In this document: positions 1-54,494 of the stretch, piece by piece
Layout of the letters: each line of letters begins with the position of its first letter
How positions within the stretch are numbered: the stretch's first letter is position 1
DNA from: Bacteroidales bacterium
GTDB taxonomy: Bacteria; Bacteroidota; Bacteroidia; Bacteroidales; UBA932
NCBI GenBank assembly: GCA_017471085.1
Contig: JAFUWW010000012.1
Span: forward strand, 1-54,494
Reading direction: 5' to 3'
Length of the DNA: 54,494 nt
Program-made: the position numbers and the translations under genes
The notes under the pieces: model-generated
Seen by the model: the letters and a program-made list of their open reading frames with translations, nothing else
Database searches by the model: none
What the model was told of the DNA's origin: nothing

Positions 1-168
1 CCTTCGGCCCGTAACGTCCTCGAACAAGTTCCGTCATGCCGCTTCGCGGCACCGCTCCCTGCGGCGGGCCAGCCCGCATCCCCGTTTTGGACCATTCCCT
101 CCGGGGCCATGCCTCCCTTCGCCCGGCATCTACCGCAGCTCATGCCGAGAGCAACAGCCGGCCAGACG
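1..168. other. Non-coding GC-rich palindromic stretch
   Basis: I see no credible gene here. The stretch contains at least two short perfect hairpins: TGCCGC/GCGGCA with a TTC loop (37-51) and GCGGGC/GCCCGC with a CA loop (64-77). With the repeats that follow, it looks like repeat-rich intergenic DNA. A gene ending left of the window cannot be excluded. Confidence 0.5.
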
Positions 169-417
169 CCTTGCCGCGTTGACAACTGCAGCGCACTCCA
201 GGGCGGATTTCGTGGCAACGCGGCAACGAAACGGGCCTTATCGGGCAAGAACCTTGCCGCGTTGATAACTGCAGGGCACTCCAGGGCGGATTTCGTGTCA
301 ACGCGGCAACGAAACGGGCCCTATCGACCAAGAACCTTGCCACGTTGACAACCGCAGCACATTCCAAGGCCGATTTCAGGACCAACGTGGTAGGAGCAGT
401 GGCCGCCACCAACCCCA
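169..417 (+). repeat. Three tandem 83-bp units, each with an 11-bp-arm inverted repeat
   Basis: Units start at 169, 252 and 335, giving an exact 83-bp period. Each holds a palindrome: left arm TTGCCGCGTTG at 171-181 and 254-264 (TTGCCACGTTG at 337-347), right arm CAACGCGGCAA at 216-226 and 299-309 (CAACGTGG at 383-390). The arms are separated by about 34 bases. In the third unit both arms changed together (CGCGTTG/CAACGCG became CACGTTG/CAACGTG), so pairing is kept. The loop carries a conserved core like CCAAGGCCGATTTC. The units are too similar and too long to be CRISPR repeats and spacers. Confidence 0.85.
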
Positions 418-478
418 AATGTCAATTATACTGACATAAGATGAGTGAGCCGGAACTCTAAATTCAGGGAGAAATTGA

Positions 479-613
479 CCATGTTGCAGCGTATTTCAGC
501 CTTGGAGGGCATTTTGGCTTGCAACACGGCCAGGTTTTTGACCGTTTGCGCGTTTTTCCCTGCCATGTTGCAGTGAATATCGGCCTTGGGGGGCATTTGG
601 GCTTGCAACATGG
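479..613 (-). repeat. Two inverted members of the same palindromic repeat family
   Basis: Two 51-base palindromes lie 84 bases apart: arms CCATGTTGCA (479-488) / TGCAACACGG (520-529), and CCATGTTGCA (563-572) / TGCAACATGG (604-613). Read on the minus strand, their loops contain CCAAGGCTGA and CCAAGGCCGA, matching the loop core of the units at 169-417. They are therefore the same element in opposite orientation. The single arm mismatch of the first copy becomes a G-U wobble only if read on the minus strand. Confidence 0.75.
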
Positions 614-762
614 CCATCCAGGCCGCGCTGGCGCATAATCTCCGGAAATATGTCATGATGATGCAGACACTTGAGCTGCCGATTACATTAGAACCGGTCG
701 TTGCTGAACTCCTTGAAACACATGAAAAAGAGGCCATCACGGACGGCCTCCTTTCATCATAA
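610..762 (+). pseudogene. Short ORF, possible transposase C-terminal remnant
   Basis: An ATG at 610 opens a 50-codon frame ending in TAA at 760-762; the frame is closed just upstream by TGA at 574-576. The start of the peptide (MAIQAALAHNLRKYV) resembles, by eye, the helical segment near the C-terminus of several DDE transposases, and the rest (LEPVVAELLETHEKEAI) is an acidic helix. The last palindromic repeat copy overlaps the ATG. No upstream transposase body is visible. It may be a decayed insertion-sequence tail or a chance ORF. Confidence 0.25.
725..750 (-). terminator. Intrinsic terminator of the sigma-factor operon
   Basis: On the minus strand a GAGGCC/GGCCTC stem (730-735 with 745-750, 9-base loop) is followed by five T residues (725-729). 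It lies 26 bases past the stop of the Spy-like gene. Confidence 0.7.
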
Positions 763-776
763 CTAACCATATAACC

Positions 777-1322
777 TTAGGCATCCTGCCCTTCAGCGGC
801 AGCGGGGGCCTGGCGTTTGCCCCAGCCCTGACGGCCGCCTCCCTGGCCTCCCTGCGGAGGGACTCCGGGGCCGCCGCCCTGGCCGAGCCGGCCGATTTGC
901 TGATGGCGGAATTTTTCTTCGGCCACAAAGAGTTTGACCACTTTCTCTACGGGGAGCACCTTCTTGTAGCGGTCTGCCGAGGCATTCTCCACGGCATCGC
1001 TCTCTTTCTTGGCTTTGACGTAGGCGTCGAGCAACTTGGCGGCATCGGCTCCATCTGCGCCGTGCATCATTTCAAAATAGGCTTTCTGCATGGCCGCAAA
1101 GGCTTCGCGGCGTTCTTTCTGCACGGCGTTGTATACCGGCCAGAAAGCCTGGGCTTCCGCTTCCGTAAGGTTGAGCTCCGAGGTGATGAATGCCACCTGC
1201 TCGGCGCGGATTTTCTCGCGCCAGTCGGGGGCGCCCTGACGGGACTGTCCGCCTCCCGGCTGTGCGAAGGCCATGACACCAACCATCGTCATGGCAATGA
1301 TAACACTAATAACCTTCTTCAT
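777..1322 (-). CDS. Spy/CpxP-like (LTXXQ-type) periplasmic protein
   Basis: The 181-residue product has a signal peptide ending near MAFAQP, an all-helical middle and a low-complexity Gly/Gln/Pro-rich tail (from about residue 148). The segment ITSELNLTEAEAQAFWPVYN is the hallmark of small Spy/CpxP-like proteins that bind unfolded proteins or metal in the periplasm. It overlaps the preceding gene by 17 bases and is the last gene of an ECF sigma factor operon, so it is probably a target or feedback part of that envelope-stress circuit. The family assignment rests on motif pattern and architecture. The function in this genus is inferred. Confidence 0.75.
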   Translation of the reverse strand: MKKVISVIIAMTMVGVMAFAQPGGGQSRQGAPDWREKIRAEQVAFITSELNLTEAEAQAFWPVYNAVQKERREAFAAMQKAYFEMMHGADGADAAKLLDAYVKAKKESDAVENASADRYKKVLPVEKVVKLFVAEEKFRHQQIGRLGQGGGPGVPPQGGQGGGRQGWGKRQAPAAAEGQDA

Positions 1323-1680
1323 AATTAACTAACTGTTCAAGTGAAATGTTGTCTGCGACCAGGAAATTCCGGATGTCTTCGTCCGAGATTTCTTCCGTTT
1401 CCGTGAGTTCCAGACAGCCGTCCGGATCCAGGGCGGCCGACAAATAGGCGATATAGTCCCAGTACGGGTCTTCCTGCTCTGCGGGAGCTGCAGTCTTCCT
1501 CAGGACAAAATTACCGGCTGCGACCAGCAGCGCCAGCGATGCGGCGTACGCGAAGTACGGCGCAAAGCGGTGAACTTTGGAAGGCTTTGTCTCCGGGGCC
1601 GATGCAGGGATGGCGGACAGCCTTTCGTGCAGGTTCTCGAAGTAGCCTTCGGGGGTGGATATGTCTGTTTTTCTGGTCAT
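1306..1680 (-). CDS. Small membrane protein next to ECF sigma factor, putative anti-sigma factor
   Basis: The protein has 124 residues: a cytoplasmic N-terminus starting with a PEGYFENLHERL segment, one transmembrane helix (about residues 45-60, YFAYAASLALLVAAGNFVL) and an acidic C-terminal part. PEGYFE-type N-termini are common in small single-pass proteins encoded directly after ECF sigma factors in Bacteroidota. It starts 35 bases after the sigma gene and overlaps the Spy-like gene. A role as anti-sigma factor is inferred from this position and topology; no zinc-binding anti-sigma motif is visible. Confidence 0.6.
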   Translation of the reverse strand: MTRKTDISTPEGYFENLHERLSAIPASAPETKPSKVHRFAPYFAYAASLALLVAAGNFVLRKTAAPAEQEDPYWDYIAYLSAALDPDGCLELTETEEISDEDIRNFLVADNISLEQLVNYEEGY

Positions 1681-1715
1681 AACTGCTTACTTTGACACGG
1701 ATGGGAGGCAAAGGT

Positions 1716-2225
1716 TTAAAAGGGGGGATTGGAAAGGAGAGAACGAATTTTTTCCTGGGCGATATGGTACGATGCCTTGAGGGCGCCCACGGAAGTTCCC
1801 GTAATGGCGGCAATTTCTTCGTAGGAGAGGTCGTCCCACCAGCGCATGATGAAGACCTGGCGCTGTTTTTCCGGCAGTTTCACCACCGCCTTGGCCAGTT
1901 CCCGCTCCGCATCCGTACCGCAGAACCAGGGGTCAGCCTGGATCCTGCGTTCCATTTCCTCGTCGATGGAAGAGAAACGGAGGGCGGCCCTGACACGTTC
2001 TTTCCTCAGATGGTTCAGGGTTTCGTTGGTGGCGATGCGCCAGACCCATGTAAAAAGCTGCGATTCCCCCCGGAAGGAAGGAAGCGCAGCCCATACTTTG
2101 AGAAAGATTTCCTGCGGAAGGTCGTCCGCGTCTTCGTGGGAATTCACGAAGCGGCGTACATGCCACCACAGCCTTTCGCTGTAGTCCTTGACTATCTGGT
2201 TGAAAACCTTCTCGTTGTCACTCAT
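1716..2225 (-). CDS. ECF-family RNA polymerase sigma factor
   Basis: The 169-residue protein has sigma region 2 (about 15-80, with DADDLPQEIFLKVWAALPSF and FTWVWRIATNETLNHLRK) and region 4 (about 115-165, with LPEKQRQVFIMRWWDDLSYE and GTSVGALKASYHIAQEKI), as in sigma-24/SigE-like factors. It directs RNA polymerase to a specific promoter set, probably for envelope stress given the Spy-like gene downstream. Its ATG follows the transketolase C-terminal gene stop with no base between them (TAAATG on the minus strand), so it is translationally coupled to a metabolic gene, which is unusual for an ECF factor. Confidence 0.9.
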   Translation of the reverse strand: MSDNEKVFNQIVKDYSERLWWHVRRFVNSHEDADDLPQEIFLKVWAALPSFRGESQLFTWVWRIATNETLNHLRKERVRAALRFSSIDEEMERRIQADPWFCGTDAERELAKAVVKLPEKQRQVFIMRWWDDLSYEEIAAITGTSVGALKASYHIAQEKIRSLLSNPPF

Positions 2226-3179
2226 TTACTTGCGTGCGACGGCTTTTTTGGCTGCCTCCGCGATGTGGGCAGCGTCAATGCCGTACTCCGCCATCAATGC
2301 AGAAGGCGTGCCAGACTGGCCGAATTTGTCGGCGCCGTTCACAAATTCCACCGGAGTGGGCAGGCAGCGGGCGAACAAGCCGGCCACGGCCTCTCCCAGA
2401 CCGCCGGCCATGTTGTGCTCTTCTGCAACAACCACGGCGCCGGTCTTCTTGGCCGATGCGATGAGGGCTTCCTCATCCAGGGGTTTGATGGTGGTGATGT
2501 CGATGACCTCGGCCTTGATGCCTTCGGCATCCAGGGCCTCGGCGGCGAGGAGGGACTCCCATACCGTATGGCCGGTGGCGACGAGGGTGACGTCGGTGCC
2601 TTCGTTCATGACAAGGGCCTTGCCGATCTGGAAGGGTTCGTCCGGATCGGTGAAGTTAGGAACGGAGGGACGGCCGAAGCGGAGGTACACGGGACCGTTG
2701 TACTTGGCGGCGGCGATAGTGGCCTGTACGGTCTGGTTGTAGTCGCACGGGTTCAGCACTACCATGCCGGGAAGGGCGCGCATGAGGGCGATGTCTTCCA
2801 TGGTCTGGTGGGTGGCGCCGTCTTCGCCCAGCGTGATGCCGGCGTGGGAAGAGGCGATCTTCACATTGGTGCAGCCGTAGGCCACTTCCTGGCGGATCTG
2901 GTCATAGACACGGCCGGTGACGAATTCGGCGAAAGAGCCGATGAACGGAATCTTGCCGGTGAGGGCGAGGCCGGCGGCGGCGCCTACCATGTTGGCTTCC
3001 GCGATGCCGCACTGGATGAAACGCTCCGGGAACTCGGCTGCGAAAGCATCCATCTTGAGGGAACCTTTGAGGTCTGCGGTGAGGGCGAGGACGCGCTCAT
3101 CAGCCTTTCCTGCGATGAGGAGACCGGCACCGAATCCGCTGCGGGTATCCTTCTTTCCTGAATCGATATATTTCTTCAT
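2226..3179 (-). CDS. Transketolase, C-terminal subunit
   Basis: The 317-residue product corresponds to the pyrimidine-binding and C-terminal domains of transketolase. Visible hallmarks are TRSGFGAGL near residue 13, the FIQCGIAEANMVGAAAGLA segment that supplies the catalytic glutamate for thiamine diphosphate, and GEDGATHQTMEDIALMR. With the separate N-terminal subunit upstream it makes one functional enzyme, a split form common in Bacteroidota, Archaea and Firmicutes. It transfers two-carbon units in the pentose phosphate pathway and would consume xylulose 5-phosphate made from arabinose. A 49-base gap separates the two subunit genes. Confidence 0.93.
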   Translation of the reverse strand: MKKYIDSGKKDTRSGFGAGLLIAGKADERVLALTADLKGSLKMDAFAAEFPERFIQCGIAEANMVGAAAGLALTGKIPFIGSFAEFVTGRVYDQIRQEVAYGCTNVKIASSHAGITLGEDGATHQTMEDIALMRALPGMVVLNPCDYNQTVQATIAAAKYNGPVYLRFGRPSVPNFTDPDEPFQIGKALVMNEGTDVTLVATGHTVWESLLAAEALDAEGIKAEVIDITTIKPLDEEALIASAKKTGAVVVAEEHNMAGGLGEAVAGLFARCLPTPVEFVNGADKFGQSGTPSALMAEYGIDAAHIAEAAKKAVARK

Positions 3180-3195
3180 AATCAGTTCTGTTTAA

Positions 3196-3220
3196 GATTC
3201 TTCGCTTTGCTCAGAATGAC
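3196..3220. repeat. Candidate dispersed repeat between the transketolase subunit genes
   Basis: The gap between the subunits holds a 25-base segment beginning GATTCTTCGC and ending CAGAATGAC. I recall near-identical segments as dispersed intergenic repeats in unrelated genomes. Only one copy is present in this window, so repetition cannot be shown here. Confidence 0.3.
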
Positions 3221-3228
3221 AAAGGGAA

Positions 3229-4080
3229 CTAAAAATCACCGAGCGGGGTTTCGCCCAGCTGCTTGAGGGCGTCTTCCAGCTGTTCCGGCTTGGGAACGGA
3301 GCCGTGCCACTTGTGGGTGCCGGCCATGAAATCTACGCCGTGACCCATTTCGGTCTTGAAAAGAATCATGGCGGGCTTGCCGCTGCCCTTGCCGGCCTTG
3401 GCCAGCTCGAAGGCCTTCTGGATGGACTCGAAATCGTGGCCGTCGGCCGTGATCACGTTCCAGCCCCATGCGCCCCATTTGGCGGCGAGGTCGCCTTCGC
3501 CGGCCACCTCTTCCACGGGGCCGTCGATCTGCTTGCCGTTCCAGTCGGTCATGGCGACGAGGTTGTCCAGTTTGTGGAACACGGCGAACATGCCGGCTTC
3601 CCAGATCTGGCCTTCCTCGGATTCACCGTCACCGCAGAGGCAGTAGACGAAATTGTCTTCCTTGTCCAGTTTCTTGCCCAGGGCGGCGCCTGCGGCGGCA
3701 GAGAGGCCCTGGCCCAGGGACCCGGATGCCTGGAAGATGCCGGGGAGGCTCTTGCGGACGGACGGGTGGCCCTGCAGACGGGTGCCCATCTGGCGGAACG
3801 AGGCGAGTTCGCTTACCGGGAAATAGCCGGTGCGGGCAAGGATGGAATAATACACCGGGGTCATGTGACCCGCGGAGAGGATGAACATGTCCTGTCCCTT
3901 TCCGTCACGGGTCCAGGTGGCAGGATCCTGTTTCATCTCATTGAAATACAAGGTGGTGAGGATATCCGTGCTGGACATGGATCCGCCCGGATGCCCCGAC
4001 TTGGCCATGCACACCATCCGGAGGATGTCCCTGCGGATCTGGGTGGAGATGGTCTTGAGTTCTTCTACTGTTTTTTTCAT
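3229..4080 (-). CDS. Transketolase, N-terminal (TPP-binding) subunit
   Basis: The 283-residue protein is the thiamine-diphosphate-binding half of transketolase. It shows SGHPGGSMSSTD (His30), SLGQGLSAAAG, and the TPP/Mg motif GDGESEEGQ (150-158) closed by the Asn at 181 (DWNGKQ). It pairs with the C-terminal subunit encoded downstream on the same strand. The gene is first in the operon and divergent from lepA. A TATATTTG -7 element lies on the minus strand at 4111-4118. In Bacteroides thetaiotaomicron, as I recall it, such a split transketolase sits beside the arabinose genes, as it does here. Confidence 0.93.
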   Translation of the reverse strand: MKKTVEELKTISTQIRRDILRMVCMAKSGHPGGSMSSTDILTTLYFNEMKQDPATWTRDGKGQDMFILSAGHMTPVYYSILARTGYFPVSELASFRQMGTRLQGHPSVRKSLPGIFQASGSLGQGLSAAAGAALGKKLDKEDNFVYCLCGDGESEEGQIWEAGMFAVFHKLDNLVAMTDWNGKQIDGPVEEVAGEGDLAAKWGAWGWNVITADGHDFESIQKAFELAKAGKGSGKPAMILFKTEMGHGVDFMAGTHKWHGSVPKPEQLEDALKQLGETPLGDF

Positions 4081-4110
4081 ATTACTGATTTGAGGTTTTC
4101 CTAACTTACA

Positions 4111-4118
4111 AATATACG
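4111..4118 (-). promoter_or_regulatory. Bacteroidota -7 element for the transketolase operon
   Basis: CAAATATA on the plus strand reads TATATTTG on the minus strand, matching TAnnTTTG. It lies 31-38 bases upstream of the transketolase start. No well-spaced -33 TTTG is visible (the nearest is 14 bases away). Confidence 0.5.
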
Positions 4119-4173
4119 ATTTTTTGGCGACAAATACTCCGGCAGACCTTTGATTTTTGGCAATAGTCCTTCG

Positions 4174-4205
4174 TTTGGCAAATTCGGCGATTTAAAGTAT
4201 CTTTG
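4174..4205 (+). promoter_or_regulatory. Bacteroidota promoter of lepA
   Basis: TTTG (4174-4177), 20 bases, TATCTTTG (4198-4205) is a consensus primary-sigma promoter. Transcription should begin about 4-6 bases later, essentially at the lepA ATG (4212). Confidence 0.8.
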
Positions 4206-4211
4206 CAAGTT

Positions 4212-5999
4212 ATGAAGAATATCCGCAATTTCTGCATCATCGCCCATATCGACCATGGCAAATCCACCCTGGCAGACCGTCTGCTGGAACTAACCCGTAC
4301 CCTCACGGACCGGGAGATGGAGAACCAGGTGCTGGACGACATGGAACTGGAAAAGGAGAAGGGCATCACCATCAAGAGCCACGCCATCCAGATGGATTAC
4401 CTGCGTGACGGCCAGCTGTACAGGCTGAACCTCATCGACACGCCCGGGCATGTGGACTTTTCGTACGAGGTGTCCCGCAGCATCGCCTCCTGCGAGGGAG
4501 CCTTGCTGGTGGTGGATGCTTCGCAGGGCATTCAGGCCCAGACTATCTCCAATCTGTACCAGGCCATCGACCATGGGCTCGAGATTATCCCCGTGCTCAA
4601 CAAGATAGACATGGACTCCGCCCAGCCGGAGGTGGTGACGGACCAGGTGTGCGACCTGCTGGGCTGCGACCCGGAGGATGTATACCGGGTGAGCGCCCGC
4701 ACCGGTGAAGGCGTACAGGCCGTATTGGATGCCATCGTGGACAAGGTGCCGGCCCCCAAGGGAGACCCCGGCGCCCCGCTGCAGGCCCTTATCTTCGACT
4801 CCGTCTTCAATTCCTTCCGCGGCATCATCGCCTATTTCAAAGTGGTGAACGGGACCATCCGGAAGGACGACAAGGTAAAGTTCTTCTCTACCGGCAACGA
4901 ATACGAAGCCGAGGAAATCGGCAACCTTAAGCTGAAGCTGAACCCCACCGGAGAGGTCCGTGCCGGGGATGTAGGCTATATCATCACCGGCATCAAGGCG
5001 GCCGTGGAAGTAAAGGTGGGTGATACCATCACCCATGTGGAAAATCCTTGCGCTAAGGCGATTGCGGGGTTCGAGGAGGTGAAGCCGATGGTGTTCGCCG
5101 GCCTGTATCCGGTAGATGCCTCCAAGTTCGAGGAGCTGCGCGCCACCCTGGAGAAGTTCCAGCTCAACGACGCCTCTTTCACCTACGAGCCGGAGAGTTC
5201 CCTGGCCCTGGGCTTCGGCTTCCGTTGCGGCTTCCTGGGGCTGCTGCACCTGGAAATCGTGCAGGAGCGCCTGTTCCGGGAGTTCAACATGGACGTGATC
5301 ACCACCGTCCCCAACGTATCGTATAAGGTCTATACCACCAAAGGGGAGGTGCTGGACGTGCACAATCCTTCCGGCCTTCCCGCCCCGTCGGTCATCGACC
5401 ATATCGAAGAGCCCTACATCCGCGCCCAGATTATCTCCAAGAGCGATTTCTACGGGCCGATCATGAAACTGTGCATGGACAAGCGCGGAACCCTCATCGG
5501 CCAGCATTACATCACGACGGACCGGGTGGAGCTCAATTACGACCTGCCGCTGTCGGAGGTGGTGTTCGACTTCTACGACAAGCTCAAGTCCATCTCCAAG
5601 GGCTATGCTTCCTTCGATTATCATGTGACGGATTTCCGCCCTGCCAGGCTGGTGAAGCTGGACATCCTGTTGAACGGGGATCCGGCCGACGCCCTCTCGA
5701 CCCTGATTCACGAAGACCATGCCTATGATTTTGGCCGGAAGATATGCCTTAAATTAAAGGACCTGATTCCCCGCCAGCAGTTCGACATCGCCGTACAGGC
5801 TGCCATCGGCGCCAAGATCATCGCCCGCGAAACGGTGCGCCAGGTGCGCAAGGACGTCACGGCCAAGTGCTACGGCGGCGACGTAACCCGCAAGCGCAAA
5901 CTGCTGGAAAAGCAGAAGGAAGGCAAGAAGCGCATGCGTCAGATCGGCACGGTGCAGGTCCCGCAGAGCGCCTTCATGGCCGTGCTGAAATTGGATTAG
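4212..5999 (+). CDS. lepA: Elongation factor 4 (LepA), ribosome-associated GTPase
   Basis: At 595 residues the product has the full LepA length. The G domain carries AHIDHGKST (G1), DTPGHVDF (G3) and NKID (G4), followed by domains II, III and V and the LepA-specific C-terminal domain rich in Arg/Lys ending near [17 protein letters not shown]. LepA binds the ribosome and back-translocates or aids assembly. I chose the ATG at 4212 because an upstream TTG (4203) lies inside the promoter -7 element. menA follows after 4 bases and may be co-transcribed. Confidence 0.97.
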
Positions 6000-6003
6000 C
6001 ATC

Positions 6004-6912
6004 ATGAACTTGAAAGCAGCCCTCAAATCTATGCGCCTCAGGACCCTGCCCCTTTCGACGGGCGGTGTGCTGCTGGGCATCCTGCTGGCTACGGCCGACT
6101 GGCGGGTCGATATCTGGACGGCGGTCCTCATCGTCCTGACGACTGTGTGCCTGCAGATTCTTTCCAACCTCTCCAATGAACTGGGAGACGTGCTCCGCGG
6201 TACGGACACGCCCGACCGCCAGGGACCGCAGTACGGTCTCAACGGCGGGGACATGACGGTGGGACAGATGAAAGTGCTCATCGGCACTTTTGTCGGGTTC
6301 TGCATCGTTTTCGGCACCCTGATGACCTGGCGGGCCTTCGGGACGCTGTTTTCCATGACGCCCATCCTGGTACTGATGCTGGGCGCCGCCGCCATCATGG
6401 GGGCCATGAAATACACCCTCGGCCGCAATCCGTACGGATACAGGGCCAAGGGCGATTTCTATGTTTTCCTGTTCTTCGGCCTGGTGGCCGTGCTGGGGGC
6501 TTATTTCGTATGCACCGCCGGGGCGGGCCTGCACTGGAAACTGCTGCTGCCGGCATCGGCCATCGGGTTTTTCAGCGTGGGCGTGCTCAACGTGAACAAT
6601 ATCCGTGACATGAAGACCGATGCCCGTAACAGGGTGACCGTGGCCATCAAGCTGGGCGAGCGGAACGCCAAAATCTACCAGACGGTGCTGATCGGCCTCG
6701 GGTGGGCCTGCATGATTGCCTATTGCCTCCTCTGCTGGCCCAGCGTGTGGCACTGGCTCTGGGCGCTGACCCTCCCGCTTTACATCCTGCATCTGAGAGG
6801 TGTCTGGACCCGGCACGACAAAGCCTTGGATCCCATGCTCCCGCTCCTGGTCATGTCCACCTTCCTTCTCTCAATCCTGGCCGGCGTGGGCTTCTGCGCC
6901 CACCTGTTCTAG
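6004..6912 (+). CDS. menA: 1,4-dihydroxy-2-naphthoate polyprenyltransferase (MenA)
   Basis: This 302-residue integral membrane protein belongs to the UbiA family with about eight or nine helices. The first Asp-rich motif is in SNLSNELGDVLRGTDTPDR (about residues 56-74) and the second in NVNNIRDMKTDARNR (about 197-211). MenA attaches the prenyl chain to dihydroxynaphthoate to make demethylmenaquinone, the quinone of anaerobic Bacteroidota respiration. The N-terminal MRLRTLPLSTGGVLLG is typical of MenA. Its stop overlaps the stop of the convergent GH127 gene by four bases. Confidence 0.92.
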   Translation: MNLKAALKSMRLRTLPLSTGGVLLGILLATADWRVDIWTAVLIVLTTVCLQILSNLSNELGDVLRGTDTPDRQGPQYGLNGGDMTVGQMKVLIGTFVGFCIVFGTLMTWRAFGTLFSMTPILVLMLGAAAIMGAMKYTLGRNPYGYRAKGDFYVFLFFGLVAVLGAYFVCTAGAGLHWKLLLPASAIGFFSVGVLNVNNIRDMKTDARNRVTVAIKLGERNAKIYQTVLIGLGWACMIAYCLLCWPSVWHWLWALTLPLYILHLRGVWTRHDKALDPMLPLLVMSTFLLSILAGVGFCAHLF

Positions 6913-8852
6913 TTTGCCTGCATCCAGACGATCATGTCGCCGCTGCCGCGGTGGCACCATGCGTAGTAGGGAATCAGGGTCAGGTCCACATCCTTTCCGT
7001 TCACGGTGGCCCGGGTGCTGAGTTCGTCGATGCCGCAGAGCTTGTCCTCGTGCCGGACGGTGATCGGCCGGGCGGGGTTCAGGACGGTTTCCAGGGTAGG
7101 GAAGCTGTTGTCGGCCCATTCGGCGCAGTACACGATGGGACCTTTCTCCACTGCCAGGCGGCCGCGGTCGGCTTCCACGCGTTCATCGGCCTTTACCAGG
7201 CGGGGCTCCATATCCAGGTGGATGCGGACCTGGTCGCCGGCTTTCCAGTTGCGTTCCACGGTTACATAGCCGCTGTCCAGGGTGCCGTCCACGGTCTCTC
7301 CGTTCACGGTGACGCTGTAGGCGGTCTGTTTGTCATCGGCAAAGGAGTAGAGGCCGCCGGGGGTCACTTCGCCGCGGACCCAGCCGGGAATGCGCAGCTT
7401 CAGGGCCATCTTGCCTTTCAGTGCGGTCTTTTCCACGGTCAGGAGCACGTCGCCGTCCCACGGATAGCCGGTCTGCTGGGTCAGGGTGATGTCCTTTCCG
7501 GCCACTTGGGTGGTGAGGGTGTTGGACATGTACAGGTTCACCCAGAGCGTGTTGTCCTTGGAGGCGTAGACATAGCCCGGCAGGGAAGGAATGAACCGGC
7601 AGATGTTGGAAGGGCAGCAGGCGCAGCCGAACCAGGGCTCGCGGTGATGCTGTCCGTGCGACTCCAGCGGATTGGGATAGAAGAAGGCGCCGCCGTCCAG
7701 CGAAACCCCGCTGATGAGGCCGTTGTAGAGGGTGCGTTCCAGCACGTCGTAATACTTGGCGTCCCCGTGGAGGAGGAACATCCGGTAGTTCACGTAAACA
7801 TTGCCGATGGCGGCGCAGGTCTCGCAGTAGGAGGTGGCGTTGGGCAGGAAATAGTTCGGGCCGAATGCTTCTCCGTCGGCCGTGGCGCCGATGCCGCCGG
7901 TGATGTAGAGTTTCTTCGTGACGATGTTTTCCCAGATGCGGTCGATGGCATCGATATAGCCCTGGTCCCCGGTGAGGGCGGCCACATCGGCCATGCCGGC
8001 GTACATATAGGCGGCGCGGACGGCATGGCCCACCGCTTCGTCCTGTTCCAGTACGGGAATGTGCGACTGGCTGTAGGCCGACCGGATCTTGGTGGTCCCG
8101 CGTTTATCCAGGAAGAATTTGGCCTGGTCCAGGTATTTCCGGTCTCCGGTGGCCAGGTACAGTTTCGCCAGGCCCATCTCCGCGATCTGATGGCCGGGCA
8201 CGACGCAGGTCTGTCCTTCGCCCTCTCCAATTTCGCGGATCACGCAGTCGGCATAGCGGATGGCGATGTCCAGGAAATTGCGTTTGCCGGTGGCCTGGTA
8301 ATGGGCTACGGCGGCCTCCAGCATGTGCCCCAGGTTGTAGAACTCATGGCTGCCGCCTTCCACTTCGCTCCAGCGGGTCAGGCCCGACCAGGGGTGCGGA
8401 TGCTCGGGATTCATGGTCCTGGGAGTGTACAGGTAGCCGTCCGGCTCCTGCGCAGCCGCCACGATGGTGAGCACGCTGTCTATGTACGCCTCCATCTTGG
8501 CATCGGGATAGGTCTGCAGCACATAACTGGCGCCTTCGATGGTCTTGTAGACGTCTGTATCGTCAAAGGGGAATCCGCTGGGCGGAAAACCCAGATTCTC
8601 CTTTGAGTTCATCTGCCTGTAGGCCTGTTCGAAGTTCAGGTACCTTCCGGTTTCCTCACATTTGGAGAAAGCCAGGGGAATGGTGACTTCCCGGGAAGCT
8701 TTCAGCCTCTGCCCCCAGAAAGAGTCGGTCACTTTCACACTTGTAAAGGGAACGGGGTCGATGGGATAACCATGGCTGGCAGGCTGTTGCGTCTGGGTGC
8801 AGGCTATGGCAGGCAAGAGTGCCAAAGCGGTGAAGTACAATCGGATTCTCAT
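6909..8852 (-). CDS. GH127 beta-L-arabinofuranosidase, exported
   Basis: The 647-residue product begins with a signal peptide and likely lipobox cysteine (Cys18). It has the (alpha/alpha)6-barrel of GH127 (DUF1680) and a C-terminal beta-sandwich. The zinc-thiolate active site is visible: SYCETCAAIG places Glu344 and Cys346, and FGCACCPSN places Cys410, Cys412 and Cys413. By comparison with Bifidobacterium HypBA1, Cys412 would be the nucleophile, with Glu344, Cys346 and Cys413 as zinc ligands. It would remove beta-L-arabinofuranose from side chains. GH146 is a close alternative family. It is followed convergently by menA and preceded by an sRNA-like unit on the other strand. Confidence 0.9.
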   Translation of the reverse strand: MRIRLYFTALALLPAIACTQTQQPASHGYPIDPVPFTSVKVTDSFWGQRLKASREVTIPLAFSKCEETGRYLNFEQAYRQMNSKENLGFPPSGFPFDDTDVYKTIEGASYVLQTYPDAKMEAYIDSVLTIVAAAQEPDGYLYTPRTMNPEHPHPWSGLTRWSEVEGGSHEFYNLGHMLEAAVAHYQATGKRNFLDIAIRYADCVIREIGEGEGQTCVVPGHQIAEMGLAKLYLATGDRKYLDQAKFFLDKRGTTKIRSAYSQSHIPVLEQDEAVGHAVRAAYMYAGMADVAALTGDQGYIDAIDRIWENIVTKKLYITGGIGATADGEAFGPNYFLPNATSYCETCAAIGNVYVNYRMFLLHGDAKYYDVLERTLYNGLISGVSLDGGAFFYPNPLESHGQHHREPWFGCACCPSNICRFIPSLPGYVYASKDNTLWVNLYMSNTLTTQVAGKDITLTQQTGYPWDGDVLLTVEKTALKGKMALKLRIPGWVRGEVTPGGLYSFADDKQTAYSVTVNGETVDGTLDSGYVTVERNWKAGDQVRIHLDMEPRLVKADERVEADRGRLAVEKGPIVYCAEWADNSFPTLETVLNPARPITVRHEDKLCGIDELSTRATVNGKDVDLTLIPYYAWCHRGSGDMIVWMQAN

Positions 8853-8922
8853 GGTACGGACGGGATTATTTGCTTACATATTAAAACTAAAAAATTTTAA
8901 TTAGTTAAAAGATGTAAATATG

Positions 8923-8954
8923 TTTGGTTTTATAATTAAAACTTTATACCTTTG
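8923..8954 (+). promoter_or_regulatory. Consensus promoter driving a small RNA
   Basis: TTTG (8923-8926), 20 bases, TACCTTTG (8947-8954) matches the Bacteroidota consensus exactly. No plus-strand protein gene follows; a structured segment with an intrinsic terminator does (8958-9044). Confidence 0.8.
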
Positions 8955-8957
8955 CCC

Positions 8958-9044
8958 TTGGACATCGAAGGAAACTTCATGTCTATTTGTTAAGTTCGTT
9001 TTATATACCGGAAAGCGCTCTTGGGGAGGAGCGCTTTCTTTTTT
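8958..9044 (+). ncRNA. Putative small RNA of about 87 nucleotides
   Basis: This short unit is bounded by a perfect promoter and a strong intrinsic terminator and has no coding frame. The predicted RNA starts with a hairpin: GACAT (8961-8965) and GAAG (8967-8970) pair with CTTC (8975-8978) and ATGTC (8979-8983) around a GAAA tetraloop with one bulged C. A single-stranded AU-rich middle (about 8984-9010) follows, then the terminator stem. This is the layout of a trans-acting sRNA. It sits between the GH127 and aldose-epimerase genes, suggesting a role in arabinose or glycan control; the target is unknown. Confidence 0.75.
9011..9044 (+). terminator. Rho-independent terminator of the small RNA
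   Basis: A perfect 10-bp stem GAAAGCGCTC (9011-9020) / GAGCGCTTTC (9029-9038) with an 8-base loop is followed by six T residues (9039-9044). The T-run is on the plus strand only, so it does not serve the minus-strand galM gene as a classical terminator. Confidence 0.88.
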
Positions 9045-9064
9045 GTGTTTTCTCCCATAAAGGG

Positions 9065-10210
9065 CTAGTCCAGGCCGAAGGCGAAGATGCAGTGGCTGCG
9101 GTAAGTTTCGCCGGGGCGGAGCACTGCGGAGGGCCAGTCAGGTTTGTTGGGCGTATCGGGGTAGTGCTGGGTTTCCAGGCAGATGCCGCTGCGCTGCCCG
9201 TATACAATCCCTTTCTTCCCCTTGACCGTTCCGTCCAGGAAGTTGCCGGAGTAGATCTGGATGCCGGGTTCGTCCGTATACACCTTGAGCGAAATGCCGT
9301 TCTGCGGGTTGTACAGGTAGGCGGCAATCTGGTTGATGTCTCCCTTGGTGTCCAGGACCCAGTTGTGGTCGAAACCGTTGCCGAAGCGGATCTGCTCATC
9401 GTCCTTGGTGATATTGTCGCTGATCAGATGGGCTGTCCTGTAATCGAACGGAGTGCCTTCCACGGGAACGATGGCGCCGGTTGTCATGTACGTGGCATCT
9501 ACCGGGGTATAGTTGCTGGCGTTGACATAGAGCACGTCATCCACGATCTTGTGGGTGTCCGGCATTCCCGAGAGGTTGAAATAGGAATGGTTGGTCATGT
9601 TGATGACCGTGGTCTTGTCCGTGGTGGCCTCGTACTGGATGTCGATTTTGTTGTCGTCGGTGAGGGTGTAGGTGACGAAGGCGGTCACGTTGCCGGGGAA
9701 GTTGTTGTCTCCGTCCGGCGAGAACCTCTTGAGTTTCACATGGGTGGAATCGGCCTCCACCATCTCGTATACCTGATACTGCCAGCCGGAGGGGCCTCCG
9801 TGCAGGCAATGTCCGAAGTTGTTCTTGGGCAGCTGGTAGGTGACGCCGTCCAGGGTGATCTGCCCCTGGTTGATGCGGTTGGCATACCGGCCGATGGCGG
9901 CGCCGAAGTCGCTCTGGTTGTTTTCCGGGAAGTAGTCTTCTACCTTGTCGAATCCCAGCACGACGTCGCGGCGCTTGTTTTCACGGTCCGGAACCACGAC
10001 AGAGACGATCCTGCCGCCGAAGTTGGTGACGCATACCTCCATGCCGGCCTTGTTGGCGAGCGTGTAAAGGGCGGTGGGAGCTCCGTTGTAAGTAGAATTG
10101 AAATTTTCCGGATTCAGGCCGGATGCCGTCAGGACGACATTCTCCTGTTTGGGCGTGCAGGCTGCCAGAGCAAAGGCGGCCAAAGCACAGAGAGCATATA
10201 CCTTTTTCAT
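9065..10210 (-). CDS. galM: Aldose 1-epimerase (mutarotase), lipoprotein
   Basis: The 381-residue protein has a lipoprotein signal peptide (LAAFALAAC, Cys18), so it is probably periplasmic or membrane-anchored. It shows the galactose mutarotase fold with GRYANRI (108-113), His137 in HCLHGG, the catalytic acid His208 in TNHSYFNL and the catalytic base Glu346 in CLETQHYPD. It interconverts alpha and beta anomers of aldoses. Here it would act on L-arabinose or galactose released by the neighbouring arabinofuranosidases. It is 12 bases downstream of the GH51 gene and in the same direction, so the two are an operon. Confidence 0.92.
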   Translation of the reverse strand: MKKVYALCALAAFALAACTPKQENVVLTASGLNPENFNSTYNGAPTALYTLANKAGMEVCVTNFGGRIVSVVVPDRENKRRDVVLGFDKVEDYFPENNQSDFGAAIGRYANRINQGQITLDGVTYQLPKNNFGHCLHGGPSGWQYQVYEMVEADSTHVKLKRFSPDGDNNFPGNVTAFVTYTLTDDNKIDIQYEATTDKTTVINMTNHSYFNLSGMPDTHKIVDDVLYVNASNYTPVDATYMTTGAIVPVEGTPFDYRTAHLISDNITKDDEQIRFGNGFDHNWVLDTKGDINQIAAYLYNPQNGISLKVYTDEPGIQIYSGNFLDGTVKGKKGIVYGQRSGICLETQHYPDTPNKPDWPSAVLRPGETYRSHCIFAFGLD

Positions 10211-10222
10211 ATTATAGGGTTT

Positions 10223-12193
10223 TTATTTTTCCAGGATGAAGATGTTGAAGGAGAAGGCGGGAACGGTGGTCTCCAGGCTCTGCCCTTCGCCGGTAAAGAC
10301 GAAATGCGACGGGGTGTAATGCCCGGGGTTGTCCAGCGTGTTGTCCTGATAGAGTTCCGTGGATGCGAGACGGACGCCGTCAACGGCTTTCACCACGGCT
10401 TTTTTCTTGAGGCCGGTGAAGTTGAGGTTCAGGCTGCGTTGTTCGCCGGAAGTGTTCACTACCTTAACATAGACCTTGTCGCCGTCCAGCACGGCACTGG
10501 CGAACAGGCCGCCCTGGCCTTCCGCTCCGGTGACATTGGCTCCGCCCATCGTGAGCTTCAGGGTATTGCTGCCCCGGAATTCGCCGTAGAGCTGCTGCAC
10601 ATGCCAGCTCACGGTGCGGAAACTGCGGAGATTGTCGTACCAGATGAGGTCCGGGCGCCACTGCCAGCCCTCCACGTGGGCGAACAGCGGAGCGTAGGTG
10701 GCCATCTGGACCACATCGGCATTGCGCTCGATGCCGGTCATGAACGCGGCTTCCAGGAGGGAGGCGTAGAAGTGGTTCCACTTTTTGCCGGTGGCATGGC
10801 AGGCGTATTCGCCGGCGAACACCTTGGGCCCCTTGCGGTCGTAGTTGTCGTAGCGGGCGCCCTGCGAAAGGAACCAGTCATAGGGACGGTAGAAGTGCTC
10901 GTCCACCAGGTCCGCTCCCAGCCTTTTCATCTCGGGCCACAGGTAGTCGAACTGCTTGCCTTCGGAGTCCGGGCCGCTGGAGCCGACGATCTTGATGGCG
11001 GGATAGGCGGCGCGGATGGCTTTTACGAACGGTTCCAGATGTTCCGGATACAGCGAATCCCACTGCTCGTTGCCGATGCCGATGAATTTGAGGTTGAACG
11101 GTTCCGGGTGGCCCATGTCGGCCCTGACTTTTCCCCAGGTGGAGGTGGCGGGACCGTTGGCGAATTCAATGAGGTCCAGGGCGTCCTGGATATAGGGCTG
11201 GAGTTCGTCCAGATGGACGTGGGCTTCCACGTCTTCGTTCTGGAACTGGCAGGCGAGGCCGCAGCTGAGGATGGGAAGGGGTTCGGCTCCGATTTCTTCC
11301 GACAGCTGGAAGAATTCGAAGAACCCGAGACCGTAGCTCTGGAAATAATCCGGGAAGAAGCGGTGGGGGAAGGTGTATTCCCACCGGTTTTCGTTCAGGG
11401 GGCGGTTCTCTACCGGGCCGACGGAATTTTTCCAGTTGTAGCGGGTGGCGAGGTCCGTGCCTTCCACGATGCAGCCGCCCGGGAAGCGGAATACGCCCGG
11501 GTGCAGGTCGGCCAGGGCCTGGGCCAGGTCTTTGCGGAGGCCGTTCTTATGCCCCATCCAGGTGTCTTCCGGGAACAGGGAGACATGCTCCAGGTCTACC
11601 ATTGTGCGGTTGCCGACCAGGAAAATGCGCAGGATGGCCTTGGGCTCGGTGGCATCCGGCGTAAGGGTGACCTCGTATTGTTTCCACTGGGCGCCGCCGA
11701 CCACCAGCGTTTCCTGGCAGAGGAACTGGTTTTCACCCATGGAGGCGGTATTGGCCAGTTCTATGCGGAGGGTGGAGAGGCCTCCGTCCGGTACGCGGGC
11801 CCATACGCTGAAACGGTATTTCGCTTCTTTCTGCACGCCGATGCCGAAGAAGCCCTCATTGTCCAGGCCCGTCCATTTGTGCGGATGGCCGGGGTCCGAG
11901 AGGCGTACATAGTGGGGATTGCGCTCGAAGGGGCCGTCGTTCCTCACTTCCACTTTCCCGAAAGCTTTCCAGCCCTGGAGGGCGTCGTCCGGGAATTCGA
12001 ACGAGCGGTTTTTCACCAGTTCCGCGTACAGTCCGCCGTCGGCGGCGAAGTTGATATCTTCGAAGAAAATGCCGTATTGGGTGCTCTGAATGGCAGCACC
12101 AGGCTTTTTAAGGTCGATGTCCAGCTGGTAGCTTTGGGCGAAAGCCGTGGCACTTAGGCCAAGGGCGGCCAGGAAGAGGACGATGTGTTTCAT
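10223..12193 (-). CDS. GH51 alpha-L-arabinofuranosidase with N-terminal CBM4-like domain
   Basis: The 656-residue product has a cleavable signal peptide (to AFAQ). A carbohydrate-binding-like beta-sandwich (about 65-210) is inserted after the first strand, as in long GH51 enzymes, followed by the TIM barrel and a C-terminal sandwich. The acid/base is Glu376 in IGIGNEQW and the nucleophile is Glu462 in VFAGEYA; GGCIVEG (239-245) lines the pocket. It releases alpha-1,2/1,3/1,5-arabinofuranose in the periplasm. It differs from the second GH51 at 25732 (511 residues), which lacks the inserted domain. Its promoter is fused to that of the divergent regulator. Confidence 0.93.
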   Translation of the reverse strand: MKHIVLFLAALGLSATAFAQSYQLDIDLKKPGAAIQSTQYGIFFEDINFAADGGLYAELVKNRSFEFPDDALQGWKAFGKVEVRNDGPFERNPHYVRLSDPGHPHKWTGLDNEGFFGIGVQKEAKYRFSVWARVPDGGLSTLRIELANTASMGENQFLCQETLVVGGAQWKQYEVTLTPDATEPKAILRIFLVGNRTMVDLEHVSLFPEDTWMGHKNGLRKDLAQALADLHPGVFRFPGGCIVEGTDLATRYNWKNSVGPVENRPLNENRWEYTFPHRFFPDYFQSYGLGFFEFFQLSEEIGAEPLPILSCGLACQFQNEDVEAHVHLDELQPYIQDALDLIEFANGPATSTWGKVRADMGHPEPFNLKFIGIGNEQWDSLYPEHLEPFVKAIRAAYPAIKIVGSSGPDSEGKQFDYLWPEMKRLGADLVDEHFYRPYDWFLSQGARYDNYDRKGPKVFAGEYACHATGKKWNHFYASLLEAAFMTGIERNADVVQMATYAPLFAHVEGWQWRPDLIWYDNLRSFRTVSWHVQQLYGEFRGSNTLKLTMGGANVTGAEGQGGLFASAVLDGDKVYVKVVNTSGEQRSLNLNFTGLKKKAVVKAVDGVRLASTELYQDNTLDNPGHYTPSHFVFTGEGQSLETTVPAFSFNIFILEK

Positions 12194-12230
12194 GGTATGA
12201 ATGATAATGGTTATTACTTTTAATTTCCGT

Positions 12231-12248
12231 CAAATATACGTATTTTTG
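12231..12248. promoter_or_regulatory. Symmetrical bidirectional -7 element between GH51 and the regulator gene
   Basis: The 18-base segment CAAATATACGTATTTTTG is an almost perfect palindrome (one mismatched pair). It reads TATTTTTG (12241-12248) on the plus strand and TATATTTG (12231-12238) on the minus strand, both matching TAnnTTTG. Each gene would have a 5' leader of about 15-35 bases. The -33 boxes are weak on both sides. Confidence 0.55.
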
Positions 12249-12267
12249 CCCGATAAAAGGTGGACAA

Positions 12268-15201
12268 ATGAACGCTGCTGGTGTAAAAATCATTCCAAAG
12301 TTTTTCAAAATCCTTTCATTGACGGCGCTGCTCACTGTGATGCCTGACCCGGCGCTGGCCCAGTCGTCATTTGAGGAACGTTATATCACCGTGTCCCTGG
12401 ACATGGGCCAGGGGCTTCCCTGCAGTTTCGTCGACGATGTCTACATCGACGATGCCGGCTTTCTCTGGCTGGCCACTTCCGGCGGCGGCCTGTGCCGGTA
12501 CGACGGCTATGAGCTGCTCACCTTCAACTCCTCCACCGACCCTGCCCTGGGCAGCAATTTCACGCGTTGCGTAGTAGAGGATGCTTTTCACAGGCTCTGG
12601 ATTGCGTCGGAGGGAGGCCTGGACATCCTGGACCTTCACACGCTGACGAAAGTGGACCTGGGACTTCACCTGGCAGACCAGGCTGCGTCCCCTCTGTGCT
12701 CTTTCGTAACCCTGTCGGCCGACGGCGCCGTATGGACGAAATTCGGCCCGACGCTTTTCAGGATCAGTTTCGACGAGACGGGACGTCCGCTTCCGGTGCA
12801 GTCTTTCACCCATCCCGGGCTGGACGAGGCAAATCATATCTGTGAAGACGTGAATCAGAACGGTTTGGTCTGGACCCGGCTTGACGGCGGCCTGTACAGC
12901 ATCGCTCCCGGTCCCGACGGAATCCTGGAGGCTGCGCGGGTGGCTCCTTCCCTGGACCTGGGTGAGGGTACCTATGTGTCGGACTTCCTGGTGTCCGAGT
13001 CCAGCATCTGGATCGCGACCGAAAACGGTCTTTTCCGTATATATAAAGGTACGGGCGAATGGAAACTGTACCAGTCCAGTCTGTCGGACCCCCGTTCCCT
13101 TACCCAGAATTTCGTTTCCAGCCTGGCCGTTACGGAAGACGGCCTGCTGCTGGCGTCTACGCTTCATGGCCTCAATGTCTACAATCCGGTTACCGATCAT
13201 TTCGAAAGGGTGGGCACCAGCATTATCAACTGCCTGAAGGTAAACGGAGACCATCTGCTGATAGCCACCGAGAATCAGGGCCTGAAGATGGCTGTCCCCC
13301 GGGTCCTTTATGTAAAAAACTATACGAATGTTCCCGGCAATCCCGGCTCTTTGGCGCCGGGGGCCGTGAATGCCATCTGGCAGGAGGGGGACGGACGGCT
13401 CTGGGTCGGTTCCGTGGAAGGCGGCCTCAGTGTCCGGGAACCGGGCTCGGAGGTGTTCCGCCATCTCACCCGGGAGAGGAACGGCCTTTCGCACAACAGC
13501 GTAAGCGCTCTCAGGCCTGGCCCGTCCGGGAAGATGTACGTGGGCACCTGGGGCAGCGGCATCGACGAAGTGTCGATGGACGGGCGATACAGGGTAACCG
13601 GGCACCTCCCCAATGCGGGCGGCACGATGGATTTCATCGGCGTATTGGAATACGATACCCTCAACCAGCTTCTCTGGATCGGCTCCAACCGGGGCATCTT
13701 CCTTTACGACCCTGCGCAGGGGACATTTTCTCCCGCCCTGGATGATACGGCAACCGGGTGCATCGGCTCGTGTATCGACACTCGCGGCCAGATCTGGATC
13801 GGCTGTCAGGAGGGACTTTATGTCTTCGACCTTACAAAGAAAGGGGCGGACGGGCGGTTCCCGTATGTCCATTACCGCTATAAGATGGACCAGCCGGAGT
13901 CGATGGTGGAAGAGAAAATCTGCGCCGTCATGGAAACCGCCGGCGGGGATATCTACCTGGGTAGCAACGGCGGCGGAGTCTACAGGGCGGAGCGACAGGC
14001 CGACGGGAGCTATGTTTTCCGGTCTTACTCGGCCCGTGACGGCCTTTCCAACGACCGGGTGCGCGGCTTTTGCGAGGATGAATCCGGCCAGATCTGGATC
14101 AGTACCGATTTCGGACTGAACCTGATGGACCCTGAGACCGGCATCATTACGTCTTTCCAGCAGAAAGACGGCCTGCAGAGTGTTCAGTTCCACTGGAACA
14201 ATTCTTTCAAGGGAACGGACGGGCTGCTCTATTTCGGGCATGCGCTGGGTTTCTCCGCCGTGGACCCGTCCCACCGGGCCAGCCTGGAGGGGGCCGACAG
14301 GAGGCCGATCCGCTTCACGCGCATCAGTGCCGGGGGGAAGGACCTGCTGAACCCTTATGCCTCCGATTTCAAAATGCACGAGAAAGACCGTTCCCTCCTG
14401 CTCCAGTTCACGGTCCTTACTCCTGAGGCTTCGTCCGGCATCCATTATAAATATACGCTGGAGGGATTCGACGAAGGGTGGGGGATTCTGCCTCCCGGCC
14501 GCCGTGAGGTGAATTATTCGTCACTTCCGGCGGGCCGCTACACTTTCAAAGTGCAGGCTTTCAACAGGTTCGGGCAATGGGTGGACGACCGTGCCCTGGC
14601 CATCCATGTCAGCCCTTATTATTACCATACCTGGTGGTTCATGCTGCTGCTGCTGTTTGCCGCCGCCCTGCTGGTCTGGCTCTTCTCCTCCTGGCGCACC
14701 CGTTCCATCCTCCGCCGTCAGGCCGAGCTGGAGCGTACCGTGGAAGAACGTACCCGGGAAATATCGGCCCAGAAGAAGCTGGTGGAGGAAAAGGCCGATG
14801 AGCTCCGTCACCAGAACGAGGTGCTGCTGCGTCAGAACGAAGAGCTCGCTTCGCGCAGGATGCTGAATATCCGGCAGGAAGAGGATCCTTTCAAGGGCAA
14901 GGCGCTGGATACGCTCCGGAGCCTGTACAAAAATCCCGACCTGGACGTGAACATGTTCTGCCAGGCCATGGGCATGAGCAAGACCCTGCTGAATACCCAT
15001 CTGCAGGAATCTTTCGGGCAGTCGATCGCCCAGCTCATCCGCACCTACCGGCTGGCCGTGGCCAAGGAGATGCTGGAAAACGGAAACGGGATGACTGTTT
15101 CCGAGGTGGCCTATGAAGTCGGATTCAACGATCCCAAGTATTTTACCCGCTGTTTCTCCAAAGAATTCGGCGTTACCCCCAGTTCTACCGGGAAAGCGTA
15201 G
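12268..15201 (+). CDS. Kinase-less hybrid sensor: periplasmic propellers, TM, coiled coil, AraC HTH
   Basis: The 977-residue product starts with an N-terminal signal or anchor and two seven-bladed two-component-regulator propellers (about 35-690, with repeats such as DDAGFLWLATSGGGL and DTRGQIWIGCQEGLY). A Y_Y_Y domain (about 705-785), a transmembrane helix (about 789-808) and a short coiled coil (about 815-860) follow. It ends in an AraC-type HTH (about 885-977, with VSEVAYEVGFNDPKYFTRCF). The histidine kinase, HATPase and receiver domains of a normal HTCS are absent. It would signal directly across the membrane as a one-component regulator. Context points to arabinan: it heads the operon of GH43, SusC, SusD and GH51. 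Confidence 0.9.
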   Translation: MNAAGVKIIPKFFKILSLTALLTVMPDPALAQSSFEERYITVSLDMGQGLPCSFVDDVYIDDAGFLWLATSGGGLCRYDGYELLTFNSSTDPALGSNFTRCVVEDAFHRLWIASEGGLDILDLHTLTKVDLGLHLADQAASPLCSFVTLSADGAVWTKFGPTLFRISFDETGRPLPVQSFTHPGLDEANHICEDVNQNGLVWTRLDGGLYSIAPGPDGILEAARVAPSLDLGEGTYVSDFLVSESSIWIATENGLFRIYKGTGEWKLYQSSLSDPRSLTQNFVSSLAVTEDGLLLASTLHGLNVYNPVTDHFERVGTSIINCLKVNGDHLLIATENQGLKMAVPRVLYVKNYTNVPGNPGSLAPGAVNAIWQEGDGRLWVGSVEGGLSVREPGSEVFRHLTRERNGLSHNSVSALRPGPSGKMYVGTWGSGIDEVSMDGRYRVTGHLPNAGGTMDFIGVLEYDTLNQLLWIGSNRGIFLYDPAQGTFSPALDDTATGCIGSCIDTRGQIWIGCQEGLYVFDLTKKGADGRFPYVHYRYKMDQPESMVEEKICAVMETAGGDIYLGSNGGGVYRAERQADGSYVFRSYSARDGLSNDRVRGFCEDESGQIWISTDFGLNLMDPETGIITSFQQKDGLQSVQFHWNNSFKGTDGLLYFGHALGFSAVDPSHRASLEGADRRPIRFTRISAGGKDLLNPYASDFKMHEKDRSLLLQFTVLTPEASSGIHYKYTLEGFDEGWGILPPGRREVNYSSLPAGRYTFKVQAFNRFGQWVDDRALAIHVSPYYYHTWWFMLLLLFAAALLVWLFSSWRTRSILRRQAELERTVEERTREISAQKKLVEEKADELRHQNEVLLRQNEELASRRMLNIRQEEDPFKGKALDTLRSLYKNPDLDVNMFCQAMGMSKTLLNTHLQESFGQSIAQLIRTYRLAVAKEMLENGNGMTVSEVAYEVGFNDPKYFTRCFSKEFGVTPSSTGKA

Positions 15202-15268
15202 TTTCCGGCATCGGTCAAAAATCCACCCTTTATGTTTTTTTGTACACCTTTGGGCGGATAGAAGTGTT

Positions 15269-15276
15269 TACCTTTG
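15269..15276 (+). promoter_or_regulatory. Bacteroidota -7 element for the first GH43 gene of PUL 1
   Basis: TACCTTTG matches TAnnTTTG and lies 20 bases upstream of the ATG at 15297. A TTTG at 15249-15252 is only 16 bases away, so the -33 box is not ideal, as expected if an activator is needed. Similar ACCCTTT/ACCTTT blocks 21 bases apart (from 15225 and 15246) could be an activator site. Confidence 0.5.
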
Positions 15277-15296
15277 CTTCGGTTAACCATTTTGTA

Positions 15297-16349
15297 ATGA
15301 CACTGAAGCATCTCCTGGCTACATTAGCTGCAGTTTTCGCTTTCTTTTCCGTGCAGGCACAGCCTTTCGGAAAGGCCCCGGAGTACGATCCGGCCCTTCC
15401 TCCGGCACACGACCCGGTCGCTGTCCGGTGCGATGGAACCTGGTACTTGTTCTGTACGGGCTTCGGTGTTTCCGTGTTCACATCTCCCGACCAGGTAAAC
15501 TGGACTTTCTCCGGCAGGGTCTTCGACAACCCGCCGGAATGGGCCGTGAAAAGTGTTCCCGGATACCGCGGCCATACCTGGGCCCCGGATATCCTTTTCC
15601 ACGAGGGAACCTACTATCTCTACTATTCCTGTTCTTCCTTCGGAAAGAACGACAGCGCCATCGGCGTGGCCACCAACAAGACCCTGGACCCCGCCTCCCC
15701 GGATTACAAGTGGGAAGACCATGGATGCGTGGTCCGTTCTGTGGCCGGACGCGACCTGTGGAACGCCATCGACCCGAATGTCTTCGTGGATGAGGACGGC
15801 AGCGGCTGGCTCTCTTTCGGTTCGTTCTGGGGCGGCATCAAGCTGGTGAAACTGGATGAAAGCCTTACCCGGGTGGCCGAGCCTCAGGTGTGGTTCCCGC
15901 TCTGCCGCCGTCCGGAAGGTACCGCGGAGGACACCTCCCTCACGGACAATGTCATCAAGGCCGATGCGCGCGGAAAGGATTTCGATCCCGGCAACGGAGC
16001 CGTGGAGGCTCCCTTCATCGTCCGCCGCGGCGACTATTATTATTTATTCGTAAGCTACGACCTCTGCTGCCGCGGTGCCAAGAGCACGTACAAGGTGGTG
16101 GCCGGGCGCAGCGACAGGATAACGGGCCCCTATTACGACAAGGACGGCGTCTCCCTGATGGAAGGCGGCGGCACGGTGGTGGTGTCCGGCAACGGGCGGT
16201 ATCCCGGCGTGGGACATTGCGCCGTGGTTCCTTCGGAGGGAGGGGACAAGCTCTTCTTCCACTGTTACGACAGAGACATGGACTACAACTCCCATCTGCT
16301 GGTCCGTCCCCTCCGTTGGGAAGGCGGCTGGCCGATGGCAACTTTATAA
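15297..16349 (+). CDS. GH43 arabinan endo-1,5-alpha-L-arabinanase-like enzyme
   Basis: The 350-residue exported five-bladed-propeller enzyme has a signal peptide ending at SVQAQ. The GH43 triad is clear: general base Asp39 in AHDPVAV, pKa modulator Asp159 in NAIDPNVF, general acid Glu237 in AVEAPFI; HTWAPDI is a further family marker. The best match is GH43 subfamilies 4/5, endo- or exo-arabinanases. I chose the ATG at 15297 because it begins a signal peptide and because the upstream frame overlaps the promoter. It is the first enzyme of the PUL, 95 bases after the regulator and 46 before the repeat lipoprotein. Confidence 0.9.
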   Translation: MTLKHLLATLAAVFAFFSVQAQPFGKAPEYDPALPPAHDPVAVRCDGTWYLFCTGFGVSVFTSPDQVNWTFSGRVFDNPPEWAVKSVPGYRGHTWAPDILFHEGTYYLYYSCSSFGKNDSAIGVATNKTLDPASPDYKWEDHGCVVRSVAGRDLWNAIDPNVFVDEDGSGWLSFGSFWGGIKLVKLDESLTRVAEPQVWFPLCRRPEGTAEDTSLTDNVIKADARGKDFDPGNGAVEAPFIVRRGDYYYLFVSYDLCCRGAKSTYKVVAGRSDRITGPYYDKDGVSLMEGGGTVVVSGNGRYPGVGHCAVVPSEGGDKLFFHCYDRDMDYNSHLLVRPLRWEGGWPMATL

Positions 16350-16395
16350 TAATCTAAACCAATAAATAATTAACCAACTTAAAACCAAGTGAAGC

Positions 16396-18837
16396 ATGAA
16401 AACCCGAAAATTGATGCTTTTTGCTGCTCTCGCAGCAGCGGTATCGGTGGGTTGCACCGCCTTGGAGCCCTATGAGGTGAACGCTCCGGACGATCTTGCA
16501 CAGAAGATCGCCGAGTATCAGGCCGAACAGGCAGCCAAGAACACGGACGATTACACCGAAATCACCCTTACATCGACCTTGGTGGGTGCAGAAGACAATT
16601 CCAGCGGCTGGTGGACCGAATTTAGCCAGTACTTCTCCGTCCCTCCGGGAAAGAAACTTGTCCTTGAATTTGTCAACTATGGTTCCGGTGCCAACAACTG
16701 GAACAACTGGAATGTGTGCGTGGCCAACGGCGAACGCGACGGCGACGGCTATTCCGAGTATTTCCTCCTCCGTTCCGACTGGTACGGATGGGGCAACGGC
16801 GATTATGACGGTGCCGTCATCGAATTCGACTACGGCGGCGCAGAAGTCAACTGGGACGAATTCCGCGAGAAAATGCAGGGCGCTTATGTGACCATGACCC
16901 TGGACCACGCCCGCGCCGGTGCCGCCTATCTGGAAGTGCACAGCGTTTCTCCCGACGGAATGGACATCGTGGAAAAATACAACCAGCCCGTCTCCGCAAC
17001 CAGCAATGTGAATGTGTTCCTGGTTTGCGACGGCAGCCACTTCGAAATGAAAAAGGCTTACCTGGTTCCTTCCGAAATCCAGGAAATCCCCGATTATCCT
17101 GCCGTCGGCATGACCCTCACCAACACGCCTGTAGCCGTTGCCCTTGGCAACGAGGATTATTGGGGTGAGACCGTGGCTACCGTCCATTTCGAAGACGGAT
17201 CTTCCACCGTGGTGGCTCCCGAAGACCTGTACATCGTTGAACCCGATCTCTCCACCGTGGGAACCAAGACCGTGGTCGTCTCTTACAGCAAGACCAAGCA
17301 GGGCAAGCCGGGCGATCCCGTGGCCGCCTACTATACCTTCGAGGTGACCGACTTCGCCACCATCGCCGTGACCAAGCTGCCGGTTACCACTACCTATTAT
17401 GCCTACGATCAGCCGGTTCCGTTCTATACCGAAGGTCTGGAAGTGACAGGTACCAAGTCGGACGGCTCCACCATGGTGCTTGACAACGCCGCCCTGGTAT
17501 TCGGTGCCGTACAGCCCGTTGCCGGTACGCAGGAAGTGGAGATTGAGTTCTCCGGCGTCAAGACCACCTGCCCCGTGACCGTGAAGCTGGGTACCGAGGC
17601 CATCGGAGCCCCCGACTTTACCAACGGCTGGTGGTCCACCTTCATGAGCGCCGACAAGCCCGTTCCCGCCGGCGAAAGCGCCACCGTCCATCTGTTCGTG
17701 TATTCCGACAACCTGGCCAACTGGCACAGCCCGTGCGTCATCCTTCGCAAGGCCGACCTGGATCTCGGGGCCGCCGGTGAGTATGCCGTGGTCCGCATGG
17801 ACAACTTCGGCTGGGGCGCCGGCTATGACGGAAACGCCGGTCTGGTGCTTGAAAGCGACTGGAACTTCGACCTGTTCGCGGCCAACCAGAACATGTCCGC
17901 GGTAAGCATCACCGTCACCAATAACGGTAACAATACGGCCGACATCGTGTACAATGTGACTTATGCCAACGGCGAATCCCACGTCCAGAAGTATCTGGGT
18001 GTCACTGTGGACAGCGCCGACCTCCAGATGGGCATCGTAACCGAGGAATCCTACCTCATCGTCCTGGACAAAGCGGCCGTGGACGCCAAGCTCACCGGCA
18101 TCTCCGCCGTCGCCACCGCCAACCTCGTGGGCGGCGCCAGGGTGGTCACCCTCTCCCCGGAAGCCGTCAAGGTGCTGGCAAACTACTCCGACGGTTCCTC
18201 CGTCCAGCTGGAGAGTTCCAAGGTGGAGATCGCCTTTACCGACGACAAACTGGTCTATGAGGTGACTCCCGGGACCTATGAGAATATCGCAACTGTCAAA
18301 TACACTCCCGCAGGCGGTTCCGAGCTTACCGCAAAAGCCAGCCTTATTGTGAAGGCCAGCGCTCAGGAAGGCCAGGCTACCCAGGTGGGAGCCTCCGACT
18401 TCTCCGGCGGCTGGTTCGACAACGGCTACCTCACCATCTCCAGGGACTGGACGGTGGCGGCCGGTGAAAGCCAGACCGTAAGCATGACCGTCGGCTCCGA
18501 CAATGCCGGGAACTGGCATTCTCCTTCCGTAGTCCTCCGCAAGGCCGACGGTACCGAATACCTCGTCGTCCGTCAGGACCACTTCGGCTGGGGCGGTGCT
18601 TATGAAGCCTGCGAAAAGGCCAGCAACTGGAACTGGGAAGTGTTTGCTACCAACATCAACGGCTCGAAGGTGTCCATCACCGTAGCCAATGACGGCCAGG
18701 GCAAGGCCAGCATCCGTTATGCTGTGACCGACGCCGCAGGAGACGCCCACTTCCAGTATTATGACAAGATCGATGTCGATAGCAGCGATGTCCAGTTTGC
18801 CGTGGCAACCGAGGGCGCCTATCTCATCTTCGACTAA
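16396..18837 (+). CDS. Surface lipoprotein with three copies of an unrecognised Trp-rich beta domain
   Basis: The 813-residue protein has lipobox cysteine Cys20 (AAVSVGC). It is built as repeat 1 (about 55-224), Ig-like domains (about 235-320 and 325-398), repeat 2 (about 400-558), an Ig-like domain (562-652) and repeat 3 (660-813). The repeats share GWW or GGWF, a NW(N/H) turn, an FGWG or YGWG loop and a late W(D/E)F-type motif, and end with a strand like AYLIF. Exposed tryptophans (W72, W102, W132; W412, W443, W473; W673, W707, W732) suggest carbohydrate binding. Position directly before SusC/SusD argues for a surface glycan-binding protein for arabinan. I do not recognise the repeat as a named CBM family. 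No catalytic motif is seen. Confidence 0.8.
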   Translation: MKTRKLMLFAALAAAVSVGCTALEPYEVNAPDDLAQKIAEYQAEQAAKNTDDYTEITLTSTLVGAEDNSSGWWTEFSQYFSVPPGKKLVLEFVNYGSGANNWNNWNVCVANGERDGDGYSEYFLLRSDWYGWGNGDYDGAVIEFDYGGAEVNWDEFREKMQGAYVTMTLDHARAGAAYLEVHSVSPDGMDIVEKYNQPVSATSNVNVFLVCDGSHFEMKKAYLVPSEIQEIPDYPAVGMTLTNTPVAVALGNEDYWGETVATVHFEDGSSTVVAPEDLYIVEPDLSTVGTKTVVVSYSKTKQGKPGDPVAAYYTFEVTDFATIAVTKLPVTTTYYAYDQPVPFYTEGLEVTGTKSDGSTMVLDNAALVFGAVQPVAGTQEVEIEFSGVKTTCPVTVKLGTEAIGAPDFTNGWWSTFMSADKPVPAGESATVHLFVYSDNLANWHSPCVILRKADLDLGAAGEYAVVRMDNFGWGAGYDGNAGLVLESDWNFDLFAANQNMSAVSITVTNNGNNTADIVYNVTYANGESHVQKYLGVTVDSADLQMGIVTEESYLIVLDKAAVDAKLTGISAVATANLVGGARVVTLSPEAVKVLANYSDGSSVQLESSKVEIAFTDDKLVYEVTPGTYENIATVKYTPAGGSELTAKASLIVKASAQEGQATQVGASDFSGGWFDNGYLTISRDWTVAAGESQTVSMTVGSDNAGNWHSPSVVLRKADGTEYLVVRQDHFGWGGAYEACEKASNWNWEVFATNINGSKVSITVANDGQGKASIRYAVTDAAGDAHFQYYDKIDVDSSDVQFAVATEGAYLIFD

Positions 18838-18855
18838 TCTAAAGACAGAAACAGT

Positions 18856-21800
18856 ATGAAAAAGATATTTGCAAGCGTAGCACTTTGTGGTATCCTGGCC
18901 CTCGCTCCGTCTGTCATCGGCGGCCGGAACGGTTATGTGGCCCAGGCGCAGGACAATGTTACCATCAGCGGTACGGTCGTGGATGATACTGGCGAACCGG
19001 CCCTGGGAGCAGGCGTAGTGGTGAAGGGAACCACCCTTGGTACCACCACGGACTTCGACGGCAAGTTCTCCCTTTCCGTCCCTGTAGGATCCACCATCCA
19101 GATCGTTTCCGTCGGTTACGAGACGCTGGAGATGGTAGTGACCCGCGGCGGTGACCTGGGCACCATTACCATCCAGACCGAAAACACCCTGCTGGACCAG
19201 GTGGTGGTGATCGGTTACGGTTCCCAGAAGAAGGTAGACCTCACCGGTTCGGTGGCCATCGTGGACGCCGACGAAATGAAGAAAGTATCCCATTCCAACA
19301 TCTCCACCATGCTGGAAGGCAAGGTGGCCGGTGTGCAGATTACCTCCGACGGTCAGCCCGGTGCCGACCCGGCCGTGAGAATCCGCGGTCTGGGCAGCTT
19401 CGGCAGCACCGCCCCTCTGTATGTGATCGACGGCGTGCCCATGGGTACCACCATCCGTGACTTCTCTCCGAACGACATCGAGACCATCCAGGTGCTGAAG
19501 GATGCCTCCGCAGCAGCCATCTACGGTTCCCGTGCTGCTAACGGCGTGGTGATCATCACCACCAAGGGCGGCAAGAAGAACCAGCCCATCCGGGTCGATT
19601 ATACCGGCTACATGGGTGTGGACAAGATCCGCAAGAATGTCTACAAGGTGATGAACTCCGAGCAGTACGGCGATTTCGTCCGCATGGCTTTCGAGAACAG
19701 CGGCCTGGCCGTCCCGGCCGGCTACGATCCGTCCAGCGAGAAATATGTGAACCCTGCCCAGGTCAACACCGACTGGTTTGACGCCGTGTTCAAGACCGGT
19801 ATCCGCCAGAACCACAACGTGAACCTCTCCGGCGGCGGCGAGAACAGCACCTTCAACGTGGCCCTCGACTACTTCAGCCAGCGTGGCACCATGGTGGGTG
19901 CAGGTCCCAACTACGACCGTTTCACCGCCCGTGTGAACAACACCATGGACATCAAGTTCCTCAAACTCCGCACCGGCGTGGTCTACTCCCACAGCAGCCA
20001 GGACAGCATGTCCCTTTCCAACGCCAACGAGTATGTGCAGGGCCTCTACGGCACGCAGTACCCGGTGATGGCATCGGCCCTGCTGATGCCGCCTTCCATC
20101 AAGGCCTACGACGAGAGCACCTGGTTCCTTGACAGGACCATCTCCGCCGCTTCCGAGTACAACTATGACTCCTGGGGCTTCGGTACCTATTATGATGATG
20201 TCCACGGTGACATCCGTATGACCAACCCGCTCCTGTACAACAACCTGCTGGAACGCAATACCCTGGTAGACCGCGTGGTGGCCACGGGTTCCGCCACGGT
20301 GGACCTCCTGGACATGATCGGACACAAGCTGGACAACCACAAGCTGGAGTACAACCTGAACCTGTCTTACAGCAAGACCATCGCCAAGGACTTCACTTTC
20401 GTGCCTTCCTTCATCCAGAGTACCACCAACTACCTGTCCAAGAGCAACGAGCGCCTCACCCAGGGCTATCGCAGCTATGGCGATTTCCTGGTGGAGAACT
20501 ACCTCACCTACGACGGCACCTTCGGCAAGCATCACCTGAATGCCGTGGCCGGTATGACCTTTGAGCGTGAGCTCACCCACAACCTCACCGCCTGGGGCAA
20601 CAACATGCCGGAACCTTACTTCCTGCAGGTCGGCAATGCCGCCGACCGGGACGCCAACTCCTCCGAGTTCGAGCATGTGCTGGCTTCCTACATCGGCCGT
20701 ATCACCTACGACTACGACAGCCGCTACCTCTTCCAGGCAACGGTCCGCCGGGACGGTTCCTCCCGTCTTTCCACCGGCAACCACTGGGACTGGTTCCCTT
20801 CCGCCTCCATCGGCTGGAGAATCGACAAGGAACCTTTCTTCACCGTGGATCCCAGCCTGGTGAGCCTGCTGAAACTCCGTGCCAGCTACGGTGTGCTGGG
20901 TAACGAGAACATCGGTGAATACCAGTACATGGACACCATGGCCCGCGGCAACTACACCTACAGCTTCGGCGGCAACAAGGTGACCGGTTCCTCCATCTCC
21001 AACTATGTGAATACCGGTATCCACTGGGAGAAGAAGAAGACCCTGGACATCGGTCTGGACTACGCCATGTTCGGCGGCGCCCTCGAGGTCAATGTCGATT
21101 ACTACAACGCCCTCTCCGAGGACCTGCTCTACAGCGTGCCCGTCCCTGCGGAGGCCGGCGCCACCAACGAGACCGTCACCATGAACGCCGCTTCCATGCG
21201 CAACACCGGCCTTGAACTCTCCGCTTCCTACCGCAATTACAAGAACGCCTTCAAGTATGAGTTCTCCGGCAACGTGACCTTCCCCAAGAACACCGTCCTT
21301 TCCCTGGGACCTTCCGGCGAATCCCGCAACGACGGATTCACCCGCACCGAGATCGGCGCCGAAGTGGGCCGTTTCTACGGTTATGTGTACGAAGGCATCT
21401 TCCAGAGTCAGGAAGAGATTGACAACCGCGTGAACGACAAGGGCGACTATGTGGTCCAGAACGGTGCCCAGCCCGGCGACGTGGCCTACAAGGACATCAA
21501 CAACGACGGTATCGTGAACTCCGACGACCAGACCTTCATCGGCAGCGGCATGGCCAAGGTACAGTTCGGTCTCAGCGCCCGCTTCGAGTACAAGAACTTC
21601 GACCTCAGCATCTCCTCCTTCGGTGCCGCCGGATACCAGCTTCTGGACTTCGTGGACATGACCCTGCGCAGCTCCTACGGCATGACCAACCGCAGCGTGG
21701 ACCTGCTCAACGCCTGGACTCCGTCCAACACCAACACCAACGTGCCCCGCGTGTACTACAAGTCCACCGGCTCCATCACCAATGACATGTTCAGTTCCCG

Positions 21801-22053
21801 CTATCTGCAGAACGGAGCCTACTGGAAGATCGCCAATGTGGAATTCGGCTACAACCTGCCCGACGGTATCTTCGGCGAAAACGCATTCGTGAAGGGCGGC
21901 CGTATCTATGTGTCCGGCCAGAACCTCCTCACCATCAGCCCGTACAGAGGTTACAACATCGACTTCGCCGGCGGCGCTTTCACCCCGGGTTACAACTATT
22001 GCTCCTATCCGGCTCCTACCACCGTGATGCTGGGTGTCAAGCTTTCCTTCTAA
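18856..22053 (+). CDS. SusC-type TonB-dependent outer-membrane transporter (PUL 1)
   Basis: The 1065-residue product has a signal peptide, an N-terminal carboxypeptidase-regulatory-like domain (from VTISGTVVDDTGEPALGAGV), a TonB-interaction segment (DQVVVIGYGSQKKVDLTGSV), a plug domain (with RIRGLGSFGSTAPLYVIDGV) and a 22-strand barrel ending in the aromatic-terminal strand VMLGVKLSF. It imports oligosaccharides captured by SusD. It starts 18 bases after the repeat lipoprotein gene and is followed immediately by susD, the canonical arrangement. The expected substrate is arabinan oligosaccharide, inferred from the enzymes around it. Confidence 0.95.
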   Translation: MKKIFASVALCGILALAPSVIGGRNGYVAQAQDNVTISGTVVDDTGEPALGAGVVVKGTTLGTTTDFDGKFSLSVPVGSTIQIVSVGYETLEMVVTRGGDLGTITIQTENTLLDQVVVIGYGSQKKVDLTGSVAIVDADEMKKVSHSNISTMLEGKVAGVQITSDGQPGADPAVRIRGLGSFGSTAPLYVIDGVPMGTTIRDFSPNDIETIQVLKDASAAAIYGSRAANGVVIITTKGGKKNQPIRVDYTGYMGVDKIRKNVYKVMNSEQYGDFVRMAFENSGLAVPAGYDPSSEKYVNPAQVNTDWFDAVFKTGIRQNHNVNLSGGGENSTFNVALDYFSQRGTMVGAGPNYDRFTARVNNTMDIKFLKLRTGVVYSHSSQDSMSLSNANEYVQGLYGTQYPVMASALLMPPSIKAYDESTWFLDRTISAASEYNYDSWGFGTYYDDVHGDIRMTNPLLYNNLLERNTLVDRVVATGSATVDLLDMIGHKLDNHKLEYNLNLSYSKTIAKDFTFVPSFIQSTTNYLSKSNERLTQGYRSYGDFLVENYLTYDGTFGKHHLNAVAGMTFERELTHNLTAWGNNMPEPYFLQVGNAADRDANSSEFEHVLASYIGRITYDYDSRYLFQATVRRDGSSRLSTGNHWDWFPSASIGWRIDKEPFFTVDPSLVSLLKLRASYGVLGNENIGEYQYMDTMARGNYTYSFGGNKVTGSSISNYVNTGIHWEKKKTLDIGLDYAMFGGALEVNVDYYNALSEDLLYSVPVPAEAGATNETVTMNAASMRNTGLELSASYRNYKNAFKYEFSGNVTFPKNTVLSLGPSGESRNDGFTRTEIGAEVGRFYGYVYEGIFQSQEEIDNRVNDKGDYVVQNGAQPGDVAYKDINNDGIVNSDDQTFIGSGMAKVQFGLSARFEYKNFDLSISSFGAAGYQLLDFVDMTLRSSYGMTNRSVDLLNAWTPSNTNTNVPRVYYKSTGSITNDMFSSRYLQNGAYWKIANVEFGYNLPDGIFGENAFVKGGRIYVSGQNLLTISPYRGYNIDFAGGAFTPGYNYCSYPAPTTVMLGVKLSF

Positions 22054-22069
22054 GATGTCCAACCTGAAA

Positions 22070-23860
22070 ATGAACAAGATGATGAAAAAGATAACGATTG
22101 TTCTGGCAACCCTCGCGGTCATCGGCTCCATGGCTTCCTGCGAAAAGGCACTGGATGTCAAGAACCCGAACAACCAGACCACCTTCGACTTCGGCTATAC
22201 CGAGTCAGACCTGAACGAGGCGCTCATCGCCTGCTATAACAGAATCCGCCTGGAAGGCACCTACGCCCGTGTCGGATATACGCTGGACGCTGTCCGCGGC
22301 GACGAGGTGTGGAACTCCTCCCAGCAGTGGTACCTGCCCTATGACAACCTGAATTCCAACGGCCAGATTGACATCGGCGACCAGTGGCCGTGGAGAGACA
22401 ACTTCCACGTGGTGAACCGCTGCAACCTGGTGCTCTCCCGCATCCAGGGCATGGAAGAGATCAACGAAAACATCCTGGACATCCAGGCCCAGGCCCTGTT
22501 CCTCCGTTCCCTGGCCTATTACACCCTGGCCACCTACTACCAGACCGTGCCGCTGTTCATAGACTATGAGCAGTACTCTTCCATCGAGTCGATGTACGCC
22601 GAGAACGTGAGCCAGGACGAGGTGCTGGACCAGGTGGAGAAGGATCTCCAGACGGCCATGACCACCCTTCCCAGCCGCGATGCCGGCGGTGAGTGGGCCA
22701 CCGGCCGTGCCACCTGCGGCGCAGCCGCCGGCTACTATGCCCGCGTGCTGATGTTCCGCCACAAGTATGACGAAGCCCTCACCGTGCTGAAGGACATCAT
22801 TGACGGAAAATACGGCCATTACCAGCTCATGCGCGACTACGGCGACAACTTCCGTGAAGGCGTGAACTACGAGAACAATGCCGAGAGCCTGTTCGAGGTC
22901 CAGTTCCTGGACTACGGCATGGGCGGTTCCGACGAGGAATGGACCCCGGTGAACATCTCCACCAACGCCACCCAGGGCCATGCCGTGGAATCCAACTACG
23001 GTTCCCAGGAACTGGGCAGCTGGGGTGACCTGGCCGCTTCTCCCTGGCTGTACAACCTGTTCAAGGCCGAGCGCTGCACCGACGGTACCCTGGATCCGCG
23101 CCTGTACTGGACCATCGTCACTTACGAGCCCGAATACAGCGCCTATACGGGTACTACCAACGCCGCTTACCCGAACGGCGGCGACCCCCGCTCCAACGTT
23201 GTCTACATGCAGGAAATCACCCAGACTCCCCGCTCCAACAACACCCAGGGCGGCATGTCCATCGCCAAGTTCACCAACGCCCGCAACAACATCTACCAGA
23301 GCATCGTGACCGGTCTGCACTGCGGTGTCAACCTCCGCCTGATGCGCTACTCCGACGTGCTGCTGCGCGCCGCCGAGTGCATCAACGAGCTGCAGGGACC
23401 TACCGCCGAGGCCATCGAGTACATCAACATCGTACGCCGCCGCGCCGGTCTCAAGGACCTTGCGCTGGCCGATTTCGCCGGCAATGCCGACAAGCTCTTC
23501 GAGCAGATCGCCAATGTGGAGCGTCCGAAGGAATTCGGCTGCGAGAACGGACGTGGCATCGACCTCATCCGCTGGGGCTTCTTCTACGACAGCGGCCGTC
23601 TCGACCAGATCAAGCAGCACAGCTGCTACATGCTGGATACGGCCGAGGGCTCCCCGGTTTCCACCCAGGAACTGACGGTGGCCACCGCTTCCGACTACTC
23701 TTACAGGTATTACACGCCGGGCTTCGAGTACTTCCCGATTTACCAGGGTACCCGCAATGCCAACCAGAACATCCACGGCAACTCCGCCAACACCAACACC
23801 GACAACGGCCCTGAATTCATCCAGAAGTACGGCCGGGTGCATCCGGTGACGGCCCTGTAG
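22070..23860 (+). CDS. SusD-family surface glycan-binding lipoprotein (PUL 1)
   Basis: About 596 residues. The signal peptide ends in the lipobox VIGSMASC. Typical SusD/RagB features are the early GYTESDLNEALIACYNRIR helix, TPR-like helices with AQALFLRSLAYYTLATYYQT and the C-terminal segment with MRYSDVLLRAAECINELQ. It forms the lid of the SusC transporter. The start is ambiguous: ATGs at 22055, 22070, 22079 and 22082 are all in frame just after the SusC stop, and any of them leaves the signal peptide intact. Confidence 0.94.
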   Translation: MNKMMKKITIVLATLAVIGSMASCEKALDVKNPNNQTTFDFGYTESDLNEALIACYNRIRLEGTYARVGYTLDAVRGDEVWNSSQQWYLPYDNLNSNGQIDIGDQWPWRDNFHVVNRCNLVLSRIQGMEEINENILDIQAQALFLRSLAYYTLATYYQTVPLFIDYEQYSSIESMYAENVSQDEVLDQVEKDLQTAMTTLPSRDAGGEWATGRATCGAAAGYYARVLMFRHKYDEALTVLKDIIDGKYGHYQLMRDYGDNFREGVNYENNAESLFEVQFLDYGMGGSDEEWTPVNISTNATQGHAVESNYGSQELGSWGDLAASPWLYNLFKAERCTDGTLDPRLYWTIVTYEPEYSAYTGTTNAAYPNGGDPRSNVVYMQEITQTPRSNNTQGGMSIAKFTNARNNIYQSIVTGLHCGVNLRLMRYSDVLLRAAECINELQGPTAEAIEYINIVRRRAGLKDLALADFAGNADKLFEQIANVERPKEFGCENGRGIDLIRWGFFYDSGRLDQIKQHSCYMLDTAEGSPVSTQELTVATASDYSYRYYTPGFEYFPIYQGTRNANQNIHGNSANTNTDNGPEFIQKYGRVHPVTAL

Positions 23861-23880
23861 TATTTGAACGGCAAATTGAT

Positions 23881-23888
23881 TATCTTTG
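23881..23888 (+). promoter_or_regulatory. Possible internal promoter before the surface GH43
   Basis: TATCTTTG matches the -7 consensus. The nearest TTTG (23863-23866) is only 14 bases upstream, so strength is uncertain. It would give the GH43-GH51 pair expression separate from susCD. Confidence 0.4.
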
Positions 23889-23920
23889 CGGGGACGGCGG
23901 CCCGGTGTCTCCGTCCCCGC
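23888..23920 (+). promoter_or_regulatory. GC-rich hairpin between susD and GH43
   Basis: A perfect 10-bp stem GCGGGGACGG (23888-23897) / CCGTCCCCGC (23911-23920) has a 13-base loop. No T-run follows, so it is not a classical terminator. It may protect the 3' end of the susCD message or reduce read-through into the enzymes. Confidence 0.55.
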
Positions 23921-23934
23921 ATAATTAACGGAAC

Positions 23935-25728
23935 ATGAAACTTTCCAGAATAGCTTTTTGTGCCTTAGGCACCCTGCTGCTGGCCGTCGCCAGCTGCGAG
24001 AAACCGGATAATCCCGTCGGCATCCAGACCAAGCCCTCCGACAATACGGGAAACACCGACCCCGGAACGAATCCCGGGACAGGAACCAGCTCCACGCCCT
24101 ATTCTCCCATCACGCCGAAGGAGACCGGCAACTGGAGCGGAACCCTTCAGGAGCCCGCCCAGACCGATGGGACCACTATCCCCGACTTCAACGATGACTA
24201 TCGTTCCATCGCGGGATGGTCCCAGCACGACAAATGGAACCTGGCCAATGTGCACGACCCTTCCATCGCCTATTACAAGGGCTATTACTACATGTTCAAC
24301 ACGGACGCCTCCTATGGCAACGAGCATGCCAACGGACCGGACCATACCCATTTCCCGGGCAAGCGTTCCAAGGACCTGGTGAACTGGAGCTACGTCCCCG
24401 GTCCCTTCACGTCCGCACCGGACTGGGTGTATACCCGCCTCAATGAAATCCGCAAGAACATGGGCCTGGAAATCATTCCCCGGGCCGATATCTCCTATGG
24501 CTACTGGGCTCCGGTCATCCGCGAGGTGAACGGCAAGCTCCGGATGTACTACTGCATCGTCATCGACAACTATATCAAGACCGGGAAGAAGACCACCGAG
24601 GCTTTCGACGGCTCCTGGACGGAGCGGGCCTTTATCGGCATGTGCGAAACCACCGACCCGGCCAGCGGCAACTGGACGGACTACGGCTTCGTCACCTGCT
24701 CCTCTTCCGACCTGGGCAAGGACGGCTGGACCCGCTCCGGCGTCAGCAACTGGGACGGCTACTTCTACTACAACGCCATCGACCCTACCTATATCATCGA
24801 TCCCAAGACTTCCAAGCATTACCTCATCCACGGTTCCTGGCACAGCGGCTTCGCCCTGCTGGAGATCAATCCCGAGACGGGCATGCCGGTGAAGGACCTG
24901 GGCGATCCCTGGGCCGATTCCACAGCGGACCTCACTGCCCGCTACGGCCTCCGTATCGGCACCCGCAGCGCGAATTCCCGCTGGCAGGGGAGCGAGGCTC
25001 CGGAAATCGTGTACAAGGACGGCTACTACTACCTGTTCATGGCCTACGACGGCCTGGATGTGCCCTACAACACCCGTGTGGTGCGGGCCGAGAACATAGA
25101 AGGACCGTACCTGGACATCACCGGCCGCAACTTCACCAACGGCAGGGGAGACTGCTTCCCCATCGTCACCCATCCCTATAAATTCTCGAACAGCAACGGC
25201 TGGGTGGGCATTTCCCACTGCTGCATTTTCCAGCAGGACGGCACCGGCGACTGGTTCTACGCTTCGCAGGGCCGATTCCCGGAGAGCGCCGGCGGCAACG
25301 CCCCCAACGCCGTGATGATGGGCCACGTGCGCCGCATCGTGTGGTGCCCTTCATCGGCCGATGCGCTGGACGACCTCTGGCCCATCGCCCTTCCGGAACG
25401 TTTCGGCGGCCTTGCCAAGAAGACCGTAAAGGCCGATGAACTTGCCGGCAAATGGGAGCACATCAACCTGAAATACGACTATGGCAAGCAGGATGCCTCT
25501 TCCAGCCTTACCCTGGAGGCCGACGGCAAGCTCTCCGGCGCCCTCAGCGGCACCTGGAGCTTCGACGAGGCCAGGCAGTTCCTCACCCTGAACGCCGGCG
25601 GCAAGACCGTCGTGGTGGCTGTGGCCAAGGAAGTGGACTGGGAAGCCAGCCCGCGGGTGGAAACCATCGTCTATGCCGGTACGGAAAAGAGCCTGAACGC
25701 CACCTGGTGGGGCAAAAAAGTGAAATAG
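23935..25728 (+). CDS. GH43 endo-alpha-1,5-L-arabinanase, surface lipoprotein with C-terminal beta domain
   Basis: The 597-residue protein has lipobox Cys21 (AVASCEKP), a Pro/Thr/Gly-rich linker (about 25-60), a five-bladed propeller (about 95-470) and a C-terminal beta-barrel-like domain (about 495-597, starting DELAGKWEHINLKYDYG) as in large GH43 subfamily 4 endo-arabinanases. The triad is Asp108 (VHDPSI), Asp283 (AIDPTYI) and Glu354 (GSEAPEIV). It would cut arabinan at the cell surface to make oligosaccharides for SusCD. The lipoprotein anchor plus linker supports surface exposure. GH51 follows after three bases. Confidence 0.93.
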   Translation: MKLSRIAFCALGTLLLAVASCEKPDNPVGIQTKPSDNTGNTDPGTNPGTGTSSTPYSPITPKETGNWSGTLQEPAQTDGTTIPDFNDDYRSIAGWSQHDKWNLANVHDPSIAYYKGYYYMFNTDASYGNEHANGPDHTHFPGKRSKDLVNWSYVPGPFTSAPDWVYTRLNEIRKNMGLEIIPRADISYGYWAPVIREVNGKLRMYYCIVIDNYIKTGKKTTEAFDGSWTERAFIGMCETTDPASGNWTDYGFVTCSSSDLGKDGWTRSGVSNWDGYFYYNAIDPTYIIDPKTSKHYLIHGSWHSGFALLEINPETGMPVKDLGDPWADSTADLTARYGLRIGTRSANSRWQGSEAPEIVYKDGYYYLFMAYDGLDVPYNTRVVRAENIEGPYLDITGRNFTNGRGDCFPIVTHPYKFSNSNGWVGISHCCIFQQDGTGDWFYASQGRFPESAGGNAPNAVMMGHVRRIVWCPSSADALDDLWPIALPERFGGLAKKTVKADELAGKWEHINLKYDYGKQDASSSLTLEADGKLSGALSGTWSFDEARQFLTLNAGGKTVVVAVAKEVDWEASPRVETIVYAGTEKSLNATWWGKKVK

Positions 25729-25731
25729 CTT

Positions 25732-27267
25732 ATGAAAAAGACCATTGCGATTGTCGCGGCGCTTGCCGTGACGGCGGGCGCCTGGGCCCAGGTGAAAGTC
25801 TCCGTGCATGAGACCGCCAAGGACCAGCCTGTGATTCCGGCCGAGATCTACGGCCAGTTCTCCGAACATCTGGGACGATGCATCTACGAAGGTATCTGGG
25901 TGGGCCCCGGCTCCTCCATCCCCAATGTCGACGGCTACCGGACCGATGTGCTGGAAGCCCTCAAAGCCCTCAAGGTGCCCGTGCTCCGCTGGCCCGGCGG
26001 CTGCTTCGCCGACGAGTACCACTGGATGGACGGCATCGGCCCCAAGGAGAACCGCCCCAAGCTGGTGAACAACAACTGGGGCAGTACCATTGAGGACAAT
26101 TCCTTCGGCACGCATGAGTTCCTGAACCTGTGCGAGATGCTGGGTACCCAGCCGTACATCAGCGGCAACGTGGGCTCCGGCACCGTGGAGGAACTGGCCA
26201 AATGGGTGGAATACATGACCGCCGAGAACGGGTCGATGGCCGAGCTCCGCGCCAGGAACGGTCGCAAGGAGCCCTGGAAGGTGAAATATCTGGGCGTCGG
26301 CAATGAAAGCTGGGGCTGCGGCGGCGACATGACGGCCGATTATTATTCGGACGTTTACAAGCGCTATGCCCTCTACTCCCGCAACTACAGCGGCAATACG
26401 CTCTTCAAGGTGGCCTGCGGCGCCTCCGACTACGACTACAACTGGACCCGCACCATGATGAAGAACGCCGCCTCCAAGATGGACGGCCTGTCCCTGCACT
26501 ATTACACCTGCAAGGGCTGGACGGGCAGCAAAGGCTCCGCCACGGATTTCACGTCCGAAGAGTACTACAACACCCTGGCCAAGTCCGTGGAGATTGACGA
26601 GGTCCTCCGCAACCACGAGGCCATCATGGACGCCTTCGACCCGGAGCGGCGCGTAGCCCTGCTGCTGGACGAATGGGGAACCTGGTTCGATTCGGAGCCC
26701 GGCTTCAATCCCGGCCATCTGTATCAGCAGAACACCATGCGCGACGCCATGGTGGCCGCCCTGTCGCTGAACATCTTCAACAAGCACACCGCCCGCCTTC
26801 GGATGGCCAACATCGCCCAGGTGGTGAACGTGCTGCAGGCCATGATCCTCACCGACGGTCCCCGGATGCTCCTTACGCCCACCTACCACGTGTTCCGCAT
26901 GTACAATGTGCATCAGAACGCCACGGCGGTACCGGTCGATTACAGCTGCGGTACCCTGGTCAGCGCCGAAGGCCGTGTGATGGAGAATTTCAGCGTATCG
27001 GCCTCCCGCGATGCCGCCGGCGTGCTCCATGTGTCCCTTGCCAACCCCCAGCTGGAAAAGCCTGTGGCCGTGGAACTGGCCCTCGACGAGCTCAAGCCCG
27101 GGAGCGTGACCGGTGAAATCCTCCAGGCCGCCAGGATCAACGCCTACAACGACTTTGGCAAAGCCCCCGAGGTGGCTCCCGCCGCCTTCACGGGCGCCAG
27201 GCTCTCCGGAAAAACCGTCAAACTGACCCTCCCCGCCGCCTCCGTAGTGGTCCTGGAGGTCCGTTAG
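25732..27267 (+). CDS. GH51 alpha-L-arabinofuranosidase (short form)
   Basis: The 511-residue product has a signal peptide (to AWAQ), a TIM barrel and a C-terminal beta-sandwich without an inserted binding domain. The acid/base is Glu192 in [11 protein letters not shown], the nucleophile is Glu314 in LLLDEWGTW, and [13 protein letters not shown] (86-98) is the conserved substrate-binding stretch. This is the classical intracellular-type GH51 sequence with a signal peptide, so it acts in the periplasm on arabino-oligosaccharides. It is the last gene of the PUL 1 operon, three bases after GH43 and followed by a palindromic terminator-like element. Confidence 0.94.
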
Positions 27268-27312
27268 TGTCTTTTGCGTGTTTTGTAGCCACTCGTTTTA
27301 CAATAGTTTATT

Positions 27313-27348
27313 CAAATCGACCGGCAGTAGAATACGCCGGTCGATTTG
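27313..27348 (+). terminator. 13-bp-stem palindrome at the end of PUL 1
   Basis: CAAATCGACCGGC (27313-27325) pairs perfectly with GCCGGTCGATTTG (27336-27348) around a 10-base loop, 46 bases past the GH51 stop. The T-rich part is inside the 3' arm (ATTTG) and then TGTG follows, so it is a probable transcription end or RNA-stabilising stem rather than a textbook terminator. Confidence 0.6.
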
Positions 27349-27379
27349 TGTAATCATCAAACAGTCAGCTCCAGTTTTT

Positions 27380-27646
27380 ACGCTAAAAAGAGACTACATA
27401 ACTGAAATTAGGCAGGATGGGCAGCAGCGCCAGTTCCTTCCATTTCCCGTCATTTGTATCGTAGTATACGGTAAAAGGGTTAAAGTGATTCAGCAGGTTG
27501 CATACACCTATGCGTAAGGTATGCTTGAGTTTCTTTCCTTGCCAGACGTGCTGATAACCGGCATCAACCCTGATGACAGCGGGCATTTGATGGTTGTTTA
27601 CTGAAGCATAATAATCCAGCACGGGGGCATAGCCGTGGAAAAATGC
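27380..27646 (-). pseudogene. C-terminal fragment of a TonB-dependent receptor
   Basis: About 85 codons of the last strands of an outer-membrane receptor remain. The frame reads from near FFHGYAPVLDYYASVNN through HTLRIGVCNLLNHFNPF to the terminal strand ILPNFSYVVSF, which is a normal barrel C-terminus. The frame is closed by a stop (TGA) just upstream of this segment, so the plug and most of the barrel are missing. It is a deletion remnant lying tail-first against PUL 1. Confidence 0.65.
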
Positions 27647-27862
27647 ATCTCAGCCACTTTCGGCGGCATCAGCTGCGAGGAACCCCTGTGGCAGTGGTCA
27701 GCGAGTGTGAACCTGGATGCCCAGGTGCACCTTTCTCCCCACATTGCCCTATACCTTCAGCCAGCTTATAACTGGTATTTCACCCAGACCGCCCTTATCA
27801 CCTACCGCACCGAAAATCCTCGGAGCTTTTCCCTTCAGGCCGGCCTGCGGTTTGGCTTATGA
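27605..27862 (+). pseudogene. C-terminal fragment of an outer-membrane beta-barrel protein
   Basis: About 80 codons end in the strand SFSLQAGLRFGL and include SPHIALYLQPAYNWYF, a pattern like the C-terminus of OmpA-like or PorT-like barrel proteins of Bacteroidota. Nothing upstream provides a start with signal peptide; the first codon with a usable start is GTG at 27635. Its 5' end overlaps the broken 5' end of the minus-strand receptor fragment, so the two fragments meet at one rearrangement junction. A weak AACGG/CCGTT hairpin with a T-run follows (27862-27877). Confidence 0.6.
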
Positions 27863-27899
27863 ACGGGAGCCGTTTTTCCATCATGTTTTTCCATGTTAC

Positions 27900-29465
27900 C
27901 TAATATACCCGCTGGCGGAACCAGTCAAACCAGGCGGAGCCGCCCTTGCCGGAACGGTTGAAGCAGTAGAGTCCGGTACGGTAACCGGTAAAGTAGTCCA
28001 GGGTGAAGCGCATTTCCAGGGCATAGTTGATGTCGGTCCAGTTCTCTCCGTCCGTCGACCAGCTGAAGAATGCCGTGTCCGGCACGTCTCCCTCTTCCAC
28101 CGGCGTAAAGACATAGCGGATGCGGAGCCAGAGAAGGTCCTGGTCGATGGCGACGCGTGAGAGGATGTCTTCCTTCTCCCGCAGGGTGAGCATCCTGCCG
28201 CCGCTCTGGCTGATTTCCACGCCCAGGCGGGCGCTGCGGCTCTGGAAAGCGCAGATGCCGGCCTCGTCGCCTGGCTGCAAGTCCTTGAGATCCAGCAGCA
28301 CTTCGCTGATGCAGCGCGGGCCCACGGTCCGCTGGGTAAGCGTTCCCAGCGCGTCCGGCAGGCCGTAGCAGGTGCCGTCCGGCGTGAGTTTGAGCCAGCC
28401 TTTCCGCTCGGTGAGCGACCAGCCGGCCGGTTCCTTGTGGTTCCACTGCCATACCAGCGCCAGCGAAGAGGCGTTGAACTCGTCGGAGTCCCAGACGTAG
28501 TCTTCCCCGTCGGCCTTGAGGTTCACGGTGACCTGCTCTTCGGGGACACCGTTGTCACCCATGATCGGCCAGCCGTCCATCCAGGTTACGCGCTGGATGG
28601 TGGGGATACGGCCGATGGCGCCGTGGTCCTGGAACTGGATGGCGTACCAGTCGCCGAACTGCGTGTCGATGATGGGGCCCTGCGCAATGCCGTCCTGGCG
28701 GCCGCCCAGCGTGCCCTGCAGCACCACCTTGCTCTCGTACGGGCCTTCGATACGCTTGCTCCTCCAGCAGGTGGCCGTGCGTACCTGCCCGGCGGGCCAG
28801 TCAATCTCCAGCACATAGTAATAATCGCCGATGTGGTAGAAATGGGCCCCTTCGGCCCGGAGTCCCCATCCTTCGCGCGGCGAGCTGATGACGATCTTTT
28901 CCCCGGCCCCGGCCTTCACCCCGGAACCGTCCGGCTCCAGTTCGGCCAGATGGAGGTCGCCGTTGCCCCAGATCACCCAGAGGCGGTCGTCATCGTCAAA
29001 GAGCAGGGAGGCGTCGTGCATGAAGAAACCCTCTATCTCGTTGCGTTTCCACGGCCCTTTTTCAATGTCCCGGGTTTTGTACAGGTAGGTCTTGTGCTGG
29101 TCATTGGCCACGAAAAGGGCGTAATAGGTGCCCTTGTGGTAACGTAAGGAGGTGGCCCACTGGCCCTTCCCGTAGGCCGCCATTTCGTTCCGGAGGTTGT
29201 AGATGTCATCGTCCTCCAGCACGTCGTAAATGTAATTGACGATGCGCCAGTGCACCAGGTCCCGGGAGTGCATGATGGGCGCGCCGGGGCAGTAGAACAT
29301 GGTGGTGGACACCATGTAGTAGTCGTCGCCGACCCGGATGATGTCGTTGTCCGGGATGTCCGTGTAGGTGAGGGGATTGACGGCCACTTGGGTGCCAGGT
29401 TCCACGGAAGCGGTGCAGCCGGCCAGCAGGGCCAGGGCGCAAAACAGGAGCATTCTCTTGATCAT
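27900..29465 (-). CDS. GH43 (subfamily 12-like) lipoprotein with C-terminal beta-sandwich
   Basis: The 521-residue protein has lipobox Cys17 (ALALLAGC). The propeller carries Asp39 (DIPDNDIIRV), Asp151 (FMHDASLLFDD) and Glu205 (RAEGAHFY) as the GH43 triad. The C-terminal half (about 330-521) is the beta-sandwich typical of beta-xylosidase/alpha-arabinofuranosidase members. The start at MIKRMLLFC (29465) was chosen because it gives a clean lipoprotein signal; an earlier ATG at 29480 lies in the promoter. It probably removes arabinose or xylose from arabinoxylan. It is divergent from GH95 over a shared 74-base control region. Confidence 0.9.
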   Translation of the reverse strand: MIKRMLLFCALALLAGCTASVEPGTQVAVNPLTYTDIPDNDIIRVGDDYYMVSTTMFYCPGAPIMHSRDLVHWRIVNYIYDVLEDDDIYNLRNEMAAYGKGQWATSLRYHKGTYYALFVANDQHKTYLYKTRDIEKGPWKRNEIEGFFMHDASLLFDDDDRLWVIWGNGDLHLAELEPDGSGVKAGAGEKIVISSPREGWGLRAEGAHFYHIGDYYYVLEIDWPAGQVRTATCWRSKRIEGPYESKVVLQGTLGGRQDGIAQGPIIDTQFGDWYAIQFQDHGAIGRIPTIQRVTWMDGWPIMGDNGVPEEQVTVNLKADGEDYVWDSDEFNASSLALVWQWNHKEPAGWSLTERKGWLKLTPDGTCYGLPDALGTLTQRTVGPRCISEVLLDLKDLQPGDEAGICAFQSRSARLGVEISQSGGRMLTLREKEDILSRVAIDQDLLWLRIRYVFTPVEEGDVPDTAFFSWSTDGENWTDINYALEMRFTLDYFTGYRTGLYCFNRSGKGGSAWFDWFRQRVY

Positions 29466-29474
29466 GCTCAAAGT

Positions 29475-29499
29475 TAACAAAAATAATTGACTTTTGTTA
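29475..29499. promoter_or_regulatory. 25-bp palindrome, candidate shared operator
   Basis: TAACAAAA (29475-29482), 9 bases, TTTTGTTA (29492-29499) is a perfect dyad in the middle of the divergent GH43/GH95 intergenic region. It overlaps the minus-strand -7 element and the plus-strand -33 box, so a bound regulator would affect both genes. Confidence 0.5.
29478..29485 (-). promoter_or_regulatory. -7 element for the minus-strand GH43
   Basis: CAAAAATA reads TATTTTTG on the minus strand and lies 13-20 bases upstream of the ATG (29465). A second match, TAACTTTG (29469-29476), lies so close that it would give a leaderless message. Confidence 0.5.
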
Positions 29500-29524
29500 T
29501 TTAGTCCGATTATGGTTAAATTTG
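29493..29524 (+). promoter_or_regulatory. Bacteroidota promoter of the GH95 gene
   Basis: TTTG (29493-29496), 20 bases, TAAATTTG (29517-29524) matches the consensus. The ATG at 29540 follows with a leader of about 11 bases. Confidence 0.75.
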
Positions 29525-29539
29525 TAAAAACCTGTTGCT

Positions 29540-31882
29540 ATGGACTTGAAACATTGGGCGGAAGTTCTTGCCGCCGCGCTGCTGCTTGCCGGATGCACTA
29601 CCGGAGAACCGGAGAAATTGCTGCTGCATTACGACCGTCCCGCCGAATTCTTCGAAGAAGCCCTTCCGCTGGGGAACGGCCGGCTGGGGGCGATGGTGTA
29701 CGGCGACGTACGGCATGAGCGCATTTCCCTGAACGACATCACCCTCTGGACCGGAGAGCCGGACAAGGGAACGGAGCATCCGGACCTGGTGCTGAACGGG
29801 CTCACGGGAGACGGCTCCGAGGCCTTGAAGGCTGTCCGGGAAGCGCTGGAAAGGGAAGACTATCGCGCCGCGGAAGAGCTGCAGAAGCGCGTCCAGGGTC
29901 ATTTCACGGAAAGCTACCAGCCGCTGGGAACCCTTTATATAGACTATCTGGACGATGCCACCGTCACGGATTACCGCCGGGAGCTGGACCTGGCCAGGGC
30001 TGTCGCCACCGTCACCTGCAAGAAGGACGGGCAGCCGTTCCAGGCCACCTGCTTTGTATCGGCCCCGGATTCGGCCATCGTCATCAGACTCTCTTCCCAG
30101 GCCCCGATCAATGCCGATGTGCGCCTGGACACCCAGATGCCCCACGAGGGAACCGCCTCGGACAAATGGCTGGAAACGGACGGATACGCCGCCTGGCATG
30201 CTTACCCCGGCTATTACGGCGGACAACGCCTGGAGGGGCCGTTCGAAGACCCCGGACGGGGCATCCACTTCCGTACGCTCGCGGGCTGCACCCCCAGGGA
30301 CGGCAGCGCCGCGGTGGAAGACGGCATCCTGAAACTGAGGGGCTGCAGGGAAGTCCTCCTGTATGTCGTGAACAGCACTTCCTTCAACGGATTCGACAAA
30401 GACCCGGTGCGCGAAGGAAAGCCTTACAGGGAGCTGGCCGAGGCCAACTTCGACCGGGTGTCGGGGAAAACCTATACCACACTGCTGAATGCCCACAAGG
30501 CCGATTTCAGCCGCTTTTTCGACCGGGTGAGCATCGACCTGGGCGCGACGCCGGATTCGGTGAAGGCCCTCCCCGTCGACGTCCAGCTCAAGCGTTACAC
30601 AGACCTCCAGGAGGCCAACCCGGAACTGGAGGCGCTGTATTTCCAGTATGGCAGGTACCTTCTTATCTCCAGTTCCCGCACGGAAGGGGTTCCCGCTAAC
30701 CTGCAGGGCCTCTGGAACGAGAGCATGGACCCGCCGTGGAGTTCCAACTACACCATCAACATCAACCTGGAAGAGAATTACTGGATGGCCGAAAGCGCCG
30801 CTCTGCCGGAAATGCATGAGAACATGCTCGCTTTCGTGCGGAACCTGAGCGCCAACGGTGCACCTGTGGCCAGACGGCTGTACGGTGCCACCCGCGGCTG
30901 GAATGCGGGCCACAACTCCGATATCTGGGCGATGGCGACGCCCGTCGGCCTGGGGACGGGGACGCCCGAATGGGCCAACTGGACCATGGGCGGCGCATGG
31001 GTATCGACCCATATCTGGGAGCATTACCTGTTCACCCGGGACCTGGCCACCCTGGAGAAGGACTATCCCGTGCTCAAGGGCGCTGCCGAATTCTGCCTGG
31101 ATTTCCTGGTGGAGAAGAACGGGGAACTTATTACCTCGCCCTGCACTTCGCCGGAGAACAACTATGTGACGCCGGACGGCTTCTCAGGAGCCACGCTCTA
31201 TGGAGGTACGGCCGATCTCGCCCTGGTCCGCGAATGCCTCACCGACGCCGCCAAGGCCGCCCGCGAACTGGGCCGGGACGATGACTTCGTGCAGGAGGCC
31301 GAGACCGCCCTGTCCCGCCTGCACCCCTATCAGGTCGGCTCCCAGGGCCAGCTTCAGGAATGGTTCTATGACTGGGCCGACCGTGACCCCCGCCACCGCC
31401 ACCAGTCCCACCTCATCGGCGTCTATCCCGGCCATCAGATAAAAGCCGGCACGCCATTGGCCGATGCAGCCCTGAAGACCCTGGAAATCAAGGGATTTGA
31501 AACCACCGGCTGGAGCTGCGGCTGGCGCATCAACCTGTACGCCCGCCTCCATGACGGGGAGAATGCCTACCGGATGTACCGCAGGCTGCTCCGTTACGTG
31601 AGCCCGGACCGTTACAGCGGCGCGGATGCCCGCCGGGGCGGCGGCACCTATCCCAACCTGTTCGACGCCCATGCTCCGTTCCAGATCGACGGCAACTTCG
31701 GCGGCGCGGCCGGTGTGATTGAAATGCTGCTCCAGAGCAGCGAAGACGGGAATATCGAAGCCCTCCCGGCCCTCCCTGCCGCGTGGCCGGAAGGTTCCGT
31801 AATGGGCCTCCGCACCCGTGGCGGCAAGGTGGTGGACCTCGTCTGGAAAAACGGCAAGGTGACCCGGATGACCGTCCGCTGA
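29540..31882 (+). CDS. GH95 alpha-L-fucosidase/alpha-L-galactosidase, lipoprotein
   Basis: The 780-residue protein has lipobox Cys19 (AALLLAGC), an N-terminal beta-domain with [16 protein letters not shown], an (alpha/alpha)6 barrel and a C-terminal beta domain. Counterparts of the Bifidobacterium AfcA catalytic residues are visible: Asn407 and Asn409 in [13 protein letters not shown], Glu539 in TSPENNY and Asp717 in [11 protein letters not shown]95 enzymes remove terminal alpha-1,2-fucose or, in complex arabinoxylan loci, alpha-L-galactose. Next to GH43, CE6-CE1 and SusCD, a role on L-galactose-bearing side chains is plausible. It converges on the propeller lipoprotein gene, with one base between the stops. 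Confidence 0.93.
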
Positions 31883-31883
31883 T

Positions 31884-33350
31884 TTATTCTGCGAAGGCTT
31901 CGCTGGGGGAATGGAACATCCTGGTGGCCTCCTTCACGGTCATGCCCGTGGAGGTGCGCCCAAGGTCCGGAATGTTGAAGGACTTGAAATTGTAATCGTA
32001 GAACCGGGCCGATTTCTGCGGCAGCACAAAAGGCTTGGTGGGCTTCCCGTCCTTGTCCAGGTGGCAGAAGTAGGGTTTCCCGTACATGCCGTCGCCCCTT
32101 TTGCTGGCGAAGACGAACCACCGGCTGTCGGACGACCAGCTGTGGTAAGTGTCTGATTTGTCGCCTTTGACGGTCTCCAGTGCCTGCACTTCCCCGGTTT
32201 CCAGGTTCATCAGGTGGAGGGTGCACTCCGTGTGGAACAGCGGGAAAGTGCCGTAGCGGGAAACCGTGAACATGAGCCATTTTCCGTCGGGGGAAGCCTT
32301 GGGATGGCAGACGGAGCCGCCATGGGCGGGGCCGCTCCAGAGCGTATCCGCCTTTTCGCTGATATGGCCGTTGGAACTGTCGAATCCGGCCTTAACAAGG
32401 GAATATCTCAGCGCCGTGATGTCCCGCGGCAGGGCCACCGTATCGGCCGCGCAGTAGAAAACGGCGTTCCCGTCGGCCGAGAAGCAGGGGAAGGTCTCGT
32501 AGACATCGGCCCTGGCCACCTGCGGCAGGTTGATCATTTTATTGTTGTCGAAATCCGCCACGGTGAGGTCGGAGGCCGAGTCGAACACCTCCATCCGGTT
32601 GCCGGCCTGGGTGTGGAACCCCGGAAGGATGATGTTGGTGGAGAAGACACCGAACCTTCCGGAAGGGTGCAGGTCGCCATAAACCGTTCCCGAAAGCATG
32701 CCGTCGGCATTGAGGGTGAGTTTCCGGAGCGTCCCTTCCTTGTTCAGGATGGCGCCGCCTTTCGGGCCCCGGATGTAGTAAAGGGAGTAGTCGCCGCGCT
32801 GCTGCCCGTGAATATGGCAGTTCATGCAGGCGTTGTCCGTATGCTTGTAGTCGCAGATGGCGGTTTCCTTGAAATCCTCTACGCAGCGCTCCATGATGGA
32901 TACTTCGTTCCACATCTGGTAGGCCGGCTCGATGAGGCGGTAGGTCAGGTAGGCGTCCACCGGGTCTTCATCGACATGGATGCTCCACGAATCGGTCACC
33001 TTCCGGCCGTCCACCTCCGCTTCGGCCTGGACCCGGATGGTTTTTCCGGCGGCTCCTTCCAGGAAGGCTTTCCATTTGCCCAGGCGCCATTCCACTTCCG
33101 TCCCTCTGACCGTGACGGAACGGTCGTCCAGGGAGAAGGTGGTCCGGGCTTTCCGGACGCCTTTCATGGCATAGCGGTAATTGAGCGGGGCGATGTTCGG
33201 GGGGATGGTCACCTCTTTGTAATCCGGATAGATGATCAGCGGCCCTTCACTGCCGTCGGGGGCGTCCATATAATCGCTTTCGCCGCAGCCCGGCAGCGCC
33301 AATACTGTGGCGACGGCCAGGAAAAGGCTGTATAAATGCTTGTAAATCAT
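31884..33350 (-). CDS. TolB/PD40-type propeller lipoprotein with a single heme-type CXXCH motif
   Basis: The 488-residue protein has lipobox Cys22 (LALPGC), an N-terminal Ig-like part (about 35-128) and a beta-propeller with PD40-like blades (e.g. CFSADGNAVFYCAADT, KASPDGKWLMFTVSRYG, SWSSDSRWFVFASKR). Between them CMNCHIHG (Cys175-Cys178-His179) is a c-type heme attachment motif. One such motif suggests a covalently bound heme or another redox or metal role outside the inner membrane. I cannot name a function. It is last in the SusC2 operon, three bases after the DUF6057-like gene, and the two appear to be a functional pair. Confidence 0.8.
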   Translation of the reverse strand: MIYKHLYSLFLAVATVLALPGCGESDYMDAPDGSEGPLIIYPDYKEVTIPPNIAPLNYRYAMKGVRKARTTFSLDDRSVTVRGTEVEWRLGKWKAFLEGAAGKTIRVQAEAEVDGRKVTDSWSIHVDEDPVDAYLTYRLIEPAYQMWNEVSIMERCVEDFKETAICDYKHTDNACMNCHIHGQQRGDYSLYYIRGPKGGAILNKEGTLRKLTLNADGMLSGTVYGDLHPSGRFGVFSTNIILPGFHTQAGNRMEVFDSASDLTVADFDNNKMINLPQVARADVYETFPCFSADGNAVFYCAADTVALPRDITALRYSLVKAGFDSSNGHISEKADTLWSGPAHGGSVCHPKASPDGKWLMFTVSRYGTFPLFHTECTLHLMNLETGEVQALETVKGDKSDTYHSWSSDSRWFVFASKRGDGMYGKPYFCHLDKDGKPTKPFVLPQKSARFYDYNFKSFNIPDLGRTSTGMTVKEATRMFHSPSEAFAE

Positions 33351-33353
33351 GGC

Positions 33354-34748
33354 TTAATCTTCCTCTGTGGCGTTCAGGTAGTAGTACCAGTAAGAGTTCC
33401 GGTAAAGGGCGGGATTCTGGAAGAACCGTTCCATCCGGTCCAGGGAGGCCATGGGGATTCCGTAGCCGGAAAGGGTCTCCTGGTCCAGCTTGTCCTGCAG
33501 GCTGAGCCAGATCAGCAGGGCTTCCTGGTAGGCAGGTACGTTTGTCGGCCCCTGCGGCCAGTCTTCCATGAAATGGTCCAGGTCGGCTTCCAGCAGGTCC
33601 AGACAGAGCAGGTAGTCGCGGGCGAGGGCGTTGGAAGGATCGGCCTCCAGCAAGGTCCTGAGCACATTCCGCGGACGGGTGGAGTAGTGGACAAAATCGG
33701 TCTTGGACAACTTGGGACGGGTCTGCTCCAGCCACGAGTCTTCTTTCCCGGCGAGGGCCTGCCGCGCCCATTTCCCATAAAACAGCGTTTTCCCCAGCAT
33801 GCCCAGATATTTCCGGGCCGATGCCATCTCGCCCGAAGCCAGGCTGGTCCGTGCCATCCGCACCAGATAACGTACGCCGGTGTGCTTGGGCGAGGCCTGC
33901 AGCATGATGATGGCGCTCTGCTCGGCCAGGGTCATGTCCCCGAGCTGGAACCAGGCCTCTCCGGCCAGGCAGTTGGTGAAGGCCGACCGGTCAGTGGAGA
34001 TGCGCAGCAGCAGGCTGCTGACTCCGTTCTGGGAGTGGCTGAACAGGACCCGGGGCAGATCCCCCTTCATAGCGTGGGCGAGGTTGTAGCAGTAGCTGGC
34101 CTCCGTAAAATGCAGGTCTTTCTCCGACAGTTTGATTACTTTGTCCCAGTTTTCCCGGGCCAGTTCAGCATCCAGGCCGATGACTTTGTCATAGGAGAGG
34201 ACGGGCGTTCCCCACCATTTCCCGTAATAGCGGTGGTAGGGGGAGCCGAGCGACCAGGCCCCGAAAGCGAGCAGAAGCACCGCTGCAAGAAGTTTCATCC
34301 AGGTTTTCCTGAACCGGAGGGCCAGCAGGACCAGGGCAAGATACCCCAGGACCACCAGGGTATAGCGGGTGCTGAAGAGATTCTCCGTCTCCCGCAGGAA
34401 AGACCAGGCATAAAGCACGGCGGCCACTCCGAGGGAAGGCCATTTGCCCAGGAAAGTCCTGACTATCTTGTAGGTAACGGCCCCGATTCCGGTCAGCAGC
34501 AGGCCGATGACAAGCGGCCCGGCCACCGGAAGATGGAAGAACTGCTCCAGGAAATCGCAGACAAACCGCGCCAGCCATCCGTTTCCCCCATAGGTCTGGC
34601 CGATATAGTCCCAGTCGAACAGGAACAGGTTCATCTGTTCCCTGCGGACCAGATGGTACGGATAGGCGAATTGGAAGAAGCCATAAGCGGCCAGCAGGGC
34701 AGCAGTGGCAGCGGCGGTGCCGGCGTAGCGGGTTTTGTCTGCCTTCAT
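33354..34748 (-). CDS. DUF6057-like membrane protein with helical-repeat C-terminal domain
   Basis: The 464-residue protein has about five transmembrane helices in the first 175 residues (around 12-28, 65-95, 105-118, 129-145, 150-165). They are followed by a soluble alpha-helical region (about 185-460) with TPR-like helix pairs such as AGEAWFQLGDMTLAEQSAIIMLQ. I recognise it as the DUF6057 type, members of which sit beside TolB-like propeller lipoproteins in Bacteroidota glycan loci. Its biochemical role is not established to my knowledge. The gene lies between GH43 (two bases upstream) and the heme-motif lipoprotein (three bases downstream). Confidence 0.75.
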   Translation of the reverse strand: MKADKTRYAGTAAATAALLAAYGFFQFAYPYHLVRREQMNLFLFDWDYIGQTYGGNGWLARFVCDFLEQFFHLPVAGPLVIGLLLTGIGAVTYKIVRTFLGKWPSLGVAAVLYAWSFLRETENLFSTRYTLVVLGYLALVLLALRFRKTWMKLLAAVLLLAFGAWSLGSPYHRYYGKWWGTPVLSYDKVIGLDAELARENWDKVIKLSEKDLHFTEASYCYNLAHAMKGDLPRVLFSHSQNGVSSLLLRISTDRSAFTNCLAGEAWFQLGDMTLAEQSAIIMLQASPKHTGVRYLVRMARTSLASGEMASARKYLGMLGKTLFYGKWARQALAGKEDSWLEQTRPKLSKTDFVHYSTRPRNVLRTLLEADPSNALARDYLLCLDLLEADLDHFMEDWPQGPTNVPAYQEALLIWLSLQDKLDQETLSGYGIPMASLDRMERFFQNPALYRNSYWYYYLNATEED

Positions 34749-34750
34749 TC

Positions 34751-35764
34751 TTATAAAGTACTGGTTCCTCTTTCGGTCTGCAGCACGGGGCGCAGGGTGC
34801 CGTCCGGGTTGTAGTGGAGCTCATCTACGCACACGCTGCGCCGTCCGGTGGCGGGTCCGTACCCTTCCAGGGAAAGCGTGGAGTTGTGGTAGAAGAGGTA
34901 GCTTTTCCCCTTGAAGTCGACCACGCCCGGATGGATGGTGAAGCTGTCCTTCGCCATGCCGGAAAGTTCTCCCTTGAATTCCCAAGGGCCGCGGATGTCA
35001 TCGGCCATGGCGTAGGAGATGGTTTCCCGGCCGGAGCCCATGGAGGCGTAGACATTGTAATAATGTCCGTCCCTCTTGTAAATCCAGGGCCCTTCCACAT
35101 AGTTCTCCATGGGCAGGATTTCAATTTCGCCGTCCAGTTCCACCATATTCTTCTTGAGCCGTACCAGGAAGCAGGTGCCGTTGCCCCAGCACAGCCAGGG
35201 AGTGCCGTCATCGTCCAGCATGATGGTCGGGTCAATGTCGTTCCACCAGCCTCTGGGGCCGTTCGGGGTCATATCGTCCAGGATCAGGGCTTTCCCGAGG
35301 GCATCCCTGTAGGGGCCTTCCGGCTTGTCGGCCACGGCCACGCCGATGGCCTTGCAGTCCGGGTCGCCGCTCTGGGTGGAGACGTAGAAGTAGTATTTTC
35401 CGTCCGCTTCAATGCACTGCGCGGCCCAGGCTTCGCCCACTGCCCAGGAAAAGTCGGCGGGCTTCATGACCACCCCGTGCGCCGTCCACTCCTGCATGTC
35501 CTCGGTGGAGTAGCAGAGCCATTCGGTGATGTTGAAGCCGTATTTCCCTTCATAGCCGGGCTTGTCGTCGAACTGCTCGTCGTGGCCGCAGAAGACGAAC
35601 AGACGGCCGTCGGAGGTGACCATCGGCGCAGGATCGGCCGTGTAGGCGTCCCGGAACAACGGATTGCCCAGGTTCTTGAACGTGTTTTGCCCGGCAGGCT
35701 GCTCTGTGCAGGATAGAAGCGCCAGGGCAATTATTGTCAGCAATATGCTCTCTCCTTTTTTCAT
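34751..35764 (-). CDS. GH43 glycosidase, lipoprotein (PUL 2)
   Basis: The 337-residue protein has lipobox Cys19 (ALALLSC). The triad is Asp44 (YTADPAPMV), Asp178 (NDIDPTIML) and Glu224 (NYVEGPWIY). Length and the single propeller resemble GH43 subfamily 1 xylosidases/arabinofuranosidases. An upstream ATG (35905) in the same frame is rejected because it overlaps the preceding gene and would lose the signal peptide; the start at 35764 gives MKKGESILLTIIALALLSC. It stands 32 bases after the GH43-CBM6 gene and probably trims xylo- or arabinoxylo-oligosaccharides. Confidence 0.9.
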   Translation of the reverse strand: MKKGESILLTIIALALLSCTEQPAGQNTFKNLGNPLFRDAYTADPAPMVTSDGRLFVFCGHDEQFDDKPGYEGKYGFNITEWLCYSTEDMQEWTAHGVVMKPADFSWAVGEAWAAQCIEADGKYYFYVSTQSGDPDCKAIGVAVADKPEGPYRDALGKALILDDMTPNGPRGWWNDIDPTIMLDDDGTPWLCWGNGTCFLVRLKKNMVELDGEIEILPMENYVEGPWIYKRDGHYYNVYASMGSGRETISYAMADDIRGPWEFKGELSGMAKDSFTIHPGVVDFKGKSYLFYHNSTLSLEGYGPATGRRSVCVDELHYNPDGTLRPVLQTERGTSTL

Positions 35765-35796
35765 ATCGGGTTCAGGCTTCAGTAAGGGAAAATCGG

Positions 35797-39053
<3,257 letters not shown>

Positions 39054-39091
39054 AGATCAAAAAATAACCATTAACCAAAAGCAAACGATAA

Positions 39092-40798
39092 CTATTGCTC
39101 GTACCAGTTGTGAACGTTGGGATTGACCTTCTTTTCAGCAAACGGGATGGGGAAGTAGCTATGTTTTTCTTTCTTGAAGCCCATTTCCGGGTGGGCGGTG
39201 GTGCACCATGCTGCATCGGAGTCGTCGATGTAGCCGCGGTGTTCAGCCTCGCCCAGGGAGAACATGGCGTCGCAGAAGTTCGGCAGATAACGGCCGTTGT
39301 CCTTCAGTTCCTGCTCGGCGATGCCCCAACGGACCAGATCCGGGAAGCGGCTGCCTTCCAGCCAGCACTCGATGTATTTCTCCCGCTGCACTTCCGACAG
39401 GGTGAGGCTGGAGGAGATGTGCTTGGACTGGGCACGCTGCTGTACCTTGTTCAGGGCGGCGAGACCGGCGGGGTCGTTCGTCTGGGCGCAGCATTCGGCA
39501 TACATCAGCAACACTTCGGCGTAACGCATCACGACAAGGTTCCACTGGATTTCGGCGGTAGGAGTACGGTCTTCGGCACGGTACAGGCGCTTCCACATGA
39601 AGTAGCCCGGGTGGCCGTAGAGACCGGCGCCGTCATAGATACCACGGTAAGGATCCTTCTTCTTGTCGGCGAGGGTCGGGAACTGGTCGTCGGTGGAATA
39701 AGGCATTTCGTAGAGCACTTCGTCGTAGCTCTTGATCCAGGCCTTGCGGCGGGCAGAATCGTAGCCGTCGTTCTCCAGGATGGTGTCAACAAATTTCTTG
39801 GAAGGGTTGCACCAGCCCCAAGGGCCTTCCGGAGGGAGTTCGGTACCGGCGCCGTCAGGAAGACGGACGCGGGAAGAACGCCAGCCCCACAGCATCTTGA
39901 AGTTCGGCTGGGCTCTCTGGTAGTAACCGTCCACGGTGGCGTCATACTTGAGGTTGAACTCGAAGATGGATTCCTCGTTGCCGCGGCCGCTGTAGTGATA
40001 CAGGGAGGTCATCTTGTCGGAGGGAACCAGGTCGTACTTGCCGGAGTCGATGATGGTCTTGAGGACAGGCTTTGCGGAGGCATAGTCGTTCTCGAACATC
40101 ATGGCCTTGGCCATAATGGCGTTGGCGAAGCCCTTGGTCACCTTGACGGCACCGTCCTTGTCGGAGGTGGAAGCGCGTTCGGTGAGGTCGGGCAGGGCGG
40201 CCTTGCAGTCTTCGATCACGAAGTCGAGGACCTGCTTCTGGGACTCGGCGTTGCCGGGGAGTTCACCACCTTCCAGGATGTGGTCCACGATGGGCGGGTT
40301 GTACCAGCCCATGGCCAGCACCAGGTGCATGTAGGCACGCAGGACACGGGCTTCGGCCACGCAGCGCTTCTTCACGGGCGTGTCGGCGTTGTCCTTGAAA
40401 TGGTCGATCACCTGGTTGGCTGCGTTGATGATGATGTAGTAGCAGTGGTAGGAACCGGTGATGACGTCGTTGTTGTCATCGTACCAGAAAGCGGCGATCT
40501 GGTTGCCGGATACACCGTCGGCCTTGTTCTCACCGGCGGCGAACATGTCGTCGGAGGCGTACTCGAAGGGGTTCAGCAGCGGGCATTCGTTCCAGCCGGC
40601 CTCGGTACCCATGGTGTTGGACAGCCAGCGGCCTCCCTGATAGTAAGCGTTCACCAGGGCGGACTCTGCATCGGCGTCGGTCTGGTAGAAGTTCTCCATC
40701 GAGATAACGCCCTTCTTCTGGATGTCAAGCATCTTCTCGCAGCCTGTGAAAGCCAGGGCGGCGGAGAGGAGAGTCAGTGCGATAAATATCTTTTTCAT
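39092..40798 (-). CDS. SusD-family surface glycan-binding lipoprotein (PUL 2)
   Basis: 568 residues counting from MKKIFIAL (40798). The lipobox is AALAFTGC. SusD features include FYQTDADAESALVNAYYQ near the N-terminus, EARVLRAYMHLVLAMGWY in the TPR-like helices and VMRYAEVLLMYAECCAQ with the later YIECWLEGSRFPDLVRWG, which is the classic SusD/RagB C-terminal signature. The earlier ATG at 40813 is possible but adds MPKTI before the signal. It is directly downstream of susC, and the linked enzymes point to arabinoxylan. Confidence 0.94.
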   Translation of the reverse strand: MKKIFIALTLLSAALAFTGCEKMLDIQKKGVISMENFYQTDADAESALVNAYYQGGRWLSNTMGTEAGWNECPLLNPFEYASDDMFAAGENKADGVSGNQIAAFWYDDNNDVITGSYHCYYIIINAANQVIDHFKDNADTPVKKRCVAEARVLRAYMHLVLAMGWYNPPIVDHILEGGELPGNAESQKQVLDFVIEDCKAALPDLTERASTSDKDGAVKVTKGFANAIMAKAMMFENDYASAKPVLKTIIDSGKYDLVPSDKMTSLYHYSGRGNEESIFEFNLKYDATVDGYYQRAQPNFKMLWGWRSSRVRLPDGAGTELPPEGPWGWCNPSKKFVDTILENDGYDSARRKAWIKSYDEVLYEMPYSTDDQFPTLADKKKDPYRGIYDGAGLYGHPGYFMWKRLYRAEDRTPTAEIQWNLVVMRYAEVLLMYAECCAQTNDPAGLAALNKVQQRAQSKHISSSLTLSEVQREKYIECWLEGSRFPDLVRWGIAEQELKDNGRYLPNFCDAMFSLGEAEHRGYIDDSDAAWCTTAHPEMGFKKEKHSYFPIPFAEKKVNPNVHNWYEQ

Positions 40799-40813
40799 AA
40801 TGGTCTTTGGCAA

Positions 40814-43800
40814 TTAGAATTCAACGTTGACACCGAAGATCACGGACTTGGCGGTAGGGAAGTTACCCATATCGAAGCCAATGGCGTTGCCGCCGGTGGT
40901 GGCAGTCTCCGGATCCAGGCCGAAGTAGTTGGAGAAGGTGAAGAAGTTGTCCAGCATGGCGAATACGCGCAGGTTGCTGATGGCGATCTTCTTGGTCAGG
41001 TTCTGCGGCAGGGTGTAACCCAGCTGGATGGTCTTGATCTTGAAGTAGGAACCGTCGAACACGTTCAGCGAGGAGCTGAAGGCTTCCTGGGACCAGTAGT
41101 TGGCTGCAGGGAACTTGGCGGTCTTTTCGTCACCGGGCTTCTTCCAGGAATTGTTCCAGTAATAGGCGTAGGTGTTGCAGGAAGGACGGTCTACACGGAA
41201 GGCGGTGGGGAAGATGTTGTTGCCGGCCACACCGGTTCCGAACAGGGAGAAGTCGAAGTTCTTCCAGTTGAGGTTGATGGTGATACCGTAGGTCAGGTCA
41301 GGAATACCCTTGCCCAGGTAGACACGGTCGTTCTCGTCCGGGGAGATGGTGGTTCCCACACGCTGGCCGTTCTCGTCATAGTCGGTGTAGATGACACGGC
41401 CTTCTTCGTTGATGCCTTCGGCCTTGTAACCCTTCATGTACCACAGAGGCATGCCCTCCTCGCAGTAGGTGGTGAGGTAGGTGCCCTGTACGGTACGGCC
41501 GGTCAGACGGCCCACCAGCGGTTCCAGATAAGTCATCTTGTTCTTGAGCCATGCGGCGTTGGCGTTGACGGAGTAGCCGAAGTCGCCGATCTGGTCGCGC
41601 CAGCCCAGTTCAACCTCGAAACCGCGGTTGTTCACGGCACCGGCGTTCATGGTGGTGCTGGACTTCACGTCACCGCTCTCCCAGAACACGGGGATACCCA
41701 TTTCCATTACGGAAGGAACGTCTACGAGCAGACCGTCGGTGTCCTTGTTGTACCAGTCCAGACCGAGGGTGAGGCGGTTGTTGAACATGCGGATATCCAG
41801 ACCGAGGTCGAGCTGTACGGATTCTTCCCAGCGCAGGTTCTGGTTTGAAAGGCCGGAAGGCAGGGAGCCGTAGTTGGAGGTGGCGGAATCAACATGATAC
41901 TGATACCATACGCGGTTCAGGAGGATATCCGTGGAGTACGGGTAGTTGTTCAGCACGTTGATGTTACCGTTCTTACCCCAGGATGCACGGAACTTGAGGA
42001 AGTTCAGCAGGCTCTGGGAAACGTTGTCCTTGATGAAGCTTTCGTTGCTGATGGTCCAGCCCACGGAGACGGAAGGGAAGTAACCCCATTTCTTGTCGAG
42101 CGGGAGCTTCGAGGAGTCGAAGGCATCGGCACGGAAGTTCGCCTGTACGCTGTAGCGGTTGTCGTAGGTGTAGCCTACACGGGCGAAGTAGGAGAGGTTG
42201 GCGCTGCGGCCGGGGGCGTTGCCGATGGTCTTGTTGGTAGAGTCGCTGGACTTGAGGAAGCTCAGGTACTGGAAGTTGGGATCGTAGCCCTTCAGAATGT
42301 CGGGACCGGTGGCGGAGGCGTTTACATTGTCGTAGTTGTTCTCGATGTAGGACATACCGGCCATGGCGTAGACGTCATGCTTTCCGAAAGTACGGCTGTA
42401 GTTGGCGAAGTTCTCCCACTGATAGTAGAGGCTCGTGTTGGCGCTGGCGCTCAAGGTGTAGTTGTCGGCCTTGATGGTTGCCGTGGAGAAGTAAGGCTCG
42501 GTGTAGCTGTGGGAAGTGCTCTGGGCGATCCGGTAACCGAAGCGGGAAGTGAAGGTGAAGCCCTTGAACGGCATGAAGTTCAGGTAGGCGACGCCACGGA
42601 TGCTGATACCGCCGCTCTGGGAGTCGGTGGCGTCACGCTGTACGAACGGGTGGCCGGACTGGGTTTCGCCGATCAGCGGAACGGTCCAGTAGAGGCCGGT
42701 CTCGGGATCCTTGAGGATCTTGGTGCCGTTGGCGAGGGCGTTCTTAAGGCCGGAGCTGAGTTTGCTCTCGTCGCCGCGGACCGGGAACAGAGGGGAGGAG
42801 GTGATGGCCGACAGCAGGGCGGAACCGTTGTCGTTGGCCTCGGAGACGGACTTGGTGCTCCATTTCTCGATAGAGTTGTTGGTGCCGATGGTGAGCCAGT
42901 CCTTAATCTTATAGTCGGCATTCACCTGGAAGGTCAGACGGCGGTACTGGTCCTTGTCGCCGCGGAAGATACCATCATTCATCACGTTGTTGATGGAAGC
43001 GAAGAAGTTGCCGCGGTCGTTGCCGCCCTGGAAGCCCACGGTGTGGCGGTTGCTCCAGGTGGGAACGAAGATTTCGCTGCTCCAGTCCACATCGGTGACA
43101 CCGTCATACACGGCGTTGGGACCGGTGATATCCCTTTCGGAAAGATAACCCTGGGCCAGACCGAAGTCGATGTATTCCTTGGCGTTCATGATGTCCAGGT
43201 GGCGGGACAGGGAGGAGAGCTGGAACTGGTTGTTGTAGAACACCTTGCCCTCGCCCTTCTTGCCGCTCTTGGTGGTGATGAGGATAACACCGTTGCCGGC
43301 CTCGGCGCCGTAGATGGCGGCGGAAGCGGCATCCTTCAGGATTTCCATGGACTCAATCATTTCCGGATCCAGGTACTGGATGTTGTCCACCTTAAGGCCG
43401 TCCACGATCAGGAGCGGTCCAAGGGAACCGGAGTTGGAGGAGTAACCACGGACGCGGATGGAAGCGCCTGCGCCAGGAGCACCGGAAGCGTTGATGATCT
43501 GGACACCGGCGGCCTTGCCCTGGAGGGCGGCGGCTGCGTCGGAAGTGGAACGGTTCCTGAGGTCTTCGGCACGGACCGAAGCCACGGAGCCGGTGAGGTC
43601 GCTCTTCTTCTGGACGCCGTAACCGATCACCACGGTCTCATCCAGGAATTCGGTGTCTTCCTGAAGGACGATGTTGAAGACGGTCTGTCCGGCGGTGCTG
43701 AGAACCTGCGTGGCATAGCCGATGCAGGAAACTTCAATGCTGGCGCCGGCCGGAACATTGAGCGAGAAGGTACCGTCCAGTTCGGTAACGGTACCGACGG

Positions 43801-43969
43801 AGGTATTGCCTACCACGACGATGGCGGTTCCCGGTACCGGGGCGCCCGTGGCATCAACCACCGTTCCGCTGATGGCGCGGTTCTGGGCGGAGAGGATGCC
43901 TCCACCCAGCAGGCTGGCCGCAAATACCATCGCGGCTGTCACCATTTTTGCGAAAAAATGCTTTGTCAT
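40814..43969 (-). CDS. SusC-type TonB-dependent outer-membrane transporter (PUL 2)
   Basis: The 1051-residue product has a signal peptide (to LSAQ), a carboxypeptidase-regulatory-like domain (AISGTVVDATGAPVPGTAI), a TonB-contact segment (DETVVIGYGVQKKSDLTGSV), a plug (with IRVRGYSSNSGSLGPLLIVD) and a barrel ending in AKSVIFGVNVEF. It imports oligosaccharides handed over by its SusD. It is first in the seven-gene minus-strand operon and divergent from the hybrid two-component regulator, the usual arrangement for direct activation. Confidence 0.95.
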   Translation of the reverse strand: MTKHFFAKMVTAAMVFAASLLGGGILSAQNRAISGTVVDATGAPVPGTAIVVVGNTSVGTVTELDGTFSLNVPAGASIEVSCIGYATQVLSTAGQTVFNIVLQEDTEFLDETVVIGYGVQKKSDLTGSVASVRAEDLRNRSTSDAAAALQGKAAGVQIINASGAPGAGASIRVRGYSSNSGSLGPLLIVDGLKVDNIQYLDPEMIESMEILKDAASAAIYGAEAGNGVILITTKSGKKGEGKVFYNNQFQLSSLSRHLDIMNAKEYIDFGLAQGYLSERDITGPNAVYDGVTDVDWSSEIFVPTWSNRHTVGFQGGNDRGNFFASINNVMNDGIFRGDKDQYRRLTFQVNADYKIKDWLTIGTNNSIEKWSTKSVSEANDNGSALLSAITSSPLFPVRGDESKLSSGLKNALANGTKILKDPETGLYWTVPLIGETQSGHPFVQRDATDSQSGGISIRGVAYLNFMPFKGFTFTSRFGYRIAQSTSHSYTEPYFSTATIKADNYTLSASANTSLYYQWENFANYSRTFGKHDVYAMAGMSYIENNYDNVNASATGPDILKGYDPNFQYLSFLKSSDSTNKTIGNAPGRSANLSYFARVGYTYDNRYSVQANFRADAFDSSKLPLDKKWGYFPSVSVGWTISNESFIKDNVSQSLLNFLKFRASWGKNGNINVLNNYPYSTDILLNRVWYQYHVDSATSNYGSLPSGLSNQNLRWEESVQLDLGLDIRMFNNRLTLGLDWYNKDTDGLLVDVPSVMEMGIPVFWESGDVKSSTTMNAGAVNNRGFEVELGWRDQIGDFGYSVNANAAWLKNKMTYLEPLVGRLTGRTVQGTYLTTYCEEGMPLWYMKGYKAEGINEEGRVIYTDYDENGQRVGTTISPDENDRVYLGKGIPDLTYGITINLNWKNFDFSLFGTGVAGNNIFPTAFRVDRPSCNTYAYYWNNSWKKPGDEKTAKFPAANYWSQEAFSSSLNVFDGSYFKIKTIQLGYTLPQNLTKKIAISNLRVFAMLDNFFTFSNYFGLDPETATTGGNAIGFDMGNFPTAKSVIFGVNVEF

Positions 43970-44033
43970 AGCACGAAAATGTTGGGTTAATAATTTAGGT
44001 ATGAAAACATTAATTGTTGGTCAGTTTACGGGG

Positions 44034-44041
44034 CAAAAATA
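44034..44041 (-). promoter_or_regulatory. -7 element for the susC2 operon
   Basis: CAAAAATA on the plus strand is TATTTTTG on the minus strand, about 65 bases upstream of the SusC ATG. No -33 TTTG is visible at the right distance, consistent with dependence on an activator. Confidence 0.5.
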
Positions 44042-44120
44042 CGCGTTATTAATATAGGAGACTTTCATTTCTAGGTCGAAACATGGAAAGATTGAATCAC
44101 TTTTGTCTTTTAAAGGGATG

Positions 44121-44146
44121 TTTGAATGATTTTTGACATGTTTTGA
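44121..44146. promoter_or_regulatory. Three helically phased TTTGA repeats, candidate HTCS binding site
   Basis: TTTGA occurs at 44121-44125, 44132-44136 and 44142-44146, with spacings of 11 and 10 bases; the last two extend to TTTTGAC. The site lies between the divergent susC2 and HTCS genes, about 80-110 bases upstream of the susC2 -7 element. AraC-type domains of HTCS proteins usually bind direct repeats. Confidence 0.4.
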
Positions 44147-44195
44147 CCAATTTTTAATACTTCTTTTTACTAACTTGCGGTCAAATTTTAAAAGA

Positions 44196-47100
44196 ATGAA
44201 AAAATGGTTGTCGGCAGCCTGTCTCCTGTTGTCCATTATTGCAAGTCAGGCCGCGAATGATCTCCGCGTTTCGCGGTTCAATACGGAGAACGGGCTCCCG
44301 GACAATTCCATCCGGGCTGCCTGCCAGGACAGTTTCGGCCTCATGTGGTTCTGTACCCGCGAGGGAATCTGCATGTATGACGGCCATCATTTCAAAGCGC
44401 TGGAAGACCCCTCCTGCCCCATCCTGGGCGGTCTTTCGCTGGCCGTTTTCGAGGACCAGGCCGGCCGGCTTTGGTTCGCCACCAGCAAGGGCGTGGGCTG
44501 GTATTCGCTGGAAACCGGTGAAGTGAAAACACTGATCCAGTTCGGGGACGAGCCGGTCATGGATGCCAGCATCACATCGGACCGCTACGGCCAGATCTGG
44601 ATCGCCGCCGGCAGCATCTACCGCTGGAGACCGTCGGACGGCTCCCTGGTCAGATATGGGGGGGGCTCTTTCCAAAGTAACCTGATCACCATGGATACCG
44701 ACGGACACGTCTGGTTCCTGTCATCCGAGGGAGAAGTGTACCGTTATAATATACCGGACAATGCATTCGACTGCGTCTGGCATCCGGAAACTCCGCTTGC
44801 AGGCAGTTCCGTGCGCGACATGAAGGCGGACGGCAGCGCTCTCCTGTTCTCCGTCCGTCCGGGCGAACTGCTGAAAACCGACATCTATTCCTTCCAGACC
44901 GAGCCGGTTTTCCGGGTGGATACCGGTGAAATCCGGTCCATCCTGCACCGGGACGACGGCACTTACTGGCTGGGGACCGACAAAGGGGTCGCTATCGTCC
45001 AGGACGGGGAAATATCCCAGTGGATCCTGCACCGGCCCCTGGATCCTTCCTCCCTTTCGGGGGAAGATGTCTGGTGCATGTACCAGGACCGTGGCCGCAA
45101 TGTCTGGATCGGTGGATTCTACACCGGCCTCAACCTTGTGCGGGAAGCCAACCGTGCCATCTCGCGTTTTTCCGGGGAGGATGAAGGGGGCGTGCTCAAA
45201 GGAAGCATCGTCCGCGCCCTGGCGGAGATGGCCGGCCATAAGCTGCTCATCGGCACCGAAAACGGCGGCCTTTCCGTGTTGGACCTTACGGACAACTCCG
45301 TGGAAGACCTTACGCCGGTCCTCGCTCCAGGCAGGCAACTCAACGTACAGGGCCTGTGGAACGACGACGGCACCCTCTGGGTCGCCACCTTCGGCGACGG
45401 CGTGTTCCGCCTGGACCTGTCCCGCCGCAAGCTGACAGGACGGTATCTGGAAGGCATGCGGACGGTGGTCCCGTACAAGACCCGCGAAGGGGAAGTGCTG
45501 GTGGGAACGACGGACGGCCTGTACCGCTACGACCCTGCTGCCGACGCGTTCCTGTTTGTCCCCGCCCTGGGCCATACCTTCGTTCATTCCCTTTACGAAG
45601 ACAGCCGGGACAAACTGTGGACGGGCACCTATGGCGACGGCCTCTACTGCAGGCAGGGACCAGACTTTCGGAAATTCAGCATGAACGACCGCACCAGCGC
45701 CCTCTCCTCCAATTATATCACCTATATCACCGAAGACCGTTCCCGCAGGCTGTGGGTCTGCACGGAAGGCGGCGGCCTCTGCTGGGCCGATGTGCAGGAG
45801 ACGGACGGGGCTTTCCAGTTCCGGAATTTCGGCAGGAAGGACGGCTTCCCCACCAATATCACCAGCGCCGTCTGCGAAGACTCCGACGGCGTGATCTGGG
45901 TGTCCACGTCGCACGGCATCGTGAAACTGAACCCGGACCTGAACGGAATCCGCGACATCTATCTGGAAGTGGACGGGAGCCTGGGCAACCAGTACGGGTA
46001 CGGTTCGGTGCGGGTGATGGACGGCGGCCAGGTTTTCCTGGGAACCAGCGACGGTCTCTACGCCTTTTCGCCCACGATGCCGCAGGTCCGCATCCGCTCC
46101 AGCGTGCTGATCACCGATATCCAGCTCCGCAGGCAGGAGCAGTCGGTGTCCATTTCGGAAGAAGGCCGCTCGACTTTGCGTTCCGAGCATATCACGCTCA
46201 GGGAAAGGGACTTTACCTCGCTGGCCATCCGCTTCTCCGCCCCTTATTTCAGTTCGCCCCGGCTGGTGATGTTCCGGACCGAGCTGGTGGACGGCCACCG
46301 CAACGTGGTCCGGAATTATTCCAGCGAAGGCGTCGTCACCTACACCCGTCTTCCTGCCGGCAAGTATCAGTTCAAGGCCGAGGCGTTGCTGGCGGGGACA
46401 TCCGTGTCCAAGACGCTGACCATAGAGGTGATTCCCCCGTTCTACCGTTCCAGAACGGCTTACTGGCTCTATGCCCTGGCCCTGCTGGGACTGATTTCCC
46501 TGATTCCTATCTTGCTGGACCGCCGCCGGAAGAAAGAGATGGAGCAGAAACTGGCCCAGCTGGAGTCGGACAAGCAGAAAGAACTGTACGGGGCCAAGAT
46601 CAACTTCTTCACCAATATCACCCATGAGTTCCGTACGCCGCTCACCCTCATCAAGATGCCGCTGGACAAGATCATGGAGCGGGGCCGGTATCCGGAAGAG
46701 ATGCGGGAAGACCTGCACACCATGCAGTCCAACACCAACCGCCTCCTTGCGCTCACGAACCAGCTCCTGGACATGCGGAAAATGGAAAAGGACGAGCTGC
46801 TGCCCGCCTTCTTGAATGAAGACATCTGCGCTGTGGTCAAGGAGGTATGCTCCTGGTTCTTCCAGGTGGCCGAAGACCAGAACATCCGGATAGAGAAGCA
46901 GCTTCCGGAAACCCCGGTGATGGTCCAGTGCGCGAAGGACATGGTGGAGAAGATCCTGAACAACCTGCTGTCCAATGCCTGCAAGTATGGCAACGGGAAG
47001 GTGAAAGTGTCCCTCGAGGTCCTTCCGGACGGAGAAAACATCCGGATCCGGGTCAACAGCAACGGCCCCCGCATCCCGCAGAGGGACGCCGAGAAAATCT

Positions 47101-48140
47101 TCGAGACCTTCTTCCAGACCCAGGATGCCCAGCAGCAGCGGAAGCAGGGAACGGGCCTCGGGCTTCCTTTCTCCCGCTCCCTGGCCACCATCCACCACGG
47201 CCGCCTGTATCTGGACACGGCCGTGGAGGAGTGGAACTCCTTTGTGCTGGAACTTCCCGTCCATCAGGCCGATGTCGTGGCGCTTCCCGCACCGGAAGAG
47301 TCCGTGCAGGAGGAGGAGGAGATGGTGGCGGCGGATGGCCGCCGGCACGTTGTCCTCATCGTGGAAGACGCTCCCGACATGCGGGCCTACCTGGCCAAGG
47401 AACTCTCCGTCTCATACAATGTGCTGGAGGCCTCCAACGGCGAAAAGGCCCTGGAGGTGGTCCGTTCCCAGCGGGTAGACCTGGTGGTGTCGGACATCAT
47501 GATGCCCGTGATGGACGGATGCACGCTGTGCAATACCATCAAGTCCGACACGGAGCTCTGCCACATCCCGGTGATTCTCCTGACGGCCGCCGTGGGTATG
47601 GAAACCCGCATCGAGACCCTGGAGGCCGGCGCCGACGGCTACATCGAAAAACCCTTCGCCTTCGAACTGCTGCAGGCCACCATCGACAATCTGTTCCGCA
47701 ACCGGGACATCGCCAACCAGCAGTTCGTCCATTCACCGTTGGCCCACTTCAACAGCGTGGTCACGGGTGAACTGGACCACGATTTCATGGAACGCCTGCG
47801 CGGCATCGTGATGGAACACCTGAGCGAACCGGACCTGAATATCGAGACGCTCACTTCGGAACTGGGGACCAGCAAGTCTACTCTGTACCGGAAGGTACGG
47901 GCCAACATGGGCCTGAACATCAACGAGTATATCCGCGTGTGCCGCCTCAAGAAAGCGGCCGAGATGCTGTCTTCCCAGAAGTATAGGGTGAACGAAGTGG
48001 CCTATCAGACCGGCTTCTCGTCGCCGTCATACTTTGCCACCTGCTTCCAGAAGCAGTTCAACGTGTCCCCTTCCTCGTTCATCCGCAACCTGAAGGGCGG
48101 CGAGAAACCCGAAGAAGAGAGCAGCACTACTGAACGATAA
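44196..48140 (+). CDS. Hybrid two-component system regulator (HTCS)
   Basis: The 1314-residue product has a signal peptide (MKKWLSAACLLLSIIASQA), two periplasmic regulator propellers (about 25-670), a Y_Y_Y domain (about 680-750) and a TM helix (about 755-775). HisKA with His810 (NITHEFRTPLTLI), HATPase (NNLLSNACKYG), a receiver with phospho-acceptor Asp1100 (VVSDIMMPVMDG) and a C-terminal AraC HTH (with VNEVAYQTGFSSPSYFATCF) follow. It senses an oligosaccharide in the periplasm and activates the adjacent SusC2 operon. The ATG at 44196 was chosen because it begins the signal peptide. The ATP-site G1 box reads VNSNGPRIP, where VSNDGPGIP is usual, so Asp is replaced by Asn956 and Gly by Arg959. 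Confidence 0.95.
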   Translation: MKKWLSAACLLLSIIASQAANDLRVSRFNTENGLPDNSIRAACQDSFGLMWFCTREGICMYDGHHFKALEDPSCPILGGLSLAVFEDQAGRLWFATSKGVGWYSLETGEVKTLIQFGDEPVMDASITSDRYGQIWIAAGSIYRWRPSDGSLVRYGGGSFQSNLITMDTDGHVWFLSSEGEVYRYNIPDNAFDCVWHPETPLAGSSVRDMKADGSALLFSVRPGELLKTDIYSFQTEPVFRVDTGEIRSILHRDDGTYWLGTDKGVAIVQDGEISQWILHRPLDPSSLSGEDVWCMYQDRGRNVWIGGFYTGLNLVREANRAISRFSGEDEGGVLKGSIVRALAEMAGHKLLIGTENGGLSVLDLTDNSVEDLTPVLAPGRQLNVQGLWNDDGTLWVATFGDGVFRLDLSRRKLTGRYLEGMRTVVPYKTREGEVLVGTTDGLYRYDPAADAFLFVPALGHTFVHSLYEDSRDKLWTGTYGDGLYCRQGPDFRKFSMNDRTSALSSNYITYITEDRSRRLWVCTEGGGLCWADVQETDGAFQFRNFGRKDGFPTNITSAVCEDSDGVIWVSTSHGIVKLNPDLNGIRDIYLEVDGSLGNQYGYGSVRVMDGGQVFLGTSDGLYAFSPTMPQVRIRSSVLITDIQLRRQEQSVSISEEGRSTLRSEHITLRERDFTSLAIRFSAPYFSSPRLVMFRTELVDGHRNVVRNYSSEGVVTYTRLPAGKYQFKAEALLAGTSVSKTLTIEVIPPFYRSRTAYWLYALALLGLISLIPILLDRRRKKEMEQKLAQLESDKQKELYGAKINFFTNITHEFRTPLTLIKMPLDKIMERGRYPEEMREDLHTMQSNTNRLLALTNQLLDMRKMEKDELLPAFLNEDICAVVKEVCSWFFQVAEDQNIRIEKQLPETPVMVQCAKDMVEKILNNLLSNACKYGNGKVKVSLEVLPDGENIRIRVNSNGPRIPQRDAEKIFETFFQTQDAQQQRKQGTGLGLPFSRSLATIHHGRLYLDTAVEEWNSFVLELPVHQADVVALPAPEESVQEEEEMVAADGRRHVVLIVEDAPDMRAYLAKELSVSYNVLEASNGEKALEVVRSQRVDLVVSDIMMPVMDGCTLCNTIKSDTELCHIPVILLTAAVGMETRIETLEAGADGYIEKPFAFELLQATIDNLFRNRDIANQQFVHSPLAHFNSVVTGELDHDFMERLRGIVMEHLSEPDLNIETLTSELGTSKSTLYRKVRANMGLNINEYIRVCRLKKAAEMLSSQKYRVNEVAYQTGFSSPSYFATCFQKQFNVSPSSFIRNLKGGEKPEEESSTTER

Positions 48141-50070
48141 CTACGCCGCCGTTGCAGGGCATCTCCACGGAGAAGGTGCCGCCCTGGAAGGTGCGCACCT
48201 GAGAGCTGCCTTCCAGCGAGGGCGTATCGGCATAGACGGTGACGGGGCCCTTGGAGAGCATCGGGAGGTCCAGTCGGGCCTTGACGGGCTCTTTCTGTGC
48301 GTTGATGCCCACGATATACCATTTTTCTCCGCTGCGGCGGGCCAGGAGCACGTATTTGCCCGGATAGCCGTCCAGGAAGCGGAGTTCGTCCCACCGGGTG
48401 GGGACTTCTTTCATGAACGCCAGCGCCCAGGCGGGGGCGTCGGTGAGGTTCTCGGGCGACAGGGCGAAGTGCTGCACGGGGCTTTGGAACAGGACGGCGG
48501 TGGCGAGGGCGAAAACGTCCGAAGTACGGCGCCGGCTGCCGGGCTGGGAGGCATCGTTGCCGGCATTATAGACCTTGTTCAGCGTGCTGCCGCCGAAGTC
48601 CATGGATGCCACGGTGTTGCGGATGAAGGGATGCATCGAGGCCTGCTGGGCCTCCGTGTCGCACCTGACCTGCGAGAAATGCAGGTTTTCGCTGGCCAGC
48701 ACGGCCTCGGCCGATGCGAAGTTGGGGTACATCCGCTCCCAGCCGCGCGGCAGGGTGCAGCCGTGGAAGACCACCTGCAGGCCGAAATCGTTGGCATCGG
48801 CCAGGATTTCTTCGTAGAGCTGGAGGGTCACCTGCTTGTCGGACCCGAAGAAATCCACCTTGATGCCCTTGGCGCCGATGGAGCGGAGCCAGGCCATTTC
48901 TTTCCGGCGGGCGATGAGGTTGTTCATGATGCCCCGGGGACCCTGGGGTGCATCGTTCCAATAGCCGTTGGAATTGTACCAGACGAACAGGCGGACACCC
49001 TTCTCCTTGGCGTAGGCGCCCAACTTCTCCATGTTCTCCCGGCCGATCTGGGTGTCCCAGAGGGCGTCCACCAGCACGGTTTCCCAGCCCATGGCGGCGC
49101 TGAAGTCGATATACTGCCGCTGCACGGGGTAGGTGGTGTTGCCGTCCATCTTGATGATCCAGCTCCAGGACCCGCGCGACCCTTCATAGTCGACGGACGG
49201 TTCGTAGAGAGGCTCCACGACATCCCAGGGGACGGTGGTCTCCACGATGGGCTTGAGGTCCCTTCCTACCGTGAGCGTGCGCCAGGGGGTGAATCCCGGC
49301 ACTTCGATGCCCGGGGCCGATGTGCCGTTTCCGTTATATTCCTCCTCCATGGGGAAGGTGAGGGCGTAACTGCCGTCCGGCTTTCCCGTGAGGCGGGAGC
49401 CGCAGTAATGGCTGCTCACGCCGGTCTCGTTTACCAGGATCCAGCCATGGCCGGCATTGCGGAACAGGGCGGGGAACACATAGCCGAAGCCGTCGCCGTT
49501 GCCGCCCAGGGGAAGGTCTCCCTCGTAAGTGGTTTCGTAACTGGGGGTGGTGCGGGCGAAGCCGGCCATCGGCGGCATCTGGTTGCTCAGGAAGGCGGTG
49601 GTTCCCTCCGGGAATACATAGCCGGTGGCTTCCTCCCGGATGCGGCAGACCCTCGTATCGGCCTTGGGGGCGTATACTTTATAGCGGAAGGCGACGTCGT
49701 TGGCACTTACCTGGAAGATCAGGTCGATGGCGGGCTTCCCGTCCTTGCTGAACGAGAAGACGCCCCGGTTGGCGACGTAATGCACCCGGGACGATTTGAT
49801 ATTGGGGATGCTGTAGGTGTCTTCCACCCCTTCCAGGGTGAAGCCGGACAGTTCCATGCCAGAGGTGTAGTCGCCCACGTCCGTCTTGAGGCCCAGCGGA
49901 GAGGACTCCAGGAAGGGGATGCCGTCGTAGGTGACGGAGTAGGCAGGGGCGCCGCCTTTGTCGGACAAGGTGACGGTGAGCCGGCCGTCCGGGCCGGAAA
50001 CGCTTTCTGACCGGGCTGCAAGGGGCAGGACGGCTGCCAGAAGGGCGGAAACAAGGAGGATTCTTTTCAT
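48127..50070 (-). CDS. GH97 retaining-type glycoside hydrolase
   Basis: The 647-residue exported enzyme has an N-terminal beta-supersandwich (about 22-290), a TIM barrel (about 295-545) and a C-terminal beta-sheet. Asp406 in GIKVDFFGSD occupies the nucleophile place of retaining GH97 alpha-galactosidases (inverting members use a Glu elsewhere), and Glu460 in VLASENLHF is a candidate acid/base. Substrates in this branch include alpha-galactosides and beta-L-arabinopyranosides; the latter would fit an arabinose locus. It converges on the HTCS gene with a 14-base overlap. A good minus-strand promoter lies at 50089-50120. Confidence 0.9.
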   Translation of the reverse strand: MKRILLVSALLAAVLPLAARSESVSGPDGRLTVTLSDKGGAPAYSVTYDGIPFLESSPLGLKTDVGDYTSGMELSGFTLEGVEDTYSIPNIKSSRVHYVANRGVFSFSKDGKPAIDLIFQVSANDVAFRYKVYAPKADTRVCRIREEATGYVFPEGTTAFLSNQMPPMAGFARTTPSYETTYEGDLPLGGNGDGFGYVFPALFRNAGHGWILVNETGVSSHYCGSRLTGKPDGSYALTFPMEEEYNGNGTSAPGIEVPGFTPWRTLTVGRDLKPIVETTVPWDVVEPLYEPSVDYEGSRGSWSWIIKMDGNTTYPVQRQYIDFSAAMGWETVLVDALWDTQIGRENMEKLGAYAKEKGVRLFVWYNSNGYWNDAPQGPRGIMNNLIARRKEMAWLRSIGAKGIKVDFFGSDKQVTLQLYEEILADANDFGLQVVFHGCTLPRGWERMYPNFASAEAVLASENLHFSQVRCDTEAQQASMHPFIRNTVASMDFGGSTLNKVYNAGNDASQPGSRRRTSDVFALATAVLFQSPVQHFALSPENLTDAPAWALAFMKEVPTRWDELRFLDGYPGKYVLLARRSGEKWYIVGINAQKEPVKARLDLPMLSKGPVTVYADTPSLEGSSQVRTFQGGTFSVEMPCNGGVVIVQ

Positions 50071-50088
50071 GACCTGAAATGGTTTTCA

Positions 50089-50120
50089 CAAAGATAAGCT
50101 ACTTGTCAGGATTTTTCAAG
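50089..50120 (-). promoter_or_regulatory. Bacteroidota promoter of GH97
   Basis: On the minus strand, CTTG (50117-50120), 20 bases, TATCTTTG (50089-50096). The leader to the ATG (50070) would be about 15 bases. Confidence 0.7.
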
Positions 50121-50231
50121 CCGCGTCTGCAGAAAGTCTTTTTTTTAAACGATTACGCCACCACCCACACCCTTTCCCTGTAATACCATCAGCATCAACG
50201 TTGCAGCCAGACACTGCCGCGGCCATCTTCC

Positions 50232-50272
50232 ATCCACGGAAAAAGGTTTCTTTCTGACCTTTTTTCGTGGAT
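50232..50272. promoter_or_regulatory. 16-bp-stem hairpin between GH97 and araR
   Basis: ATCCACGGAAAAAGGT (50232-50247) pairs with ACCTTTTTTCGTGGAT (50257-50272) around a 9-base loop. The only irregular pair is one G-T. It lies between the two divergent promoters and outside both predicted transcripts. Otherwise I see nothing gene-like in 50121-50300. Confidence 0.6.
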
Positions 50273-50303
50273 TATTGACCGGTTTTTCATGAAAAAATCT
50301 TTA

Positions 50304-50324
50304 AAAGTGTTGTTTTTACACTTT
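50304..50324. promoter_or_regulatory. 21-bp palindrome, candidate AraR operator
   Basis: AAAGTGT (50304-50310), 7 bases, ACACTTT (50318-50324) is a perfect dyad overlapping the -33 region of the araR promoter. Binding here would block RNA polymerase, fitting autorepression relieved by arabinose. No second copy was noticed elsewhere in the window. Confidence 0.6.
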
Positions 50325-50339
50325 GATTGATTATCTTTG
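50309..50339 (+). promoter_or_regulatory. Promoter of the araR-transporter-araD-araA operon
   Basis: TATCTTTG (50332-50339) is a consensus -7 element; GTTG (50309-50312) stands 19 bases upstream as a -33 box inside the candidate operator. The ATG at 50366 follows with a leader of about 20 bases. Confidence 0.7.
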
Positions 50340-50365
50340 TAGAGCTAACTTGTAACACAAAACGG

Positions 50366-51049
50366 ATGACCGACCCCAGCTATTACAGCATTCATCCCAA
50401 ATTCCATGTGGCGGTAGACTGCATCATCTTCGGTTTCGAAGGCGGAGAACTCAGTCTTCTGCTCCTCAAGCGCAACTTCCAGCCCGCCCTGGGAGAGTGG
50501 TCGCTGATGGGCGGCTTCGTGGAGGAAGGGGAGAGCATGGACGATGCCGCCCGTCGCATCGCCGCCTCCCTCACGGGGCTCACGGACCTTTACATGCGGC
50601 AGGTGAAAACTTACGGCGAGGTAGGGCGGGACCCTGGCGAACGGGTGCTCTCCACGGCCTATTATGCCCTGGTCGACATCAACCGCTACAACCGTGACCT
50701 GGTGCGCGAGCACAACGCTTTCTGGGTCCGGCTCCCGGAAGTGCCGCACCTGATCTTCGACCACGACTCCATGGTGGCCGACGCCCTCCGTTTCATGCGT
50801 TACCAGGCCTCCGTCAAGCCCGTAGGCCTGAACCTGCTCCCGGAAGAATTCACCCTTCCCCAGCTCCAGGCCCTGTACGAAGCCATTTTCGGCGAGCCCT
50901 TGGACAAGCGCAATTTCCGCAAGCGCATCGCCTCCATGCCCTATATCGAGAAAACCGGCGGCGTGGACAAGAGCCTTTCGCGGAAGGGGGCGGCCCTGTA
51001 CCGGTTCGACCCGGAAAGGTACGACGAAAATCCAAAATTCAAAATCTGA
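50366..51049 (+). CDS. araR: AraR-like Nudix-family transcriptional regulator of arabinose use
   Basis: The 227-residue protein has an N-terminal Nudix fold (about 12-145) and a C-terminal winged helix (about 155-227, with LDKRNFRKRIASMPYIEKTG). The Nudix box is degenerate: GGFVEEGESMDDAARRIAAS keeps the glycines and first Glu but has lost the catalytic REx2EE residues, as expected for a sugar sensor. AraR of Bacteroides thetaiotaomicron belongs to this NrtR-like family and controls arabinose genes. The neighbours here, symporter, araD and araA, match. An in-frame upstream codon at 50327 is rejected because it lies in the promoter. Confidence 0.88.
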   Translation: MTDPSYYSIHPKFHVAVDCIIFGFEGGELSLLLLKRNFQPALGEWSLMGGFVEEGESMDDAARRIAASLTGLTDLYMRQVKTYGEVGRDPGERVLSTAYYALVDINRYNRDLVREHNAFWVRLPEVPHLIFDHDSMVADALRFMRYQASVKPVGLNLLPEEFTLPQLQALYEAIFGEPLDKRNFRKRIASMPYIEKTGGVDKSLSRKGAALYRFDPERYDENPKFKI

Positions 51050-51055
51050 TAGTTT

Positions 51056-53005
51056 ATGAGTATTCTCGAGCAAATCTCGGCGTCCGGTTTCCGGACCATC
51101 GACCTGGTGATCGTGCTGATCTACCTGGCAGTGCTCATCTTCCTGGGCCTGTTCCTCGGACGAACCAAGAAGGGTGAGCAGAAGAGCGCCAACGATTACT
51201 TCCTTGCGGGCAACACCCTCACCTGGTGGGCGGTGGGCGCCTCCCTTATTGCCGCCAACATCTCGGCGGAACAGTTTATCGGCATGTCCGGTACCAGCTA
51301 TGCCGACGGTATCGCTACGGCGGCCTATGAACTCATGGCCGCGGTCACGCTGGTGGTGATCGGCAAATTCCTGCTGCCCATCATGCTCAAGCGCAAGATC
51401 TTCACCATTCCGCAGTTCCTGCGCGAGCGCTACAACGACGGTGTGGGCCTGGCCTTCTCCATTCTGTGGCTGTTCCTGTATGTGTTCGTGAACCTTACCT
51501 CCGTGGCATGGCTCGGCGCCCTGGCCATCGAGCAGATCCTGGGCCTGCAGGGAGCTATGCTGGAAATCGGCAGCATCACCATCTCCATGCGAATGGTCAT
51601 CGTGGTGTGCCTGTTCCTGATTGCCGGTATCTATTCCATCTACGGCGGCCTGGCTTCCGTGGCCTGGACCGACGTGCTGCAGGTTACCTTCCTGGTGGGC
51701 GGCGGCCTCATCACCGCCTGGTTCGCCCTGAAGGCCGTGGGCGGCGGAGAAGGTGCCCTGGCCGGTCTCGGCAATATCTTCCATGACCTCACTACGGGTG
51801 ATCATCTGCACGACACGCACCTGCACCTGGTGATCCAGGAAAGCCACAATGCGGCCGGATTCGCCAATGTGCCGGGTATCGCTGCCGTCGTGGGCGGCGT
51901 GTGGCTCACCAACCTGGGTTACTGGGGCTTCAACCAGTACATCATCCAGAAGGGTCTGGCCGCCAAGAGCGTCCAGGAAGCCCAGAAGGGCCTGGTGTTC
52001 GCCGGTTTCCTCAAGATCCTCATCCCCTTCATCGTCTGCCTCCCCGGCATCTGCGCCTATTACATTTCCCTGCATCCGGAGGCTTTCACCCATCTTCAGG
52101 GTGCGATCAACGTCTCTGACGACGCCTATCCCTGGCTGGTGCGCAACTTCACCCCGGTGGGCGTGAAGGGTCTCACCTTCGCCGCCCTGGCCGCCGCCAT
52201 CATCTCCTCGCTGGCTTCCATGCTCAACTCCACTTCCACGCTGTTCACCATGGACATCTACAAGAAGTACATCAACAAGGATGCCTCCGACAAGAAGCTG
52301 GTGAACGTGGGCCGTATCACTTCGCTCTGCGCCCTGGTGATCGCCCTCATCGCCGTGAAACCGCTGCTGGGCAGCCTGGACCAGGCCTTCCAGTACATCC
52401 AGGAATACTCCGGCTTCATCTATCCCGGTATCATCGTGGTGTTCGGCCTGGGCCTGCTGTGGAAGCGTTCTTCCGCCCGTGCCGCCGTGTGGAGCGCCAT
52501 CATCGTCATCCCGCTGGGAATCCTGTTCAAGATCTTCCTGGGCGGCGTGCCGTTCCAGCTGCGTGCCGGCTATATCTTCATCATCCTGGTCACCTTCCAT
52601 ATCATCATGTCCCTGATCGACAAGAAGGTGGTGGATGCTGAGGATCTCAAGCCCGAGGACAAGAAAAGCATGGTCAAGTGGGCCCGGATCCTGGGCTGCA
52701 CCGGCCTGTTCTTCATCCTGATGGCCGCCGTTGTGGTCATCTGGGGTGCCTGCCTCCCGGCATCCGCTACGCCGGACAACCACTTCATCGCCTATCTCAA
52801 CGACATCGGCTTCCAGGCCTTCTTCTTCTTCGGGGTCCTGGTGGGTGTGCAGGCCGTCTGGCTGTACAGCAATGTCTTTGACAAGAAGAAAGACGCCAAG
52901 GCGCTTCCGATCGACCTCACCCTCTTCCATACCAGCAAGGGGTACAACTGGGGCGCCCTGGCCATCTGCCTCATCGTCACAGTCCTTTATGTAATTCTTT
53001 GGTAA
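51056..53005 (+). CDS. Sodium/solute symporter (SSS family), probable L-arabinose transporter
   Basis: The 649-residue membrane protein has about 14 helices, starting with [27 protein letters not shown] signatures include [19 protein letters not shown] (unwound first core helix), [16 protein letters not shown] and [21 protein letters not shown], whose Ser/Thr residues form the second sodium site. It imports a monosaccharide with sodium across the inner membrane. The substrate is inferred as L-arabinose from the flanking araR, araD and araA. It starts six bases after araR and ends one base before araD. Confidence 0.92.
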
Positions 53006-53006
53006 T

Positions 53007-53732
53007 ATGTTGGAAGAACTCAAAGCAAAAGTGTGCAAGGCCAACCTGGACCTTGTGAAGCATGGCCTGGTGATCTTCACCTGGGGCAATGTAAGTGCGA
53101 TCGACCGTGAGAGCGGGCTGGTGGTGATCAAGCCCAGCGGTGTCTCCTATGACAATATGAAGCCGGAGGACATGGTGGTGGTAGACTTGGACGGAAAGGT
53201 GGTGGAAGGCCATTACAGGCCCTCTTCCGATACGCCCACCCATGTCGTCCTTTACAAGGCTTTCCCGGAGATCGGCGGCGTGGTGCATACCCACAGCACC
53301 TACGCCACCGCCTGGGCGCAGTCCGGCCGGGACATTCCCAATATCGGCACCACCCATGCCGATTATTTCCACGAGGACATCCCCTGCACCCGCGACATGA
53401 AAAAGGAAGAGGTGTTCGGCGAATATGAGAAGGAGACGGGCAACGTGATCGTGGAGCGTTTCAAGGACATGGCGCCGATGGATACGCCGGCCGTGCTGGT
53501 GAAAAACCACGGACCTTTCACCTGGGGAACGGATGCCGACAATGCCGTGCACAATGCCGTGGTGCTGGAAGAAGTGGCCAAGATGGCCTACATCGCCAGT
53601 ACGGTCCATCTTACCGGCTCCATCTATATGGGTCCGCTGGCGTCCAATACGCCGTCTATGAACAAGCACCTGATTGAAAAGCATTACAGCCGCAAGCACG
53701 GCCCCAATGCGTATTACGGTCAAAAAAAGTAG
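53007..53732 (+). CDS. araD: L-ribulose-5-phosphate 4-epimerase
   Basis: The 241-residue class II aldolase/AraD-family protein has zinc ligands His94 and His96 (VVHTHSTYA) and His168 (VKNHGPFTW). The catalytic Asp119 lies in THADYFHE, and the phosphate-binding segments TWGNVSAID and KPSGVSYD are present. It interconverts L-ribulose 5-phosphate and D-xylulose 5-phosphate, the last arabinose-specific step. The start codon follows the symporter stop by one base. The stop codon sits inside a perfect AT-rich palindrome (53723-53745). Confidence 0.95.
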
Positions 53733-53792
53733 TCACTACTTTTTTGGGGCCCGGAGGGCCTCTTACGTCACCCCCCTCCCCTCGGGGGAGGG
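53723..53792 (+). promoter_or_regulatory. Three consecutive hairpins between araD and araA
   Basis: The first is a perfect dyad with 11-base arms AAAAAAGTAGT / ACTACTTTTTT around one C (53723-53745), spanning the araD stop. The second is GGCCC/GGGCC with a GGA loop (53748-53760). The third is an 8-bp stem CCCTCCCC/GGGGAGGG with a TCG loop (53774-53792), followed by an A-rich segment before the araA ATG. Together they could uncouple araA from the upstream genes or set relative message stability. Confidence 0.65.
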
Positions 53793-53830
53793 ACTTTAAA
53801 AAAAATAATAACACAAAAAACAATACAACT

Positions 53831-54494
53831 ATGGCATTTGAAAACAACGAATTATGGTGGATCACCGGAGCACAGCTCCTTTACGGTGGCGACGCAGTAG
53901 TACAGGTAGACGCTCATTCCAAGGAAATGGTGGCAGGCCTCAACGCCTCCGGCGTCATTCCCGTGAAGATTGTCTATAAAGGAACGGCCAACAGCAGCAA
54001 GGAAGTGGAAGACCTCATGCGCGCAGCCAATGACGAGGCCCGGTGCGTGGGCGTCATCACCTGGATGCACACCTTCTCTCCGGCCAAAATGTGGATCAAG
54101 GGCCTGCAGACCCCGCAGAAGCCCATGCTGCACTTCCACACCCAGTACAATGCGGAAATTCCCTGGAACGATATTGACATGGACTTCATGAACCTGAACC
54201 AGAGCGCCCACGGCGACATCGAGTTCGGTCACATCTGCGCCCGCATGCGCGTTCCCCGCAAGGTGGTGGTCGGCTATTGGAAGGATCCCGAGGCCCAGCG
54301 CCGCATCGCCATCTTCGCCCGCGTGAGCGCCGCCCTCTCCGATGCCCGCAATGTCCGCTGCCTGATGTTCGGCATGAACATGAACAACGTGGCCGTCACC
54401 GACGGCGACCGTGTGGAGTTCGAGCAGCGCCTGGGCTACCACGTGGACTACTGCCCGGTATCTTCCCTGATGGAATACTGGAAGAAGGTGACCC
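53831..54494 (+). CDS. araA: L-arabinose isomerase, N-terminal part (cut by window end)
   Basis: The first 221 residues are present; the gene runs off the right edge. The sequence begins MAFENNELWWITGAQLLYGG and contains the AraA hallmarks ITWMHTFSPAKMW, HFHTQYNAEIPW and NLNQSAHGDIEFGHI of the N-terminal and central domains. The metal-binding residues of the C-terminal half lie outside the window. AraA converts L-arabinose to L-ribulose in the cytoplasm. It is 98 bases after araD, separated by three hairpins. The next gene is probably a ribulokinase, not visible here. Confidence 0.95.
   Translation, partial: MAFENNELWWITGAQLLYGGDAVVQVDAHSKEMVAGLNASGVIPVKIVYKGTANSSKEVEDLMRAANDEARCVGVITWMHTFSPAKMWIKGLQTPQKPMLHFHTQYNAEIPWNDIDMDFMNLNQSAHGDIEFGHICARMRVPRKVVVGYWKDPEAQRRIAIFARVSAALSDARNVRCLMFGMNMNNVAVTDGDRVEFEQRLGYHVDYCPVSSLMEYWKKVT

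Follow-up and report, generated by a model that had tools for sequence, protein, structure and literature searches.

Small RNAs (sRNAs) of Bacteroidota are known mostly from Bacteroides thetaiotaomicron, in the contexts of glycan use, bile and drug stress. In E. coli, the gene of the sRNA SgrS lies beside those of the regulator SgrR and the sugar transporter SetA; the seed of another sRNA, GcvB, is unpaired, conserved and GU-rich. According to the available text of two reports, GcvB is a single sRNA of enterobacteria and Vibrio that acts on many amino-acid genes (PMC9409037, PMC11878033). The FopS sRNAs of B. thetaiotaomicron, as given in the available part of their report, are about 65-70 nt long, comprise 14 paralogues, mostly target susC mRNAs, which they repress, and are bound by the Bacteroides protein RbpB (PMC11697453).

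Here, we analyzed a stretch of 54,494 nucleotides of Bacteroidales DNA (the window), in which an RNA of about 85 nt is predicted on the + strand at 8960..9044 from its fold, its score with a model of the family and covariation. To judge from the available text (PMC11697453), it resembles FopS and GibS in being a Bacteroidales small RNA with a canonical Bacteroides promoter, a single-stranded seed, an intrinsic terminator and pairing with initiation regions (predicted here). As far as that source describes them, FopS sRNAs have a 5' single-stranded stretch, another seed sequence and paralogues, whereas the window RNA has a 5' hairpin before the seed, usually occurs in one copy and has predicted amino-acid targets. 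The initial annotation of the locus had likened the RNA to known PUL-linked sRNAs of Bacteroides, a kinship that found no support in Rfam, where it scored 16.3 bits against GibS (cut-off 115) and 19.5 bits against rteR (cut-off 72) and is thus a member of neither family. P. gingivalis PG_RS02100 was also rejected as a relative, being, in the available part of its source, a 429-nt transcript of other design.

In theme, GcvB is the closest known system, by virtue of an amino-acid regulon that is predicted here from one genome (8 of 20 targets against 1 of 19 controls). The two RNAs are unrelated by Rfam score (16.3 bits against a GcvB cut-off of 42; not a member), and the putative seed is AU-rich here but GU-rich in GcvB. 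The locus is also reminiscent of SgrS in that the sRNA gene lies beside regulator and sugar-transporter genes; unlike in SgrS, these neighbours are of the AraC type and FucP/GluP-like, are found at some loci only and are not predicted targets. The RNA probably represents a new family of trans-acting sRNAs that would repress amino-acid biosynthesis at translation.

Organization of the sRNA gene

Two elements of a Bacteroidota-type promoter could be read from the + strand, a -33 element TTTG (8923..8926) and a -7 element TACCTTTG (8947..8954) of the form TAnnTTTG. Among the 68 family members with enough upstream sequence, TAnnTTTG stands 3-5 bases 5' of the hairpin in 67, and the -33 TTTG is found at about the window's spacing in 55. 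A sigma70-type scan, whose model does not cover Bacteroidota-type promoters, returned no promoter. Just 5' of the -33 element ends a dyad without assigned strand, TTACAT...ATGTAA (8874..8917). Eight of 68 members, the window among them, have a dyad of the form T[TA]ACA-N25..42-TGTAA placed at -84 to -86 relative to the start of the RNA; it may be regarded as a possible operator, as a candidate only.

The RNA itself is predicted to begin with a 5' hairpin of 10 pairs closed by a GAAA loop (8960..8984, + strand; GGACAU-C-GAAG-GAAA-CUUC-AUGUCU). It is followed by an AU-rich linker (8984..9008, + strand), the proposed target-pairing region, which is unpaired in the predicted fold except for its first base and contains the invariant core UUAAGUUCGUUUUAU (8990..9004, + strand). 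An intrinsic terminator with a U-run closes the unit (9010..9044, + strand; stem 9010-9039, T-run 9039-9044) and carries an apical UUGGGGA (9021..9027, + strand); it was the one terminator found by a scan of the region, with 0.7 expected in shuffles. Folding of the RNA gave two hairpins and an open linker at -31.5 kcal/mol (z = -5.4), which none of 200 shuffles equalled, and the RNA scored 99.8 bits with model R1, built from the window RNA and five relatives.

An open frame on the + strand of the RNA, ATG TCT ATT TGT TAA, has four codons, and 8 of 69 members do not keep it intact, in agreement with the initial claim of no coding capacity. At the level of sequence, the locus therefore has its own promoter, an intrinsic terminator and no coding capacity, as expected of a trans-encoded sRNA. 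The consensus promoter, GAAA hairpin, AU-rich single strand and intrinsic terminator of the initial annotation could all be read where it had placed them, and its single transcription unit stands, with a predicted length of about 85 rather than 87 nt. By itself this composite of promoter, hairpin, linker and terminator is suggestive; it is the comparison with relatives that makes the sRNA gene firm.

Covariation of the stems and an invariant core

In an alignment of 70 distinct rows (A6), 95.7% of stem cells are paired and 19 of 23 pairs show two-sided changes; this alignment still contains three weak rows (L159-L161) that were rejected as members, since they look like gene ends with a terminator. 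Changes on both sides were seen in 8 of the 10 pairs of the 5' hairpin (94.9% and 89.2% of cells paired in helices 1 and 2, respectively) and in 11 of the 13 pairs of the terminator stem. The covariation score was 0.645, against 0.245 for shuffled alignments (0 of 500 reached it) and at most 0.163 for slid-partner controls. Fitting of the alignment to the covariance model favours the structure somewhat, and the effect is still far above the slid controls. The conserved RNA structure expected of a trans-encoded sRNA was thus found, with covariation far beyond both kinds of control, and the stems, whose lack of conservation would have told against the initial annotation, proved to covary. With 228 G-U but 28 A-C cells in the stems, the structured strand is the + strand.

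A second alignment (A7, 69 rows) omits L159-L161, L100, whose letters are identical to L083, and L157, which is cut off. In it, the 15 linker bases UUAAGUUCGUUUUAU are unchanged in 69 of 69 sequences. Even in the nearest relative (L007 in genome G001), both stems are altered and the linker is unchanged. UUGGGGA of the terminator loop is kept in 67 of 69 members, although a terminator can work without a fixed loop sequence. Translation starts showed no enrichment of the complement of UUGGGGA, and the loop was therefore rejected as a second seed.

On comparison of relatives, this is a structured RNA gene with a fixed unpaired core, widespread in one genus. Its promoter in 67 of 68 members, its fold and the family-wide covariation all bear out the original proposal of a stand-alone small RNA gene.

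Distribution of the RNA family

Of the 101 genomes sampled from the genus of the nearest relative, 61 gave strong matches (≥58 bits) to a six-member covariance model (64 at E 0.001, of which three had weak matches and were excluded), and so did 3 of 393 sampled genomes of its order, with five further weak matches excluded. A second model of 69 members gave strong matches in 103 of 398 sampled genomes of its family (107 at E 0.01, of which four with weak matches only were excluded). Weak matches here are those of 25-33 bits. These fractions are lower bounds, since each larger group was only sampled and many of the genomes are probably incomplete. A pattern made from the linker alone recovered the RNA in 3 of 5 genomes and then in 9 of 149 genomes of G001's family, with none for a reversed control pattern.

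As a rule, each genome carries one strong copy. Two were found in G612, one of them at a contig end, and in G817 (G817:C29:48756 and G817:C19:37883), where they reflect either a true duplication or a mixed assembly. Viral contigs contained no exact match to a 22-base core pattern, and plasmids gave no blastn match to the RNA. No Rfam family reached its cut-off across the window, and a permissive scan of 8900-9070 gave low scores only; the best of these, BjrC1505, ncr1015 and rteR, were all far below cut-off and were rejected. Among the papers searched, none contained the core sequence in any of four spellings, and no description of this RNA was found. We therefore regard the RNA, which has no Rfam match, as a new family of the trans-acting sRNA kind.

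Prediction of targets in one genome

Targets were predicted in G618, a nearly complete genome, of which 2.23 Mb were taken (12 contigs; 2.36 Mb in all). A simple open-frame and start model called 1742 genes with home-made starts, and duplex energies were calculated between the linker and the start regions (-35..+15) of this one genome. At ≤-15 kcal/mol, 22 of the 1742 starts paired with the linker, whereas 120 dinucleotide-shuffled linkers gave a mean of 5.0 (sd 3.7, maximum 15; 0 of 120 as high) and the reversed linker gave 5. At -10 and -12 kcal/mol, the linker was not above shuffles in G618 (24 and 19 of 120 as high, respectively). For exact words at G618 starts compared with 300 shuffles, k = 7 and 8 were not significant and k = 9, 10 and 11 were marginal (14, 12 and 9 shuffles as high). 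Translation starts are AT-rich. In the best 22 duplexes, pairing peaks at linker bases 11-17 (8994-9000), which take part in 20-21 of them; 14 span the ATG and 8 stop before it.

Twenty of the top 30 targets were scanned against NCBIfam, and eight proved to be amino-acid biosynthesis enzymes: cysK, asnB, lysA, argC, carB, argH and gltD, all above a curated cut-off, together with an argG-like fusion that scored below it. Four of these matches (carB, argG-like, argC and argH) lie in one arg/carB cluster. asnA and ilvB, named separately from the 20 scanned, are also among the top 30. As controls, 20 proteins (uncut, <1100 aa) were taken from the two best matches of random shuffles, and one was dropped because the real list contained it as well. 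Only 1 of the remaining 19, a PatB-type C-S lyase, has a link to amino-acid metabolism (8/20 versus 1/19, Fisher p = 0.012).

An antisense pattern of the linker with ≤3 mismatches found 16 RNA genes and, in 16 genomes, 22 further matches; a control pattern had 15. An open-frame ATG lay within 15 bases in 13 of the 15 antisense matches inspected (7 more had no locus), the inspection covering the antisense pattern only. As starts are AT-rich, we did not rely on this proximity, and the shuffle and orthologue tests were used instead.

Comparison of orthologues with and without the RNA

The starts of asnA, asnB, cysK and ilvB were compared between genomes of the family that carry the RNA and genomes that lack it, each start against 200 shuffled linkers. 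Outside G618, 36 RNA-bearing starts had a median z of -1.7 and 20 RNA-less starts one of -0.15 (p = 0.0011). When the cysK start of G101 was left out, as it had already been met in the pattern search, the difference remained (35 versus 20 starts; rank test p = 0.0016), and z was ≤-2 in 15 of 35 RNA-bearing but 1 of 20 RNA-less starts. These statistics ignore kinship, the RNA-less genomes being other branches. Averaged per genome (12 versus 8), the difference was not significant (p = 0.10); therefore species, not single starts, are still too few.

Taken gene by gene, cysK alone was nominally significant (0.02; 0.033 without G101), with ilvB at 0.064, asnB at 0.089 and asnA at 0.26. Strong pairing was seen for cysK in G101 (z = -6.9), G743 (-4.3) and G602 (-3.7), for asnA in G556 (-4.8), G753 (-4.5), G123 (-4.2) and G743 (-4.2), for asnB in G775 (-3.5) and for ilvB in G101 (-3.3). 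G775 has two asnA genes (L342 and L353), with z of -2.0 and -4.3. The cysK sites of G743, G602 and G618 vary in position and sequence between species, the same linker being paired. No linker site was found at asnA in G557, G582, G134, G806 (start uncertain) and G101, at asnB in G602, G123, G556 and G553, at ilvB in G602, G556 and G553, or at cysK in G557, G775 and G806. The asnA genes of G557, G582 and G134, which are without a site, have about 62% identity to that of G618. The RNA-less G011 has a cysK start that pairs fairly well (z = -2.45). In several RNA-bearing genomes, one or more of asnA, asnB, cysK and ilvB, up to all four, went without a match (assemblies may be incomplete), so that other roles for the RNA are to be expected there. 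Overall, one genome, and in part the orthologues, support base pairing between the core and translation starts, with an amino-acid theme.

The strongest rival explanation accepts a real sRNA and takes the linker as a platform for a protein, such as one of the RRM type, or as a sponge, so that complementarity to starts would be a by-product of AT-rich composition. A core of 15 bases without change in 69 members is very strict for a seed, and the fixation of UUGGGGA, with no enrichment of its complement at starts, points the same way, as do the non-significant per-genome test and the binding of FopS sRNAs by RbpB in the available text (PMC11697453). Composition would not, however, be expected to yield the amino-acid theme or the per-start orthologue result, and not one of the 120 dinucleotide-shuffled linkers equals the real one at ≤-15 kcal/mol. 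We consider this explanation possible but rather unlikely.

Genomic neighbourhood of the sRNA gene

At 89 loci with flanks of mostly 1.5-3 kb, the analysis took in the nearest two open frames to either side of the RNA gene; neighbour counts are lower bounds, and G612 was counted twice. An AraC-type regulator is near the RNA gene in 33 of the 89 loci (family named on three members), a FucP/GluP-like permease in 28 (named on three members, below curated cut-offs) and a ROK-family sugar kinase in 10 (named on one member, below the curated cut-off). A TonB-dependent-receptor-like gene is a near upstream neighbour in 14 of the 89 (two members scanned; for example, L088 1669-3027 and L090 1658-3025). 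The frequent neighbours are not predicted targets, their median z being -0.5 to 0.1.

The initial annotation had read the placement of the RNA beside GH127 and galM as a sign of control over glycan use. A PUL-linked sRNA for arabinose or arabinan use would fit the window, where the gene lies between GH127 and galM and beside alpha-L-arabinofuranosidase, regulator and arabinanase genes, and would fit the repression of susC mRNAs by FopS, as far as the available text goes (PMC11697453). An arabinan-type PUL occupies 10223-27267 and comprises an arabinofuranosidase, a regulator with propeller repeats and an AraC-type domain, a SusC-like protein and an arabinanase. Across the family, galM lies no more than about 1.6 kb away in 4 of 89 loci (the window, G001, L102 and L175) but GH127 in only 2 (the window and G001), and among the best 80 GH127 loci the RNA is present only in L007 (86% protein identity). 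In L102 and L175, galM lies near the RNA gene without GH127. Nor did the expected pairing with susC-type starts appear, as the linker has no notable complementarity to the starts of 32 open frames in the window: z was +0.9 for SusC (18856), -0.8 for a SusC-sized frame of 1051 aa (40814), +0.2 for GH127 and +0.25 for galM, and the best value, -2.0, belonged to the frame after susC (22034). A dedicated arabinose or arabinan sRNA is thus, in our view, very improbable. With GH127 and galM in so few loci, the arabinose setting says little about function and, judged from these neighbourhoods, is incidental to the RNA. Sugar genes are still common company, and as sugar permease genes are frequent neighbours, the RNA may have a wider role in sugar response.

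We give similarly little credence to the idea that the RNA acts in cis on the downstream gene, as a leader or attenuator, or that it is antisense to the galM-GH127 message. A same-strand permease gene lies downstream in 25 of 89 loci, with a gap of roughly 50-250 bases, as a leader would require, and the window RNA lies opposite the galM-GH127 intergenic region, as an antisense RNA would. Against a leader, no same-strand permease follows in the other 64 loci, the next gene in the window is on the other strand, 9 of the 25 permease gaps have a TAnnTTTG of their own (17 of 25 if TAnnTTT is allowed), and the linker is fixed while neighbours vary. A coding leader NTG-Ser-Ile-Cys-stop across the hairpin and linker has a negligible probability, since the in-frame NTG (N being A, G or T), the three codons after it and the TAA seen in 61 of 69 members fall on bases already constrained by stem pairing and the core, of which the tetrapeptide frame is a by-product, start or frame is broken in the other 8, and the core runs eleven bases past the stop.

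Proposed mechanism

We slightly favour a trans-acting base-pairing sRNA of one uncultured Bacteroidales family, which would pair chiefly with mRNA starts of amino-acid biosynthesis genes and most likely block ribosome entry. Judging from sequence and covariation, the Bacteroidota-type promoter would start transcription at or near the 5' hairpin and the intrinsic terminator would end it. The hairpin and terminator may guard the ends of the RNA, leaving the invariant open linker as the putative seed. According to the statistical evidence above, this seed is predicted to pair with the initiation regions of cysK, asnA, asnB, ilvB, lysA, gltD and the arg/carB cluster. Pairing there would most likely block ribosome entry; repression is proposed by analogy with FopS, because the duplex test covered start regions only. 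More speculatively, the AraC-type regulator and the glucose/galactose-like permease with ROK kinase nearby suggest that sugar supply may drive transcription of the sRNA.

A bolder version, which we put forward tentatively, would make this RNA the master amino-acid sRNA of a whole genus of uncultured Bacteroidales from gut and rumen. Its 15-base seed would shut off cysteine, asparagine, arginine, lysine, branched-chain, glutamate and nitrogen-assimilation genes at translation; the gene, often by a sugar-uptake locus, may report on that locus, so that carbon supply would be tied to nitrogen anabolism. No such regulator was found for these bacteria in the literature searched.

Implications

The genus carrying the RNA family is, we presume, Candidatus Cryptobacteroides. 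Uncultured species thus share an RNA family without an Rfam match, found in at least 103 of their sampled genomes, and its seed is so fixed that targets become predictable and testable. If the amino-acid regulon is true, the RNA would be a Bacteroidota counterpart of GcvB, unrelated to it in sequence, with a regulon that is unusual for Bacteroidota, and it would offer a way into the nitrogen economy of uncultured bacteria that are common in the gut.
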